Shown here: in pieces, positions 1-64,000 of the stretch | How the letters are laid out: each line of letters starts with the position of its first letter | Numbering within the stretch: the stretch's first letter is position 1 | Source: Gari tellinella | Taxonomy: Eukaryota > Mollusca > Bivalvia > Cardiida > Psammobiidae | Assembly: GCA_922989275.2 (NCBI GenBank) | Contig: OV277858.1 | Coordinates: 3,286,001 to 3,350,000, forward strand | Direction: 5' to 3' | Length of the DNA stretch: 64,000 nucleotides | Translations under genes and position numbers: made by a program | Notes under the pieces: generated by a model | Told to the model about the DNA's origin: nothing | Seen by the model: only the letters and a program-made list of their open reading frames with translations | The model's database searches: none

Positions 1-245
1 GAAGATCCTTTAAAACTGGAGTGATGTGATTGTACCGTGGGGTCCTAGTAATAATGCGGGCTGCTGTATTTTGCACACGCTGTAGTTTGCATAGTAAGCT
101 TTGGGGAATCCCATACAGCAATGAGTTGCAATAATCAATTTTTGAAGTGACCAGATAATTGGTCAAGGTCTTTGAAGCTTCTGGAGAAAGGTACTGTATT
201 ATATGAATTATCTGCCGCAGCTGTGAGTAGCCAGACCTGCACACA
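1..245 (-). pseudogene. 3' fragment of a CR1/L2-clade LINE reverse transcriptase ORF (cut by the window edge)
   Basis: This is the block 1 copy of the minus-strand LINE seen whole at 44,703-45,963. Read on the minus strand it encodes the post-RT part of the protein, including the ITPVLKDLHWLP-type stretch that precedes the C-terminus in CR1/L2-type LINEs. Its 5' truncation point on the minus strand is near 245, where homology with the plus-strand LINE at 15,382-17,747 stops. Its 3' part lies left of the window. It has no RT catalytic core and cannot be functional. The family assignment rests on the C-terminal pattern, not on a search. Confidence 0.75.
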
Positions 246-899
246 GCGTTACCTGTATACACAGTATATTTTAGATTGTGTGACCACTGGTCAGTTAACA
301 AAGTAAACATGTATTTTTTGCACGTGTAATTGAATTGTCAGTGTGTCTTAATTTGCCAAACTGCATAGATGGGAATATGTTTGGAGCTTGGAATGATTCA
401 CCTTGCCTGAGATAGCAGATACTGTGAGTTTAAACCCTATCCCGTCCATGTCCTGTATTGCAATGTAGAGTAGTATAATTGCTTTCGCGTGGAATACTGT
501 TTGCAATTAATGCTTTATAGAATAGAGACCTTAGTCAGGCCTTCCTGTCTGTGTGTGTGGCTTTGGCTGTTATGTGGAGTAGAGTACGGCCCTGACCAGT
601 TATCCAATATCGCCAACATCCCTGTCCCTTTAACCAAAATGCTGAATATCTACATGTAATTTTAGCCATGTGACTTGTCTACGAGCCGTTGGAATTTGTA
701 CAGTCGGGTTGTATTAAGCTGAAGGCAGTTTCTTATAGTAAGGGTTTAAGAGTTTAAAAGTGTTCCATATAATTATTATAGCACTTGCTTTGACATTATT
801 TTAAACATATATATTCTATTTATATTTTAATCCTATTTTATATTGTGTGTTTGGGCTTTTGTGTAATTAGCCTATATAACCAAAATGGAGGTACGCTAG
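246..899. other. Unrecognised sequence duplicated in both blocks
   Basis: The sequence is single-copy in appearance and matches 45,964-46,616 with scattered substitutions. I see no ORF above background and no tandem structure. It joins the truncated LINE to the left inverted repeat of the 10-kb element. Confidence 0.5.
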
Positions 900-934
900 T
901 ATGCATAAGGCTAGTTTGTTTTGTAGGCTTAATA

Positions 935-960
935 CGGAAAAAAAGCTTGCTTTTTTTCCG
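935..960. repeat. Perfect 12-bp hairpin inside the left terminal repeat
   Basis: CGGAAAAAAAGC is followed after TT by its exact reverse complement. The same 12-mer is the innermost part of the right terminal repeat at 10,921-10,932, so the left end carries an additional inverted copy. Confidence 0.7.
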
Positions 961-1785
961 TTCTTAGGTAATGCACGGAAAAAACAAAGGATTTCCAATT
1001 CAATTCAATCCCTGACAGACTTTGAAAAGTGTTTGATTTGCGCGTGCTTAACTTCCTGTAACTAAGCAACAATACGAAATAGTACTAAAAGAATCCAACA
1101 AATGCAAGTGGTCGTCAGTTTTAAGCTCTCGATTCAAATTTTCGTTTTGTTATTCACCATATAATGAAGCAATAATTTATGAAGAAAGACGATATTTACG
1201 TGGCCTTTTTTATTTTAAATCGTAGTTAAACGAACTATATTTTGTGAAACCTACGCCGGAAACGGCGTAGTACTTCGTCTTAGTTCCGTCGTCAAATTAT
1301 GTCAGACAGTTTGAGTGATTAGGACCATACCATTTAACGATTAGAATCTACTATTGGACATGGATATTCCACTGGAAAACAGGATCTATTGAGACACAGA
1401 ATTGTATACACCCGGGATCAGTTATCAGGTAAGTTGATTTTAATGGTATTATTCCCTACTGCTATGTCTGAAGTATCGAAAATTCGACGAAATTGACATC
1501 AGATTTGTGCGGCTGCAATTATTGTATTATAACCGAATAATCCCCCGATAAAATATCTTTGCGGGACAGTCGGTGGTTTACACTGTACCAAAGATGGCTA
1601 CACGAAGCAAACCTATGTTTTGATATAAACTCGACATCAATAAGAAATGTCTGAAATGATTAAGAGCTAGAGACCACCAGTCGTTAAAGGTGTGTATAAG
1701 CGCCACAGGCTTCTGTGAAAGAAATGGATTTGTTTGATCCCAAATTGCGGAGGGTGATAACTGCTGTACAGGACTGCATGCTGTA
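961..1785. other. No gene seen
   Basis: This is AT-rich single-copy-looking sequence with a short hairpin around CGCCGGAAACGGCG near 1,253. No ORF or repeat unit can be supported. Confidence 0.4.
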
Positions 1786-1800
1786 GCGTGTTCAATTGAT
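1786..1800. repeat. Solitary terminal-repeat motif of the CTGTAGCG element family
   Basis: CTGTAGCGTGTTCAA matches the terminal inverted repeat of the element at 24,139-24,603. No partner end was found nearby, so this is a solo end or a degraded copy. Confidence 0.35.
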
Positions 1801-1891
1801 CAATTACCACTGTAGCAATTTGTGCAGAGTACACTACATTTTTCTTTCCAAATAACCCCGGTTACATTACACTTTAACTTTTGTTTTCATT

Positions 1892-1945
1892 GCAAACAGT
1901 TTGGACTTGGTAACCCGGCGTCTGATCAGCCTCCAAACTGTTTGC
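1892..1945. repeat. Short palindromic element, GCAAACAG family, member 1
   Basis: TGCAAACAGTTTGGA at the left and TCCAAACTGTTTGCC at the right are inverted copies around a short centre containing GGCGTCTGATC. The same ends recur at seven or more other sites in the window. Confidence 0.6.
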
Positions 1946-2279
1946 CACTCAATTTAAAACTTGTAGTCGGAGTTGTCAAAAAGTTGTCATTTTCTATATT
2001 TCATTGCAATGGGTTTCGTTTGAATGGAAGAATACCGTTTTCTCCACTCTGACTGTATTTTAGAGCCAATCATTGAATCATTATGGCCGTAGATGGCAAT
2101 CGATTTCTTTACTGAACTCATGACTGTATTCGGATGGTTACAGACTTGGCAGCCGGTACGTAGTTTAACAACAGCGATTTAGGGTTTATTTTACTGTTAA
2201 ATCATGCCGTTTGTTGTTTTTCATCGATTCATAAAAATGACAGTTCGGCTCCCGGTCAAAGACAATTAAATGCCATCTT

Positions 2280-3303
2280 TGAATCCACAGGTACATGACA
2301 CATACTTTATTATCTATTAACACACCCCCCCCCCCCCCTTAAAAAAAATTTTTTTTTTTTTACTATACTTCTATTATAGATACAAGGTAAACAGCGCAAT
2401 TCGACACCTAGTCTTTACTATCCACTTAAACTGATACTAAAATAGACTCGATCGCCGATATTCTCTTGTGGTATCCTCGGGCAAGGATTAATTTATCAAT
2501 ATCTACTTTTTATTTCATCAAATTCCGTCAAATAACGCCACAGTACGTGAATTATAACGAAAATAAGCATAAAAAAGTTTTCTGTCGTTCTCTTGGTACA
2601 GAATTTATTGCCCAAAATAAGGGGTAATCTAGTCGGTTTGCACATTTAACGGCCTTTACGGCTGGAACTTTCACCTAATTTCATTAGAGCAAACGCGTTT
2701 GTGTCGGAACATGACCCTCTTCACTATCAGCTATATGAAATATACATGTAATTTGGCATGAAATTGACAAGTGAAAGACTCATTTCATTGTGAATGCCAT
2801 TTTGAATACCGGAATGAATTGAATGAACGGAGCGATCTCATTGGTCAAAATTAAACAGGTAAAGTTTCTTTTAATTTTGCATTCTATGTAAATTATATAA
2901 AACTGATAATATTTCATTTAAAGATGATTTATAATATTTGGTGAAAGTTCCAGTGGCATAGGCCGTTTATTGTGGACAAATAACAGATCACCCCTACATG
3001 TACATTCGTTGCTATGTACCAAGAGAACGACAGAAAACTTTTTTATGCTTATTTTCGTTATAATTCACATACTGTGGCGTTATTTGACGGAATTTGATTA
3101 AATAAAAAGTAAATATTGATAAATTAATCATTTCCCGAGGGTACCACAAGAGAATATCGGCGATCGAGTCTATTTTAGCATCAGCTTAAGTCGATAGTAA
3201 AGACTAGGTGTTGAATTGCGCTGTTTACCTTGTATCTATAATAGAGGGGGGGGAGGGTTAATAGATAATAAAGTATGTGTCAAGTACCTGTGTTTGAATC
3301 TGT
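2280..3303. mobile_element. Foldback element with about 390-bp inverted arms
   Basis: The left arm (about 2,280-2,675) and right arm (about 2,938-3,303) are inverted copies with roughly 90% agreement by eye. Matching landmarks are ACAGGTAC near 2,290 against GTACCTGT near 3,286; AGAACGACAG near 3,022 against CTGTCGTTCTC near 2,581; and GGCGATCGAGTC near 3,160 against GACTCGATCGCC near 2,445. The central loop of about 262 bp has no ORF. The left arm carries a C-tract and an A/T-tract (2,325-2,361); the right arm has the matching G-tract. The structure fits a foldback or long-TIR MITE. No target-site duplication could be fixed. Confidence 0.8.
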
Positions 3304-3471
3304 AGAGGAAAATCCATATTTATATCTGGACATCGTCAAACCAGTCAAAATACTATCCCTGAAATCCTGAACGCCAAGGAGGGGAGCCTTTAATGCCAGT
3401 ATTTAAAGTTTTTGGCTTGACTCGGCAGCTTGGGCTTACATTAATCTGGAATTTTATTGTGACATTAACCT

Positions 3472-3873
3472 ATAGCGTGTTCAGTTAGTAACTTACCGTA
3501 TCGATTGCATCAATTGCATAAAAAAACATAACAATTTAACTAAAACAGACTGTTTGCATGATATCGATTGCGAATGGCACGAATGATCTCATGGGTAGTT
3601 AGCCAACACGAACAAGAAAAACAAAATGGTGACCAAATGAGTTTACAAAAATAAGCGAACAGTCCCGAATTAATTTCTCATCAATAAACCAACATTTTCC
3701 GATACTTAATGTATAAAAAAACCAGCTTACATCTGAGCAGTTAAATATTATTTTTATATGCGGTAAAATTGATGCATTTGAGTTAATTAGTAAACTTTTG
3801 CTTGTGTTATTTCGATTCGTACATAAATCGATTGTACCCAGGTAACCCTTGAATTAGTAAATAAACAGGGTGG
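3472..3873. mobile_element. Truncated relative of the CTGTAGCG terminal-repeat element
   Basis: The reverse complement of 24,225-24,600 aligns here. Shared landmarks are TATCGATTGC, ACAGNCTGTTTGCA, AAATGAGTTTACAAA, AACCAACATTTTCCGATACTTAAT and a final CATAAATCG. The left end (TAGCGTGTTCAG) matches a terminal repeat, but homology fades near 3,873 before the other terminus, so one end is missing. The two copies are in opposite orientations in the window. Confidence 0.6.
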
Positions 3874-3910
3874 CGCAACTGTTAATTAAACTTTTTTATT
3901 CACACTATTT

Positions 3911-5404
3911 AGCTCACCTGGCACGAAGTGCCAAGGTGAGCTATTGTGATCGCCCTGTGTCCGTCGTCGTCTGTCCGTGCTAAAAAAATGATAGTTAAGT
4001 GGCTAAAATTGACTAAAATAACTAGGCACGTAAGTGAAAAAACATTAACCTGGCAGTTTCTTGTAACATTAACCTGGCCATTTCTTGTGACCTGGCCAGT
4101 TGTGGGACTTAGGGGTAGGGTTAGCCTCCAGATCATTCTATAACAAAGTAAGATTTCAATTATGTGGCTTACCACACACATTTTAACCACATAAAAGAGA
4201 TAAAATAAAGAAGGCAATGGCCACTTAAATGGAGATTGTGGGTATGTCCGGCAGTCTGTCCGTCGTCAAACTTTTTGTTAATGATCTTCTTGGTCACTAC
4301 TGGGCCAATTTCTTCAAAACTTCATAGGATTGTTCCTTGTAGGATACTCTCTCAGATTTCTTCAGATATAGGTCACCCAAATGAAATTGTTGTTGCCATG
4401 GCAACCAATTGAAAAAACTTTAAAAATCTTCTTGTCAAAAACTACTGGTCCAAATTGAAAATAATTTTACCCAAATGTGCCATTTGTCGTATTCGACTGG
4501 CAAAACTTTAGCTATTCCATCAATTGAAATTACACCACGAAACAGATCTGACCAATCAAAAAAATGTTTATGGATTATGTTTGGCGTCTATTGCTCAACG
4601 AACTCAACAAGCCGATATTTTTCGTACTCCACGGCATGTGTCACACTACCTGTCGAACAAAATATGTGCTCCATGAGATTTGGTTGCTCCACGAAAATAA
4701 GCCAGTCGAAAACATCTATTGGTGACCGTTTATCAGATTTTTAAAAATGATTTTCCTATCTTAAAAAACATGGCCGCTAGTGGGTGGGGCAGATTTTCCT
4801 TAAATGGCTATATAGTGAAAACTTTAAAAAATCTTCTTGTCTGAAATCGATGATCCGATTTGAAAGTAATTTCACACAAATGATTCATATGGGCGACTCT
4901 CTACGAAATTTCTTAAAATAATTCTGATATATAAAAAACATGGCCCCCAGTGGGGAGGGGCACATTTTCCATATGTTACTGTATAGTAAAAACTTTAAAA
5001 ATCTTCTTCTGTGAAACTACTGGTCCAAATTGAAAATAACTTTACACAAATGATCCATTAATAAATCTATCAGATTGCTTAAAATCATTTTGTTATCTTA
5101 AAAAACATGACTACCAGTGGGTGGGGCAAGTTTTCCTTATATTTCTGTATAGAAAATCTTTAAAAATCTTTTCCCTGAGACTGTTGGTGTCATTTAAGAA
5201 TATTTTTACACAAATAATGATTCATATGTGGCCCTTTGCCAGTTTACTTTAAATAATCTTCCTAGCTCAAACATAACCACCAGTGGGTGGGGGTGAATTT
5301 ACCGATGATGGCTTGTATTGAAAACTTAACCATTACTGGTCCATTACCATGACCATAACCATAGGTACCAGGTGACCGATTAAGGACCGCATGTGGCTCT
5401 TGTT
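3911..5404 (+). mobile_element. AGCTCACC-hairpin dispersed element with about 170-bp internal monomers
   Basis: The start is a hairpin: AGCTCACCTGGCAC, then GAAGTGCC, then AAGGTGAGCT, followed by CCGTCGTCGTCTGTCCGT. The end is GTGGCTCTTGTT. The interior repeats a unit with landmarks AAAACTTTAAAAAATCTTC, ACTGGTCCAAATTGAAAAT, ACACAAATG and AAAAACATGGC, at about 4,400, 4,820, 4,990 and 5,155 (spacing about 170 bp). I know elements of this appearance as abundant non-coding repeats in bivalves. No coding capacity is seen; short ORFs inside are incidental. Confidence 0.6.
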
Positions 5405-5962
5405 ACTTATTTGCTCAGACGCACAGCTGCACATAATACTCAATACGAGGGGGGCTGCAGTATGGATAGATAGATAGACATGTAATCAAAAAATTACAAA
5501 ATAAATTTAATAGATCTATCTTAAAATATTCTCATCATCCATCAAAGAATTAAGTGCAATTCAACTGCCTTTTAAAGATGACATTTGACACTGGCTACAT
5601 TTAAAATTATTAAATTTATTTACCCCTGTGAATCAAGCAGTAGATCATCTCGATTTAAAATGTACCTTCCGCTTAATCATTTGATGTATACCCCTCTTAT
5701 AACCAGGACTAAACAATACTTATTGATGGAATAAAAAATGGCTAACAACTTACAGAACAGTGGAACTAAAGCAGAAAACATCTTCAAATGCTCTCTGCTT
5801 TACTTTCATCTTTCTTTAAGTGACCACCTGCTGTATACAATAATGATTACTGTAGCCTCAGTGGTGTCTACAGAGTGGTTAACCTCATCCTTGGCAACTC
5901 TCAAGACCTATGTTGGTTGTTTATCCTGAAAACTTACACATATTTTTAAATTATTTCAACAG
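5405..5962. other. No gene supported
   Basis: This stretch contains a short GATA run (5,465-5,480) and AT-rich unique-looking sequence. It ends in a plausible 3' splice site, TTATTTCAACAG, at 5,951-5,962. Confidence 0.35.
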
Positions 5963-6131
5963 GGGCAATGGTAATATGGTATGGATGGATCCCATGGATG
6001 AGTCAGATTTTATGGCACCAAAATACAAAATGGGTCATATAGCATGGATAGATGATGAGGGATGGAGAGATGATGTTTCAGGACAGCTGATTTCATCTTA
6101 TCTCATTGATCGAGATGAAAGCCATGTATAA
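5963..6131 (+). CDS. Candidate terminal exon of an unrecognised gene (speculative)
   Basis: A TTATTTCAACAG acceptor is followed by an open stretch ending in TAA at 6,129-6,131. The peptide is acidic and tryptophan-containing (motifs GNMVWMDPMDES and HIAWIDDEGW), not low-complexity and not a repeat translation. No upstream partner exon is found, no family is recognised, and the region lies inside the 10-kb insertion. It could be chance, an exon fragment carried by a transposon, or a real last exon. Confidence is low. Confidence 0.2.
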
Positions 6132-6310
6132 CATCACACTAACGTGGTACCAGACCTTTCAAGGGGAATTCAACTGCCATAAAATAGGTAAATTATTTCT
6201 TCTTTCATTAAGAAATTACAAAAATTTAGAAAAATGTAAAATAAAAAACACTGAGGTTAGCCTTTATTGAAATTGCGACATGGTGAAAAAAAATGCTACT
6301 CATCTGGGAC

Positions 6311-6378
6311 TTGCAAACAGTTTTGATACAGATAGGCACCACTTATGCGGGACCTGATCTGGATCTACTCTGTTTGAC
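6311..6378. repeat. Palindromic element, GCAAACAG family, member 2
   Basis: TTGCAAACAGTTTTGAT at the left pairs imperfectly with the right arm, which ends CTGATCTGGATCTACTCTGTTTGACA. The centre contains CTTATGCGGGACC. The layout is the same as in the other members. Confidence 0.5.
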
Positions 6379-6399
6379 ACTCAGAAGTCAGATTCTAAT

Positions 6400-7060
6400 T
6401 CTGTTAGGTAAAATAGATGTTTATTGAAATTTATCATACAATACTGAGCATGTACATGTAGCTATTTGTAGACTATGTGTAATGTATAAGAATTGTTAAG
6501 GGTTGTACCTTCAAGTACTTGAACCAGATACAAACTGCCTTGGCAAACAGTGTAGACTCACATGCAAAATATGAAGTATCTATCAAATGTAGCTGCAAAG
6601 CTGTGGACTATGTCAAGTTCACCCTATTTGACCTTTAGATGACATCTACATGGCCTTGACCTTTGTCTGGCTTAACCTAAGTTGTACTGTTCTCAAGAGA
6701 TTCTTTAATGCACATGCCAAAATGAAAAGTCACAAATTTATGGACTTATGGCCAATGCTAAATTCTGCCTATTTGGCCTTTAAAAGCTGAATCTCCTTTA
6801 AATGCAAAATATTTTCGTGTATTATGTTATGATTTAGAGAGCCTACAAAGTACAGTATATAGTAAAATATTTGAAAGAAAACATTTGAAAGACAAGTTAA
6901 AGGCAATGTGTGTGGGGCTTTAGATTGAAAAATAAGCCAGTAATGTGTACAGTTCTGACACTAACAGTATAATGATTTTCATTTCAGTCCATGAAATCTG
7001 ATTTATGATTACAAGTCAGTGCTCCACATAAGTTGGAATAATCAGACCAAATGCAGCTTT
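6400..7060. other. No gene supported
   Basis: AT-rich intergenic-looking sequence with no tandem unit or ORF above background. A half-palindrome GGCAAACAGTGTAGACT sits at 6,542-6,558. Confidence 0.35.
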
Positions 7061-7065
7061 TCTTC

Positions 7066-8045
7066 ATGTCAGCACCAACGCCTATGGTGTTACCATTCAT
7101 TAGAGTTGTCTTGAGAACAGGATTCTAATAAGTAGTCACACCACTGGGTTTAATGTAGACATAAAGAATTTATTTTCAGTTATCTGTAGCCCTGTATGAG
7201 TATAACTATGTCAACATTAATTTATTATCATTCTGATTTGGCTTTAGCTCCATTGATTGAATACATATACCAGACATGCTGGAAAATTCATGGGAAAGTA
7301 CAACTTGGCCAAAACCATGCCTTATTCACATGTTTCCATAAAGCCAAACAAAACTTAACATTGCCTCCAAATTTCAGCTTATGCTTTATAAAGAATAGTT
7401 AAAGAAACTTCAACATAACCTCCTACTTTTGCACAAGTAATTAGATGCTAAAGCAGGAAATTGTTAGAGACCACTAGTGTCACTGTGCGAATAAAACCTG
7501 CTATTTGGTCAATATGTTAAGTCGTACAAAACTTATAAAAGAAAACAACAACACAAAAGTCCTGACATGTTTGAGGCCTGTAAAGTGCCTTATACATAAC
7601 AAAAATTATTTATGTACTATCTATTGCAGAATGAGCCCTGTATGGTGGTCCATGACCAGTGCAATGTTTGGAATGACCAGTGCAATGTGTGGAATGTTTC
7701 CCTGCCTGAAGTGGTAAACAATGTAGGACAAGCATCAACCATAACATTCAGCAGTTTCCTATCCAAGATGTACTTTCATACAGATACCGGTAGTCAGAGA
7801 TTGTGATGCAAGAGAGAACAACATAATTATGTGCTGAATTGGAGTGATAAATATATGAACTGATTAGAGCGGTGGATACTTTAAAATGGATCAAATTCCA
7901 TGTCAGCACCAAATCCTATGGTGTATTTTAACTAATCATAAAAATTATCTTTTTGAACCAATTCTAATGAGTAGTCACACCATATGGTTTAATGCAGACA
8001 TAAAGATTTAAGTTCTTGAAGTACTCCCCCTTATGCGGAGCCCTG
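7066..8045. repeat. Two diverged direct copies of a 100-140-bp segment, about 835 bp apart
   Basis: The segment at 7,066-7,200 recurs at about 7,899-8,045. Landmarks shared in order are CATGTCAGCACCAA, CCTATGGTGT, AGTAGTCACACCA, GGTTTAATG, AGACATAAAGA and AGCCCTGTAT. The second candidate exon lies between the copies. Confidence 0.5.
7630..7806 (+). CDS. Second candidate terminal exon of an unrecognised gene (speculative)
   Basis: The acceptor-like CTATCTATTGCAG precedes an open phase-0 stretch ending in TGA at 7,804-7,806. A perfect-looking 21-bp tandem duplication near 7,654-7,695 encodes DQCNVWN twice. A CTIT-like hydrophobic segment and an FSSFLSKMYFH stretch follow. It is not recognised as a domain. 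It could belong to the same transcript as 5,963-6,131, but frames and a convincing donor (a GTAAAT donor sits near 6,187 in another frame) do not join cleanly. Treat as a hypothesis. Confidence 0.2.
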   Translation, partial: NEPCMVVHDQCNVWNDQCNVWNVSLPEVVNNVGQASTITFSSFLSKMYFHTDTGSQRL

Positions 8046-8896
8046 TATCCATGTTAATTCTTTAAAAGAAAAACAATGCTGTTGTAATTTGTGACAAATT
8101 ATTTTAATTATAGTCTAAAAGCTGTAATTATGTATATATGAAATTGAAACGTAACTTTAGTGTTATTGTGTTTTTTACTGCTGTGTACTATCAGAACAGA
8201 TGAAATAAATAAAAAGCAAATTAAATAATTATACATAATGAAATATTTTTCCTGTTGTGTTTATAAATAATTCCTAAAGTGCCAGTAAAAAAAAATCAGA
8301 ATTGAAAGCCCTAGAGAACCTTAATTTTAACAAGATCATGTTTTTCTTTTTGTCAATGTGATATTTCACTCTTTGACACTTTTTTTGAATCTCGATGCCA
8401 ACAATTGTCTCATTTACAGTAAAACATATCTAATACAACCACTACATGAGGTCCAATTGTTGGTGTGCAAGACAACTTGTCAAGTGACTGCATTATGCAA
8501 GAACATCTAGATAATAGTAAAGCAGAAAGCCCCTTAGGTGCTTTCTGATTACTTTCACCTTGCTTTACCCCTTTCCTCCATAGCCAAAAGTGCAAATCTC
8601 CTATATCAAACTATGTCAAAAACACTGACTGTTTAAAGTAAGATGAAAGTAACTTTTTGCAGGGAGCTCCTGTTAGAGCTTTTTGCTTTACTTTTATCTT
8701 GCTTTGAACTACCTCATGTTTTCAAAACAGTCACAGGGAAGCAAATTCTCATTTGATATCCTTATACTGAGGTGTAGGTAGAGGTGCTGTAGGCACTTCA
8801 GTTCTGTTGAGGAAAGGGTGAATGTATGGTCTCTGTTATACTGCAACAGAATGCAAGTTTTGACCACACAGCATTACTGTATTTCGCATCCTTTTT
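8046..8896. other. No gene; contains two hairpins
   Basis: AT-rich sequence. At 8,528-8,551 AGAAAGC and GCTTTCT form a small hairpin. At about 8,636-8,707 a longer one pairs AAAGTAAGATGAAAGTAA with TTTACTTTTATCTTGCTTT around GGGAGCTCCTGTTAGAGC. A related hairpin lies near 36,855-36,910. Otherwise nothing is supported. Confidence 0.4.
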
Positions 8897-10086
8897 ATGC
8901 CCCCCTACAACATAATCGGGGCTATACCGGTTTTTATACGCTCGTCTTCAGACGGGACGTATTATGTCGTGGCTCTGTCTGTCTGTCTGTCCGTCCATTA
9001 ACTTTTTCATGTCGGCTCTCTAATTCAAACAAATTTAGTTCGATAACCAACAAGATTGACCCAGACATTCAAGAGTTATGCCCCTTTTTTCGTCAAAAAC
9101 GGGCATTTTAGTTTGTCCGCTCTCTAACTGGAAATAATTTATTTTAATCCTTTGAAACTTGGTCACCATGTGTATGACCATAATATCTCGGTCAAGTTTG
9201 ATAACCAGCATGATTGCATCAGACATTCAAGAGTTATGCCCCTTTTTTCGTTAAAAATGGGCATATTTTAGTTTGTCCGCTCTCTAACTCAAACAAATTT
9301 ATTTCAATCCTTTTGAAAGTTTATCAGCATGTGTATGACCATAATGTCTTGGTCAAGTTCAATAACAAGCAAGATTGCCCCAGACATTCAAGAGTTATGC
9401 CCCTTTTTCGTAAAAAACTGGCATATTTTAGTTTGTTCGCTCCCTTACTCAAAGAAATTTATTCCAATTTTTTTAAAACTTAGTCAACATGTGTATGACT
9501 ATAATGTCTTGGTTATGTTCCATAACCAGCAAGATTGTCCCAGACATTCAATAGTTATGCCCCTTTTTCATATAAAACAGGCATTTTTTAGTTTGTCCGC
9601 TCTCTAACTCAAACAAATTTATTCCAATCCTTTTGAAACTGGGTCAGCATGTGTATTACCATATTGTCTCGGTTATGTTCCATAACCAGCAGGATTGCCC
9701 TAGACATTCAAGAGTTATGCCCCTTATTTTGTCAACAACGGGCATTTTTTAGTTTGTCTGCTCTCTAACTCAAATAAATTTATTCCAATCCTTTTGAAAC
9801 TTGGTCAGCATGTTTATGACTATAATGTCTCGGTCAAGCTCGATAACCAGCAAGATTGCCACTGACTTTTAAGAGTTATGTCCCTTTTATTGTCAAAAAG
9901 AGGCATTTTTTGTTTGTCCGCTCTCTTTCTCAAATTTATTTCCAATCCTTTTAGCATATGACCCCTAACTTTCAGGGTTCTTTCCCTTTTATTCACCTTA
10001 CCTTGATAGGGTTTTGGTATGACTACATTCTAAGATCAATTTGACGGGCGTATAATGTGCCCGGCTTGCGCGGTGCTCTTGTTGTT
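8897..10086 (+). mobile_element. Dispersed element with a CCCCCTACAACATAATCGGGG head and CTCTTGTT tail
   Basis: The head is two adjacent hairpins (CCCCCTAC...CGGGG, then ATACGCTCGTC TTCA GACGGGACGTAT), followed by TCTGTCTGTCTGTCCGTCC. The tail is GACGGGCGTATAATGTG, CCCGGCTTGCGCGGTG and CTCTTGTTG. This head-and-tail organisation resembles the AGCTCACC elements. The body is the 160-bp tandem array listed separately. No coding capacity is seen. Confidence 0.55.
8995..9955 (+). repeat. 160-bp tandem repeat, about six copies
   Basis: GTTTGTCCGCTCTCTAAC recurs at 9,111, 9,271, 9,431, 9,591, 9,752 and about 9,912, so spacing is a steady 160-161 bp. Each unit also holds GACATTCAAGAGTTATGCCCC and TGTATGACCATAAT. 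The short ORFs across it are translations of the repeat. Confidence 0.9.
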
Positions 10087-10920
10087 TTTGGTCTGTCTGT
10101 CTGTCTGCACAGAACTTTAATCTTGGCCATAACGTTTGAACAACATGGGTTAGAGGCTTTATATTTTGTATGTGTACTCACCTCAAGACGCTCTTGAGGT
10201 CAGTACAACTTGGGTCATGTCCTGCAAAGGTCAAGGTCATTTAGAGGTAAAATCCGGTGAAAGGGGAGGTAACGCATCCTATATTATTTCAAGTGAATGG
10301 GAAGGGAGGTAACTCATCCTAACTGGCCATAACTCTTTGATCATGTGATCATTTCTTAATTTAGAAATAAGTTTTCACTATGACATTTGACAAACCTTGT
10401 TATGACGACGACGTCCAGATGACGTCATGATACTATGGTGATGATGCATTTGAATAAGCTAGAACAAGCGGTTTTCTTTATATATTGCAACACAACAAAA
10501 ACAAGGAGTACAATTAGCCTGCTGTATGATTTTATTTGAAAGCCAAATGAATACATTGCAGTGACAAAAACCTCGGCCGTCGGGGGCCATTTGTCACTTT
10601 CTGTGACACCATTCTTGTTAGTCATCCTATTTTTATTAGTTCATCCGAGACTTTTCAAGTGAACTATATAGTTAGTCTATAGTGATCAGTAGATGTCTGT
10701 TGTCCATCTAGCGGCCATAGATTTACCCCTATCAAAATCATATTTTCTCAGGATATTCATCTTGAAGAGTTGTAGCTCCACTTTGAATATGGGTCGTATG
10801 GAGTCAAAAAGCAGGTCACAATGTCATATCTTAGATGATAATTTATTAAGACTCTAGGTAAAAGTACCACACTATTGTCAAAATCAAGAAGCATTAAGTT
10901 ATACTTATTAGTACAATTTT
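10087..10920. other. Dispersed-repeat debris
   Basis: A second repeat type starts with TTTTTGGTCTGTCTGTCTGTC and continues to a GACGACGTCC motif near 10,408. The rest has no ORF or clear unit. It ends at the right terminal repeat of the 10-kb element. Confidence 0.4.
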
Positions 10921-11084
10921 GCTTTTTTTCCGTCCATAGGCGAAGCCTAAATACATATTAGCCTTATGCATATTTCCAGAATAGAATTTGTTTAAAATTG
11001 GTTAGATCTACATATGGATATACAGATAGATTTTATTTGAATGTTGAATTGAGTTAGTTGATGATGTGGCTTTACTATAAACAG

Positions 11085-11385
11085 TCGTGAAGTATGTGTG
11101 GCTAAGTGGCTAGAAAGTTTACCATCCTGTGTGGAACACACATTTTCCTGTTTGCCTTTAGAGCGTAATATCCTGTGTGGAACTGACACTACCTAAGTGG
11201 CTATATTATATATTTTCGTCCTGTGTGGACTCAACATTGTCTACGTGGCTATAAACTGTGGTATTATTATGTGTGGAAAAGACTTGCCTGTGTGGCTATA
11301 AGCTGTTATAGTATCCTGTGTGGATTAACGTTAGCCTGTATGGCTTAGTGACATAGTAGCAACTAAGTTATATCTGTATGGTCTT
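11085..11385. repeat. Degenerate CCTGTGTGG / GTGTGGCTATAA phrase repeat (block 1)
   Basis: CCTGTGTGG or a close variant recurs at about 11,127, 11,171, 11,220, 11,290 and 11,316, each followed by a TGGCTATA phrase after 30-40 bp. The unit is irregular (about 45-70 bp). The whole stretch is conserved in block 2 at 46,776-47,076. Its function is unknown; it lies upstream of the gag remnant. Confidence 0.5.
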
Positions 11386-11760
11386 TAGTGTGACATTTAT
11401 TGTGCAATATATGTCAATTATAGCGGTAGAAATAGAAACAAAAATTGTCAGTAGTTCAACCAATTCTAGATTGCTATTATGAAATTTTTCAAAGAATTCC
11501 GGAAATCACTTTTTACTATATCTGTAGGAAAATTGTGACTTATTGGGACTCGTCCGGCATTCGTTTCTATGTTATTTGTAAATGGTTATTCAGTAAAGTT
11601 TACTTTAACATAGCTGCATACTGGAAAAGGTTACTTCTGACCTGTTAATACACAATGAAGAGATATGTATAATTGGGGAGAGAAATGGGTTAAACCGAAA
11701 GAGCTTGATTAGAGTTTGTGCGAGAGTAGTGTGTTAAATATGAACATAGAGAAGCAAACA
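11386..11760. other. No gene supported
   Basis: AT-rich sequence between the phrase repeat and the gag remnant. It may be leader sequence of that retroelement, but no primer-binding site or LTR end can be identified. Confidence 0.3.
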
Positions 11761-11789
11761 GGATACTCAAGGAACAAAATATTGAGGAT

Positions 11790-12109
11790 AGATAAGCTGA
11801 GAGAGAACTTAGGAAAATGGAGCTTGCGAAAGAAACACGAGAGAATGAGATAGTATTAGAGATGGAGAAGTTGAAATCGCATGCGTCTCCGAGTGGCCCA
11901 AGTAAAACGCCAGGTGTGAAAGCTAAATTGCCAATTTGCCTGCATGTAACAACAAACAATATAATATGGATACATATTTTAATGCGTTTGAACATTTTGC
12001 AGAAACTGCTTTTTGAGCAAATTCTGATTGGACTAAAAACCTAAGTGCTTTATTACAGTGTAAGGCACTTGACGTTTATTCTAGGCTATCACTGACCAGC
12101 AACGGATAG
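11790..12109 (+). pseudogene. Ty3/gypsy-like gag remnant (block 1)
   Basis: A charged coiled-coil-like stretch (AERELRKMELAKETRENE from about 11,793) leads to PGVKAKLP. After a one-base frameshift comes NMDTYFNAFEHFAE, an in-frame TGA, then NLSALLQCKALDVYSRL and a TAG at 12,107-12,109. The order coiled coil, KLP, a Y..AFE.FA helix and LSALL.G.ALDVYSRL is what I recognise from capsid N-terminal domains of metazoan Ty3/gypsy gag proteins. No protease, RT or integrase follows. It is dead through a stop upstream (TAA near 11,790), a frameshift and an internal stop. Confidence 0.6.
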
Positions 12110-13190
12110 TAATAAACAGATTAAAACAGTCGGTTGCTATAAATTTTGGACAACAGGTTCTTTCAATATTGCTTAAAGTTCATAACTTAACTGTGATAAC
12201 ATAATTCATGCCACTCTATGCCAGTACCATTATGTATCAGGACCACAATGGAACTAAGGTATTTGCCTTTTTTGTGTTATCCTAGGTGTATGGTATGACT
12301 GTCATGGTCCATTATTTCATTCATGTACTATTTATCTTTTTTACAATGTTTGTAATAATGTCTTAACATGTATTGTTACATTTTATGCTGAAATACATTT
12401 GTCTATTTATCTATCTAGTATTGTACAAACTTCCTTTTAAAAAGAATGCTAATTTGCTGCACAAATAACAGATGACTGCAACGGTAACGTTAAACAGAAA
12501 AATCCTAAAGGAGCATTTTTTTACGTTCACTGTTCTTTTAGCATTCAACAGCCTAAATACCTGATAGTTGTCACATTTTAGTGGTCGTTATAGAGATATG
12601 TTATATTGTTTTATTGTTATAGTGTTTTGCCAATCGATTTATACCGGTGAGCAGAAACGTTTTTTCTTTTAATGTAGCGGGTTGAAATCTGAGTGATAAA
12701 CAGTTTGTATGCTAAACAGACGGCCGTCAGTTTTGGCTCTAATCGAATTGCATTGCCATCTTCCCTAGAGTAAGTTCAGTACACGGCTATGTGATCACTT
12801 AATATAATAGGGTCTTAGATAAATGAACTTGCTAGATGCAGAATGTTTTTATTATTTGTATCGAGCGTTGTGCATCAACCACCAATTTAGTGATTTCTAA
12901 GCTAGAATAAGTCATGGTATCCTTGTTACTAAAAAGTTTACTGTGGTTTGAATGCAAAAGTAACAATACTGTATAAATAAGAGTTACTTACTGTTCTGTT
13001 TGTGAGTATCTGTCTATAAAATACACAGCAATACACAATATACACAGCGTCACGCCCTTATAGTTCATTGTGCCGATTTCTATTTGTTTTTATTCAAAGT
13101 CAGTCTATTAACAGCGAAGATTGCATGTATTATGCTGGCGTCAATAATAATGCTAAAACGAACATGATGAGGATAAGATAACGGCATGTA
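12110..13190. other. Unrecognised duplicated sequence
   Basis: AT-rich sequence matching 47,815-48,896 in block 2 at high identity. I see no gene and no tandem unit. Confidence 0.4.
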
Positions 13191-14057
13191 TTATGAGACA
13201 GCTGAAACAATCGTCTTAGATATGCTACAGAAAGTCCTACTCACGTAGTTCAAATCTAAGTCATTCTGCTGAAATATTGGTAAGGTTGCTATCACACAGT
13301 CAATGTTACGGTTTACTATACTGCCTGAAGTGAACAACATACGCGTAGCTGATGTACTGTTCATAAATCTGCAAAATGACATTTTGTTAACAGCTTAATA
13401 TGAATCACCTTCTGCAACCAATGTTCACAATGCGCAAGGATCCTTTTAAAATACCATCACGAATTCTCTCATTATATGACACACACACACACACACACCC
13501 ACTTGTTTCTTGTGGGGAGTCACTACACATAATATTTACCCTGAAAGTCACTTGACTACTTTCGTCTTGACCCTCGAGTACAATTTTCATATATTTGGAA
13601 ACAAAAATGTCATACTAATCGCACTATCGGTTGTTTTTCTTGAAAACTCAGAAAATAAAGGACTAGTATTTTGTCATATAACACACTTGTGTGTATTGGT
13701 GGTTTTAGCATCCCAAATTAATGTAAAAACATGCACACACGGGAAAGTCAAACCACTTGATATTTTTTCCTTTTTTATGATAAGATATAGCAAAACAATG
13801 GATTTGCAATAATTGTCTTACCCACTACATGATGTGATATAGTGAGTTTTCGAAATGTGGTGGGTTCAACGGTGTATTAACAATACCGTGTAGTGGGTTT
13901 ACAAAACAAACCAACCTACACACATAAACATTTGTTCACACAAACACACAACGGATGTTTACTAATATAGAATATAGAATATATTCGACTTAGAAGAAAG
14001 TAAGTCAAAACGAACACGACATAACAGAGGAGAAACCTGATTGGTTTAAAAATATAT
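13191..14057. other. Unrecognised duplicated sequence with a (CA)n tract and a small hairpin
   Basis: The CA run is at 13,481-13,498 (18 bases); block 2 has a similar run at 49,183-49,202. CCCACTACA near 13,820 and TGTAGTGGG near 13,889 can pair. A minus-strand ORF at 13,191-13,382 contains a GTGAGT donor-like site after about 47 codons. It is present in both blocks but is too short and featureless to call. Confidence 0.4.
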
Positions 14058-14384
14058 ATGGTCTACTATTCGTTTATAACGAGAACACTGTTTTTAAATT
14101 GGAACATTTCAGAACACACATTTATCGAAATAGCTCATCACTACAAATATGTAACATACCACTTGTACAAAAACGTTCAGTGTTTATACGAAACTGATTT
14201 GAATCCAAACCAACAAGTAAGGTGGAGTTTGTCTACCTGGTGTGTTTCACATATTCACTATAAAACCGCAATATTTATTAAAATAGACCAGCAAGTCTAC
14301 TGCAATATCACGTTGAACACTTCGGTTCTCGTCCTATCACCGGAATTAAGAAACGTGGAGCCGGGTCAGTACTTGAATCGGTGA
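14058..14384 (+). CDS. Hypothetical 108-residue ORF conserved in both blocks
   Basis: This ORF of 108 codons ends at a TGA. The product is aromatic-rich (HHYKYVTYHLYKN, W and C residues) with no recognised domain. The block 2 copy (49,727-50,083) is open for 118 codons because a one-base difference in the A/T run just upstream puts an earlier ATG in frame. The copies differ mostly by amino-acid-changing substitutions near the N-terminus, which does not suggest strong constraint. It could be a chance ORF or a fragment of a retroelement gene. Confidence 0.25.
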   Translation: MVYYSFITRTLFLNWNISEHTFIEIAHHYKYVTYHLYKNVQCLYETDLNPNQQVRWSLSTWCVSHIHYKTAIFIKIDQQVYCNITLNTSVLVLSPELRNVEPGQYLNR

Positions 14385-14389
14385 CCGCC

Positions 14390-14986
14390 TGTGAATACAT
14401 GGTTCCTCTTTTTTTTCCTATGTGTCTGTTTTTCGGTTGTTGTTTTGGTGTTTTTAAATATTTTTTGTTTTTGCAGTTTGTACGGAACTTGACAGTGCTG
14501 GCCAGTTTCCGTAGTCAGTATCTTGGCGTCCCATATGGATCCAAACTATATAAACGTCAATGATATGGTATTGTTGCTTAACCAATCAATCCATGTTTAC
14601 TTGTACACTCGTCATTTTCCGTATTCGTTCTATGTGTACGGTTTGTATTAGACATGCGTACCTACGTTCTTTGTAAAATGTGTTAAACTGGAAATATATT
14701 TTTTCAAAGCAGTTAAAATAGACAGAAAGATAGGAAAAATGTCAACGGTATCAGGCGGTCTAAGGCGAACACAAATCAAAATACTAACCGGCATCGAGGT
14801 TGCTTAACTTAAGAACTGCATTCATCTTACGTAATGGAACTCAGAACTCTGAACGGAAATCGGGACGAATTCGGAAACAGGACTTAGTTCGGCTTACATA
14901 AAAGCACTCAGGACTGTTACCGGAACTCGAAACTAATACGGAAACAGAACAGATTTCCGTTATGCATTGCAGAGCATTCTCATTAT
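14390..14986. other. No gene; GGAACTC-rich lead-in to the minisatellite
   Basis: From about 14,830 loosely repeated GGAACTC, GGAAAC and GGACT words appear and may be a highly degenerate edge of the array that follows. Confidence 0.35.
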
Positions 14987-15381
14987 GTTTGCCATTGTTT
15001 AGGAACATTCCCAGTGTGATTCCGATAGTTTATGAACGTGCAACTGGTTTCTTAGATGGTTCAAGAACATTTCGATGACGTTTCAGATGGTTCGGAAACA
15101 TGCCGATGGCGTTTGCGATGGTTAATGAACGTTTCAATGACGTTTACGGCTATTTAGGAATGTTCCGATGACGTTTCCGATGGTTCAGAAACGGTTTCAG
15201 TGTTTTTCAGATGGTTAAGCGTATCAGATGGTTTAGGAATGATCAAAGGGTTCAGGAACGTTCCCATGATGTTTCCGATGATTTATGAACGTTCAAATTG
15301 TGTCTAAGATGGTTCAGAAACGTTCCGATGGCGTTTGAGATGGTTCAAGAACTATTCGCTGGAATCTGCGTATGTTCCAAA
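14987..15381 (+). repeat. 31-bp minisatellite, left segment (block 1)
   Basis: The degenerate unit is approximately GTTTCAGATGGTTCAG, then GAACGTTCCGATGGC. This segment is separated from the main array (17,748-21,792) by the LINE insertion. The palindromic decamer GGAACGTTCC lies in the unit. Confidence 0.85.
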
Positions 15382-17747
15382 ATAATTCAAAAAGTCGCAT
15401 GTAAGACCTCTTTTGAAGAAACCTGATCTCGATACAAATGATCTTAAGAACTACAGGCCTATATCAAATTTGCCATTTCTCTGCAAAGTATCAGAAAAAG
15501 TTGTAGACAGACGCATTGAGTCTCATTTGGCCACAAACAATCTGTATGAACAGCATCAGTCAGCATATCGTAAGCATCACTCTACAGAAACTGCTCTTGT
15601 TTAAGTTTAAAATGACATATTGCAATATCTTGATAAGAATGAAATGACAATTCTGGTGATGCTTTACCTATCAGCCGCATTCGACACAATTGATTATGAA
15701 AAATTACTCAATCGCCTTGAAAAAGACTTCAAAATCATTGGAAACCTACTAAAGTGGATGACCTCATACCTGAATGACCGTTACCAAACAGTCGCGGTAG
15801 ATGGAGAATTATCTGTCCCAGCTCAAATGAAATATAGTGTGCCACAGGGTTCAGTCTTTGGACCCAACAACTACATCTTGTACACATAACCTGTCGGCTC
15901 AATTTGCAGAATTCATGATCTGGATCATCATTTCTATGCAGATGATTCACAGTTATACTTGTCATTTAAGAATAAAGACACATCTAGTCAACAAGAAGCC
16001 CTTTCAAAAGTCGAAGGGTGTCGAAAAGACATAATCTCATGGATGCACCAGATTATGTTGAAGCTGAACACTGACAAAACTGAGGTCATACTGTTTCACT
16101 CAAAGAAGGTTTACGTTCCTGGAGATTTTCATGTTCAAGTGGGAAACTCTAAAATCAAACCGTCATTATGTGTGAACAACCTTGGTGCGAGATTTGATTC
16201 CCAAATGGATATGACACAGCACATTAACTCTGTGTGCAGGTCTAGCTACGCACAGCTGCGGCAAATAGGTCACATAAGACAGTACCTTTCTCCAGAAGCT
16301 ACATAGACTTTGGTCAATTCTCTGGTCACTTCAAAAATTGACTACTGCAACTCACTGCTGTATGGGATTACCAAACACTCACTACGAAAACTACAGCGTG
16401 TGCAAAATACAGCAGCCCGCATCATTACCAGGACTCCTCGGTACAATCACATCACTCCAGTTTTGAAGGAGCTTCACTGGCTTCCAGTTCAACACAGAGT
16501 TGAATTCAAAATTCTGACACTCACATACAAAGTCATGTGCAATGATTCTCCAAGCTACATTGTTAGTATGTTGGACGTCTATAGACCTCGAAGAGAGTTG
16601 CGGTCTGCGAGTAAATCAGTATCGCTGGTTGTTCCGAGAAGTCGTTCGGTGAAGTTTGGAGATAGAAGTTTCATGCATGCAGCCCTAAAGCTCTGGAACT
16701 CTCTACCATCAGACATCAGAGATGCGAGCTCAGTTGCAGTCTTCAAAAAACGTCTGAAAACACACTTCTTTAATATTTATTATTAGAACACATCAGGAAA
16801 TGGATGACTCCTACCTCCGGGCTATGTTCTTGCTGTAGATATTGTGGGTCTAAATGGGAGTTCTGGAATTGTACCGTTTGCCCGTGCCTGTTGGTGGATC
16901 TTGATGGTAGGGATTGCCCCTGATCTCTTTAAAACCGACTGGCTTGGGGCTGGCGGTATAATTCAGGGACAGCTTCTTATCTTGATGTTTTATAAAGTAA
17001 GGGTGTAATTTCAGCCATGGAACATGTAGGTCCCGCGGGTGTGGGGTGGAGAAGGTATATGACTGCTACACTAGGACTGTGTTCATTATGTATATGTTAT
17101 GGGTCTAATTTTTAGTTCTGGGGTTGTACCGTTGACAAATGCATGTCTGGTGGATCTTTGATGGTAGGGATACAACTCTAATCTCTTTTGAAACCAGCTG
17201 GCGGAGTCTGTGGTATAATTCTTGGACAGCTTTTGCCATTTTTAATAATGGTATTGATCTTCTATAGAGTTTTTAGTTATGGTCGCATGCTATTTTTCCT
17301 AGTTATGTTACATTAGATGGCCTGCATTGGGCGCTCTGCTATTATTTCTATTGGTCGGCAATCTTTAGCCGGTTTGTTCATTGCTGATTGATGGGGGTAG
17401 TGTGATAGCCATTTGGGGGCTGTCTTTTGTATGTTTATTCATGTTTATTTTAGATCTAATTATAGTTATTTGTGTTTTGTCGATGCCTGCTTTTGGCGCT
17501 CTACCATTATTCATATCAGTCGGCAATACTTAGTCGGTCGGTTCATTGCTGATTGATGGGGGTAATGTGATCGCCGTTTTGGGGGACTGTCATGGTTTAT
17601 TTCAGATCTAATTGTAGTTATTTTGTCTTTTCTAGATTTGTAGGTACATATATGTTATTTCATGTAAAGCGCTTTTGAACGCACAATCCCTGTGTGAAAA
17701 GGGCGCTATATAAATCTGATATAATATTAATAATAATAATAATAATG
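15382..17747 (+). mobile_element. 5'-truncated CR1/L2-type LINE inserted in the 31-bp array (block 1)
   Basis: The element begins in the RT domain and runs through the C-terminal domain, a 3' UTR with two about 160-bp imperfect direct repeats (TTGGGCGCTCTGC near 17,326; TTGGCGCTCTACC near 17,486) and a 3' end GCGCTATATAAATCTGATATA, followed by a TAA microsatellite. That 3' end and short tandem tail are characteristic of CR1/L2-clade LINEs. Both flanks are 31-bp array, so the insertion target was the array itself. The same insertion at the same site in block 2 shows that it predates the duplication. Confidence 0.85.
15385..16786 (+). pseudogene. LINE reverse transcriptase, C-terminal two thirds, inactivated (block 1)
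   Basis: One reading frame gives, in order, VRPLLKKP, NYRPISNLPFL, HQSAYRKHHSTETAL, LYLSAAFDTID, SVPQGSVFGP, FYADD (15,932-15,946), IDYCNSLLYG, LHWLPVQHR, the APKLWNSLPSDIR-type motif and a terminal TAG. It is broken by TAA at 15,602 and 15,608, TAA at 15,887 and TAG at 16,304; the last is unique to this copy. The first catalytic aspartate of RT motif A (normally LDLSAAFD) is tyrosine (TAC, 15,665-15,667), while the YADD aspartates remain. The endonuclease domain is absent because of 5' truncation. Confidence 0.9.
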
Positions 17748-20700
17748 GTCCAGGAACATTCAAATTGTATTTCAGATGGTTCAGAAACGTTCCCATGGTG
17801 GTTCAGGTATTTCAAAAAATGGCGTTTCAGATGTTTCAGGAACGTTTCCAGGGTTTTTAGATAGTTAAAGAACGTTTCGATGACATTTCATATTGTTCAT
17901 GAACGTGCATATGGTTTATTTAATAGTACAGGAACGTTCTGATTCCATTTCAAATAATATTTTCGATGGTTCAGGAACGTTCCGATAGGGATTCAGATGG
18001 CTTAAGAACGTTTCAAATGTGTTTCAAATGGTTAATAACAGTCTCATGATGTTTCAAATGGTTCAGAAACGTTCCAATGGTGTTTTCGATGGTTAATGAA
18101 CGTTTCAAGGGCGTTTCCGACTATTTAGGAACGTAACGATGGTGTTTAAAAATGTCAGGAATGTTCCGACGGCGTTTCGAATGGTTCAGGAACGCTCTAA
18201 GGGTGTTTCCGATGGTTCAGGAAGGTTCTCATAATATTTTTGATGATTCATGAACGTTCCCATTGTGTCTAAGATGGTTCAGAAACGTTTAGATGACGTT
18301 TGAGATGGTTAAAGAACTTTCGCAGGATTTTTCAAATGGTTTTGGCACGTTTCAGCGTGTTTCTGGTGGTTAATGAATATTTCGATGCCTTTTTAAGTGG
18401 TTCAGGAAAGTTCCGATTGCGTTCTGAGATGGCTCAAGCATGTTCCAATGGTGTCTCAGATGGTTACGATTCGCTCCAATTGCGTTGCGGATGGTTCATG
18501 AACGTTCTGATGGCGTTTCAGATGGTTCAGAAATGTTTCCAGGGCGGTGTCGAAGATTAACGAACATTTCAAGAGTTTTCCGATGGTGCATGAACGTTCT
18601 GATGGCGTTTCAGATGGTTCAGAAATGTTTTCAGTGTGTTGTCGATGATTCGCGAACGTTTTAAGGTTGTTTTTTTCCAGGAATTTCTGATGACGCTTCA
18701 GATGGTCCAGAATCTTTCAGATGTATTTCAGATGGTTCAGAAAAGTTTCCATGGTGTTTCTGTTGGTTCATGAACGTTCCAATCGTGTTTCAGGTGTTTC
18801 AGATATGCCATCGGCTTGTTTCTGATGGTTCAGAAACATTCCCGGGTGTTTCCGATGGTTCAAAAACGTTCCAATGGCGTTGCAGATGGTTCAGAAACGT
18901 TCTCAGTGTGTTTCTGACTGTTCATGCATGTTCATAGTGTATTTCCGAAATTTCAAGAACGTTCAAATAGTTTTGAGGGGTGCAGGTAGTTTCAGGTAGT
19001 TCAGAAATGGCGTTTCAGAAACGATCCGATGGTGTTTCATAGGGTTCTATAACTATCAGATGCCGTTTCAAATGGTAAAGGAACGTTAAGACGGCGTTTC
19101 AGATGGTTCAGGAACGTTCTGAGGTTGTTTCAAATTGTTCAGAAACGTTCTAAGGTTGTTTCCAATGGTTCATTAACATTACCAGGTAGTTTTTGATTGT
19201 TCATAGACGTTCATAGGTTTTTGCGATGGTTCAGGAACGTTCCGATGGCATTTCAGATGGTTCGAGGTCGTTTCCAGGGTGTTTCTGATGGTGTAGGTAT
19301 ATTTCGATGGCGTTTCGGATGGTTCAGAAACGATCTAAGGGTGTTTTCAATGGTATTTCAGATTGTTCAGGAAGTTTCGATGACGTTTCAGATTGTTCAT
19401 AAACGTTCATAAAGTGTACCCTTTTGTTCTAAACGGTTTCAATGGCATTTCAGATGGTTCAGAAACGTTTCGATGGTGTTTCAGAGGGTTCCGGAACGTT
19501 CCAGTTGTTTTTCAGATGGTTACAAAACGTTTTTAGGATATTTCCGATGGTTCAGAAACGCGCCGATGGCGTTTCAAAGGGTGAAAGAACGTTTTCAGGG
19601 TATTTCCAATGGTGCACGGACGTTCCCATGAAGTTTACGATTGTTCATGAACGTTCGCATAGTGTTTTAGATGGACCAGGAACGTTCTAATGTTGTTTTC
19701 GATGGCTCAGTATTGTTCCGATGGCGTTTCAGATGGTTCAAAAACGTTTCCATGATGTTTCCGATAGCTCATGATCGTTTCCAGGCAGCTTCCGATTGTT
19801 CATGAACGTTCGCATGGTGTTTCGGATTGTTCAGGAACGTTCCAAGGTTATTTCGATGGTTCAGTAATGTTCCGATGACGTTTCAGATGGTTCTGAAAAT
19901 TATTTCTAGGGTGTTTCCATTGTTCAGGAACGTTCATAAAGTGGCTTTTAGGATGGTTCCAATTGTGTTTCAAATGGCATTTCAGATGGTTCAGGAAATG
20001 TTTTGATGATTTTTTAGATGGTTCAGGAACGTTTCAAGGGCTTTCAGATGGTTCAAGAACGTTCCAATTGTGTTTCAGATGGTTCAAAAACATTATCAGT
20101 GTGTTTCTAAGTGTTCGTGAACGTTCATAGGGTGTTTTCGATGTTTCTGAAACCTTCCAATTGTGTTTCAAATGTTTAAAAATATACCAATGGCGTTTCA
20201 CATGGTTCAGGAATGGCTTTACAGATGGCGTTTCCGATAGTCCAGGAAAGTTCCTAGATTTTGTTTTATTGTTTATGAAATACCAAGCGTGTTTCCGATG
20301 GTTAAGGAACATTTCGACGTCATTTAAGATTGTTCAGGAAAGTTCCGATTGTGTTTCAGATGGTTCAAAAACATTATCAGTGTGTTTCAAAGGTTTCGTG
20401 AAAGTTCATAGGGTGTTTCCGATGTTTCTGAAACCTTCCAATTGTGTTTCAAATGTTTAAAAATATACCAATGGCGTTTCACATGGTTCAGGAATGGCTT
20501 TACAGATGGCGTTTCCGATAGTCCAGGAAAGTTCCTAGAGTTTTTTTTATTGTTTATGAAATACCAAGCGTGTTTCCGATGGTTAAGGAACATTTCGACG
20601 TCATTTAAGATTGTTCAGGAAAGTTCCGATGGTGTTGCAGAGTGTTCAGGAATGTTTCGACGGCGTTTCAGATGATTTAGGAACGTTTAACAATGGCATT

Positions 20701-21792
20701 TCAAATAGATCAGGTACGTTCTTAAGGTTTTTTTTTGTGTTTTAGATGGTTCGAGAATTTTCCGATGACGTTTCAGATGGTTCAGGAATGTTCCGATGGC
20801 TTTCAGATGGTTCAGTAACGTTTAAATGGTGTTTCAGATTGTTCAGAAACGTGCTCAATATGTTCAGATGGTTCAGAAACAATCCGATGGTGTCTCACAG
20901 GTTTTTCGATGATTTAGAATTAATTACGATGGCGTTTAAAATGGTTCAGGAATGTTCCTGTGGTGTTTAATATGGTTCACGAACTCTCCCCCTATGTTTC
21001 CGATGGTTTAGAAACGGTTTTCAGTGTGTTTCAGATGGTTCAGGAACGTACCGATGGATTTTCAGATGGTTCAGGATCGTTTAATGGTGTTTAAGATAGT
21101 TCAGAATCGTATTCAATGTGTTTCCGATAGTTTATAAACGTTCAGATTATGTTTTAGATGGTTCAGGAACGTTTAGGTTGCGTTTTTAATTGTTCAGAAT
21201 AGTGCCAATGACGTTTTAGATGGTTCAGGAACGTTCCCAGGGTGTTTCCGGTTGTTCGAGAAGCTCACAAGTTATTTCCGATTTTTCAAGAACGTTTCGA
21301 TAGTATTTTAGATGGTTCAGGGACGTTCTAGTGGTGTTTCAGATGGTTCAAGAAGGATCCAATGGTGTTTCAGACGGTTTGGGAATGTTCCAAGGGTGTT
21401 TCGGATGGTTCAAGTACGATGGCGTTTGTTGTGGCTCAGAAACATTCCCATGGTGTTTCCGATCGATCAGAAACGTTCCGATAGCGTTCAGATATATATT
21501 TTAAGAACGTTTAAATGTTTTTTAGATAGTTCAGAAACGTTCTCATGGTGCTAAAGATGTTTCATAAACTTTCCTATGGCGTTTCTGATGGTTCAAGAAC
21601 GATAAAAATAATGGTGTTTCCGACAGTTCAAGAACGTTTAAATGGCGTATCAGGGTTCAGGGACATTTCCATGGTGTTTTTGATGGTTGTGAAAACGTTT
21701 CCAGGGTTTTCCAGATGGCTAAAATACGTCCCATGGTGTGTCAGAAGATTTAGAAACGTTCCAAGGGTGTTTTCAATAGTTCGGGGAGGATC
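17748..21792 (+). repeat. 31-bp minisatellite, main array (block 1)
   Basis: About 130 degenerate units of GATGGTTCAG, GAACGTTCC and GATGGCGTTTC words with 29-33-bp spacing. Since 31 is not a multiple of three and the consensus lacks plus-strand stops, many 60-100-codon ORFs with VSDGS, FRWFRNV and AFQMVQ peptides occur; these are translations of the repeat. A 281-bp stretch (about 9 units) is duplicated in tandem here (landmark ATTATCAGTGTG at 20,091 and 20,372) but single in block 2. Confidence 0.92.
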
Positions 21793-21966
21793 ATACAAAA
21801 CGTGCACATACACGTAAACACTGCCAATTGAATGCACAGAACTACATACTACCAACTCACTGCCACCAGTTACAGTAAGAGTACACAATTGTATTTGATA
21901 ATTGCACTTGTTTTGGTATTCTTAATAACACTATTTCCTTTTTGGGAGGTAACTTGCACTTTTAAG

Positions 21967-22285
21967 ATATGGATTGGACACTGCCACCCATGACTTCCTG
22001 TGTAAAATATGTGAACTGAATGCCGTGTCTGATACACACTGTCAACTGGTGGCCGTGCCTGATACACACTGTCAATGGATGGCAATGTTTGATACACACT
22101 GTCAACTGGTGACAAAACCTGATACACACTGTCAAGTGACTGCCAAGTCCGACACACACTGTCAACTTATGGCAGTGCCTGATAAACACTGTCCACTGAT
22201 GGCCGTGCCTGGTACACACTGTGCCTGATACTTCTTGACAACTGACTGCCGTGTCTGATTACCACTGGCAACTGATGGCGGTGTC
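21967..22285 (+). repeat. 30-bp minisatellite, first segment (block 1)
   Basis: The unit is approximately GCCGTGTCTGATACACACTG followed by TCAACTGATG, spaced at exactly 30 bp over several units. Both strands stay open because 30 is a multiple of three, giving decapeptide repeats (DTHCQLMAVP on plus, TVCIRHGHQL on minus). It is absent of coding context. Confidence 0.9.
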
Positions 22286-22308
22286 CGAAACATATATGAT
22301 CTGTCATG

Positions 22309-22413
22309 AGTCGATGTTTAAGACAAGCTGATCTCAATCGAGCGTGAATTGAAATGTTATTTAGCGAGCCTTGGCTCTAGACGAGTTTGAGATTAACTTG
22401 TCTTAAACATCGA
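22309..22413. repeat. Hairpin with about 25-bp arms
   Basis: CGATGTTTAAGACAAG at 22,312 pairs with CTTGTCTTAAACATCG at 22,397-22,412. The pairing continues inward with GATCTCAA against TTGAGATT and CGAG words. Block 2 has the same hairpin (57,757-57,858) with one base changed in the left arm. Confidence 0.7.
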
Positions 22414-23760
22414 CGAGTGACATATTCTTTTTCTCACGTATCCAACGAGTTTAAGCTATACTCAGCTAAAATAGAACTTTTACATTGGATTATAATGCGT
22501 ACAATTCTGTCTACAAACACGATTTTGCAGAAAACTTATTTTAATTCAAAACTTTGGATAACTGTCTGCAAGTGCTCGATATTGGTGATGAAATAATTCC
22601 AAACGTCATGTCGTAATTAGACGTCAAAATGTATAGGGGTCGATTTAAAAATTATCAGAGATGTAAACGTGTACGCAAGATGTGTTTAATATATTTTCCT
22701 GTTTTATTTTAAGTGACTCTTTGCATTAAGTCACTTCAGTAGCGTACATGCCCACCGTCACGCCTAATGCAAGCAACACACCCTCTCTTATGTACCGTCT
22801 AATAACGTCATTTGAAATGACATACAATTTTCGTTATCGATCAGGTCTGAGGTCGTTGGTCGTGTCAACCTGGTAATTGTTCGGCACCCGTCGCCGCTTT
22901 TAAACCATACATGCTCTATGGGTTTTAGATATGGTGATACTGCAGGCCAGGGCATGACGTTGCCGTTATTCTGGGCATTTTGCTTGCAGTTAAGGTCTGC
23001 CGGTCTACGGGTATGGGTAGGACCGTGATATTTGCTACAGCCGATTCGTTATTGTCTCGGTAGTGATCCAAAACCGCCGAAAAGTTACCGTTTATGGGAT
23101 GAAACTGTTACATCGGTGCGTTATTGTAATAGTTCGGTCGTCTCTACGTGACGTCAACGATTTCGGGCGATCCTGGACCTACCCAGTAACTCTGTAACGA
23201 GTAGTAAGCATATTAATTGTCTACCGTTTGCGTACAAATTGACGCGTAAGCATGCCAAATGATCTGATTTCTGTGATTTTCAGAAAGCTGTTGCATCTCA
23301 GTTTTGAAACGTAAAGGTTTACAACTTTGATTTTTCGGTGTTTGGCTTAAGCCTGCGTGTATATTTTGCATTAGATTAACTTGAAATCAACGCTGAATAG
23401 GTCAACTCACCGTCAGTGCTAAATACCGGAAATGGAAAGCGTGCTACGTTGTGCGCGGTACAACTTAGCGAGAATGTGGCTATGTATGGTCTTAATTTTT
23501 TACTCCATTATGAAATATACGTATATTTCATGAAACGTCATTAAAACATCGCTTAAATCGGCTCTAAAGAATGTAAAGTTTCTGTTTTTGCTAAGTATAT
23601 TTTTCCAAGCAATAGGCAATTTTTTATGCCCGGTGACGTCAAAACGCCGTTATAAAAAGTGATGTTTAATGACGTCATCAAAGTGATCTCACATATGTTG
23701 GAGATAAGGATATTCGTAATCGTTGTTCGCTATAGAAAACAAGGGTAGTTTTGTGAGAAA
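22414..23760. other. Unrecognised sequence separating two 30-bp array segments
   Basis: It holds a perfect 22-bp palindrome (ATGAAATATAC and its complement, 23,510-23,531) and three TGACGTCA octamers (near 23,149, 23,633 and 23,669). No gene is seen. The same sequence is in block 2. It may be an old insertion into the 30-bp array, but no terminal repeats are evident. Confidence 0.4.
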
Positions 23761-24138
23761 CACTGTATACTGACTGCCGTGTCCAATTTACACTGTCAAC
23801 TGTCTGCCATGTCCGATACACACTGTAAACTGATTGGCGTGTCTGTTACACACTGTTAAAACACTGCCGTGTCTGATACATACTGTCAACTGACTGCTTA
23901 GTCCGACACACACTGTCAACTGATGGCCATGTCTGGTACATACTGTCAACTGACTGCCGTGTCTGATACACACTGACAATTGATTGCCGTGTCCGATATA
24001 CACTGTTACCTGACTGTCGTGTCAATACACACTGTCAACTGATCGGCGTGCCTGATAAACACGGTCAACAGACTGCCGTCTCTGATACACACTGTCAACT
24101 GTTGCGTGCCTGAAAACACTGCGTACTGATGGCCGTGT
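23761..24138 (+). repeat. 30-bp minisatellite, second segment (block 1)
   Basis: The unit is the same as at 21,967 (GCCGTGTC, TGATACACACTG, TCAACTGA), with about 12 degenerate copies. It is interrupted on the right by the terminal-repeat element. Confidence 0.88.
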
Positions 24139-24603
24139 CTGTAGCGCGTTCAAATACCTTATCGAAAAAAAAAACCAATTGTACGACATCTAACGTTCTC
24201 CAATACTCTCCAATAATAACTTATTGTACCCCCTTTTTATTTACTTTTCAAGGGTACGAACGATTTATGTACTTATCGGAATAAGACACGCAAAATGTAT
24301 TTATCAACTGAAATACATCAATTTTACCGTACATAAAATAAGATTTAGCTGCTTAGATGTAAGCTGCTTTGTTTAATACATTAAGTATCGGAAAATGTTG
24401 GTTTATTGAGGAGAAATTAACTCGGGACTGTTCGCTCTTTTTTGTAAACTCATTTGGTCGCCATTTTGTTTTCTTTGTTGGTATTGGTTAACTACCTCTG
24501 AGGCCGTTCGCGCCGTTCGCAATCGATATCGTGCAAACAGTCCGTTTTAGTTAAAGTGTTAAGTTTTCTGATGCAATCGATAAGGTAGCTGAACTCGCTA
24601 CAG
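24139..24603. mobile_element. 465-bp MITE-like element with CTGTAGCG terminal inverted repeats (block 1)
   Basis: The left end CTGTAGCGCGTTCA...TACCTTATCGA and right end TCGATAAGGTAGCTGAACTCGCTACAG are inverted copies of about 26 bp. The element interrupts the 30-bp minisatellite: the flanks GCCGTGT and ATAAACACTGTCAAC are both array sequence. No ORF is present. A truncated inverted relative is at 3,472-3,873. Because array units vary, a target duplication cannot be separated from the array. Confidence 0.8.
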
Positions 24604-24872
24604 ATAAACACTGTCAACTGATTACCGTGTCCGATACACAACCGTTTGACGTGTCTGATACACATTGTCAACTGACTGCGTGTATATTACACACTGTCAA
24701 CTGATGGCCATGTCCGATACACACTGTCAACTGACTGCCGTGTACAATGCACATTGTCAAACTGTGGCCTTGCTTCATAGACACTGTCACCTGATTGCCG
24801 TGCCTGATACACACTGTCAACTGATGGCCGTGACTGATAACTCTGTCATCTGATTGCCTTGCCCGATACACA
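24604..24872 (+). repeat. 30-bp minisatellite, third segment (block 1)
   Basis: About nine copies of the same unit. They end in a CCCGATACACAGAG partial unit followed by unique sequence. Confidence 0.88.
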
Positions 24873-26620
24873 GAGTTTCGAATCTGTAAATGTAACGTAG
24901 CAGTTTAACGGTACGATTTTGTGTATAACTATGTCCTCTATTAGTACAAAAAAGCATGTTTATATACCAATATCAGTATGGTAATACCACGTGACTTTGA
25001 CGTCATAAAAGCTACCATGTCAAGACGTATTTTGCCTCGATTGAACTTTTAAAAGAGCTGTTATTATTGTATTCGCCATGCAAATGTGACGAGACCCGGC
25101 CAATTAGAACGAGAAAGTAGTAAGCTTTGATCGTGTCCACCTTAATTGCGTATTAAATACGGTGTTTTTGCTAGATCGGTGGAAAACTGGCTTGAGAGCA
25201 CGCAAGACGAATGGCTACTGTGGTCAGCGAAACCAATTTCTCGGTAACATTCTAGGTTTGCGTATCTGTTCAGGTACAGTGCCAGCAGAATGAGCTGTTT
25301 AATGTAGAAAACATTGTATTGTATGCAACTGGTTCTGGAAAACGCAAAGCAAATCGGGAAAATCAGAGATATGTCAGAAAGCTTCGGGAAGGAAAATCGA
25401 TGGTCAAATTAACGAACGACTATGCCTTTTAAGATATTGATTTTGTCCCCTTAACTATCATTCAAATACTTAAGTAACTACCAAAAGATATTGGACAGAC
25501 ACATTTAGCTGGATACAAAGTTATACATATTATACGCAATGCCTATGTAACATATCTTTATCGAGTAAGCCACGCAAAATGCGGGGCCTGATCCTCTATT
25601 CAAACTGTTTTAAACTCGCAAAGCCCTACTGATTACATGGCGCATATTTTAGTTACCCAATGGGATTTATTGGACGATATACCACGATAAAACATCGATT
25701 GTTTCTGTTTCACCATGAAAGAGTTGATATGTCATCGATACTGACACATTGATGGGATGGAAATAATTCAAGATATGCCTCAATACGTCATTTCACATTA
25801 TATTTTTAAAGTCATATCACAACCGTAATATATCGCAAAATACATCCAGGTCAGATTGCTCTATTTTCACGATTATGGCCCTGTCACCCCTTACCGGATA
25901 GCGTAAACGGACGTCTAACGGAGAACAAAATTTGCCATCCGTTCTTCTCTGTTCGCATTCGTTTCTTGTCCGTTTCTTATTCGGTATATTCGCTCATTGT
26001 CCGGCCATGTCCGCTGATATCCGTTCCATCTGGTGGAAAGTTTTAAACATGTTGAACTCTTCGGAACGGATGCCACAGGACAAAAATGAACGCTAATTGT
26101 ACGGTAGTTATGTGTTTGCATACGTTTTGTTCGGAATGCATGCGTTCATTGTCCTGTATTTGTCCTGTACGTATTCGTTGAAAACCGGTGAACCGACGTG
26201 ACCATTGCCGGTGTTCCGGCAGCTAACCGCATGTTCAACGGACAATTCCTCGAAATGCATGAGCTATGTCCCTTGTTGAACTAGAAATATTATTTTTTTT
26301 GTTTTTCCGCTTTTTCATTACACATGCTTTCACATATCAAGCTGAAATTTTCTATATGATTCTGTCTATATGTCACGGGGTCAGGTCAGTTGCTATCTTC
26401 ATCACATCATTGATCATTAGGCAGCTCATCTCATTACTCCTTATTAGAAAGCCCATTAGAAAACTCATCCCATTTTATCTCATTTTATCTCATTTCATAG
26501 TATTTCATGGTTCCCACAAGTGGTTCCCATCATATCCCTGTTCATCCAATCGTTCGGCTTCATGCTACTAACCGGTTTATACTTACACGTACCTAATACT
26601 ATTTTTAGATAACGCATGCG
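24873..26620. other. Unrecognised duplicated sequence; CCGTT-rich stretch
   Basis: The stretch at 25,880-26,240 is rich in degenerate CGGACA, GTCCGTT, GTCCTGTA and CGTTC words on both strands and looks like an old small tandem or MITE, but no unit length is clear. A short ATTTTATCTC direct repeat lies at 26,471-26,490. No gene is supported. Confidence 0.35.
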
Positions 26621-26621
26621 C

Positions 26622-26914
26622 ACTTCACTTCTTCATACCCGTTTGTACTCACGCCAACGTTAGGTCGTTATAATTAAAGAATATTTATAGTGCTGCGCCT
26701 TGTGTTTTCAGGTATTTGAGTGTTATGTAGTTGGGTCTAAACCATTTATCTTCATTGTTTCATTCATACATTTATGTTTCATTTCATTTAGTTTTTAAAC
26801 TTCGTCTTTTTAGCCGAAGGCACTTCACTTCTATATACCCGTTTGTGCTCACGCCAACGTTAGGTCGTTATAATTAAAGAATATTTACAGTGCTGCGCCT
26901 TGTGTTTTCAGGCA
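26622..26914. repeat. 91-bp direct repeat, two copies about 200 bp apart (block 1 only)
   Basis: CACTTCACTTCT, ATACCCGTTTGT, CTCACGCCAACGTTAGGTCG, AATTAAAGAATATTTA and GTGCTGCGCCTTGTGTTTTC occur at 26,622-26,712 and again at 26,822-26,914. Block 2 lost this region in a 380-bp deletion. Confidence 0.75.
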
Positions 26915-27059
26915 TTCCAAACAACCCTACTCCCTTAAAGAAGAACCCCCGGTTAGTGCTAACATATTGCACTCCCGGTGACATTTTGGTGGCCAGTGTG
27001 ACTTCTAGGGCGAAGTTTTTTGGGACGAAAACCGCCATTTCTCGTTTGACACAGTGAAG

Positions 27060-27085
27060 TGACGTCACAGTAGTCTACAGCCAAT
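27060..27085 (+). promoter_or_regulatory. Promoter-like CRE plus CCAAT patch upstream of the gag-like ORF (block 1)
   Basis: A palindromic TGACGTCA (27,060-27,067) is followed 13 bp later by CCAAT (27,081-27,085) and a GC-rich GGGCGATGGGG. A TATAAA (27,429-27,434) and a TTTTGTTTTGCAG splice-acceptor-like site (ending about 27,780) lie downstream, before the ORF at 28,358. The patch is unchanged in block 2 (62,143-62,168). It could be the promoter of the retroelement. Binding is not shown. Confidence 0.4.
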
Positions 27086-27099
27086 GGGCGATGGGGTTT

Positions 27100-28357
27100 C
27101 CCGCACTCTTGTAAAGTGTCAACATTAGCCATGCCGTGTGAACCAACTTCGGCTTGACGTTTATTTCATCTGTTTACCCGGATTTCAAGTGTTCACGCAC
27201 AGGATTATACATTCCATTGTGGTAACAGTATCTTCAATATCTGTATTATACCGTTCTGCATTTGTCTACTTTGTGAATAACGAATTTAATAGCTACACTG
27301 ATAGTGACAAACTTTACTCTGTGTTTTCAACTTTTTTCATTGTTTTGGAACACTCTTTATTTGGAGCACAGATCATAATTTAATTTGTATACCCATTATT
27401 CTACAAGACCATCATCGTGACAACACCTATATAAACTGTAGCCTCTGGTGATTTCTAAAGACAATGTATATCCTCAGTAATTATCATCAGTGTAATTTGT
27501 AAATATTGTGAACTGGAAGTGATTGATGACTGAAGGATTGATTGATGTGTTGATGTGACTAACTTTCAGTGTATATATTATCATCGTCTTGTTAAAAAAA
27601 AAAAAAAGGTTTCACTATTTAGATCTAGTTTTCACTCAATTTATGATAAGTAGATCTATCTATTGAAAATATTATTCAGAATTATTAATCAGAATTATTA
27701 GATCATTCAATTTGTGAATGCATATTTGATGTTGTGAATTTTTGTGATTTGATTTTGAAATTGTAATTTTGTTTTGCAGATTGTTCGTACATGAAGTATG
27801 TTTGGCTATGGTTTGTGTGTACAAGGCCAGCAGTGTTGATCCTGCACTCACCTGACAGTCACCGCTAAACGAAGAAGGTTACACCTGCACTTGTTTGGTT
27901 TTGGTGAGCAAAATAAATATTACTAACCGTAACATCTCATTTCATTTGATCGTTCCTTCATTCGCCATGTCCATTAGTTAGATCCAATTATGGCCTGAGC
28001 AATTTCTTCAAAGAGGATTAGCAGCTGATCTGGTCCTGGGTCATTTTCTGTATTTCATTTAATTAAATATGTTTATTTAGCAGATACCTGTACTGTTCAA
28101 CTAAAGACAGAGAGTGTATTAGTTGGTTTTTGTTGTCTACTACTCTGTTATTACTGTTATTTTGCAATACAAACAGTTGTATATAACAGTTTAGTCTATC
28201 CATGAGTAAGTTAGTTTGTTTGATTGAGTTAAGTCATAGACAAGGTCAGAGGTCAGTAACACATTGTTTGTCTATCTGAAGCTTGTTACTGTCATTGGGT
28301 GTAGTGATAATTTCAGAATTGTCCGTTGTTATTGTTCTATACCAAGTATAGCTCAAT
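27100..28357. other. Putative leader of the gag-like ORF
   Basis: AT-rich sequence with an A-tract (about 27,593-27,608). No LTR boundary, primer-binding site or other ORF could be identified. It is closely matched in block 2. Confidence 0.35.
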
Positions 28358-28942
28358 ATGGCTGATAGTACACGTGATTTGTCGGATGTTCAGAACGAGG
28401 CTCTGAAGTTTTTTATTGACGAGGTAAGGCGGTCAGGTAAATTTCAGGTTATCCGTGTAACAGACATAAGCCCTGCCGTGCATTCAGCACCTATCCCACG
28501 TACACGTGATATACCAGTTGATATTACAAGGAATGTTCACTCCACCCATGTACATATACCTCCAAAAAGACCCCCTTTGCCCAACTTTGATAACACTTCC
28601 TTTATGAACCCATATTTGGATAGATCAGTACTTGTAAACAGTGTTAGAGTGCCCAAGTTGCCAGAATTCTCAGGGGAGAGCTCTGGTAATGACTTTGATA
28701 TTTGGTTATATGATGTTAACTGCCTTATTAAAAGTAGCTCCTATTCAAATCAAGCCATATTAAAGTCTATTAGGAAAAGCTTGAAAGGAAGGGTCAGAAC
28801 TGTGTTACTGCACCTTGGAGAGTATGCCTCTATAGGAGAGATCGTCGAGCAGCTTGAAGGCCTGTATGGCAATGTGGCGTCAAGTGAGAAGCTGAAAGAG
28901 AAGTTTTACTCAGCATATCAGGATGTTTGTTGTGACAACTGA
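28358..28942 (+). CDS. Gag/PNMA-like ORF, truncated at its C-terminus (block 1)
   Basis: The product has 194 residues. Residues 99-106 (PKLPEFSG), a tryptophan at 116, helix-like 134-153 (ILKSIRKSLKGR...), 166-179 (LEGLYGNVASSEKL) and FYSAYQ at 183-188 follow the order seen in capsid N-terminal domains of Ty3/gypsy gag and the domesticated PNMA proteins. The start ATG follows CTCAAT and is shared with block 2. The ORF stops six residues after FYSAYQ, where the capsid would normally continue, so a junction near 28,925 probably cut it. Compared with block 2 I count seven amino-acid changes and four silent changes, which does not suggest strong constraint. Confidence 0.55.
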   Translation: MADSTRDLSDVQNEALKFFIDEVRRSGKFQVIRVTDISPAVHSAPIPRTRDIPVDITRNVHSTHVHIPPKRPPLPNFDNTSFMNPYLDRSVLVNSVRVPKLPEFSGESSGNDFDIWLYDVNCLIKSSSYSNQAILKSIRKSLKGRVRTVLLHLGEYASIGEIVEQLEGLYGNVASSEKLKEKFYSAYQDVCCDN

Positions 28943-30090
28943 GCTCTAATTCTACTTAAAAGTGCAGCTAATTATAAGTGGAGAAAATCCTTGTAGTAAA
29001 ATTAATTAGAATTTTCATTATACATATATATATACGGTGGTCTACATAAAATTGTAGAAAAAGGATGGGTCTACCTTAAGGTGGTTTTATCCTTATTGTA
29101 TATATAATGGTCTACTTCAGCCTTGTGTAGTACTTACCAAAGCTGATTTATTTTAACTTGGACTACTACCTCCTGGCCAATGTACATGTAACCCCTACCG
29201 TATCAGGAAAAATTAAACTAGACTGTAGTGATGGGTGGGGCATATAGTGTTACCTCTTTCTGTCATTATGTCATCATTCTGTTTCCTTTCAATATCAGAC
29301 TCTGCACTGTTTGCAAAGTATATTGACAGGTCTAATATTGGTTCGTTCAAGAGAACAAAAACACATAAAACAAAAAACAGAAATTATATGTACATCACTG
29401 TAACAAAAAAGGAGAAATGCAATTAGAACCGGGTCAAGCGACCACCAAAAGAGACACAGTGATTTTTAGCTATATATAGGTATACGCTTAATGTCGGGCA
29501 CAACAATACAGTGTAGAAGACGCCTTAACCATCTGCACCACTTTTGCCCTGCATCAGGCTGCTATAACAGTTAGACACGGCTTAAATATCACATTCCTGC
29601 CCCTTGGCATAATTTATAATAATTTTTGGCTTCTGCTTAATTACCCAACATTCGGATGTTTTCAGTTGACTATATCTATGCTAGCAGAAAATATTCACAC
29701 ACATCTTTACAGTATTTCCAGCAGAGAAACCCATCCGGCTGCTAGAGACGTTGCTCTGATAGTGGATATTCAAATCCTATCTGTTTCCTTGCTGTTCATG
29801 AATTCAATATACAGTACCCAGACAAGGCAGCTGTCACATTGGAGTTCAAACAAAGGTATTATTGCCCCCTCTACCCCAGCTGAAATTAAGATTTTGCTTG
29901 CTACATATTTTATGCCCCAAAGCAAGTTGTAATGTCAAATACTAGTCAAACAGTCAGTTCATCGGTATGTGTCTGGAGCATATCCCCTACATTATTTCTG
30001 ATAGGAATGTCAAAGTTAATGTGTGAGAATACATCTTAAGGGTACCTTTCTCTCTCTCTCTTTTTCTCGCTCTATCTATTTATACAGAGT
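28943..30090. other. Spacer, no gene; relative of the 205-bp repeat and a tRNA-like scrap
   Basis: 29,020-29,120 carries GGTGGTCTACATAA and AATGGTCTACTT words around a short AT run, matching the tandem repeat at 39,130-40,070. At 29,521-29,545 the minus strand reads GTGCAGATGGTTAAGGCG, like the 5' part of a class II tRNA, but no B box at the right distance exists. A short ORF at 29,666-29,932 is unrecognised. Confidence 0.4.
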
Positions 30091-30840
30091 GTCATGGCGA
30101 GCTATTGGTATCAGGATCAATGGATATCCATTGTCTGTCTGTCTGTTTATTGGTTCGTTAACACTCTAGCGGCTACATATTCACCCAATCTTCATAAAAA
30201 CTGATTGAAAATGTTTGTCTTCATGTCATCTTCGCAAATTTGAATGTGATCATGTTGAGTCAAATACTAGGTCACTAGGTCAAATCATACACACTAGAGG
30301 CTACAAATCTTATTATATCATCATAAGACTTGGTCAAAATGTTTGCCTCATTAATGATTAATATCTAGGTCAAGAGTGAATGTGAGCCATGTTAGGTCAA
30401 AAACTAGGTCACTAGGTCAAATAATGCATTTTAACTCATTCACTCATGAAACTTTTAAAGACTTCCTCAGTCCATTGATGGACTACCTCCCCATTATCTC
30501 GATAGGTGTGAATTTTAACTGTCAAAGCATTCATCGCATGCTATACTAATCTCAATTTACCTGGTGAGGCCCAGATTATACTCATGCTTTAGTGATTTTA
30601 AATGGTTATTTCTTACCAAACTATCAAGTATAAAGGTTAGGTCTTACACAAGAAGCTTCAATGGTTATTTGCTACTCACATGTCCATAAGATTAATGCTT
30701 TTTGCAAGGGAATTGCCTGGCAAGGCGTTATGATCGAAAGGTCGTCAGGTGATGTCTTTAATGGACAATTCCAATTTCAAAATATATTTAGAACATTAAT
30801 GTCTTATTAGTGGGGATTTTAACCATATATTTCAAAATGA

Positions 30841-30906
30841 CAAACAGTGTAGACCCTGATCCGAGGGCTCCTTAAGGAGCCCTCTGGTCAGGGTCTACAC
30901 TGTTTG
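30841..30906. repeat. 66-bp near-perfect palindrome, GCAAACAG family, member 3
   Basis: CAAACAGTGTAGACCCTGAT pairs with its complement at the other end, ATCAGGGTCTACACTGTTTG with one base changed. The centre is GGGCTCCTTAAGGAGCCC. It has the same outer ends as the GCAAACAG family with a different core. Confidence 0.8.
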
Positions 30907-32164
30907 CATGGGACAAAAGTAATCCTCACAGGTACACAGTTTGAGTATAATAGTCACTAGGGTTAAATGTGTTAATGCATCATGGCCAAAAAGTTTGATA
31001 TCCAGGTCATGAATATGGGCTATGTCAGGTCAAAAACTAGGTCACTAAGTCAAATTTTAACACTCTTGATGCTACAAATCTCATTGGATTTTTAGCTCAC
31101 CTGAGCTAGCTCAGGGTGAGCTTTTGCAATCCTTGAATGTCCGTCGTTCGTCGTCAACAATTTTAGTGTTTATTCTCTGAAGGCCACAATTTTAATCAAA
31201 ACTTTCTGTAACTTGCTCAGATTGTATATTACTATAATAATTCGGATGAGTTTGATTATGGTTGAAATCTGAATAATAGGTCAATAGTTATCTACCTTTG
31301 AATTGCTGAAAATGCTATATTTAACAATGTTTACACTCTAGAGGCTAGAATTTGTATCCAATCTTTCTAAAACTTGCTCAGATTGTATATTAACATAACA
31401 GTTCGGATGAGTTTGATTATGGTTGAAATCTGACTAATAGGACAATAGTTATCTACCTTTGAATTGCTGAAAATGCTATATTTATCATTGTTTACACTCT
31501 AGAGGCCACAATTTTTATCCAATCTTTCTAAAACCTGCTCAGATTGTATATTACCATAAGAGTTCAAATGAGTTTGATTATAGTTGAAATCCGACCAATT
31601 GGTCAAGAGTTATCTACCTTTGAATTGTTTAAAATGCCATATTTAACAGTGTTTACCCTCTAGAGGCCACAATTTTTAGCTCACCTGAGCCGAAGGCTCA
31701 AGGTGAGCTGTTGTGATCGCCCGCCGTCCGTCGTCCGTCCGTCCGTCTGTCCGTCCGTTCAAATTTACTTTAAGCGACATCTCCTCTGTAACCGCGAGTT
31801 TGAGGGAAAAACTAAATTGCTGATGGTGTTCCTTGGATGCTTCTCTACAGAAATCGTTAAAATAAAATTCAAATGTGGACTACTTATTGGAATTTATTAA
31901 AAAAAGTGAAAAACTTTAAACAAGTCTTTTGTAAAAAAACACTGTTCCCACACCTTAGATATTGCATGAATAGTATCTTCTACTAAATCACTTTCAAAAT
32001 TGTAAAAAATTAAAACCCTAGGGTCAAATTTGACTCAACCCTGGCAGTATCAGTGCTTTTTGATGCAGGTCTGACAGTAAAAACTCTCTAATGATCCGTT
32101 TTTATACAGACCCATTGTATCTTCCACGCTAAGAAGCTACCCTTATACTAAATGCAACATTTTT

Positions 32165-32232
32165 GCAAACAGTTTGGATCCAGGTCAGATGCCACATAAT
32201 GCAGCATCTAATCTGGATCTAAACTATTTGCC
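32165..32232. repeat. Palindromic element, GCAAACAG family, member 4
   Basis: GCAAACAGTTTGGATCCAGG pairs with the right arm ATCTGGATCTAAACTATTTGCC. The centre is ATGCCACATAATGCAGCAT. It is nearly identical to member 5, 366 bp downstream. Confidence 0.75.
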
Positions 32233-32530
32233 ACTCATTTACATATTTTCTTATATTTAGAAAATTATAAGTTATTATTTTTTACATATTTCACATACAA
32301 ACATTTGGAGCAGACAACAGTTCAGCATGATAATAGTCATTTCTCCCTGAGACCGTCTCTTATTGCATAACTGACCCATAGCTAGCTCTGAACTCAGGTC
32401 ACTGAGATACATATCAGAAATGATGTCTGCTATTTTATGCTCAAGCACAACTTAGTTCGAGGCATATTACTTTTGGTCTGTCTGTTTGTTTGTTTGTTTA
32501 TCTTTCTGTCTTCCACAATTAATTCTTGGC

Positions 32531-32599
32531 CATAAACAGTATGGATCCAGGTCAGATGCCACATAATGCTGCATCTAATCTGGATCCAAACTATTTGCC
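32531..32599. repeat. Palindromic element, GCAAACAG family, member 5
   Basis: The left arm ends AACAGTATGGATCCAGG and the right arm is CTGGATCCAAACTATTTGCC. The core is the same as in member 4, so one may derive from the other. Confidence 0.75.
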
Positions 32600-33033
32600 A
32601 CTCATTTACATATAGTTTCTTATATTAAGAAAATGTAAATAATGATATTTATTAACCTATTAACCCATACATATTCCTTTTTATGTCTTTAATTTATTCT
32701 TCCACAGAAGAAAATAATTTCACTTTATACAGTCATTGTCGTCTTTAACAATTGCTTCAAATGACATCTCATATACCGCTGAAAAGATTTCAACCAAACT
32801 TTACACGAATGTTCCTTGGGTCAAGTTGTTTCAAAATTGTTCAAAGAATTAAAAACAATGTAGAACTCTGGTTGCCATGGCAACCAAGTGAAAAAATAAG
32901 GAAATCTTAAAAAAATCTTCTTGTCTGAAACTACAAGGGCCAGATCTTAGACATTTGTCACATAGCATCATCTACAGGTCCTCTATCAAGTTTGTACAAA
33001 CTATGCCCCAGGGGTCAAAATTGGCCCTGCCCT

Positions 33034-33053
33034 GGGGGGGGGGGGGGGGGGGG
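33034..33053 (+). repeat. Run of 20 consecutive G
   Basis: A mononucleotide run within a CCTGG...GGGTCACAG context. Related monomers have only five or six G at this place (33,264-33,269 and 34,130-34,134), so this is a local expansion. Length is prone to sequencing error. Confidence 0.9.
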
Positions 33054-33776
33054 TCACAGTTTAACATAGAGTTATATAGTGCAATTTTCAAACGTCTTCT
33101 CCTCTGAAACTAATATGGCCAGAGCTTTGATATCTGGCATGGTGACACTTTTAGATGTCCCATACCAATAAGGTTCAAATGGTTCTGGTCGATTGCATAT
33201 CATCTACAGGTCCTCTATTAAGTTTGTACAAATTATGCCCCTGGGGTCAAAATTAGCCCCACCCCGGGGGTCACAATTTTCAAACGTCTTCTTTTCTGAA
33301 GCTAATATAGCCAGAGCTTTGATATTCGGCATGGTGTTACTTCTAGATGTCCTTTATCTATTTTGTTCAAATGGTTCCAGTCTGTTGCATATGTAGGTAA
33401 CAGGAGCTAAAAATACATTTTTTCAATGGAAACTTAAAAAAAATCTTCTTGTCTAGAATCCTAGTACCCTGATCTTAGATATTTGGAACATAGCATCATC
33501 TACAGGGCCTCTATTAAGATTGTTCAAATTATGTCCCTCGGGTAAAAAATGACCCCGTCCTGGACATAAAGCATTATCTCCATTTTGATGTACAGCTATT
33601 CTCAGGTGAGCGACATATCCAATCTATCTCAAACTTACTCAGATTCAATATGACTATAGGAGTTCAAATGAGATTGATTATGGTTGAAATCAGACTAATA
33701 GGTCGAGAGTTATCTACCTTTGAATTGCTAAAAATGCATTATTTAAGAGTGTTTACACTCTGGAGGCCACAATTTT

Positions 33777-34850
33777 TAGCTCGACTGAGCCAAAGGCTCA
33801 AGGTGAGCTTTTGGTATGGTCCGTCGTCGTCCGTCGTCGTTAACAATTGCTTCAAATGACATCTCCTCCTATACCGCTTAACAGAATTCAACCAAACTTT
33901 ACAGAAATGTTCCTTGGGTCAAGCTCTTTAAAATTTGTTCAAAGAATTAAAAACAATGCAGAACTCTGGTTGCCATGGCAACCAAAGTGAAAAAATAAGG
34001 AAATCTTAAAAAATCTTCTTGTCAAAAACTGCAAGGGTCAGAGCTTAGATATTTGGCAAACAGCATCATCTACAGGTCCTCTATCAAGTTTGTTCAAAGT
34101 GTGCCCTTGGGGTCAAAATTGGCCCCGCCCCGGGGGTCATAGTTTTACACAGAGTTATATAGTGAACTTTTCAAACGTCTTCTTCTCTAAAACTAATTTG
34201 GCTAGAGCCTTGATATTTGGCATGGTTACACTTCTAGATGTCCTATACCAACATTGTTCAAATGGTTCTGGTCGGTTGCATAACTAGGTCACAGGAGCTA
34301 AAAATAGATTTTTTTTCTATGAAACCTTAAAAAATCTACTTCTTTGAAACTACAAGGGCCATAGCTTAGATATGTGACACATAGCATCGCATATAGGTCC
34401 TCTATCAAGTTTGTTCAAATTATGCCTCTGGGGTTAATATTGGGCCCGCCTTGGGGGTCACAGTTTTACATAGAGTTATAGAGTGAAATTTTCAAAACGT
34501 CTTCTTCTCTGCAACTAATATGGCCAGAGCTTTGATATTCAGTATGGTTACACTTCTAGATATCCTTTACCTATTTTGTTCAACCGGTTTCAGTCTGTTG
34601 CATATGTAGGTCAAAGGAGCTAAAAATAGATTTTTTCAATGGAAACTTACAAAAATCTTCTTGTCTAAAACCCTACTACCCTGATCTTAGATATTTGGCA
34701 CATAGCATCATTTACAGATCCTCTTACAAAATTGTTCAAATTATGCCCCTCGGGTAAAAAATGACCCCTTCCTGGACATGAATATTATTATATCTCCATT
34801 TTGTCAGTTATTCTCAGGTGAGGGAAATATGCCCCATGGGGCTCTTGTTA
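33777..34850 (+). mobile_element. Second-level AGCTCACC element, second of two in identical sites
   Basis: It begins TAGCTCGACTGAGCC, AAAGGCTC, AAGGTGAGCT and CCGTCGTCGTCCG. It ends CTCAGGTGAGGGAAATATG, then the hairpin CCCCATGGGG, then CTCTTGTTA. It follows GGCCACAATTTT of a host monomer, exactly the position used by the element at 31,677. The body is homologous to that element (TCTTCTTGTC, CATCATCTACAGGTCCTCTA, TTGGCATGGTTACACTTCTAG). Confidence 0.65.
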
Positions 34851-35930
34851 TACAATCTTTCTCAAACTTGCTCAGATTGTATATGACCACAGATTTCAAA
34901 TGAGTTTGATTATAGTTGTAATCACATGCATAGGTCAAGAATTATCTACCTTTGCATTGCTGAAAATGCCATATTTAACGGTGTTTATACTCTAGCCGCC
35001 ACAATCTTTATCCAGTCTTTTTCAAACTTGCTCAGATTGTATATTACCATAAGAGTTGTAATAAGTGTCATTATGCTTGAAATCAAACTAATAGGTCAAG
35101 AGTTATCTGCCCTTAAATGGCTGAAAATGCCATAATTATCTTACAGGGTTTACACTCTTGCAACTACAGTTTTCAACGGATTTTGATTATATTTGCACAC
35201 AAAGTTTACAGTTATAAGTTCTCAAAGGAGTGCAATTATTGTTGAAATCTAATCATTGTGGCAATAGTTATCTGCCCTTGATATACTTTGAAATGCCAGA
35301 AAAGGCTTCATTTCAGTATTGTTCAGGCTCTAGTTATCTGCCCTTGATGTACTCTACTATACTAGAATTATGAGGTTGTATTCCAAAATTGTTTACATGC
35401 TATACTACAAGTTTGGTTGGATTTAGATTGAAACGAGTGAAACAGAAACGTAAAGCTATCAGGCTTCAGTAATAGAGGTGAGCGATATCAGGGCCTTCAG
35501 GCCCTCTTGTTTTTTTACTTGCTGAAAATGTTTGCCTAGTTGATATCTAGGTCAGGTTTGAATTTGGTTTATGTTGGGTCAAAATCTAGGTTAATATAGA
35601 TCAAATCAAAGAAAAACAGTGTGAACCCTCTTGAGGCTACAATTCTCATTAGATCTAACTGAAACCTAGTATGAATGTTTTCCTACATAAAATCTAGGTA
35701 AAGTTTTAAATGTGGATCATCTCCTGTCAAAAACTAGGTCACTAGGTAAAGTTATAGAAAAATCTTGTAATCATTCTAGATGCTACAAATTTCATTGTAT
35801 TTTCACGAAATGTGCTCAAAATGTTGGTCTTACATGTATTTAAATCTAGACCAAATGAAAATCTGGGTCATGTCAGGTAATAATATAGGTCACTTTAGGT
35901 CAAGTTTTACATGGCGTACGTCATAATAGT

Positions 35931-37060
35931 GAATTGGGTAAATAATGGCTTAAGGCCTGGTTTGTTAGTCAGCAGCACTGAAATTGGCACACCACATTAA
36001 TTAATCATTTCAAGGAAAAGTTAAAATGACGATTCAATGTTTTGATTTCATAGTTTTCTTCTTCATGCGATACCTCTGCTATTTCTGACATTTTTTTTCA
36101 AAATTGTATTTTCAGGTCCCCGATGCTTGGCAACTTTCTTCGAGAAATATCTAGAAGTCCTTGGAAACTCTGGTGACTGTTGTAGATGGCCAATTCCAGG
36201 AACTACATTGAAGTCCTACAGTAGATATCCCGTTGGAATCAATAAACTCGCAAACTTCATTTAAGATATTTGTAAAAAAAAAGTGGCCTGAAAGGGAACT
36301 TTAAAAACCATAGTGGTAAAAGAACATTGGCAACTGGTCTGTATTAATTCGGGCATTGACAAGCAAGAAATAAAGGATAGGACAGCTGTGCGACAATATT
36401 AACGCTGTTCAGACTACATGTCATGGTGTGTAAAACTGTGTCTAGTGTACTGGATCATAATTCTCCAAAACGAAAGAAAGTTTCTGAAAATCACTAGCCT
36501 GCACAGGTTACTTGTAGGTCAGATGCTACCATGCCTAGCCTAAAGACCAAGACTAATAGGAACAAGCAAAATGGGCTTTGCAATAGTATCTCTAGGAACC
36601 CGCTTGCCCATATTACATTAAGTGGCGGTACCGTAAATTTCTCAGGGAGCACTTTCATTTTCGGCAACTCAAAATGAACTACCGGTATTCATTTTCTAAG
36701 ATAGAGTCGCTTTTGATGCAGTTATCTGTTAAAATAATAAAGCTAATATTTTACTGTCCAGTTTCCTGTTTCCGTTCCTTTACCTGTAGTAAACAGTGAT
36801 ACCTATTAAAACCAGACATTGACTCTTCAAGTCTACTTGACAACATAGCTTAATGCAGGAGAAAAGCAATACAAACATCCTATGAGAGCTTTTTATATTG
36901 CTTTATCTTGAATTTAGCAGCCTACTGTTTAAACCCAAAAATAAAGATATTTTAGTTATCATTTTAAAGAAGTTTCACTGTTAAGCTGGTATGAGCTTGA
37001 ATGCAATAACAATTAGAGAATGGCAACTTTTCATTTTGAAGCATTCATTTTATATGAGTG
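35931..37060. other. No gene supported
   Basis: AT-rich sequence with a splice-acceptor-like TTGTATTTTCAG near 36,113 but no open stretch after it. A hairpin of the AAAGCAATA...TATTGCTTT type is at about 36,855-36,906. Confidence 0.35.
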
Positions 37061-37132
37061 GCAAACAGTTTGGAGCCTGATCAGATGCCATGTATTTTAT
37101 CTAGCTTCTGATCTGAACTGAAACGTTTTGCA
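37061..37132. repeat. Palindromic element, GCAAACAG family, member 6 (diverged)
   Basis: GGCAAACAGTTTGGAGCCTG at the left and CTGATCTGAACTGAAACGTTTTGC at the right pair imperfectly. A still more diverged relative follows at about 37,166-37,243 (AAACAATTTGGATCC and GATCTGGAACTGAACTG). Confidence 0.5.
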
Positions 37133-37610
37133 AAAGAAAAAATGTTTTAGCATTGAGCTGTTTATTGAGAAAACAATTTGGATCCTTATCTTACACCAAA
37201 TCATTTACCTGGCGTATGATCTGGAACTGAACTGCTTACAAAACATATTCTCTGCTGTTTTGCAACCATAAATATTGTGCAGATGTATGATAAACTGGAT
37301 GTCTGCCATGACTGGGTGGTTAACTAGATGTCCCCCATTACTGTGGGGTTAACTAGTTAACTGTACGGTTTTCCATCAGTTATTGCATGGGTGGCAAATC
37401 ACCACCCACTCACAAAGTGTGCAGTATATAAATGGAATTGGAGTACTGTTCTATAGAAAAATGCCACAGCAGTGTTTCAACTTCAGTTATACCGAATCTT
37501 TTGAGAATAATATTTCATTAATGGAAAGAACTTGATGAGTGGAAGTGTTTTGTACATGGTTCATATTTCTTGCATCATTTCTGTAAAAGTTATTCTCCTT
37601 TTCCATATTT

Positions 37611-38870
37611 ATACCCCAACAAACAAAATTTGGGGGGGGGGGTATACTGGGGTCATCATGTCCGTCCGTGCATCTGTCAGTGTCATTGTCCTATGTCTGT
37701 TGGTCATGAAATCAGTACAATAAATAGCAGGGGGCCTCGTGGATACAAAGGACCATGGCCCTGTGTTTATTGCCTGAAAGGTGTCCTGGGGGTATGAAAA
37801 GATGCTTTACAGCAATGGCCCCTAGTAAACTTGTCCAAGTTTGGTGCTATAGACCTTTAATGGGACAAATGTATCCCTTTACAGTCGACTGTCAGGTAAT
37901 AAGGGGTCATTTTAATTTCAAATGATTATGTTACACTCCTGCAACTTGTCGAGAGGGTAAATAAGGATCTGCCCGTACATGTTTGTATGAGCGTGTGTTT
38001 GTATGTGTGTATGTACATAATGCCTCATTTTGTCCGGAATATATATTTCCTTTACCACATCAGCTAGTACTATGTAACACACAATTTGGTATGTGAGTAT
38101 ATCATCGGATAGGAGAGGGTCACATACTGCCTTTAGGTCATTATGACCTTAGCCTTGACCTTTGACCTCAAGTGTAACTGTAATTTTGTCCTAAGCATAT
38201 CTTATGTACTTTATCAGATAGGAATAGAAAATTTGGTGTGTGAAACATTTTGGGATGGGGGTTGTTGCATACCAGGTGTCGCAAACCTCTTTAAGGCCAT
38301 TGTGACCTTGACCTTTGATCTCAATTATTTAAAAAAATAAGCTTGTTCTAAGCATATCTTCTGTACCTTATCAGCAAGCAGTAGCAAATTTGGTATGTGA
38401 GTATATCTTTGGATGGGGGAGTGTCACATACTACTTTTCAGATTACCTTGACCTTTGATCTCAATTTTAGAAAATGCTTGATCGGAGCATAATCTTCTGT
38501 ACCTTATCAGCTAGGAATAGCAATTTTGGTGTGTGATACCATTTTGAGATGGCGGTCACTTACTACTTTTATTCACTGTGACCTTGACCTTTGGCTTTAT
38601 TTTTTTAAAGTTTATCTGGTAAGTGTCTTCTGTACCTTATCAGCTAGGGATAGCAAATTTAATATGTGTATACATCTTGGGATGGCGGAGTGTCAAATAC
38701 TAATTTTAGGCCACTGTTGCCTTGACCTTTGACCTCAATTGTAAAAAGCACTTGGCCGGAGCATATCTTGTGTACCTTATCAGCTAGGAATAGCAAATTT
38801 GGTGAATAAGTACATCTTGAGATGGCAAAGTATCACATACTACTTTTAGGTGACTGTGTATAGGTCATAG
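37611..38870 (+). mobile_element. Dispersed element with an ATACCCC...GGGGTAT head hairpin
   Basis: The head is ATACCCCAACAAACAAAATT followed by a run of G and TATACTGGGGTCATCATG, a layout I know from bivalve dispersed repeats. The body includes 140-bp tandem monomers at 38,040-38,840. No coding capacity is seen; ORFs here read through repeat monomers. Confidence 0.5.
38040..38840 (+). repeat. About 140-bp tandem repeat, five to six units
   Basis: CCTTGACCTTTGA recurs at about 38,152, 38,305, 38,446, 38,582 and 38,720 (spacing 136-153 bp). Each unit also has CTGTACCTTATCAGC, GGAATAGCAAATTTGG and GATGG.GGAGTGTCACATACT. Confidence 0.85.
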
Positions 38871-39129
38871 TTAGTAAAATAAAACTCGGCGATGGTATTC
38901 CAATCGTCTGCGATTCTGGATTTTTTATTTTATGAATTTGAGGCATTTGACGCAATTGTTGCATAGGGCCTCTGATAATTGCTGGCACCAGACCAGGGCA
39001 AGTGAACTTGGTCACAGTCTATAACCACTCAGCAAGGGAGCCCCCAACTGAAATCGGAATACAACACGGCACCGACGACTCTGCCCTGGCCATGGGTACC
39101 AAGGGACATGATTCAGCAGTTACTATGAA

Positions 39130-40070
39130 ATAAGTGCCCAAAGCACATAAGCAACACCCCTTTAATACAAAATGCATGTTTACCTTCCAAATAAAATATA
39201 AACAGTGGTCTACATAATGCTTTAAAAAAAGGATTGGTCTCCCTAAGAGTGGTATTATACTTATATATATACACAATTGTCTACTTAATCCTTGTGTCAT
39301 ACTTTTAGGCGACTGTTGCCTTGACCTCTGACCTCAGTTGCCCAAAGCACATAAGCAACACCTCTTTAGTATAAAATTAATGCATCTTTCAAATAAAAAT
39401 ATAAACAGTGGTCTACATAATGCTTTATAAAAAGGACTGGTCTCCCTAAGAGTGGTATTATACTTATATATATATACAATGGTCTACTTAATCCTTATTT
39501 CGTACTTATAGGTGACTGTGGCCTTGACCTTTGACCTCAATTGCCCAAAGCACATAAGCAACATCCCTTTAGTATAAAATTGATGCATATTTACCTTGCA
39601 AATAGAAATATACACAGTGGTCTACATAATGCTTTAAAAAAAGGACTGGTCTCCCTACGAGTGGTTTTATACTAATATATATATACACAATGGTCTACTT
39701 AATCCTTGTCATACTTTTAGGCGACTGTGGCCTTGACCTTTGACCTCAATTGCCCAAAGCACATAAGCAACACCCCTTTAGTATAAAACTAATGCATCTT
39801 CCAAATAAAAATATGTACAGTGGTCTACTTAATGCTTTATAATCCTTATTTCGTACTTTTAGGCGACTGTGGCCTTGACCTTTGACCTCAATTGCCCACA
39901 GCACATAAGCAACATCCCTTTAGTATAAAATTGATGCATATTTACCTTCCAAATAAAAATATATACAGTGGTCTACATAATGCTGTAAAAAAAGGACTGG
40001 TCTCCCTAAGAGTGGTATTATACTTATATATATATACAACGGTCTACTTAATCCTTATTTCGTACTAACA
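39130..40070 (+). repeat. 205-bp tandem repeat containing TA runs, five units
   Basis: CCCAAAGCACATAAGCAAC recurs at 39,136, 39,341, 39,543, 39,753 and (one change) 39,895. Spacings are 205, 202, 210 and 142 bp, so one unit has a deletion of about 60 bp. Each unit has CAGTGGTCTACATAATGC, AAGGACTGGTCTCCCTAAG, an ATATATATA run and GGTCTACTTAATCCTT. It also carries CCTTGACCTTTGACC, linking it to the neighbouring 140-bp repeat. Confidence 0.88.
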
Positions 40071-40267
40071 AAATATTAAGGAGACCAAAATCTTTATATA
40101 TTTTTTGTTTAAAGAAATATGGGTTAAAGGACTTTAGAATCATATAATAGACATTAGGTGTCTAAGAAAAGTGATTCTAAATGATGATAAGTCGAACAAT
40201 ATAGGATATACAAAATGTCTCCCTAAGGAGGAAAAAAAAGGATGGTCTCCCTACGGAGGAAAATAGT

Positions 40268-40298
<31 letters not shown>

Positions 40299-40396
40299 GG
40301 AAAATGTAAAATATTACGGCAAATGCCGGACCAGCAAAAGTATATATAATTGTAAAGGTAAAAATGACGAAACACGCCTTCTATTTTTTCTTTTGT

Positions 40397-40440
40397 ATTA
40401 TCATACGCTTTTCGCCTCTCGGCTCATCAGTGATTGTAAT
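40397..40440 (-). ncRNA. Mirror hammerhead motif HHR1' on the minus strand of the left palindrome arm
   Basis: This is the inverted copy of HHR1. CTGATGA lies at 40,430-40,424 on the minus strand, with the same stem II and GAAA. It differs where stem III would form: the base after GAAA is A instead of C (40,409), leaving an A-G mismatch, while stem I improves (TCA with TGA, no wobble). It is probably weaker than HHR1 as a single unit but could act as a dimer. Both strands of this palindrome thus encode a hammerhead core. Confidence 0.55.
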
Positions 40441-40442
40441 AT

Positions 40443-40486
40443 ATTACAATCACTGATGAGCCGAGAGGCGAAACGCGTATGGTAAT
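40443..40486 (+). ncRNA. Candidate type I hammerhead ribozyme HHR1
   Basis: The core is CTGATGA (40,453-40,459); stem II is GCC, loop GAGA, GGC (40,460-40,469); then GAAA (40,470-40,473). A two-pair stem III (A-C with G-T, loop GC) leads to the cleavage triplet GTA (40,477-40,479), giving predicted cleavage between 40,479 and 40,480. Stem I pairs 40,450-40,452 (TCA) with 40,480-40,482 (TGG, one wobble) and, beyond a CAA bulge, 40,443-40,446 (ATTA) with 40,483-40,486 (TAAT). All invariant core bases are present. A very short stem III is usual for Penelope-like minimal hammerheads. Activity is not shown. Confidence 0.7.
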
Positions 40487-40517
40487 ACAAAAGAAAAAAT
40501 AGAAGGCGTGTTTAGTC

Positions 40518-40557
<40 letters not shown>

Positions 40558-40671
40558 GGAAATGCAAAGGTCCGACAAAAGTCGGTCCGGTACAAGTTTA
40601 GATATATATCGAATTAAAAAAAGAGAAAGATTATGCCTTTGTTTAAACAATATTTAATAAAAACATTACGC

Positions 40672-40719
40672 TCCTCTACTAAACTAGTTTCGCCTTTCGG
40701 CTCCTCAGTAGTCAATGGA
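40672..40719 (-). ncRNA. Candidate type I hammerhead ribozyme HHR2
   Basis: On the minus strand the core is CTGAGGA (40,708-40,702), stem II is GCC, loop GAAA, GGC (40,701-40,692), then GAAA (40,691-40,688). Stem III is A-C with G-T around loop TA. The triplet is GTT (40,684-40,682), with predicted cleavage between 40,682 and 40,681. Stem I pairs ACTA (40,712-40,709) with TAGT (40,681-40,678) and, past an ATTG/AGA internal loop, TCC (40,719-40,717) with GGA (40,674-40,672). Position 7 is G, which the consensus allows. Pairing is better than in HHR1. Confidence 0.7.
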
Positions 40720-40799
40720 AATAACGTCATTTAAACAAAGGCATAATCTTTCTCTTTTTTTAATTCGATATATATATATATATATATATATTTAAAAAA

Positions 40800-41440
40800 A
40801 AAGGTCTTGATATAAAGCCGTGACACTTATCTTTCGGTTGTAATAATACCAGGATTTTTCTTGAAGCGAAAAAAGTAATGATGACCTACAAAGGCTGCTG
40901 GCTAATGAAATGACTAGACTCGCGTAAGAAAAGAATTCCGTTCGTATAAAACTTAAGCAAACTTCTTAACTTCTAAAAATGTGTTCATGCATTGTTACAA
41001 TGTTCTACATGGAGGAAATATTTCCTTGGAGGCAAAAAATCCATTTTGTATGTAAAGAGACATTTAAAAGGAGTGCGCGTCAAACGGCCAAAATCAAACG
41101 GCCAAAGTTGTAACTGTATTATTATGTCGTATGTGATCATTATTATTATTGAAAGGAAAATTAGAATTATTAACATATTACTTCAAAAAAGGGAATTTAG
41201 GGTTAGTTTTACATCCAGACTAAAATATACATATTATCCGTCCCATTTCTATGAAAGAGGTAACAGCTTGCATTATCTTCAGAAATTAATTGCAAACATG
41301 ATAACATGAGATATCCGTTTCTTTCTGCTTTACTTATGTATTATATAACGGAGTAAATTATAAAGCAGTCAATGCCTTAAGCAATCTATTTTAGTGACTG
41401 CTTAACCTTTTGCCTGCTGATCGCGCCTTTACTTTTTTGT
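40800..41440. other. No gene supported
   Basis: AT-rich sequence. A short direct repeat CAAACGGCCAAA occurs twice near 41,072-41,100. The ORFs on both strands here are chance length. Confidence 0.35.
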
Positions 41441-41508
41441 TGCAAACAACTTGGATCAAGGTCGGATGCCGCGTAACACGGCGTCTGATCTGGATCCAGA
41501 ATGTTTGA
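41441..41508. repeat. Palindromic element, GCAAACAG family, member 7
   Basis: TGCAAACAACTTGGATCAAG at the left, ATCTGGATCCAGAATGTTTGACA at the right and GGATGCCGCGTAACACGGCG at the centre make it the most GC-rich core of the family here. Confidence 0.65.
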
Positions 41509-42297
41509 CACTCGTCTTTAGCTTTATTTACTTACAAAATGTACAAATCTAAATTTTAAAAAAAATGCAGCCGACAATTTCGAGCGATAAAAACAAAAGT
41601 GTAAAAAAACTTGCTTCTTTACTTAATACACATCAATCAATTAAATTAAGATAATAGACGTTTATTTAAGAATAAAATCATCAAGTAAATGTGGTTTAAA
41701 TAATAAACTAGGTCTATTCATCTGTAAACTACATGTCTACCATATTACACATCACAAAGGAATGTGACACATTACGTAACCGTACACAATTAGCAGGAGA
41801 TTTATAAGCGTCATGAAACTCTCCCAGCATGAAGTCCATGCTTCTTGAAAATTAGAGCCGTAAATAGGCGTATTTATTGGGTTAAAGGGTTAATCTAATG
41901 TACTTATTTATTTATTTGTTTTAAAACCTCAAATAAAAAAATATTTAGCGGACGTAGTGGATGATTGACTTATTGATTGGTCAGTGTATGTATATTATTT
42001 TGTCTTAACCTGCTTGCTTGCTTGCATGATTATTGACCTACAAGCAGTAAATCATTTAGTGATTGACTGCTTAATGGATTGATTGAACTGACTGATTTAC
42101 AAGGTACATGTTTTCATAACGAGACTATGGAACTATGGTCAGATTTTATTCATTACCACAATAACCTCGTAATTAATTGATTAATTGATCGATCGGTTGA
42201 TTGAGGGGCTGATTAACGGTTGATTTATTATTATTATTATTGTTGTGCCTGGTTGGCTGTTCGGTCTGTAGACTGACTGGTTGAGTGAATGACTGTT

Positions 42298-42512
42298 TCA
42301 TTCATTAATTCATTCATTCACTCATTCATTCACTCATTCACTAATTCATTTGCTCAGCGTTTTCGCTGTTTGCTTATCTTTTGTGTATGTTAACTCATTT
42401 TGCATCGACATTTCATTCAACAGTCTAGCTGATCGTATTTCACCGCCGTTATGGTTAATCATTGTATCAATCATTCATTCATTCATTCGTTCATTTATTC
42501 ATTCATTCATTT
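42298..42512 (+). repeat. Degenerate ATTC tetranucleotide repeats
   Basis: Two runs of ATTC/ACTC (42,298-42,352 and 42,468-42,512) flank ordinary sequence. The preceding 41,950-42,300 is rich in TTGATTGA-like words. Nothing else is supported from 41,509 to 42,297. Confidence 0.85.
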
Positions 42513-42734
42513 GTTTAATCATTCCTATGTGTTTAGTGGGTTGCTTTGCATTGTGTTGTATGTATGTGACTTTGTTTTCTTGTTTATTTCTTTCTTATAT
42601 TTTCATCATGTATAGTGGTCAAATAAAAGCAAACAAACCAGGGGGTTGTCACTTTTATCAAAAAAAGATCAATGCTACCCGTGCGTGTAACTTGAACATG
42701 TGTTTTTGACTTCTGTAACCGCATGATTTTTATA

Positions 42735-42806
42735 TATTATACAAATCACAAAAAATAAAGATAATAGAATTGAATTGAAAAAAACAAAAAAACAAAAAAA
42801 CAAACA
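42735..42806 (+). repeat. Possible polyadenylated retroposon 3' end
   Basis: AAAAAATAAAGATAATAGAATTGAATTGAAAAA is followed by a degenerate A-rich CAAAAAAA tail. An AATAAAG signal plus GAATTGAATTG plus A-tail is a common LINE/SINE terminus, but no body could be identified. Confidence 0.3.
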
Positions 42807-43020
42807 ACATCAATGCACCTGGTTTGGTTGATGACTGGATTAACCCTCTCATTACTGAATACCAGTAACATGATGACTATTGCAATTGCAAACAGTTGTA
42901 ATCCTGACCAGGCTGCAAAAATGTCGGATTCATAGAGTATGTCTCTTGAAATATAGTTTACCCCTTTTTCAAATTAAGCTCTTTATGACACATTTTACCT
43001 TTTCTCCGCATGAGGATCAT

Positions 43021-43138
43021 CAGAGAGACAGACAGACAGACAGACATTCATACAGAAAGATGGAGACAGAAAAGAAGAAGCGAGAGACTGACAGACAGGG
43101 ATAAGATAAAAACAGACAGACAGAGAGACAGACAATAG
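43021..43138 (+). repeat. GACA-rich simple repeat
   Basis: Interrupted GACAGACAGACA runs with AGAGAGAC. Long ORFs on both strands across it are simple-repeat translations. Confidence 0.85.
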
Positions 43139-43171
43139 GCAAACAGACAGTGGCAGAGAAATATAGACACA

Positions 43172-43545
43172 CACAAACTTCGTAGGTAAACGAAAAAAAA
43201 CGTTTTTCTCTCATTTTCAAAACCTCACTTTACTAACAATTTATAAGCTATCGCCTTAAATTGTCTACTACGCGTAAGATCATGGTCTAATAAAACATCT
43301 GTATAAAAATTTATAACGAAAAGATTACATTAAAAGCATTTCTATTAACACCAAACTTCGTAGGTAAACGAAAAATTACTTTTTTCTCTCATTTTCAAAA
43401 CCTCACTTTACTAACAATTTTTAAGCTATCGCCTCAAATTTTGTACTACGCGTAAGATCATGGTCTAATATAAAATCGTATTAAAATTTATAACGAAAGG
43501 ATAACATTAAAAGCATTTCTATTAACACCAATCTTTCGGAAAAAC
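43172..43545 (+). repeat. About 175-bp tandem duplication
   Basis: AACTTCGTAGGTAAACGAAAA, TTTTCTCTCATTTTCAAAACC, AAGCTATCGCCT, TACTACGCGTAAGATCATGG and AAAAGCATTTCTATTAACACC occur twice in order (starts about 43,176 and 43,353). A partial third start is near 43,529. Confidence 0.85.
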
Positions 43546-43770
43546 GTTGTTTTCTAGCCGCCAGCGAGCGCCGCTGATTGACCGATTTTGAACGACACGA
43601 TAAATCGCGAGCCCGCCGGATACTTCTCCAGGTATAATTCCTCCATGATTGGAGACACTATTTTGGTTCGTTGTCAGGTGGGAGTTTTTTATAGTGAGGG
43701 AAATTAACGTACATTTGCGACAACGGATTCACATTTTCGTAATATTTCGAAGGGGGGGTCATAATATTAT

Positions 43771-43816
43771 GGGGGGTCACTTTATTTCATGTCCTGCCTG
43801 AAATGGAGTGACCCCC
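43771..43816. repeat. GGGGGTCACT hairpin
   Basis: GGGGGTCACTTTATTTCATG pairs with TGAAATGGAGTGACCCCC across TCCTGCC. A third copy (GGGGGTCACTCTATTTCATG) follows at 43,850-43,869 and a partial one precedes at 43,745. It may be the terminal motif of a small element. Confidence 0.6.
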
Positions 43817-43869
43817 TAGCATAGACAGGGAATCAAAATATTTCATCGGGGGTCACTCTATTTCATGAC

Positions 43870-44495
43870 ACCGGCGTGCGTAGACCGTCATCAACAATTT
43901 TAGTGTTAATACTTAAAGAGGCTCGCAACCGGATTTAGCATTAAAAATAGTAATTTGTAAATATATATCAAATGCTTATATAAATGGGTAAGATTTAGTT
44001 TAGGATAATAAATTCTTTTAAGAAATGCATTTCTTGAGACTTTTTTTGGACTTATCATATTTTTTTAATATCAAAAGCCAAATAATGCCACAAATTTGCT
44101 TTTATTTAAGTATTTTATTTTATTTTGACAAGTACACCATCCGGTTGCGAGTCCCTTTAAGAAGTCACATTTTTTATCCAATATTTCTTAAACTTGCTCA
44201 GAACATTTTTTCTAGAATGATGATTATGGAGCGAGTTTTTCAGGAGCAAAACTAGGGTTTCTTAATTCCTAGTCAATCGTGTTTTTGTATCATTCATTTA
44301 TACTTGGTAAAGTTAAATAAGAACTACTTGATAGTATCAGTGCATTTAACCTATCTTTCTTTCTAATCAAATTTCGTAAATAATTTGCTTGACCTCTGTA
44401 ACTTTTGAAGCAATTGAACTAGAATAACGATGTAAGAAGCTCAATTGATAGATATTCAACAACGTGCGTGATAGCGTCACGATTAACAGTGGACC
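43870..44495. other. No gene supported
   Basis: AT-rich spacer with one AACTTGCTCAGAA word related to the monomers at 31-35 kb, near 44,190. Nothing else is seen. Confidence 0.35.
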
Positions 44496-44499
44496 TCGG

Positions 44500-44612
44500 T
44501 TTTTATAAAGTCTCACCCGAAAGACTTTGTCCGGCGAGGGATAGAACTCATGAACCCTGGCGTCCTAGACGGGCGCTTTACCCCTCGACTATAAGCGAGA
44601 TTCCCTGTATTG
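44500..44612 (-). mobile_element. tRNA-derived SINE fragment
   Basis: On the minus strand an A-box-like TAGTCGAGGGGTA (44,592-44,580) is followed, about 32 bases on, by a B-box-like AGTTCTATCCC (44,548-44,538), the spacing found in tRNA genes and tRNA-derived SINEs. It lacks a cloverleaf with consistent acceptor pairing, so it is not a functional tRNA. The SINE family is not identified. Confidence 0.45.
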
Positions 44613-44702
44613 ATGGAGCGTCAAATATATTGGCCATTTTTAGCATTAAAAAAACAACAGGTGTCACACATTTATAGCAACCAGCTGTTTTAATCTGTTA
44701 AT

Positions 44703-45963
44703 TATCATAATATTATACCAGATTTATATAGCGCTCTTTTAACACAGGGGTAGTGCATTCAAAGGCTCTTCACATGAGATTACACAAATGTATCTACAAA
44801 GCAAGAAAAGACAAAGTAACTACAATAACATCTACAATAAACATGAATAAACATATAAAAGACAGCCCCCAAAATGGCAATCACATAACTCCCATCAATC
44901 AGCAATGAAGTGACCAGCTTCTGATTGTCGACCGATAGAAACAATAGTAGAGCGCTCAAATGCAGGCCGCCAGGAAAAGACAAATGACTACAATTAGATC
45001 TAAAATAAACATGAATAAACATAAAAAGAAACTCCCCAAAATCACGTTACCCCATCAATCAATTAGCAATGCAGGTAAAGGCTTCTTAATGCCGACTGAT
45101 AGAAATAACAGTAGAGCGCCCAATGAAGGCCACTAAACATACAAAAGACAGCCCACAAAACGGCGATTGCATTACCTCATCAATATATTAGAGCAACGAA
45201 GGAAATGGCTTCCTTATGCCGACTGATATAAACAATAGCAGAACGCCCAATGCAGGCCACCCAATGTAACATAACTAGGAAAAATAGCATGCGACAATAA
45301 CTAAATATTTCTATAAGAGACAAAAACAAAACCAGATAATACAACAGAACTCCCATTTGGACCAACAACATCTAGAGCAAGAACATATTGCATAGGTAGC
45401 AGTGTTCCAATAACAAATATTAAAGAAATGTGTTTCCAGACGCTTTTTGAAAACTGCAACTGAGTTCGCATCTCTAATATCTGATGGTAGCCTGTTCCAG
45501 AGCTTTGGGGCTGCATGCATGAAACTTCTATCTCCAAACCTCACCAAACGACTCCTCGGTACAACCAGCGATACTGATTTAGTCGCAGACCGCAGCTCTC
45601 TTCGAAGTTTATACACGTCAAGCATATTGACAATGTACCTTGGAGAATCATTGCACATGGCTTTGTATGTGAGTGTCAGAATTTTGAATTCAATTCTGTG
45701 TTGAACTGGAAGCCAGTGAAGATCCTTTAAAACTGGAGTGATGTGATTGTACCGTGGGGTCCTGGTAATAATGCGGGCTGCTGTATTTTGCACACGCTGT
45801 AGTTTGCATAGTAAGCTTTGGGGAATCCCATACAGCAGTGAGTTGCAATAATCAATTTGTGAAGTGACCAGATAATTGGTCAAGGTCTTTGAAGCTTCTG
45901 GAGAAAGGTACTGTATTATATGACCTATCTGCCGCAGCTGTGAGTAGCCAGACCTGCACACAG
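44703..45963 (-). mobile_element. CR1/L2-type LINE, 3' fragment on the minus strand (block 2)
   Basis: It reads leftwards: truncated coding region to about 45,440, then a 3' UTR with three imperfect direct repeats (AGAGCGCTCAAATGC, AGAGCGCCCAATGAAGG, AGAACGCCCAATGCAGG near 44,950, 45,115 and 45,240), then GAGCGCTATATAAATCTGG and TATAATATTATGA. It is the same family as the plus-strand LINE at 51,074-53,418, in opposite orientation and more diverged. Its 5' end is at about 45,963. Confidence 0.85.
45311..45963 (-). pseudogene. LINE ORF C-terminal domain, read-through to 45,311 (block 2)
   Basis: About 185 residues of the LINE C-terminus are open: YSQLRQIGHI, QIDYCNSLLYG, LHWLPVQHRIEFKILTLTYK, APKLWNRLPSDIR and KRLETHFFN. 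The normal stop after the FFNIYY-type end is lost, so the frame runs on to 45,311. All RT catalytic motifs are missing through 5' truncation. Apparent ORFs on the opposite strand are shadows. Confidence 0.85.
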
Positions 45964-46616
45964 CGTTACCTGTATACACAGTATATTTTAGATTGTGTGA
46001 CCACTGGTCAGTTAACAAAGTAAACATGTATTTTTTGCACGTGTAATTGAATTGTCAGTGTGTCTTAATTTGCCAAACTGCATAGATGGGAATATGTTTG
46101 GAGCTTGGAATGATTCACCTTGCCTGAGATAGCAGATACTGTGAGTTTAAACCCTATCCCGTCCATGTCCCGTAGTGCAATGTAGAGTAGTATAATTGCT
46201 TTCGCGTGGAATACTGTTTGCAATTAATGCTTTATAGAATAGAGACCTTAGTCAGGCCTTCCTGTCTGTGTGTGTGGCTTTGGCTTTTATGTGGAGTAGA
46301 GTACGGCCCTGACCAGTTATCAAATATCGCCAACATCCCTGTCCCTTTAACCAAAATGCTGAATATCTACATGTAATTTTCGCCATGTGACTTGTCTACG
46401 AGCCGTTGGAATTTGTACAGTCGGGTTGTATTAAGCTGAAGGCAGTTTCTTATAGTAAGGGTTTAAGAGTTTAAAAGTGTTCCATATAATTATTATAGCA
46501 CTTGCTTTGACATTATTTTAAACATATATATTCTGTTTCTATTTTAATCCTATTTTATATTGTGTGTTTGGGCTTTTGTGTAATTAGCCTATATAACCAA
46601 AATGGAGGTACGCTAG
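45964..46616. other. Block 2 copy of the unrecognised sequence at 246-899
   Basis: It aligns throughout with 246-899 with about 1-2% substitutions by eye. No gene is seen. Confidence 0.5.
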
Positions 46617-46663
46617 TATGCATAAGGCTAGTTTGTTTTGTAGGCTTAATAGCCTTATGCATA
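46617..46663. repeat. 47-bp remnant of the 10-kb element (block 2)
   Basis: TATGCATAAGGCTA, a 19-base spacer identical to the left terminal repeat of the block 1 element, then TAGCCTTATGCATA. The site could be an internal-deletion or imprecise-excision product, or the state before expansion. Confidence 0.7.
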
Positions 46664-46775
46664 TTTCCAGAATAGAATTTGTTTAAAATTGGTTAGATCT
46701 ACATATGGATATACAGATAGATTTTATTTGAATGTTGAATTGAGTTAGTTGATGATGTGGCTTTACTATAAACAG

Positions 46776-47076
46776 TCGTGAAGTATGTGTGGCTAAGTGG
46801 CTAGAAAGTTTACCATCCTGTGTGGAACACACATTTTCCTGTTTGCCTTTAGAGCGTAATATCCTGTGTGGAACTGACACTACCTAAGTGGCTATATTAT
46901 ATATTTTCGTCCTGTGTGGACTCAACATTGTCTACGTGGCTATAAACTGTGGTATTATTATGTGTGGAAAAGACTTGCCTGTGTGGCTATAAGCTGTTAT
47001 AGTATCCTGTGTGGATTAACGTTAGCCTGTATGGCTTAGTGACATAGTAGCAACTAAGTTATATCTGTGTGGTCTT
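46776..47076. repeat. Degenerate CCTGTGTGG phrase repeat (block 2)
   Basis: The copy of 11,085-11,385 with one or two substitutions (for example GTATGG to GTGTGG near 47,070). Confidence 0.5.
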
Positions 47077-47469
47077 TAGTGTGACATTTATTGTGCAATA
47101 TATGTCAATTATAGCGGTAGAAATAGAAACAAAAATTGTCAGTAGTTCAACCAATTCTAGTTTGCTATTATGAAATTTTTCAAAGAATTCCGGAAATCAC
47201 TTTTTACTATATCTGACTTATTGGGACTCGTCCGGCATTCGTTTCTATGTTATTTGTAAATGGTTATTCAGTAAAGTTTACTTTAACATAGCTGCATACT
47301 GGAAAAGATTACTTCTGACCTATTAATACAAAATGAAGAGATATGTATAATTGAGGAGAGAAATGGGTTAAACCGAAAGAGCTTGATTAGAGTTTGTGCG
47401 AGAGTAGTGTGTTAAATATGAACATAGAGAAGCAAACAGGATACACAAGGAACAAAATATTGAGGATAG

Positions 47470-47814
47470 ATAAGTTGAGAGAGAACTTAGGAAAATGGAG
47501 CTTGCGAAAGAAACACGAGAGAAAGAGGTTGCGAAATAAACACGAGATAATGAGATAGTATTAGAGATGGAGAAGTTGAAATCGCATGCGTCTCCGAGTG
47601 GCCCAAGTAAAACGCCAGGTGTGAAAGCTAAATTGCCAATGTGCCTGCATTTAACAACAAACAAGATAATATGGATACATATTTTAATGCGTTTGAACAT
47701 TTTGCAGAAACTGCTTTTTGAGCAAATTCTGATTGGACTAAAAACTTAAGTGCTTTATTACAGTGTAAGGCACTTGACGTTTATTCTAGGCTATCACTGA
47801 CCAGCAACGGATAG
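47470..47814 (+). pseudogene. Ty3/gypsy-like gag remnant (block 2)
   Basis: It has the same segments as the block 1 remnant (ELRKMELAKETRE, PGVKAKLP, NMDTYFNAFEHFAE or equivalent, ALDVYSRLSLT). It carries an extra 30-bp tandem duplication (AAACACGAGA words at about 47,511 and 47,540) that introduces a TAA at 47,537. The KLP frameshift and the terminal TAG (47,812-47,814) are shared with block 1. Confidence 0.6.
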
Positions 47815-49726
47815 TAATAAACAGATTAAAACAGTCGGTTGCTATAAATTTTGGACAACAGGTTCTTTCAATATTGCTTAAAGTTCATAACTTAACTGTG
47901 ATAACATAATTCATGCCACTCTATGCCAGTACCATTATGTATCAGGACCACAATGGAACTAAGGTATTTGCCTTTTTTTGTGTTATCCTTGGTGTATGGT
48001 ATGACTGTCATGGTCCATTATTTCATTCATGTACTATTTATCTTTTTTACAATGTTTGTAATAATGTCTTAACATGTATTGTTACATTTTATGCTGAAAT
48101 ACATTTGTCTATTTATCTATCTAGTATTGTACAAACTTCCTTTTAAAAAGAATGCTAATTTGCTGTACAAATAACATATGGCTGCAACGGTAACGTTAAA
48201 CAGAAAAATCCTAAAGGAGCATTTTTTTACGTTCACTGTTCTTTAAGCATTCAACAGCCTAAATACCTGATAGTTGTCACATTTTAGTGGTCGTTATAGA
48301 GATATGTTATATTGTTTTATTGTTATAGTGTTTTGCCAATCGATTTATACCGGTGAGCAGAAACGTTTTTCCTTTTAATGTAGCGAGTTGAAATCTGAGT
48401 GATAAACAGTTTGTATGCTAAACAGACGGCCGTCAGTTTTGGCTCTAATCGAATTGCAATGTCATCTTCCCTAGAGTAAGTTCAGTACACGGCTATGTGA
48501 TCACTTAATAGAATAGGGTCTCAGATAAATGAACTTGCTAGATGCAGAATGCTTTTATTATTTGTATCGAGCGTTGTGCAACAACCACCAATTTAGTGAT
48601 TTCTAGGCTAGAATAATTCATGGTATCCTTGTTACTAAAAAGTGTACTGTGGTTTGAATGCAAAAGTAACAATACTGTATAAATAAGAGTTACTTACTGT
48701 TCTGTTTGTGAGTATCTGTCTATAAAATACACAGCAATACACAATATACACAGCGTCACGCCCTTATAGTTCATTGTGCCGATTTCTATTTGTTTTTATT
48801 CAAAGTCAGTCTATTAACAGCGAAGATTGCATGTATTATGCTGGCGTCAATAATAATGCTAAAACGAACATGATGAGGATAAGATAACGGCATGTATTAT
48901 GAGACAGCTGAAACAATCGTCTTAGATATGCTACAGAAAGTCCTACTCACGTAGTTCAAATCTAAGTCATTCTGCTGAAATATTGGTAAGGTTGCTATCA
49001 CACAGTCAATGTTACGGTTTACTATACTGCCTGAAGTGAACAACATACGCGTAGCTGATGTACTATTCATAAATCTGCATAATGACATTTTGTTAACAGC
49101 TTAATATGAATCACCTTCTGCAACCAATGTTCACAATGCGCAGGGATCCTTTTAAAATACCATCACGAATTCTCTCATTATATGACACACACACACACAC
49201 ACTTGTTTCTTGTGGGGAGTCACTACACATAATAATTACCCTGAAAGTCACTTAACTACTTTCGTCTTGACCCTCGAGTACAATTTTCATATATTTGGAA
49301 ACAAAAATGTCATACTAATCGCACTATCGGTTGTTTTTCTTGAAAACTCAGAAAATAAAGGACTAGTATTTTGTCATATAACACACTTGTGTGTATTGGT
49401 GGTTTTAGCATCCCAAATTAATGTAAAAACATGCACCAACGGGAAAGTCAAACCACTTGATATTTTTTCCTTTTTTATGATAAGATATAGCAAAACAATG
49501 GATTTGCAATAATTGTCCTACCCACTACATGCTGAGATATAGTGAGTTTTCGAAATGTGGTGGGTTCAACGGTGTATTAACAATACCGTGTAGTGGGTTA
49601 ACAAAACAAACCAACCTACACACATAAACATTTGTTCACACAAACACACAAAGGATGTTTACTAATATAGAATATAGAATATATTCGACTTAGAAGAAAG
49701 TAAGTCAAAACGAACACGACATTACA
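47815..49726. other. Unrecognised sequence, block 2 copy of 12,110-14,050
   Basis: High-identity match with small indels, including the (CA)n run at 49,183-49,202. No gene is supported. Confidence 0.4.
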
Positions 49727-50083
49727 GTGGAGAAACCTGATTGGTTTAAAAAATATATGGTCTACTATTCGTTTATAACGAGTACACTGTTTTTAAATTG
49801 GACCATTTCAGAACACACATTTATCGAAATAGCTCATCACTACAAATATGTAACATACCACTTGTACAAAAACGGTCAGTGTTTATACGAAACTGATTTG
49901 AATCCAAACCAACAAGTAAGGTGGAGTTTGTCTACCTGGTGTGTTTCACATATTCACTATAAAACCGCAATATTTATTAAAATAGACCAGCAAGTCTACT
50001 GCAATATCACGTTGAACACTTCGGTTCTCGTCCTATCACCGGAATTAAGAAACGTGGAGCCGGGTCAGTACTTGAATCGGTGA
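49727..50083 (+). CDS. Hypothetical 118-residue ORF (block 2)
   Basis: The counterpart of 14,058-14,384, with ten more N-terminal residues because the upstream A/T run is one base shorter. It is unrecognised. Three amino-acid changes against block 1 within the shared part are visible (R to S, N to T, V to G). Confidence 0.25.
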   Translation: MEKPDWFKKYMVYYSFITSTLFLNWTISEHTFIEIAHHYKYVTYHLYKNGQCLYETDLNPNQQVRWSLSTWCVSHIHYKTAIFIKIDQQVYCNITLNTSVLVLSPELRNVEPGQYLNR

Positions 50084-50686
50084 CCGCCTGTGAATACATG
50101 GTTCCTCTTTTTTTTCCTATTTGTCTGTTTTTCGGTTTTTGTTTTGGTGTTTTTTAAATATTTTTTGTTTTTGCAGTTTGTACAGAACTTGACAGTGCTG
50201 ACCAGTTTCCGTAGTCAGTATCTTGGCGTCCCATATGGATCCAAACTATATAAACGTCAATGATATGGTATTGTTGCTTAACCAATCAATCCATGATTAC
50301 TTGTACACTCGTCATTTTCCGTATTCGTTCTATGTGTACGGTTTGTATTAGACATGCGTACCTACGTTCTTTGTAAAATGTGTTAAACTGGAAATATATT
50401 TTTTAAAAGCAGTTAAAATAGACAGAAAGATAGGAACAATGTCAACGGTATCAGGCGGTCTAAGGCGAACACAAATCAAAATACTAACCGGCATCGAGGT
50501 TGCTTAACTTCAGAACTGCATTCATCTTACGTAATGGAACTCAGAACTCTGAACGAAAATCGGGACGAATTCGGAAACAGGACTTAGTTCGGCTTACATA
50601 AAAGCACTCAGGACTGTTACCGGAACTCGAAACTAATACGGAAACAGAACAGATTTCCGTTATGCATTGCAGAGCCTTCTCATCAT
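50084..50686. other. No gene; block 2 copy of 14,390-14,986
   Basis: Near-identical to the block 1 stretch. No feature beyond loose GGAACTC words. Confidence 0.35.
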
Positions 50687-51073
50687 GTTTGCCATTGTTT
50701 AGGAACATTCCCAGTGTGATTCCGATGGTTTATGAACGTGCCACTGGTTTCTTAGATGGTTCAAGAACATTTCGATGACGTTTCAGATGGTTCGGAAACA
50801 TGCCGATGGCGTTTGCGATGGTTAATGAACGTTTCAATGACGTTTACGGCTATTTAGGAATGTTCCGATGACGTTTCCGATGGTTCAAAAACGGTTTCAG
50901 TGTTTTTCAGATGGTTAAGCGTATCAGATGGTTTAGGAATGATCAAAGGGTTCAGGAACGTTCCCATGATGTTTTCGATGATTCATGAACGTTCCTATTG
51001 TGTCTAAGATGGTTCAGAAACGTTCCGATGGCGTTTGAGATGGTTCAAGAACTCTTCGCTGGAATCTGCGTAT
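50687..51073 (+). repeat. 31-bp minisatellite, left segment (block 2)
   Basis: The same degenerate unit as at 14,987. The junction with the LINE lacks 27 bp present in block 1 (bases about 15,376-15,402), a deletion spanning the array/LINE boundary. Confidence 0.85.
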
Positions 51074-52459
51074 GTCAGACCTCTTTTGAAGAAACCTGAT
51101 CTCGATACAAATGATCTTAAGAACTACAGGCCTATATCAAATTTGCCATTTCTCTGCAAAGTATTAGAAAAAGTTGTAGACAGACGCATTGAGTCTCATT
51201 TGGCCACAAACAATCTGTATGAACAGCATCAGTCAGCATATCGTAAGCATCACTCTACAGAAACTGCTCTTGTTTAAGTTTAAAATGACATATTGCAATA
51301 TCTTGATAAGAATGAAATCACAATTCTGGTGATGCTTTACCTATCAGCCGCATTCGACACAATTGATTATGAAAAATTACTCAATCGCCTTGAAAAAGAC
51401 TTCAAAATCATTGGAAACCTACTAAAGTGGATGACCTCATACCTGAATTACCGTTACCAAACAGTCGCGGTAGATGGGGAATTATCTGCCCCAGTTCAAA
51501 TGAAATATAGTGTGCCACAGGGTTCAGTCTTTGGACCCAAAAACTACATCTTGTACACATAACCTGTCGGCTCAATTTGCAGAAATCATGATCTGGATCA
51601 TCATTTCTATGCAGATGATTCACAGTTATACTTGTCATTTAAGAATCAAGACACATCTAGTCAACAAGAAACCCTTTCAAAAGTCGAAGGGTGTCTAAAA
51701 GACATAATCTCATGGATGCACCAGATTATGTTGAAGCTGAACACTGACAAAACTGAGGTCATACTGTTTCACTCAAAGAAGGTTAACGTTCCTGGAGATT
51801 TTCATGTTCTAGTGGGAAACTCTAAAATCAAACCGTCATTATGTGTGAACAACCTTGGTGCGAAATTTGATTCCCAAATGGATATGACACAGCACATTAA
51901 CTCTGCGTGCAGGTCTAGCTACGCACAGCTGCGGCAAATAGGTCACATAAGACAGTACCTTTCTCCAGAAGCTACAAAGACTTTGGTCAATTCTCTGGTC
52001 ACTTCAAAAATTGACTACTGCAACTCACTGCTGTATGGGATTACCAAACACTCACTTCGAAAACTACAGCGTGTGCAAAATACAGCAGCCCGCATCATTA
52101 CCAGGACTCCTCGGTACAATCACATCACTCCAGTTTTGAAGGAGCTTCACTGGCTTCCAGTTCAACACAGAGTTGAATTCAACATTCTGACACTCACATA
52201 CAAAGTCATGTGCAATGATTCTCCAAGCTACATTGTTAGTATGTTGGACGTCTATAGACCTCGAAGAGAGTTGCGGTCTGCGAGTAAATCAGTATCGCTG
52301 GTTGTTCCGAGATGTCGTTCAGTGAAGTTTGGAGATAGAAGTTTCATGCATGCAGCCCCAAAGCTCTGGAACTCTCTACCATCAGACATCAGAGATGCGA
52401 GCTCAGTTGCAGTCTTCAAAAAACGTCTGAAAACACACTTCTTTAATATTTATTATTAG
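51074..52459 (+). pseudogene. LINE reverse transcriptase remnant (block 2)
   Basis: The same frame and motifs as block 1, with FYADD at 51,605-51,619 and the motif A aspartate replaced by tyrosine (LYLSAAFD). It keeps the shared TAA codons after ETALV and after NYILYT but lacks the TAG of block 1, so the last 275 codons (51,632-52,459) are open to the natural stop. It is still inactive. Confidence 0.9.
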
Positions 52460-53418
52460 AACACACCAGGAAATGGATGACTACTACCTCCGGGCTATGT
52501 TCTTGCTGTAGATATTGTGGGTCTAAATGGGAGTTCTGGAATTGTACCGTTTGCCAGTGCCTGTTGATGGATCTTGATGGTAGGGATTGCCCCTGATCTC
52601 TTTAAAACCGACTGGCTTGGGGCTTGCGGTATAATTCAGGGACAGCTTCTTATCTTGATGTTTTATAAAGTAAGGGTGTAATTTCAGCCATGGAACATGT
52701 AGGTCCTGCGGGTGTGGGGTGGAGAAGGTATATGACTGCTACACTAGGGCTGTGTTCATTCTGTATATGTTATGGGTCTAATTTTTAGTTCTGGGGTTGT
52801 ACCGTTGACAAATGCATGTCTGGTGGATCTTTGATGGTAGGAATACATCTCTGATCTCTTTTGAAACCAGCTGGCGGGGTCTGTGGTATAATTCTTGGAC
52901 AGCTTTTGCCATTTTTAATAATGGTATTGATCTTCTATAGAGTTTTTAGTTATGGTCGCATGCTAGTTTTCCTAGTTATGTTACATTAGATGGCCTGCAT
53001 TGGGCGCTCTGCTATTATTTCTATTGGTCGGCAATCTTTAGCCGGTTTGTTCATTGCTGATTGATGGGGGTAGTGTGATAGCCATTTGGGGGCTGTCTTT
53101 TGTATGTTTATTCATGTTTGTTTTAGATCTAATTATAGTTATTTGTGTTTTGTCGATGCCTGCTTTTGGCGCTCTACCATTATTCATATCAGTCGGCAAT
53201 ACTTAGTCGGTCGGTTCATTGCTGATTGATGGGGGTAATGTGATCGCCGTTTTGGGGGACTGTCATTGTTTATTTCAGATCTAATTGTAGTTATTTTGTC
53301 TTTTCTAGATTTGTAGGTACATATATGTTATTTCATGTAAAGCGCTTTTGAACGCACAATCCCTGTGTGAAAAGGGCGCTATATAAATCTGATATAATAT
53401 TAATGATAATAATAATAA
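51074..53418 (+). mobile_element. 5'-truncated CR1/L2-type LINE in the 31-bp array (block 2)
   Basis: The same insertion as at 15,382-17,747, including the 3' UTR repeats, the GCGCTATATAAATCTGATAT end and a TAA-rich tail with one TGA variant. The shared insertion site shows that it is older than the block duplication. Confidence 0.85.
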
Positions 53419-56400
53419 TGGTCCAGGAACATTCAAATTGTATTTCAGATGGTTCAGAAACGTTCCCATGGTGGTTCAGGTATTTCAAAAAATGGCGTTT
53501 CAGATGTTTCAGGAACGTTTCCAGGGGTTTTAGATAGTTAAAGAACGTTTCGATGACATTTCATATTGTTCATGAACGTGCATATAGTTTATTTAATAGT
53601 ACAGGAACGTTTTGATTCCATTTCAAATAATATTTTCGATGGTTCAGGAACGTTCCGATAGGGATTCAGATGGCTTAAGAACGTTTCAAATGTGTTTCAA
53701 ATGGTTAATAACAGTCTCATGATGTTTCAAATGGTTCAGAAACGTTCCAATGGTGTTTTCGATGGTTAATGAACGTTTCAAGGGCGTTTCCGACTATTTA
53801 GGAACGTAACGATGGTGTTTAAAAATGTCAGGAATGTTCCGACGGCGTTTCGAATGGTTCAGGAGTGCTCTAAGAGTGTTTCCGATGGTTCAGGAAGGTT
53901 CTCATAATATTTTTGATGATTCATGAACGTTCCCATTGTGTCTAAGATGGTTCAGAAACGTTTAGATGACGTTTGAGATGGTTAAAGAACGTTCGCAGGA
54001 TGTTTCAAATGGTTTTGGCACTTTTCAGCGTCTTTCTGGTGGTAAATGAATATTTCGATGCCTTTTTAAGTGGTTCAGGAAAGTTCCGATTGCGTTCTGA
54101 GATGGCTCAAGCATGTTCCAATGGTGTCTCAGATGGTTACGATTCGCTCCAATTGCGTTGCGGATGGTTCATGAACGTTCTGATGGCGTTTAAGATGGTT
54201 CAGAAATGTTTCCAGGGCGTTGTCGAAGATTAACGAACATTTCAAGAGTTTTCCGATGGTGCATGAACGTTCTGATGGCGTTTCAGATGGTTCAGAAATG
54301 TTTTCAGTGTGTTGTCGATGATTCGCGAACGTTTTAAGGTTTTTTTCCAGGAATTTCTGATGACGCTTCAGATGGTCCAGAATCTTTCAGATGTATTTCA
54401 GATGGTTCAGAAAAGTTTCCATGGTGTTTCTGTTGGTTCATGAACGTTCCAATCGTGTTTCAGGTGTTTCAGATATGCCATCGGCTTGTTTCTGATGGTT
54501 CAGAAACATTCCCGGGTGTTTCCGATGGTTCAAAAACGTTCCAATGGCGTTGCAGATGGTTCAGAAACGTTCTCAGTGTGTTTTTGACTGTTCATGCATG
54601 TTCGTAGTGTATTTCCGAAATTTCAAGAACGTTCAAATAGTTTTGAGGGGTGCAGGTAGTTTCAGGTAGTTCAGAAATGGCGTTTCAGAAACGATCCGAT
54701 GGTGTTTCATAGGGTTCTATAACTATCAGATGCCGTTTCAAATGGTAAAGGAACGTTAAGACGGCGTTTCAGATGGTTCAGGAACGTTCTGAGGTTGTTT
54801 CAATTTGTTCAGAAACGTTCTAAGGTTGTTTCCAATGGTTCATTAACATTACCAGGTAGTTTTTTATTGTTCATAGACGTTCATAGGTTTTTGCGATGGT
54901 TCAGGAACGTTCCGATGGCATTTCAGATGGTTCGAGGTCGTTTCCAGGGTGTTTCTGATGGTGCAGGTATATTTCGATGGCGTTTCGGATGGTTCAGAAA
55001 CGATCTAAGGGTGTTTTCAATGGTATTTCAGATTGTTCAGGAAGTTTCGATGACGTTTCAGATTGTTCATAAACGTTCATAAAGTGTACCATTTTGTTCT
55101 AAACGGTTTTAATGGCATTTCAGATGTTTCAGGAATGTTTCGATGACGTTTCAGATTGTTCATAAACGTTCATAAAGTGTACCCTTTTGTTCTAAACGGT
55201 TTCAATGGCATTTCAGATGGTTCAGAAACGTTTCGATGGTGTTTCAGAGGGTTCCGGAACGTTCCAGTTGTTTTTCAGATGGTTACAAAACGTTTTCAGG
55301 ATATTTCCGATGGTTCAGAAACGTGCCGATGGCGTTTCAAAGGGTGAAAGAACGTTTTCAGGGTATTTCCAATGGTGCACGGACGTTCCCATGAAGTTTA
55401 CGATTGTTCATGAACGTTCGCATAGTATTTTAGATGGACCAGGAACGTTCTAATGTTGTTTTCGATGGCTCAGTATTGTTCCGATGGCGTTTCAGATGGT
55501 TCAAAAACGTTTCCATGATGTTTCCGATGGCTCATGATCGTTTCCAGGCAGCTTCCGATTGTTCATGAACGTTCGCATGGTGTTTCGGATGGTTCAGGAA
55601 CGTTCCAAGGTTATTTTGATGGTTCAGTAATGTTCCGATGACGTTTCAGATGGTTCTGAAAATTATTTCTAGGGTGTTTCCATTGTTCAGGAACGTTCAT
55701 AAAGTGGCTTTTAGGATGGTTCCAATTGTGTTTCAAGTGGCATTTCAGATGGTTCAGGAATGTTTTGATGATCTTTTAGATGGTTCAGGAACGTTTCAAA
55801 GGCTTTCAGATGGTTCAAGAACGTTCCAGTTGTGTTTCAGATGGTTCAAAAACATTATCAGTGTGTTTCAAAGTGTTCGTGAAAGTTCATAGGGTGTTGC
55901 CGATGTTTCTGAAACCTTCCAATTGTGTTTCAAATGTTTAAAAATATACCAATGGCGTTTCACATGGTTCAGGAATGGCTTTACAGATGGCGTTTCCGAT
56001 AGTCCAGGAAAGTTCCTAGAGTTTTTTTATTGTTTATGAAATACCAAGCGTGTTTCCGATGGTTAAGGAACATTTCGACGTCATTTAAGATTGTTCAGGA
56101 AAGTTCCGATGGTGTTGCAGAGTGTTCAGGAATGTTTCGACGGCGTTTCAGATGATTTATGAACGTTTAACAATGGCATTTCAAATAGATCAGGTACGTT
56201 CTTAAGGTATTTTGTGTGGGTTTAGATGGTTCGAGAATTTTCCGATGACGTTTCAGATGGTACAGGAATGTTTCGATGGCTTTCAGATGGTTTAGTAACG
56301 TTCAAATGGTGTTTCAGATTGTTCAGAAACGTGCTCAATATGTTCAGATGGTTCAGAAACAATCCGATGGTGTCTCACAGGTTTTTCGATGATTCAGAAT

Positions 56401-57237
56401 TAATTACGATGGCGTTTAAAATGGTTCAGGAATGTTCCTGTGGTGTTTAATATGGTTCACGAACTCTCCCCCTATGTTTCCGATGGTTTAGAAACGGTTT
56501 TCAGTGTGTTTCAGATGGTTCAGGAACGTACCGATGGATTTTCAGATGGTTCAGGATCGTTTAATGGTGTTTATGATAGTTCAGAATCGTATTCAATGTG
56601 TTTCCGATAGTTTATAAACGTTCAGATTATGTTTCAGATGGTTCAGGAACGATTAGGTTTGTTTTCAATTGTTCAGAATAGTGCCAATGACGTTTCGGTT
56701 GTTCGAGAAGCTCACAAGTTATTTCCGATTTTTCAAGAACGTTTCGATAGTATTTTAGATGGTTCAGGGACGTTCTAGTGGTGTTTCAGATGGTTCAAGA
56801 AAGATCCAATGGTGTTTCAGACGGTTTGGGAATGTTCCAAGGGTGTTTCGGATGGTTCAAGTACGATGGTGTTTGTTGTGGCTCAGAAACATTCCCATGG
56901 TGTTTCCGATCGATCAGAAACGTTCCGATAGCGTTCAGATATATATTTTAAGAACGTTTAAATGTTTTTTAGATAGTTCAGAAACGTTCTCATGGTGCTA
57001 AAGATGTTTCATAAACTTTCCTATGGCGTTTCTGATGGTTCAAGAACGATAAACAATGGTGTTTCCGACGGTTCAAGAACGTTTAAATGGCGTATCAGGG
57101 TTCAGGGACATTTCCATGGTGTTTTTGATGGTTGTGAAAACATTTCCAGGGTTTTCCAGATGGCTAAAATACGTCCCATGGTGTTTCAGAAGATTTAGAA
57201 ACGTTCCAAGGGTGTTTTCAATAGTTCGGGGAGGATC
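53419..57237 (+). repeat. 31-bp minisatellite, main array (block 2)
   Basis: Unit-by-unit match to 17,748-21,792 with three array-length differences: an extra 93 bp (3 units) near 55,090-55,185, absence of the 281-bp (9-unit) duplication of block 1, and loss of about one unit near 56,695. Confidence 0.92.
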
Positions 57238-57411
57238 ATACAAAACGTGCACATACACGTTAACACTGCCAATTGAATGCACAGAACCACATACTACCAA
57301 CTCACTGCCACCAGTCATAGTAAGAGTACACAATTGTATTTGATAATTGCACTTGTTTTGGTATTCTTAATAACACTATTTCCTTTTTGGGAGGTAACTT
57401 GCACTTTTAAG

Positions 57412-57730
57412 ATATGGATTGGACACTGCCACCCATGACTTCCTGTGTAAAATATATGAACTGAATGCCGTGTCTGATACACACTGTCAACTGGTGGCCG
57501 TGCCTGATACACACTGTCAATGGATGGCAATGTTTGATACACACTGTCAACTGGTGACAAAACCTGATACACACTGTCAAGTGACTGCCAAGTCCGACAC
57601 ACACTGTCAACTTATGGCAGTGCCTGATAAACACTGTCCACTGATGGCCGTGCCTGGTACACACTGTGCCTGATACTTCTTGACAACTGACTGCCGTGTC
57701 TGATTACCACTGGCAACTGATGGCGGTGTC
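57412..57730 (+). repeat. 30-bp minisatellite, first segment (block 2)
   Basis: The counterpart of 21,967-22,285 with almost no change. Confidence 0.9.
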
Positions 57731-59205
57731 CGAAACATATATGATCTGTCATGAGTCGATGGTTAAGACAAGCTGATCTCAATCGAGCGTGAATTGAAAT
57801 GTTATTAAGCGAGCCTTGGCTCTAGACGAGTTTGAGATTAACTTGTCTTAAACATCGACGAGTGACATATTCTTTTTCTCACGTATCCAACGAGTTTAAG
57901 CTATACTCAGCTAAAATAGAACTTTTACATTGGATTCTAATACGTACAATTCTGTCTACAAACACGATTTTGCAGAAAACTTATTGTGATTCAAAACTTT
58001 GGATAAATGTCTGCAAGTGCTCGATATTGGTGATGAAATAATTCCAAACGTCATGTCGTAATTAGACGTCAAAATGTATAGGGGTCGATTTAAAAATTAT
58101 CAGAGATGTAAACGTGTACGCAAGATGTGTTTAATATATTTTCCTGTTTTATTTTAAGTGACTCTTTGCATTAAGTCACTTCAGTAGCGTACATGCCCAC
58201 CGTCACGCCTAATGCAAGCAACACACCCTCTCTTATGTACCGTCTAATGACGTCATTTGAAATGACATACAATTTTCGTTATCGATCAGGTCTGAGGTCG
58301 TTGGTCGTGTCAACCTGGTAATTGTTCGGCACCCGTCGCCGCTTTTAAACCATACATGCTCTATGGGTTTTAGATATGGTGATACTGCAGGCCAGGGCAT
58401 GACGTTGCCGTTATTCTGGGCATTTTGCTTGCAGTTAAGGTCTGCCGGTCCACGGGTATGGGTAGGACCGTGATATTGCTACAGCCGATTCGTTATTGTC
58501 TCGGTAGTGATCCAAAACCGCCGAGAAGTTACCGTTTATGGGATGAAACTGTTACGTCGGTGCGTTATTGTAATAGTTCGGTCGTCTCTACGTGACGTCA
58601 ACGATTTCGGGCGATCCTGGACCTACCCAATAACTCTGTAACGAGTAGTGAGCATATTAATTGTCTACCGTTTGCGTACAAATTGACGCGTAAGCATGCC
58701 AAATGATCTGATTTCTGTGATTTTCAGAAAGCTGTTGCATCTCAGTTTTGAAACGTAAAGGTTTACAACTTAGATTTTTCGGTGTTTGGCTTAAGCCTGC
58801 GTGTATATTTTGCATTAGATTAACTTGAAATCAACGCTGAATAGGTCAACTCACCGTCAGTGCTAAATACCGGAAGTGGAAAGCGTGCTACGTTGTGCGC
58901 GGTACAACTTAGCGAGAATGTGGCTATGTATGGTCTTAATGTTTTACTCCATTATGAAATATACGTATATTTCATGAAACGTCATTAAAACATCGCTTAA
59001 ATCGGCTCTAAAGAATGTAAAGTTTCTGTTTTTGCTAAGTGTATTTTTCAAAGCAATAGGCATTTTTTTATCCCCGGTGACGTCAAAACGCCGTTATAAA
59101 AAGTGATGTTTAATGACGTCATCAAAGTGATCTCACATATGTTGGAGATAAGGATATTCGTAATCGTTGTTCGCTATAGAAAACAAGGGTAGTTATGTGA
59201 GAAAC
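57731..59205. other. Unrecognised sequence between array segments (block 2)
   Basis: The counterpart of 22,290-23,760 with the hairpin (57,757-57,858), the 22-bp palindrome near 58,955 and TGACGTCA octamers, including one additional octamer near 58,249 created by a substitution. Confidence 0.4.
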
Positions 59206-59582
59206 ACTGTATACTGACTGCCGTGTCCAATTTACACTTTCAACTGTCTGCCATGTCCGATACACACTGTAAACTGATTGGCGTGTCTGTTACACACTGT
59301 TAAAACACTGCCGTGTCTGATACATACTGTCAACTGACTGCTTAGTCCGACACACAGTGTCAACTGATGGCCATGTCTGGTACATACTGTCAACTGACTG
59401 CCGTGTCTGATACACACTGACAATTGATTGCCGTGTCCGATATACACTGTCACCTGACTGTCGTGTCAATACACACTGTCAACTGATCGGCGTGCCTGAT
59501 AAACACGGTCAACAGACTGCCGTCTCTGATACACACTGTCAACTGTTGCGTGCCTGAAAACACTGTGTACTGATGGCCGTGT
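59206..59582 (+). repeat. 30-bp minisatellite, second segment (block 2)
   Basis: The counterpart of 23,761-24,138. Confidence 0.88.
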
Positions 59583-60048
59583 CTGTAGCACGTTCAAATA
59601 CCTTATCGAAAGAAATCCCCAATTGTACGACATCTAACGTTCTCCAATACTCTCCAATAATAACTTATTGTACCCCATTTTTATTTACTTTTCAAGGGTA
59701 CGAACGATTTATGTACTAATCGGAATAAGACACGCAAAATGTATTTATCAACTGAAATACATCAATTTTACCGTACATAAAATAAGATTTAGCTGCTTAG
59801 ATGTAAGCTGCTTTGTTTAATACATTAAGTATCGGAAAATGTTGGTTTATTGAGGAAAAATTAACTCGGGACTTTTCGCTCTTTTTTGTAAACTCATTTG
59901 GTCGCCATTTTGTTTTCTTTGTTGGTATTGGTTAACTACCTCTGAGGCCGTTCGCGCCGTTCGCAATCGATATCGTGCAAACAGTCCGTTTTAGTTAAGA
60001 GTGTTAAGTTTTCTGATGCAATCGATAAGGTAGCTGAACTCGCTACAG
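59583..60048. mobile_element. CTGTAGCG terminal-inverted-repeat element (block 2)
   Basis: The same element and insertion point as 24,139-24,603. The left end now reads CTGTAGCACGTTCA. It predates the duplication. Confidence 0.8.
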
Positions 60049-60317
60049 ATAAACACTGTCAACTGATTGCCGTGTCCGATACACAACCGTTTGACGTGTC
60101 TGATACACATTGTCAACTGACTGCGTGTATATTACACACTGTCAACTGATGGCCATGTCCGATACACACTGTCAACTGACTGCCGTGTACAATGCACATT
60201 GTCAAACTGTGATCTTGCTTCATAGACACTGTCAACTGACTGCCGTATCAAATACACACTGTCAACTGATGGCCGTGACTGATAACTCTGTCATCTGATT
60301 GCCTTGCCCGATACACA
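60049..60317 (+). repeat. 30-bp minisatellite, third segment (block 2)
   Basis: The counterpart of 24,604-24,872. One unit differs at clustered sites (CTGACTGCCGTATCAAATACACAC against CTGATTGCCGTGCCTGATAC), more like conversion from another unit than point mutation. Confidence 0.88.
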
Positions 60318-62118
60318 GAGTTTCGAATCTGTAAATGTAACGTAGCAGTTTAACGGTACTATTTGGGGTATAACTATGTCCTCTATTAGTACAAAAAAGC
60401 ATGTTTATATACCAATCGGTGTCTTTGAAAATATATCAGTATGGTAATACCACGTGACTTTGACGTCATTAAAGCTACCATGTCAAGATGTATTTTGCCT
60501 CGATTGAACTTTTAAAAGAGCTGTTATTATTGTATTCGCCATGCAAATGTGACGAGACCCGGCCAATTAGAACGGGAAAGTAGTAAGCTTTGATCGTGTC
60601 CACCTTAATTGCGGATTAAAAATGGTGTTTGTGCTAGATCGGTGGAAAACTAGCTTGAGAGCATGCAAGACGAATGGCTACTGTGGTCAGCGAAACCAAT
60701 TTCTCGGTAACATTCTAGGTTTGCGTATCTGTTCAGGTACATTGCCAGCAGAATCAGCTGTTAAATGTAGAAAACATTGAATTGTATGCAACTGTTTCTG
60801 GAAAACGCAAAGCAAATCGGGAAAATCAGAGATATGTCAGAAAGCTTCGGGAAGGAAAATCGATGGTCAAATTAACGAACGACTATGCCTTTTAAGATAT
60901 TGATTTTGTCCCCTTAACTATCATTCAAATACTTAAGTAACTACCAAAAGATCTTGGACAGACACATTTAGCTGGATACAAAGTTATACATATTATACGC
61001 AATGCCTATGTAACATATCTTTATCGAGTAAGCCACGCAAAATGCGTGGCCTGATCCTCTATTCAAACTGTTTTAAACTCGCAAAGCCCTACTGATTACA
61101 TGGCGCATATTTTAGTTACCCAATGGGATTTATTGGACGATATACCACGATAAAACATCGATTGTTTCTGTTTCACCATGAAAGAGTTGATATGTCATCG
61201 ATACTGACACATTGATGGGATGGAAATAATTCAAGATATGCCTCAATACGTCATTTCACATTATATTTTTAAAGTCATATCACAACCGTAATATATCGCA
61301 AAATACATCCAGGTCAGATTGCTCTATTTTCACGATTATGGCCCTGTCACCCTTTACCGGATAGCGTAAACGGACGTCTAACGGAGAACAAAATTTGCCA
61401 TCCGTTCTTCTCTGTTTGCATTCGTTTCTTGTCCGTTTCTTATTCGGTATATTCGCTCATTGTCCGGCCATGTCCGCTGATATCCGTTCCATCTGGTGGA
61501 AAGTTTTAAACATGTTGAACACTTGGGAACGGATGCCACAGGACAAAAATGAACGCTAATTGTACGGTAGGTATGTGTTTGCATACGTTTTGTTCGGAAT
61601 GCATGCGTTCATTGTCCTGTACTTGTCCTGTACGTATTCGTTGAAAACCGGTGAACCGACGTGACCATTACCGGTGTTCCGGCAACTAACCGCATGTTCA
61701 ACGGACAATTCCTCGAAATGCATGAGCTATGTCCCTTGTTGAACTAGAAATTTTGTTTTTTTTGTTTTTCCGCTTTTTTCATTACACATGCTTTCACATA
61801 TCAAGCTGAAATTTTCTATATGATTCTGTCTATATGTCACGGGGTCAGGTCAGTTGCTATCTTCATCACATCATTGATCATTAGGCAGCTCATCTCATTA
61901 CTCATTATTAGAAAGCCCATTAGAAAGCTCGTCCCATTTTATCTCATTTTATCTCATTTCATAGTATTTCATGGTTCCCACAAGTGGTTCCCATCATATC
62001 CCTGTTCATCCAATCGTTCGGCTTCATGCTACTAACCGGTTTATACTTACACGTACCTAATACTATTTTTAGATAACGCATGCGCACTTCACTTCTTCAT
62101 ACCCGTTTGTGCTCACGC
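60318..62118. other. Unrecognised sequence, block 2 copy of 24,873-26,655
   Basis: Close match with an 18-bp insertion near 60,418. No gene is supported. Confidence 0.35.
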
Positions 62119-62142
62119 CATTTCACGTTTGACACAGTGAAG

Positions 62143-62168
62143 TGACGTCACAGTAGTCTACAGCCAAT
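62143..62168 (+). promoter_or_regulatory. CRE plus CCAAT patch (block 2)
   Basis: TGACGTCA at 62,143-62,150 and CCAAT at 62,164-62,168 are identical to block 1. The 380-bp deletion just upstream joins CTCACGCCA to TTTCACGTTTGACAC and leaves this patch intact. Confidence 0.4.
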
Positions 62169-62189
62169 GGGCGATGGGGTTTCCCGCAC

Positions 62190-63434
62190 TCTTGTAAAGT
62201 GTCAACATTAGCCATGCCGTGTGAACCAACTTCGGCTTGACGTTTATTTCATCTGTTTACCCGGATTTCAAGTGTTCACGCACAGGATTATACATTCCAT
62301 TGTGGTAACAGTATCTTCCATATATGTATTATACCGTTCTGCATTTGTCTACTTTGTGAATAACGAATTTAATAGCTACACTGATAGTGACAAACTTTAC
62401 TCTGTGTTTTCAACTTTCGTCATTGTTTTGGAACACTCTTTATTTGGAGCACAGATCATAATTTAATTTGTATACCCATTATTCTACAAGACCATCATCG
62501 TGACAACACCTATATAAACTGTGGCCTCTGGTGATTTCTAAAGACAGTGTATATCCTCAGTAATTATCATCAGTGTAATTTGTAAATATTGTGAACTGGA
62601 AGTGATTGATGACTGAAGGGTTGATTGATGTGTTGATGTGACTAACTTTCAGTGTATATATTATCATCGTCTTGTTAAAAAAAAAAAAAAAATTCACTAT
62701 TTAGATCTAGTTTTCATTCAATTTATGATAAGTAGATCTATCTATTGAAAATATTATTCAGAATTATTAATCAGTTAGATCATTCAATTTGTGAATGCAT
62801 ATTTGATGTTGTTAATTTTTGTGATTTGATTTTGAAATTGTAACTTTGTTTTGCAGATTGTTCGTACATGAAGTATGTTTGGCTATGGTTTGTGTGTACA
62901 AGGCCAGCAGTGTTGATCCTGCACTCACCTGACACTCACCGCTAAACGAAAAAGGTTACACCTGCACTTGTTTGGTTTTGGTGAGCAAAATTAATATTAC
63001 TAACCGTAATATCTCATTTCATTTGATCGTTCCTTCATTCGCCATGTCCATTAGTTAGATCCAATTATGGCCTGAGCAATTTCTTCAAAGAGGATTAGCA
63101 ACTGATCTGGTCCTGGGTCATTTTCTGTATTTCATTTAATTAAATATGTTTATTTAGCAGATACCTGTACTGTTCAACTAAAGACAGAGAGTGTATTAGT
63201 TGGTTTTTGTTGTCTACTACTCTGTTATTACTGTTATTTTGCAATACAAACAGTTGTATATAACAGTTTAGTCTATCCATGAGTAAGTTAGTTTGTTTGA
63301 TTGAGTTAAGTCATAGACAAGGTCAGAGGTCAGTAACACATTGTTTGTCTATCTGAAGCTTGTTACTGTCATTGGGTGTAGAGATAATTTCAGAATTGTC
63401 CGTTGTTATTGTTCTATACCAAGTATAGCTCAAT
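62190..63434. other. Putative leader of the gag-like ORF (block 2)
   Basis: The counterpart of 27,100-28,357 with a longer A-tract (62,677-62,692). No LTR or ORF is recognised. Confidence 0.35.
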
Positions 63435-64000
63435 ATGGCTGATGGTACACGTGATTTGTCGGATGTTCAGAACGAGGCTCTGAAGTTTTTTATTGAAGAG
63501 GTAAGGCGGTCAGGTAAATTTCAGGTTATCCGTGTAACAGACATAAGCCCTGCCGTGCATTCAGCACCCATCCCACCTACACGTGATATACCAGTTGATA
63601 TTACAAGGAATGTTCACTCCACCCATGTACATATACCCCCCAAAAGACCCCCTTTGCCCAACTTTGATAACACTTCCTTTATGAACCCATATTTGGATAG
63701 ATCAGTACTTGTAAACAGTGTTAGAGTGCCCAAGTTGCCAGAATTCTCAGGGAAGAGCTCTGGTAATGACTTTGATATTTGGTTATATGATGTTAACTGC
63801 CTTATTAAAAGTAGCTCCTATTCAAATCAAGCCATATTAGAGTCTATTAGGAAAAGCTTGAAAGGAAGGGCCAGAACTGTGTTACTGCACCTGGGAGAGT
63901 ATGCCTCTATAGGAGATATCGTCGAGCAGCTTGAAGGCCTGTATGGCAATGTGGCGTCAAGTGAGAAGCTGAAAGAGAAGTTTTACTCAGCATATCAGGA
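63435..64000 (+). CDS. Gag/PNMA-like ORF, running off the window (block 2)
   Basis: It is open from the ATG to the last base (188 codons plus two bases). The motifs are those of the block 1 ORF (PKLPEFSG, WLYDVN, LEGLYGNV, FYSAYQ). It differs at S4G, D21E, R48P, E107K, K136E, V146A and E161D. Whether it continues into a full capsid, protease and RT lies outside the window; block 1 cannot tell because it is cut at the same place the window ends here. Confidence 0.55.
   Translation, partial: MADGTRDLSDVQNEALKFFIEEVRRSGKFQVIRVTDISPAVHSAPIPPTRDIPVDITRNVHSTHVHIPPKRPPLPNFDNTSFMNPYLDRSVLVNSVRVPKLPEFSGKSSGNDFDIWLYDVNCLIKSSSYSNQAILESIRKSLKGRARTVLLHLGEYASIGDIVEQLEGLYGNVASSEKLKEKFYSAYQ

Follow-up and report, generated by a model that had tools for sequence, protein, structure and literature searches.

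At positions 40371–40512 of the window (the whole stretch of 64,000 nucleotides analyzed here) lies a palindrome with a hammerhead ribozyme core on each strand, which raises the question of how two such cores came to be joined head to head and whether their doubling serves a function. The first-pass annotation described near-perfect inverted arms of 71 bases, and this description holds: positions 40371–40441 and 40442–40512 form inverted 71-nt arms with 2 mismatches and zero spacer, which a repeat finder lengthens to 101 nt at 89% identity. The palindrome is real and of a known kind of origin, and the window copy is a slightly decayed example. The features of the locus are given below, the positions within the elements being numbered from the first base of the hammerhead core.

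40268–40295, no strand: (TA)14 tract, left edge of the family A insertion and its putative target
40291–40445, minus strand: left copy, 5'-truncated 3' end of family A, +139 to −15, tailed (BLAST to the long copy L023, 95.5%)
40400–40434, minus strand: hammerhead A minus, a core match that fails the descriptor; stem I AUCA/UGAU perfect, non-palindromic hexamer AAGCGU
40438–40445, no strand: junction, self-complementary AATATATT, 8-nt microhomology common to the left and right copies, centre 40441/40442
40438–40542, plus strand: right copy of family A, −15 to +89, tailless (BLAST to L023)
40449–40483, plus strand: hammerhead A plus, a descriptor match; stem I AUCA/UGGU, stem II GCC-GAGA-GGC, stem III formed by the palindromic hexamer ACGCGU
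40521–40554, no strand: (TA)17 tract separating the A and B insertions
40548–40723, minus strand: main copy of the sister family B, with a tailed 3' end (97.2% in BLAST against the B copy at L015)
40678–40712, minus strand: hammerhead B, a descriptor match; stem I ACUA/UAGU, stem II GCC-GAAA-GGC, palindromic hexamer ACUAGU
40730–40775, plus strand: inverted tailless arm of B (+61 to +106), the head-to-head partner of the main B copy, with no hammerhead core (BLAST)

The surrounding window contains a large duplication (1–934 and 10956–28923 versus 45718–64000, in blocks of 92–99% identity), each half of which has one 5S rRNA-like match (14305–14404 and 50004–50103; 45.1 bits, gathering threshold 38). 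The hammerhead region sits in the unduplicated middle.

Hammerhead motifs and the predicted hairpin

The first-pass annotation had placed a hammerhead core with a GTA triplet on each strand, and the core CTGATGAGCCGAGAGGCGAAA is indeed found in both family A arms (40453–40473 on the plus strand and 40410–40430 on the minus strand). A third hammerhead core lies at 40688–40708 on the minus strand; these three core matches of the window, all within 300 bases, compare with a mean of 0.03 in shuffled windows. The plus-strand A motif and the third core (B, minus strand) satisfy a strict descriptor composed of a 4-bp stem I, CUGANGA, stem II, GAAA, the pair 15.2-16.2 and NUH, which had 0 matches in 200 simulated windows built from base-to-base frequencies. 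The plus-strand match implies a cut between GUA and U at 40479/40480, the very position predicted beforehand, and hammerhead B, with the triplet GUU, implies a cut between GUU and U at 40682/40681. In the minus-strand A motif, with an implied cut at 40404/40403, stem I is perfect and the descriptor fails at the stem III pair 15.2-16.2 (A15.2.G16.2), which is the single mismatch already noticed in the first reading. The stem I and stem III sequences differ between hammerheads A and B, yet pairing is kept in both, which, of all the sequence evidence here, speaks most strongly for the importance of the fold. Small variants of the hammerhead of Penelope-like elements (PLEs), which Luense et al. 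reportedly described in 2017 as cleaving as dimers, resemble those of the window in their short palindromic stem III (here ACGCGU and ACUAGU).

A covariance-model search, on which the hammerhead reading had been staked in advance, gave a divided answer: the Rfam hammerhead models produced no match at E ≤ 10 in 39000–42000, nor any that reached gathering across the entire window, whereas the descriptor, which is fitted to minimal hammerheads, was matched. According to PMC6155905, the PLE hammerhead is mostly of this minimal kind. The hammerhead pattern was also searched in viral contigs, with no match.

For a transcript of 40341–40542, a single long hairpin of −130.3 kcal/mol is predicted, which lends plausibility to the earlier suggestion that a transcript of the palindrome would fold on itself in rivalry with the ribozyme fold. 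Within the palindrome, the ribozyme of each strand can pair with its own mirror arm, and a read-through transcript would probably be a long double-stranded hairpin that masks the ribozyme.

The parent element and the frequency of head-to-head copies

Judged by sequence comparison, the palindrome arms are the 3' ends of a multicopy two-ORF PLE, termed family A, with a reverse transcriptase (RT) and GIY-YIG protein. The arms match the last ~105–155 nt of this element, whose hammerhead is close to that 3' end; the copies in the window are non-coding and are assigned to the PLE by this 3' end. The very short stem III and the kinship to PLEs that were proposed from the letters of the window are both borne out. 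The right 71-nt arm occurs with 100% identity at at least 40 places, the window counted (best 40 of 267 candidates in the 1.6-Gb genome). The longest copy, L023, contains ORF1 (382 aa), for which no Pfam match was found, and ORF2 (762 aa), which includes PF00078 (RVT_1) and PF01541 (GIY-YIG), both over the Pfam cut-offs; an open 762-aa ORF2 is also present in L012. The L023 ORF2 has at least 3587 homologues at E ≤ 1e-3 (8000 candidates scored), and those with names include Saccostrea cucullata as well as proteins catalogued under Candidatus Thiodiazotropha and the Solemya velum symbiont, both of which live in bivalves, so that the host is likely to be a bivalve. The PLE protein had no match in a PDB sequence search, and no relatives were confirmed when it was searched in genome contigs and viral contigs.

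We read 38 family A insertion sites (L009–L043 and the window), which were collected with a query covering −11 to +59 and under-sample shorter copies. They have a common 3' end and variable 5' truncation. In tailless copies the 3' end falls near +89 and mostly borders on (TA)n; in tailed copies a tail of ~50 nt carries it to +139. Most of the arms read are 95–100% identical to L023, and by this measure family A is recent. The 5' leader occurs at at least nine places (best 40 of 155 candidates), two of which, L058 and L059, are relatives with 83 and 82% identity; L023 begins within the leader. At five of the nine (L053–L057), an upstream copy with its hammerhead and tail runs on into the leader; these are head-to-tail tandems of a ~3.7-kb coding unit, and every junction read has a hammerhead. 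Family A thus combines the features by which PLEs are recognized, namely an RT and GIY-YIG protein (ORF2 of L023), pseudo-LTRs from tandem copies (five head-to-tail junctions), and an optional 3' tail together with inverted copies (+89/+139 ends; 14/38 sites head-to-head). A retrozyme, i.e., short non-coding tandem repeats of 150–450 bp, was rejected as a candidate, since the family A copies read are single, inverted or ~3.7-kb coding tandems.

The copy L037/L052 (also L047; C2:46308276–46312070) is complete, and its 5' end at +25 to +27, after a TA flank, lies within 2 nt of the predicted cut at +26/+27; the sequence of this one copy would be indirect evidence of hammerhead cutting in vivo. 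The cut as the usual 5' end of copies was rejected, as it fits 1 of 52 ends in the 38-site set (L037). Twelve of these 52 inner ends (hand count) lie between −14 and −21, immediately 5' of stem I, where the sequence is AAATATATT. This hot spot could result either from TA microhomology with the target or from an RNA 5' end at this place; the former is the simpler explanation, and the latter would account for the common stopping point of the two arms in some pairs. TACATACATAC flanks L023 on either side (by eye), and most insertions sit in TA runs that hide target-site duplications; since no unoccupied target site was seen, the insertion target is deduced from the TA flanks. The flanks of L014, L026, L038 and L072 have in part a recurring GCAAAAGTGCAGACAATCCGGCCATACCGACC-like sequence, which ends in TA beside the insertions and is possibly the tail of another family.

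Head-to-head pairs occupy 14 of the 38 family A sites (L010b, L012, L019, L022, L024, L027–L033, L043 and the window). The remainder comprises one complete copy, L037, and 23 single copies (14 tailless and 9 tailed), among which L039 and L041 were scored on only ~630 and 250 bases of 5' flank, and some of which may be pairs, because a tailless arm that is very short could be overlooked when embedded in a TA run. The first-pass annotation had recommended a search for whether single or inverted copies prevail; at the sites sampled here, 23/38 are single and 14/38 head-to-head. The zero-spacer palindrome of the window is also found on C16, C12 and C11 (L060–L062), with other flanks (best 40 of 230 candidates), and six more family A palindromes with other joints are centred or near-centred (L063–L068). 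Family B forms centred palindromes too (17 fetched; best 40 of 356 candidates); all these loci (L060–L068 and L069–L085) were picked by palindrome match and are uninformative on palindrome frequency. For PLEs, head-to-head inverted pseudo-LTRs with palindromic junctions, optionally with a tail at one of them, are described in PMC3846280. Among the titles and abstracts searched, no literature on palindromic hammerhead pairs was found. The initial impression that opposed fused copies are unusual does not stand, given the 14 of 38 sampled sites, the three loci with the same joint and this precedent; the head-to-head arrangement is ordinary for these elements.

The hammerhead core is present in both arms of only 7 of the 14 pairs (hand count), and the doubling of the ribozyme therefore looks incidental. 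A functional double-strand ribozyme locus, at which both transcripts self-cleave under selection, could account for the cores on both strands and for the hexamer being unmutated in both arms of L060–L062 (by eye); we regard it as very unlikely in view of these 7 pairs, of the minus-strand motif of the window, which is broken at stem III, and of the predicted hairpin of the read-through transcript. On the sequences at hand, no function of the paired ribozymes need be assumed. A miniature inverted-repeat DNA transposon or a microRNA precursor would share the long inverted-repeat shape, and two Rfam microRNA models, MIR5512 (72.3 bits, gathering threshold 139) and mir-2238 (30.6 bits, threshold 52.2), matched at the palindrome. 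Both matches are below gathering and were taken to reflect the hairpin shape only; moreover, outer ends are variable, single and tandem copies exist, and long copies code for the RT and GIY-YIG protein. The DNA-transposon reading was dropped once the genome copies were read, and an origin of either sort is next to impossible.

Outer ends, joints and the origin of the pairs

We consider it quite probable that two 5'-truncated family A fragments, inserted head to head into (TA)n, make up the palindrome, which is adjoined by a family B insertion. The B pair of the window is spanned by a 49-nt inverted repeat (40599–40647/40730–40778). Families A and B are neighbours within or close to a shared TA tract in the window and at L011, L015, L016, L020, L060 and L064, which suggests that either family may use TA runs introduced by the other as targets.

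The outer ends of the pairs follow a rule: among 43 head-to-head pairs read, 40 were scorable, and in 39 of these one arm is tailed and ends ~50 nt farther out, whereas the other is tailless. In family A (23 pairs, 14 from the 38-site set and 9 palindrome-selected), all 22 scorable pairs are unlike-ended, the unscored one being L027, in which the inverted piece stops internally. In family B (20 pairs, the 17 fetched plus L011, L016 and the window), 17 of 18 scorable pairs are unlike; L073 is the sole like-ended pair, with both arms tailed, and in L070 and L085 no 3' end was identifiable on one side. The tally was entered by hand, with the partial tails of L032 (8 nt) and L063 (to +122) scored as tailed. 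The pairs are partly non-independent, as four share one A joint and L070, L073, L074 and L077 share one B filler joint; when the four AATATATT loci are counted once, unlike ends are still found in 19 of 19 family A pairs. If the two ends were independent, at most half of the pairs would be unlike, and at one half, with pairs taken as independent, P is 2e-7 for 22/22 and 2e-6 for 19/19.

The arms of several pairs also appear to share one source. Nine minority variants are common to both arms, versus 1.7 on shuffling of the pairs (none of 10,000 shuffles reached nine), in a test of the 13 pairs with at least 60 overlapping positions among the 16 contiguous pairs scripted; the nine come from 5 of the 13 pairs and include two (L063, beside the joint) that look like alignment artefacts. 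Both arms of L066–L068 carry letters of the tandem copies L055–L057, the arms of L028, and likewise those of L027, share letters absent from all others of 49 arms, and a private change of L061 is present in both arms. Arm-to-arm differences in L019 (three neighbouring positions) and L012 (two) do not speak for one source. The arms of the window have no private variant in common: among the 49 arms compared, the left copy has 5 private substitutions and the right one none in its 71-nt arm, and the right copy has a 14-nt deletion close to its 3' end (by eye, versus other copies).

These findings bear on the proposal that an inverted duplication arises when the end of one cDNA folds back and primes a copy of the same strand. 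Such self-priming on an antisense template has been put forward for bdelloid PLEs on the grounds that palindromes abound at their inverted junctions (PMC3846280). It would give rise to variants shared by both arms, as seen in several pairs, and to centred palindromes with nearly equal inner ends, as in L065–L068. However, a snap-back copy cannot change its own outer end, so both arms should share it, and simple self-priming is hard to reconcile with the 39 unlike pairs; in addition, many inner ends are very unequal (e.g., −3173/−150 and −966/−178). The unlike outer ends argue against simple self-priming, which we hold to be distinctly unlikely, and favour two reverse transcriptions from the two known PLE start sites.

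Microhomology at the junctions averages 2.6 nt (0 to 8) versus 0.72 at random (P 5e-5); it was scored at 12 of the 14 pairs, and the mean is over the nine exactly resolved, including the 8 nt of the window, which are the longest and weigh heavily. L043 has 3 extra bases at its joint, and several B joints contain a short filler resembling nearby sequence, which plain annealing does not explain. Filler of this sort is a feature of microhomology-driven end joining, and the B joints may have been formed in this way.

Another explanation is that the ~250-nt palindrome moves as a non-autonomous unit of its own, which the PLE machinery copies in full, as would be indicated by the single zero-spacer junction that the window, L060, L061 and L062 share in different flanks, and by the filler-bearing B junction common to L070, L073, L077 and, ~5 Mb away, L074. 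Most pairs, however, have a junction of their own, the private change in both arms of L061 would need a second hit or gene conversion, and recurrence is expected of AATATATT, a natural self-complementary joining point; a mobile palindrome is thus unlikely, if slightly less so than self-priming. L070, L073 and L077 (C2:34180540–34181850) form a local array of B palindromes joined by TA runs at a spacing of 364–370 bp.

We therefore return to two reverse transcriptions as the preferred origin. The protein of the element would cut both strands of AT-rich DNA, and each cut strand would be extended by one reverse transcription, one from +139 (tailed) and the other from +89 (tailless), with both cDNAs copied from RNA of one origin; their 3' ends would then meet and join at microhomology. 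In the window, both cDNAs would have stopped just 5' of the hammerhead and paired via AATATATT, leaving the zero-spacer palindrome. The ribozyme would be the element's own tool for RNA cutting, and its doubling a by-product of insertion. This scheme agrees with a published in vitro study of a PLE protein, in which both strands were cleaved and extended and synthesis began at two sites delimiting the tail (PMC11167929). The start site was no different between strands in vitro, so the one-of-each rule is not predicted by that study (PMC11167929); the one-of-each use of the two start sites is what we infer in addition. As a tentative and rather doubtful refinement, the two reactions may be coordinated, with one dimer using RNA from a single source, the outer site on one strand and the inner on the other, always one each, and with short palindromes arising when both cDNAs run off an RNA 5' end at the 5' edge of the hammerhead.

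Comparison with known elements and implications

As described in PMC3846280, the Pen families of Adineta vaga resemble the present elements in their RT and GIY-YIG protein, partial tandems and head-to-head inverted terminal repeats, as well as in having palindromes where the inverted copies meet and, optionally, a tail on one of the repeats. Here, unlike in the Pen families as described there, a hammerhead is possible in each arm (the word 'hammerhead' is absent from the main text of that paper), ORF1 exists besides the RT ORF, and unlike ends are found in nearly all scorable pairs.

Poseidon PAc of Anolis carolinensis (PMC11167929) likewise has a hammerhead in the pseudo-LTR, two RT start sites delimiting the tail and AT-rich targets, and both target strands are cut and extended, there in vitro. 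Its ORF starts at hammerhead stem II, whereas here the hammerhead is 3' of ORF2 and, in tandems, upstream of the short ORF1 leader. No reads of Poseidon PAc start or end at the presumed cut (PMC11167929), in contrast to L037/L052, which starts there within 2 nt.

PMC7229834 and PMC6155905 describe animal retrozymes and newt-type dimeric hammerheads that share type I, a very weak helix III and a palindromic tetraloop with the present motifs, and that are poorly active alone and efficient as a dimer; amphibian hammerheads with a weak helix III and palindromic tetraloop cleave efficiently as dimers (PMC7229834). Retrozymes, as portrayed in these sources, are short head-to-tail tandem repeats without an ORF, whereas the copies here are inverted or single fragments of a coding element.

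With the rule of unlike ends, the shared source of arms in several pairs and the microhomology joints, two rival mechanisms can be told apart by counting, and a specific in vitro test suggests itself. These observations bear on the way in which Penelope-like elements integrate and on why inverted copies are so common among them, a question for which families A, which is recent, and B leave many readable junctions. In addition, the palindromes would be natural sources of hairpins matching a young element, and may matter for its small-RNA silencing.
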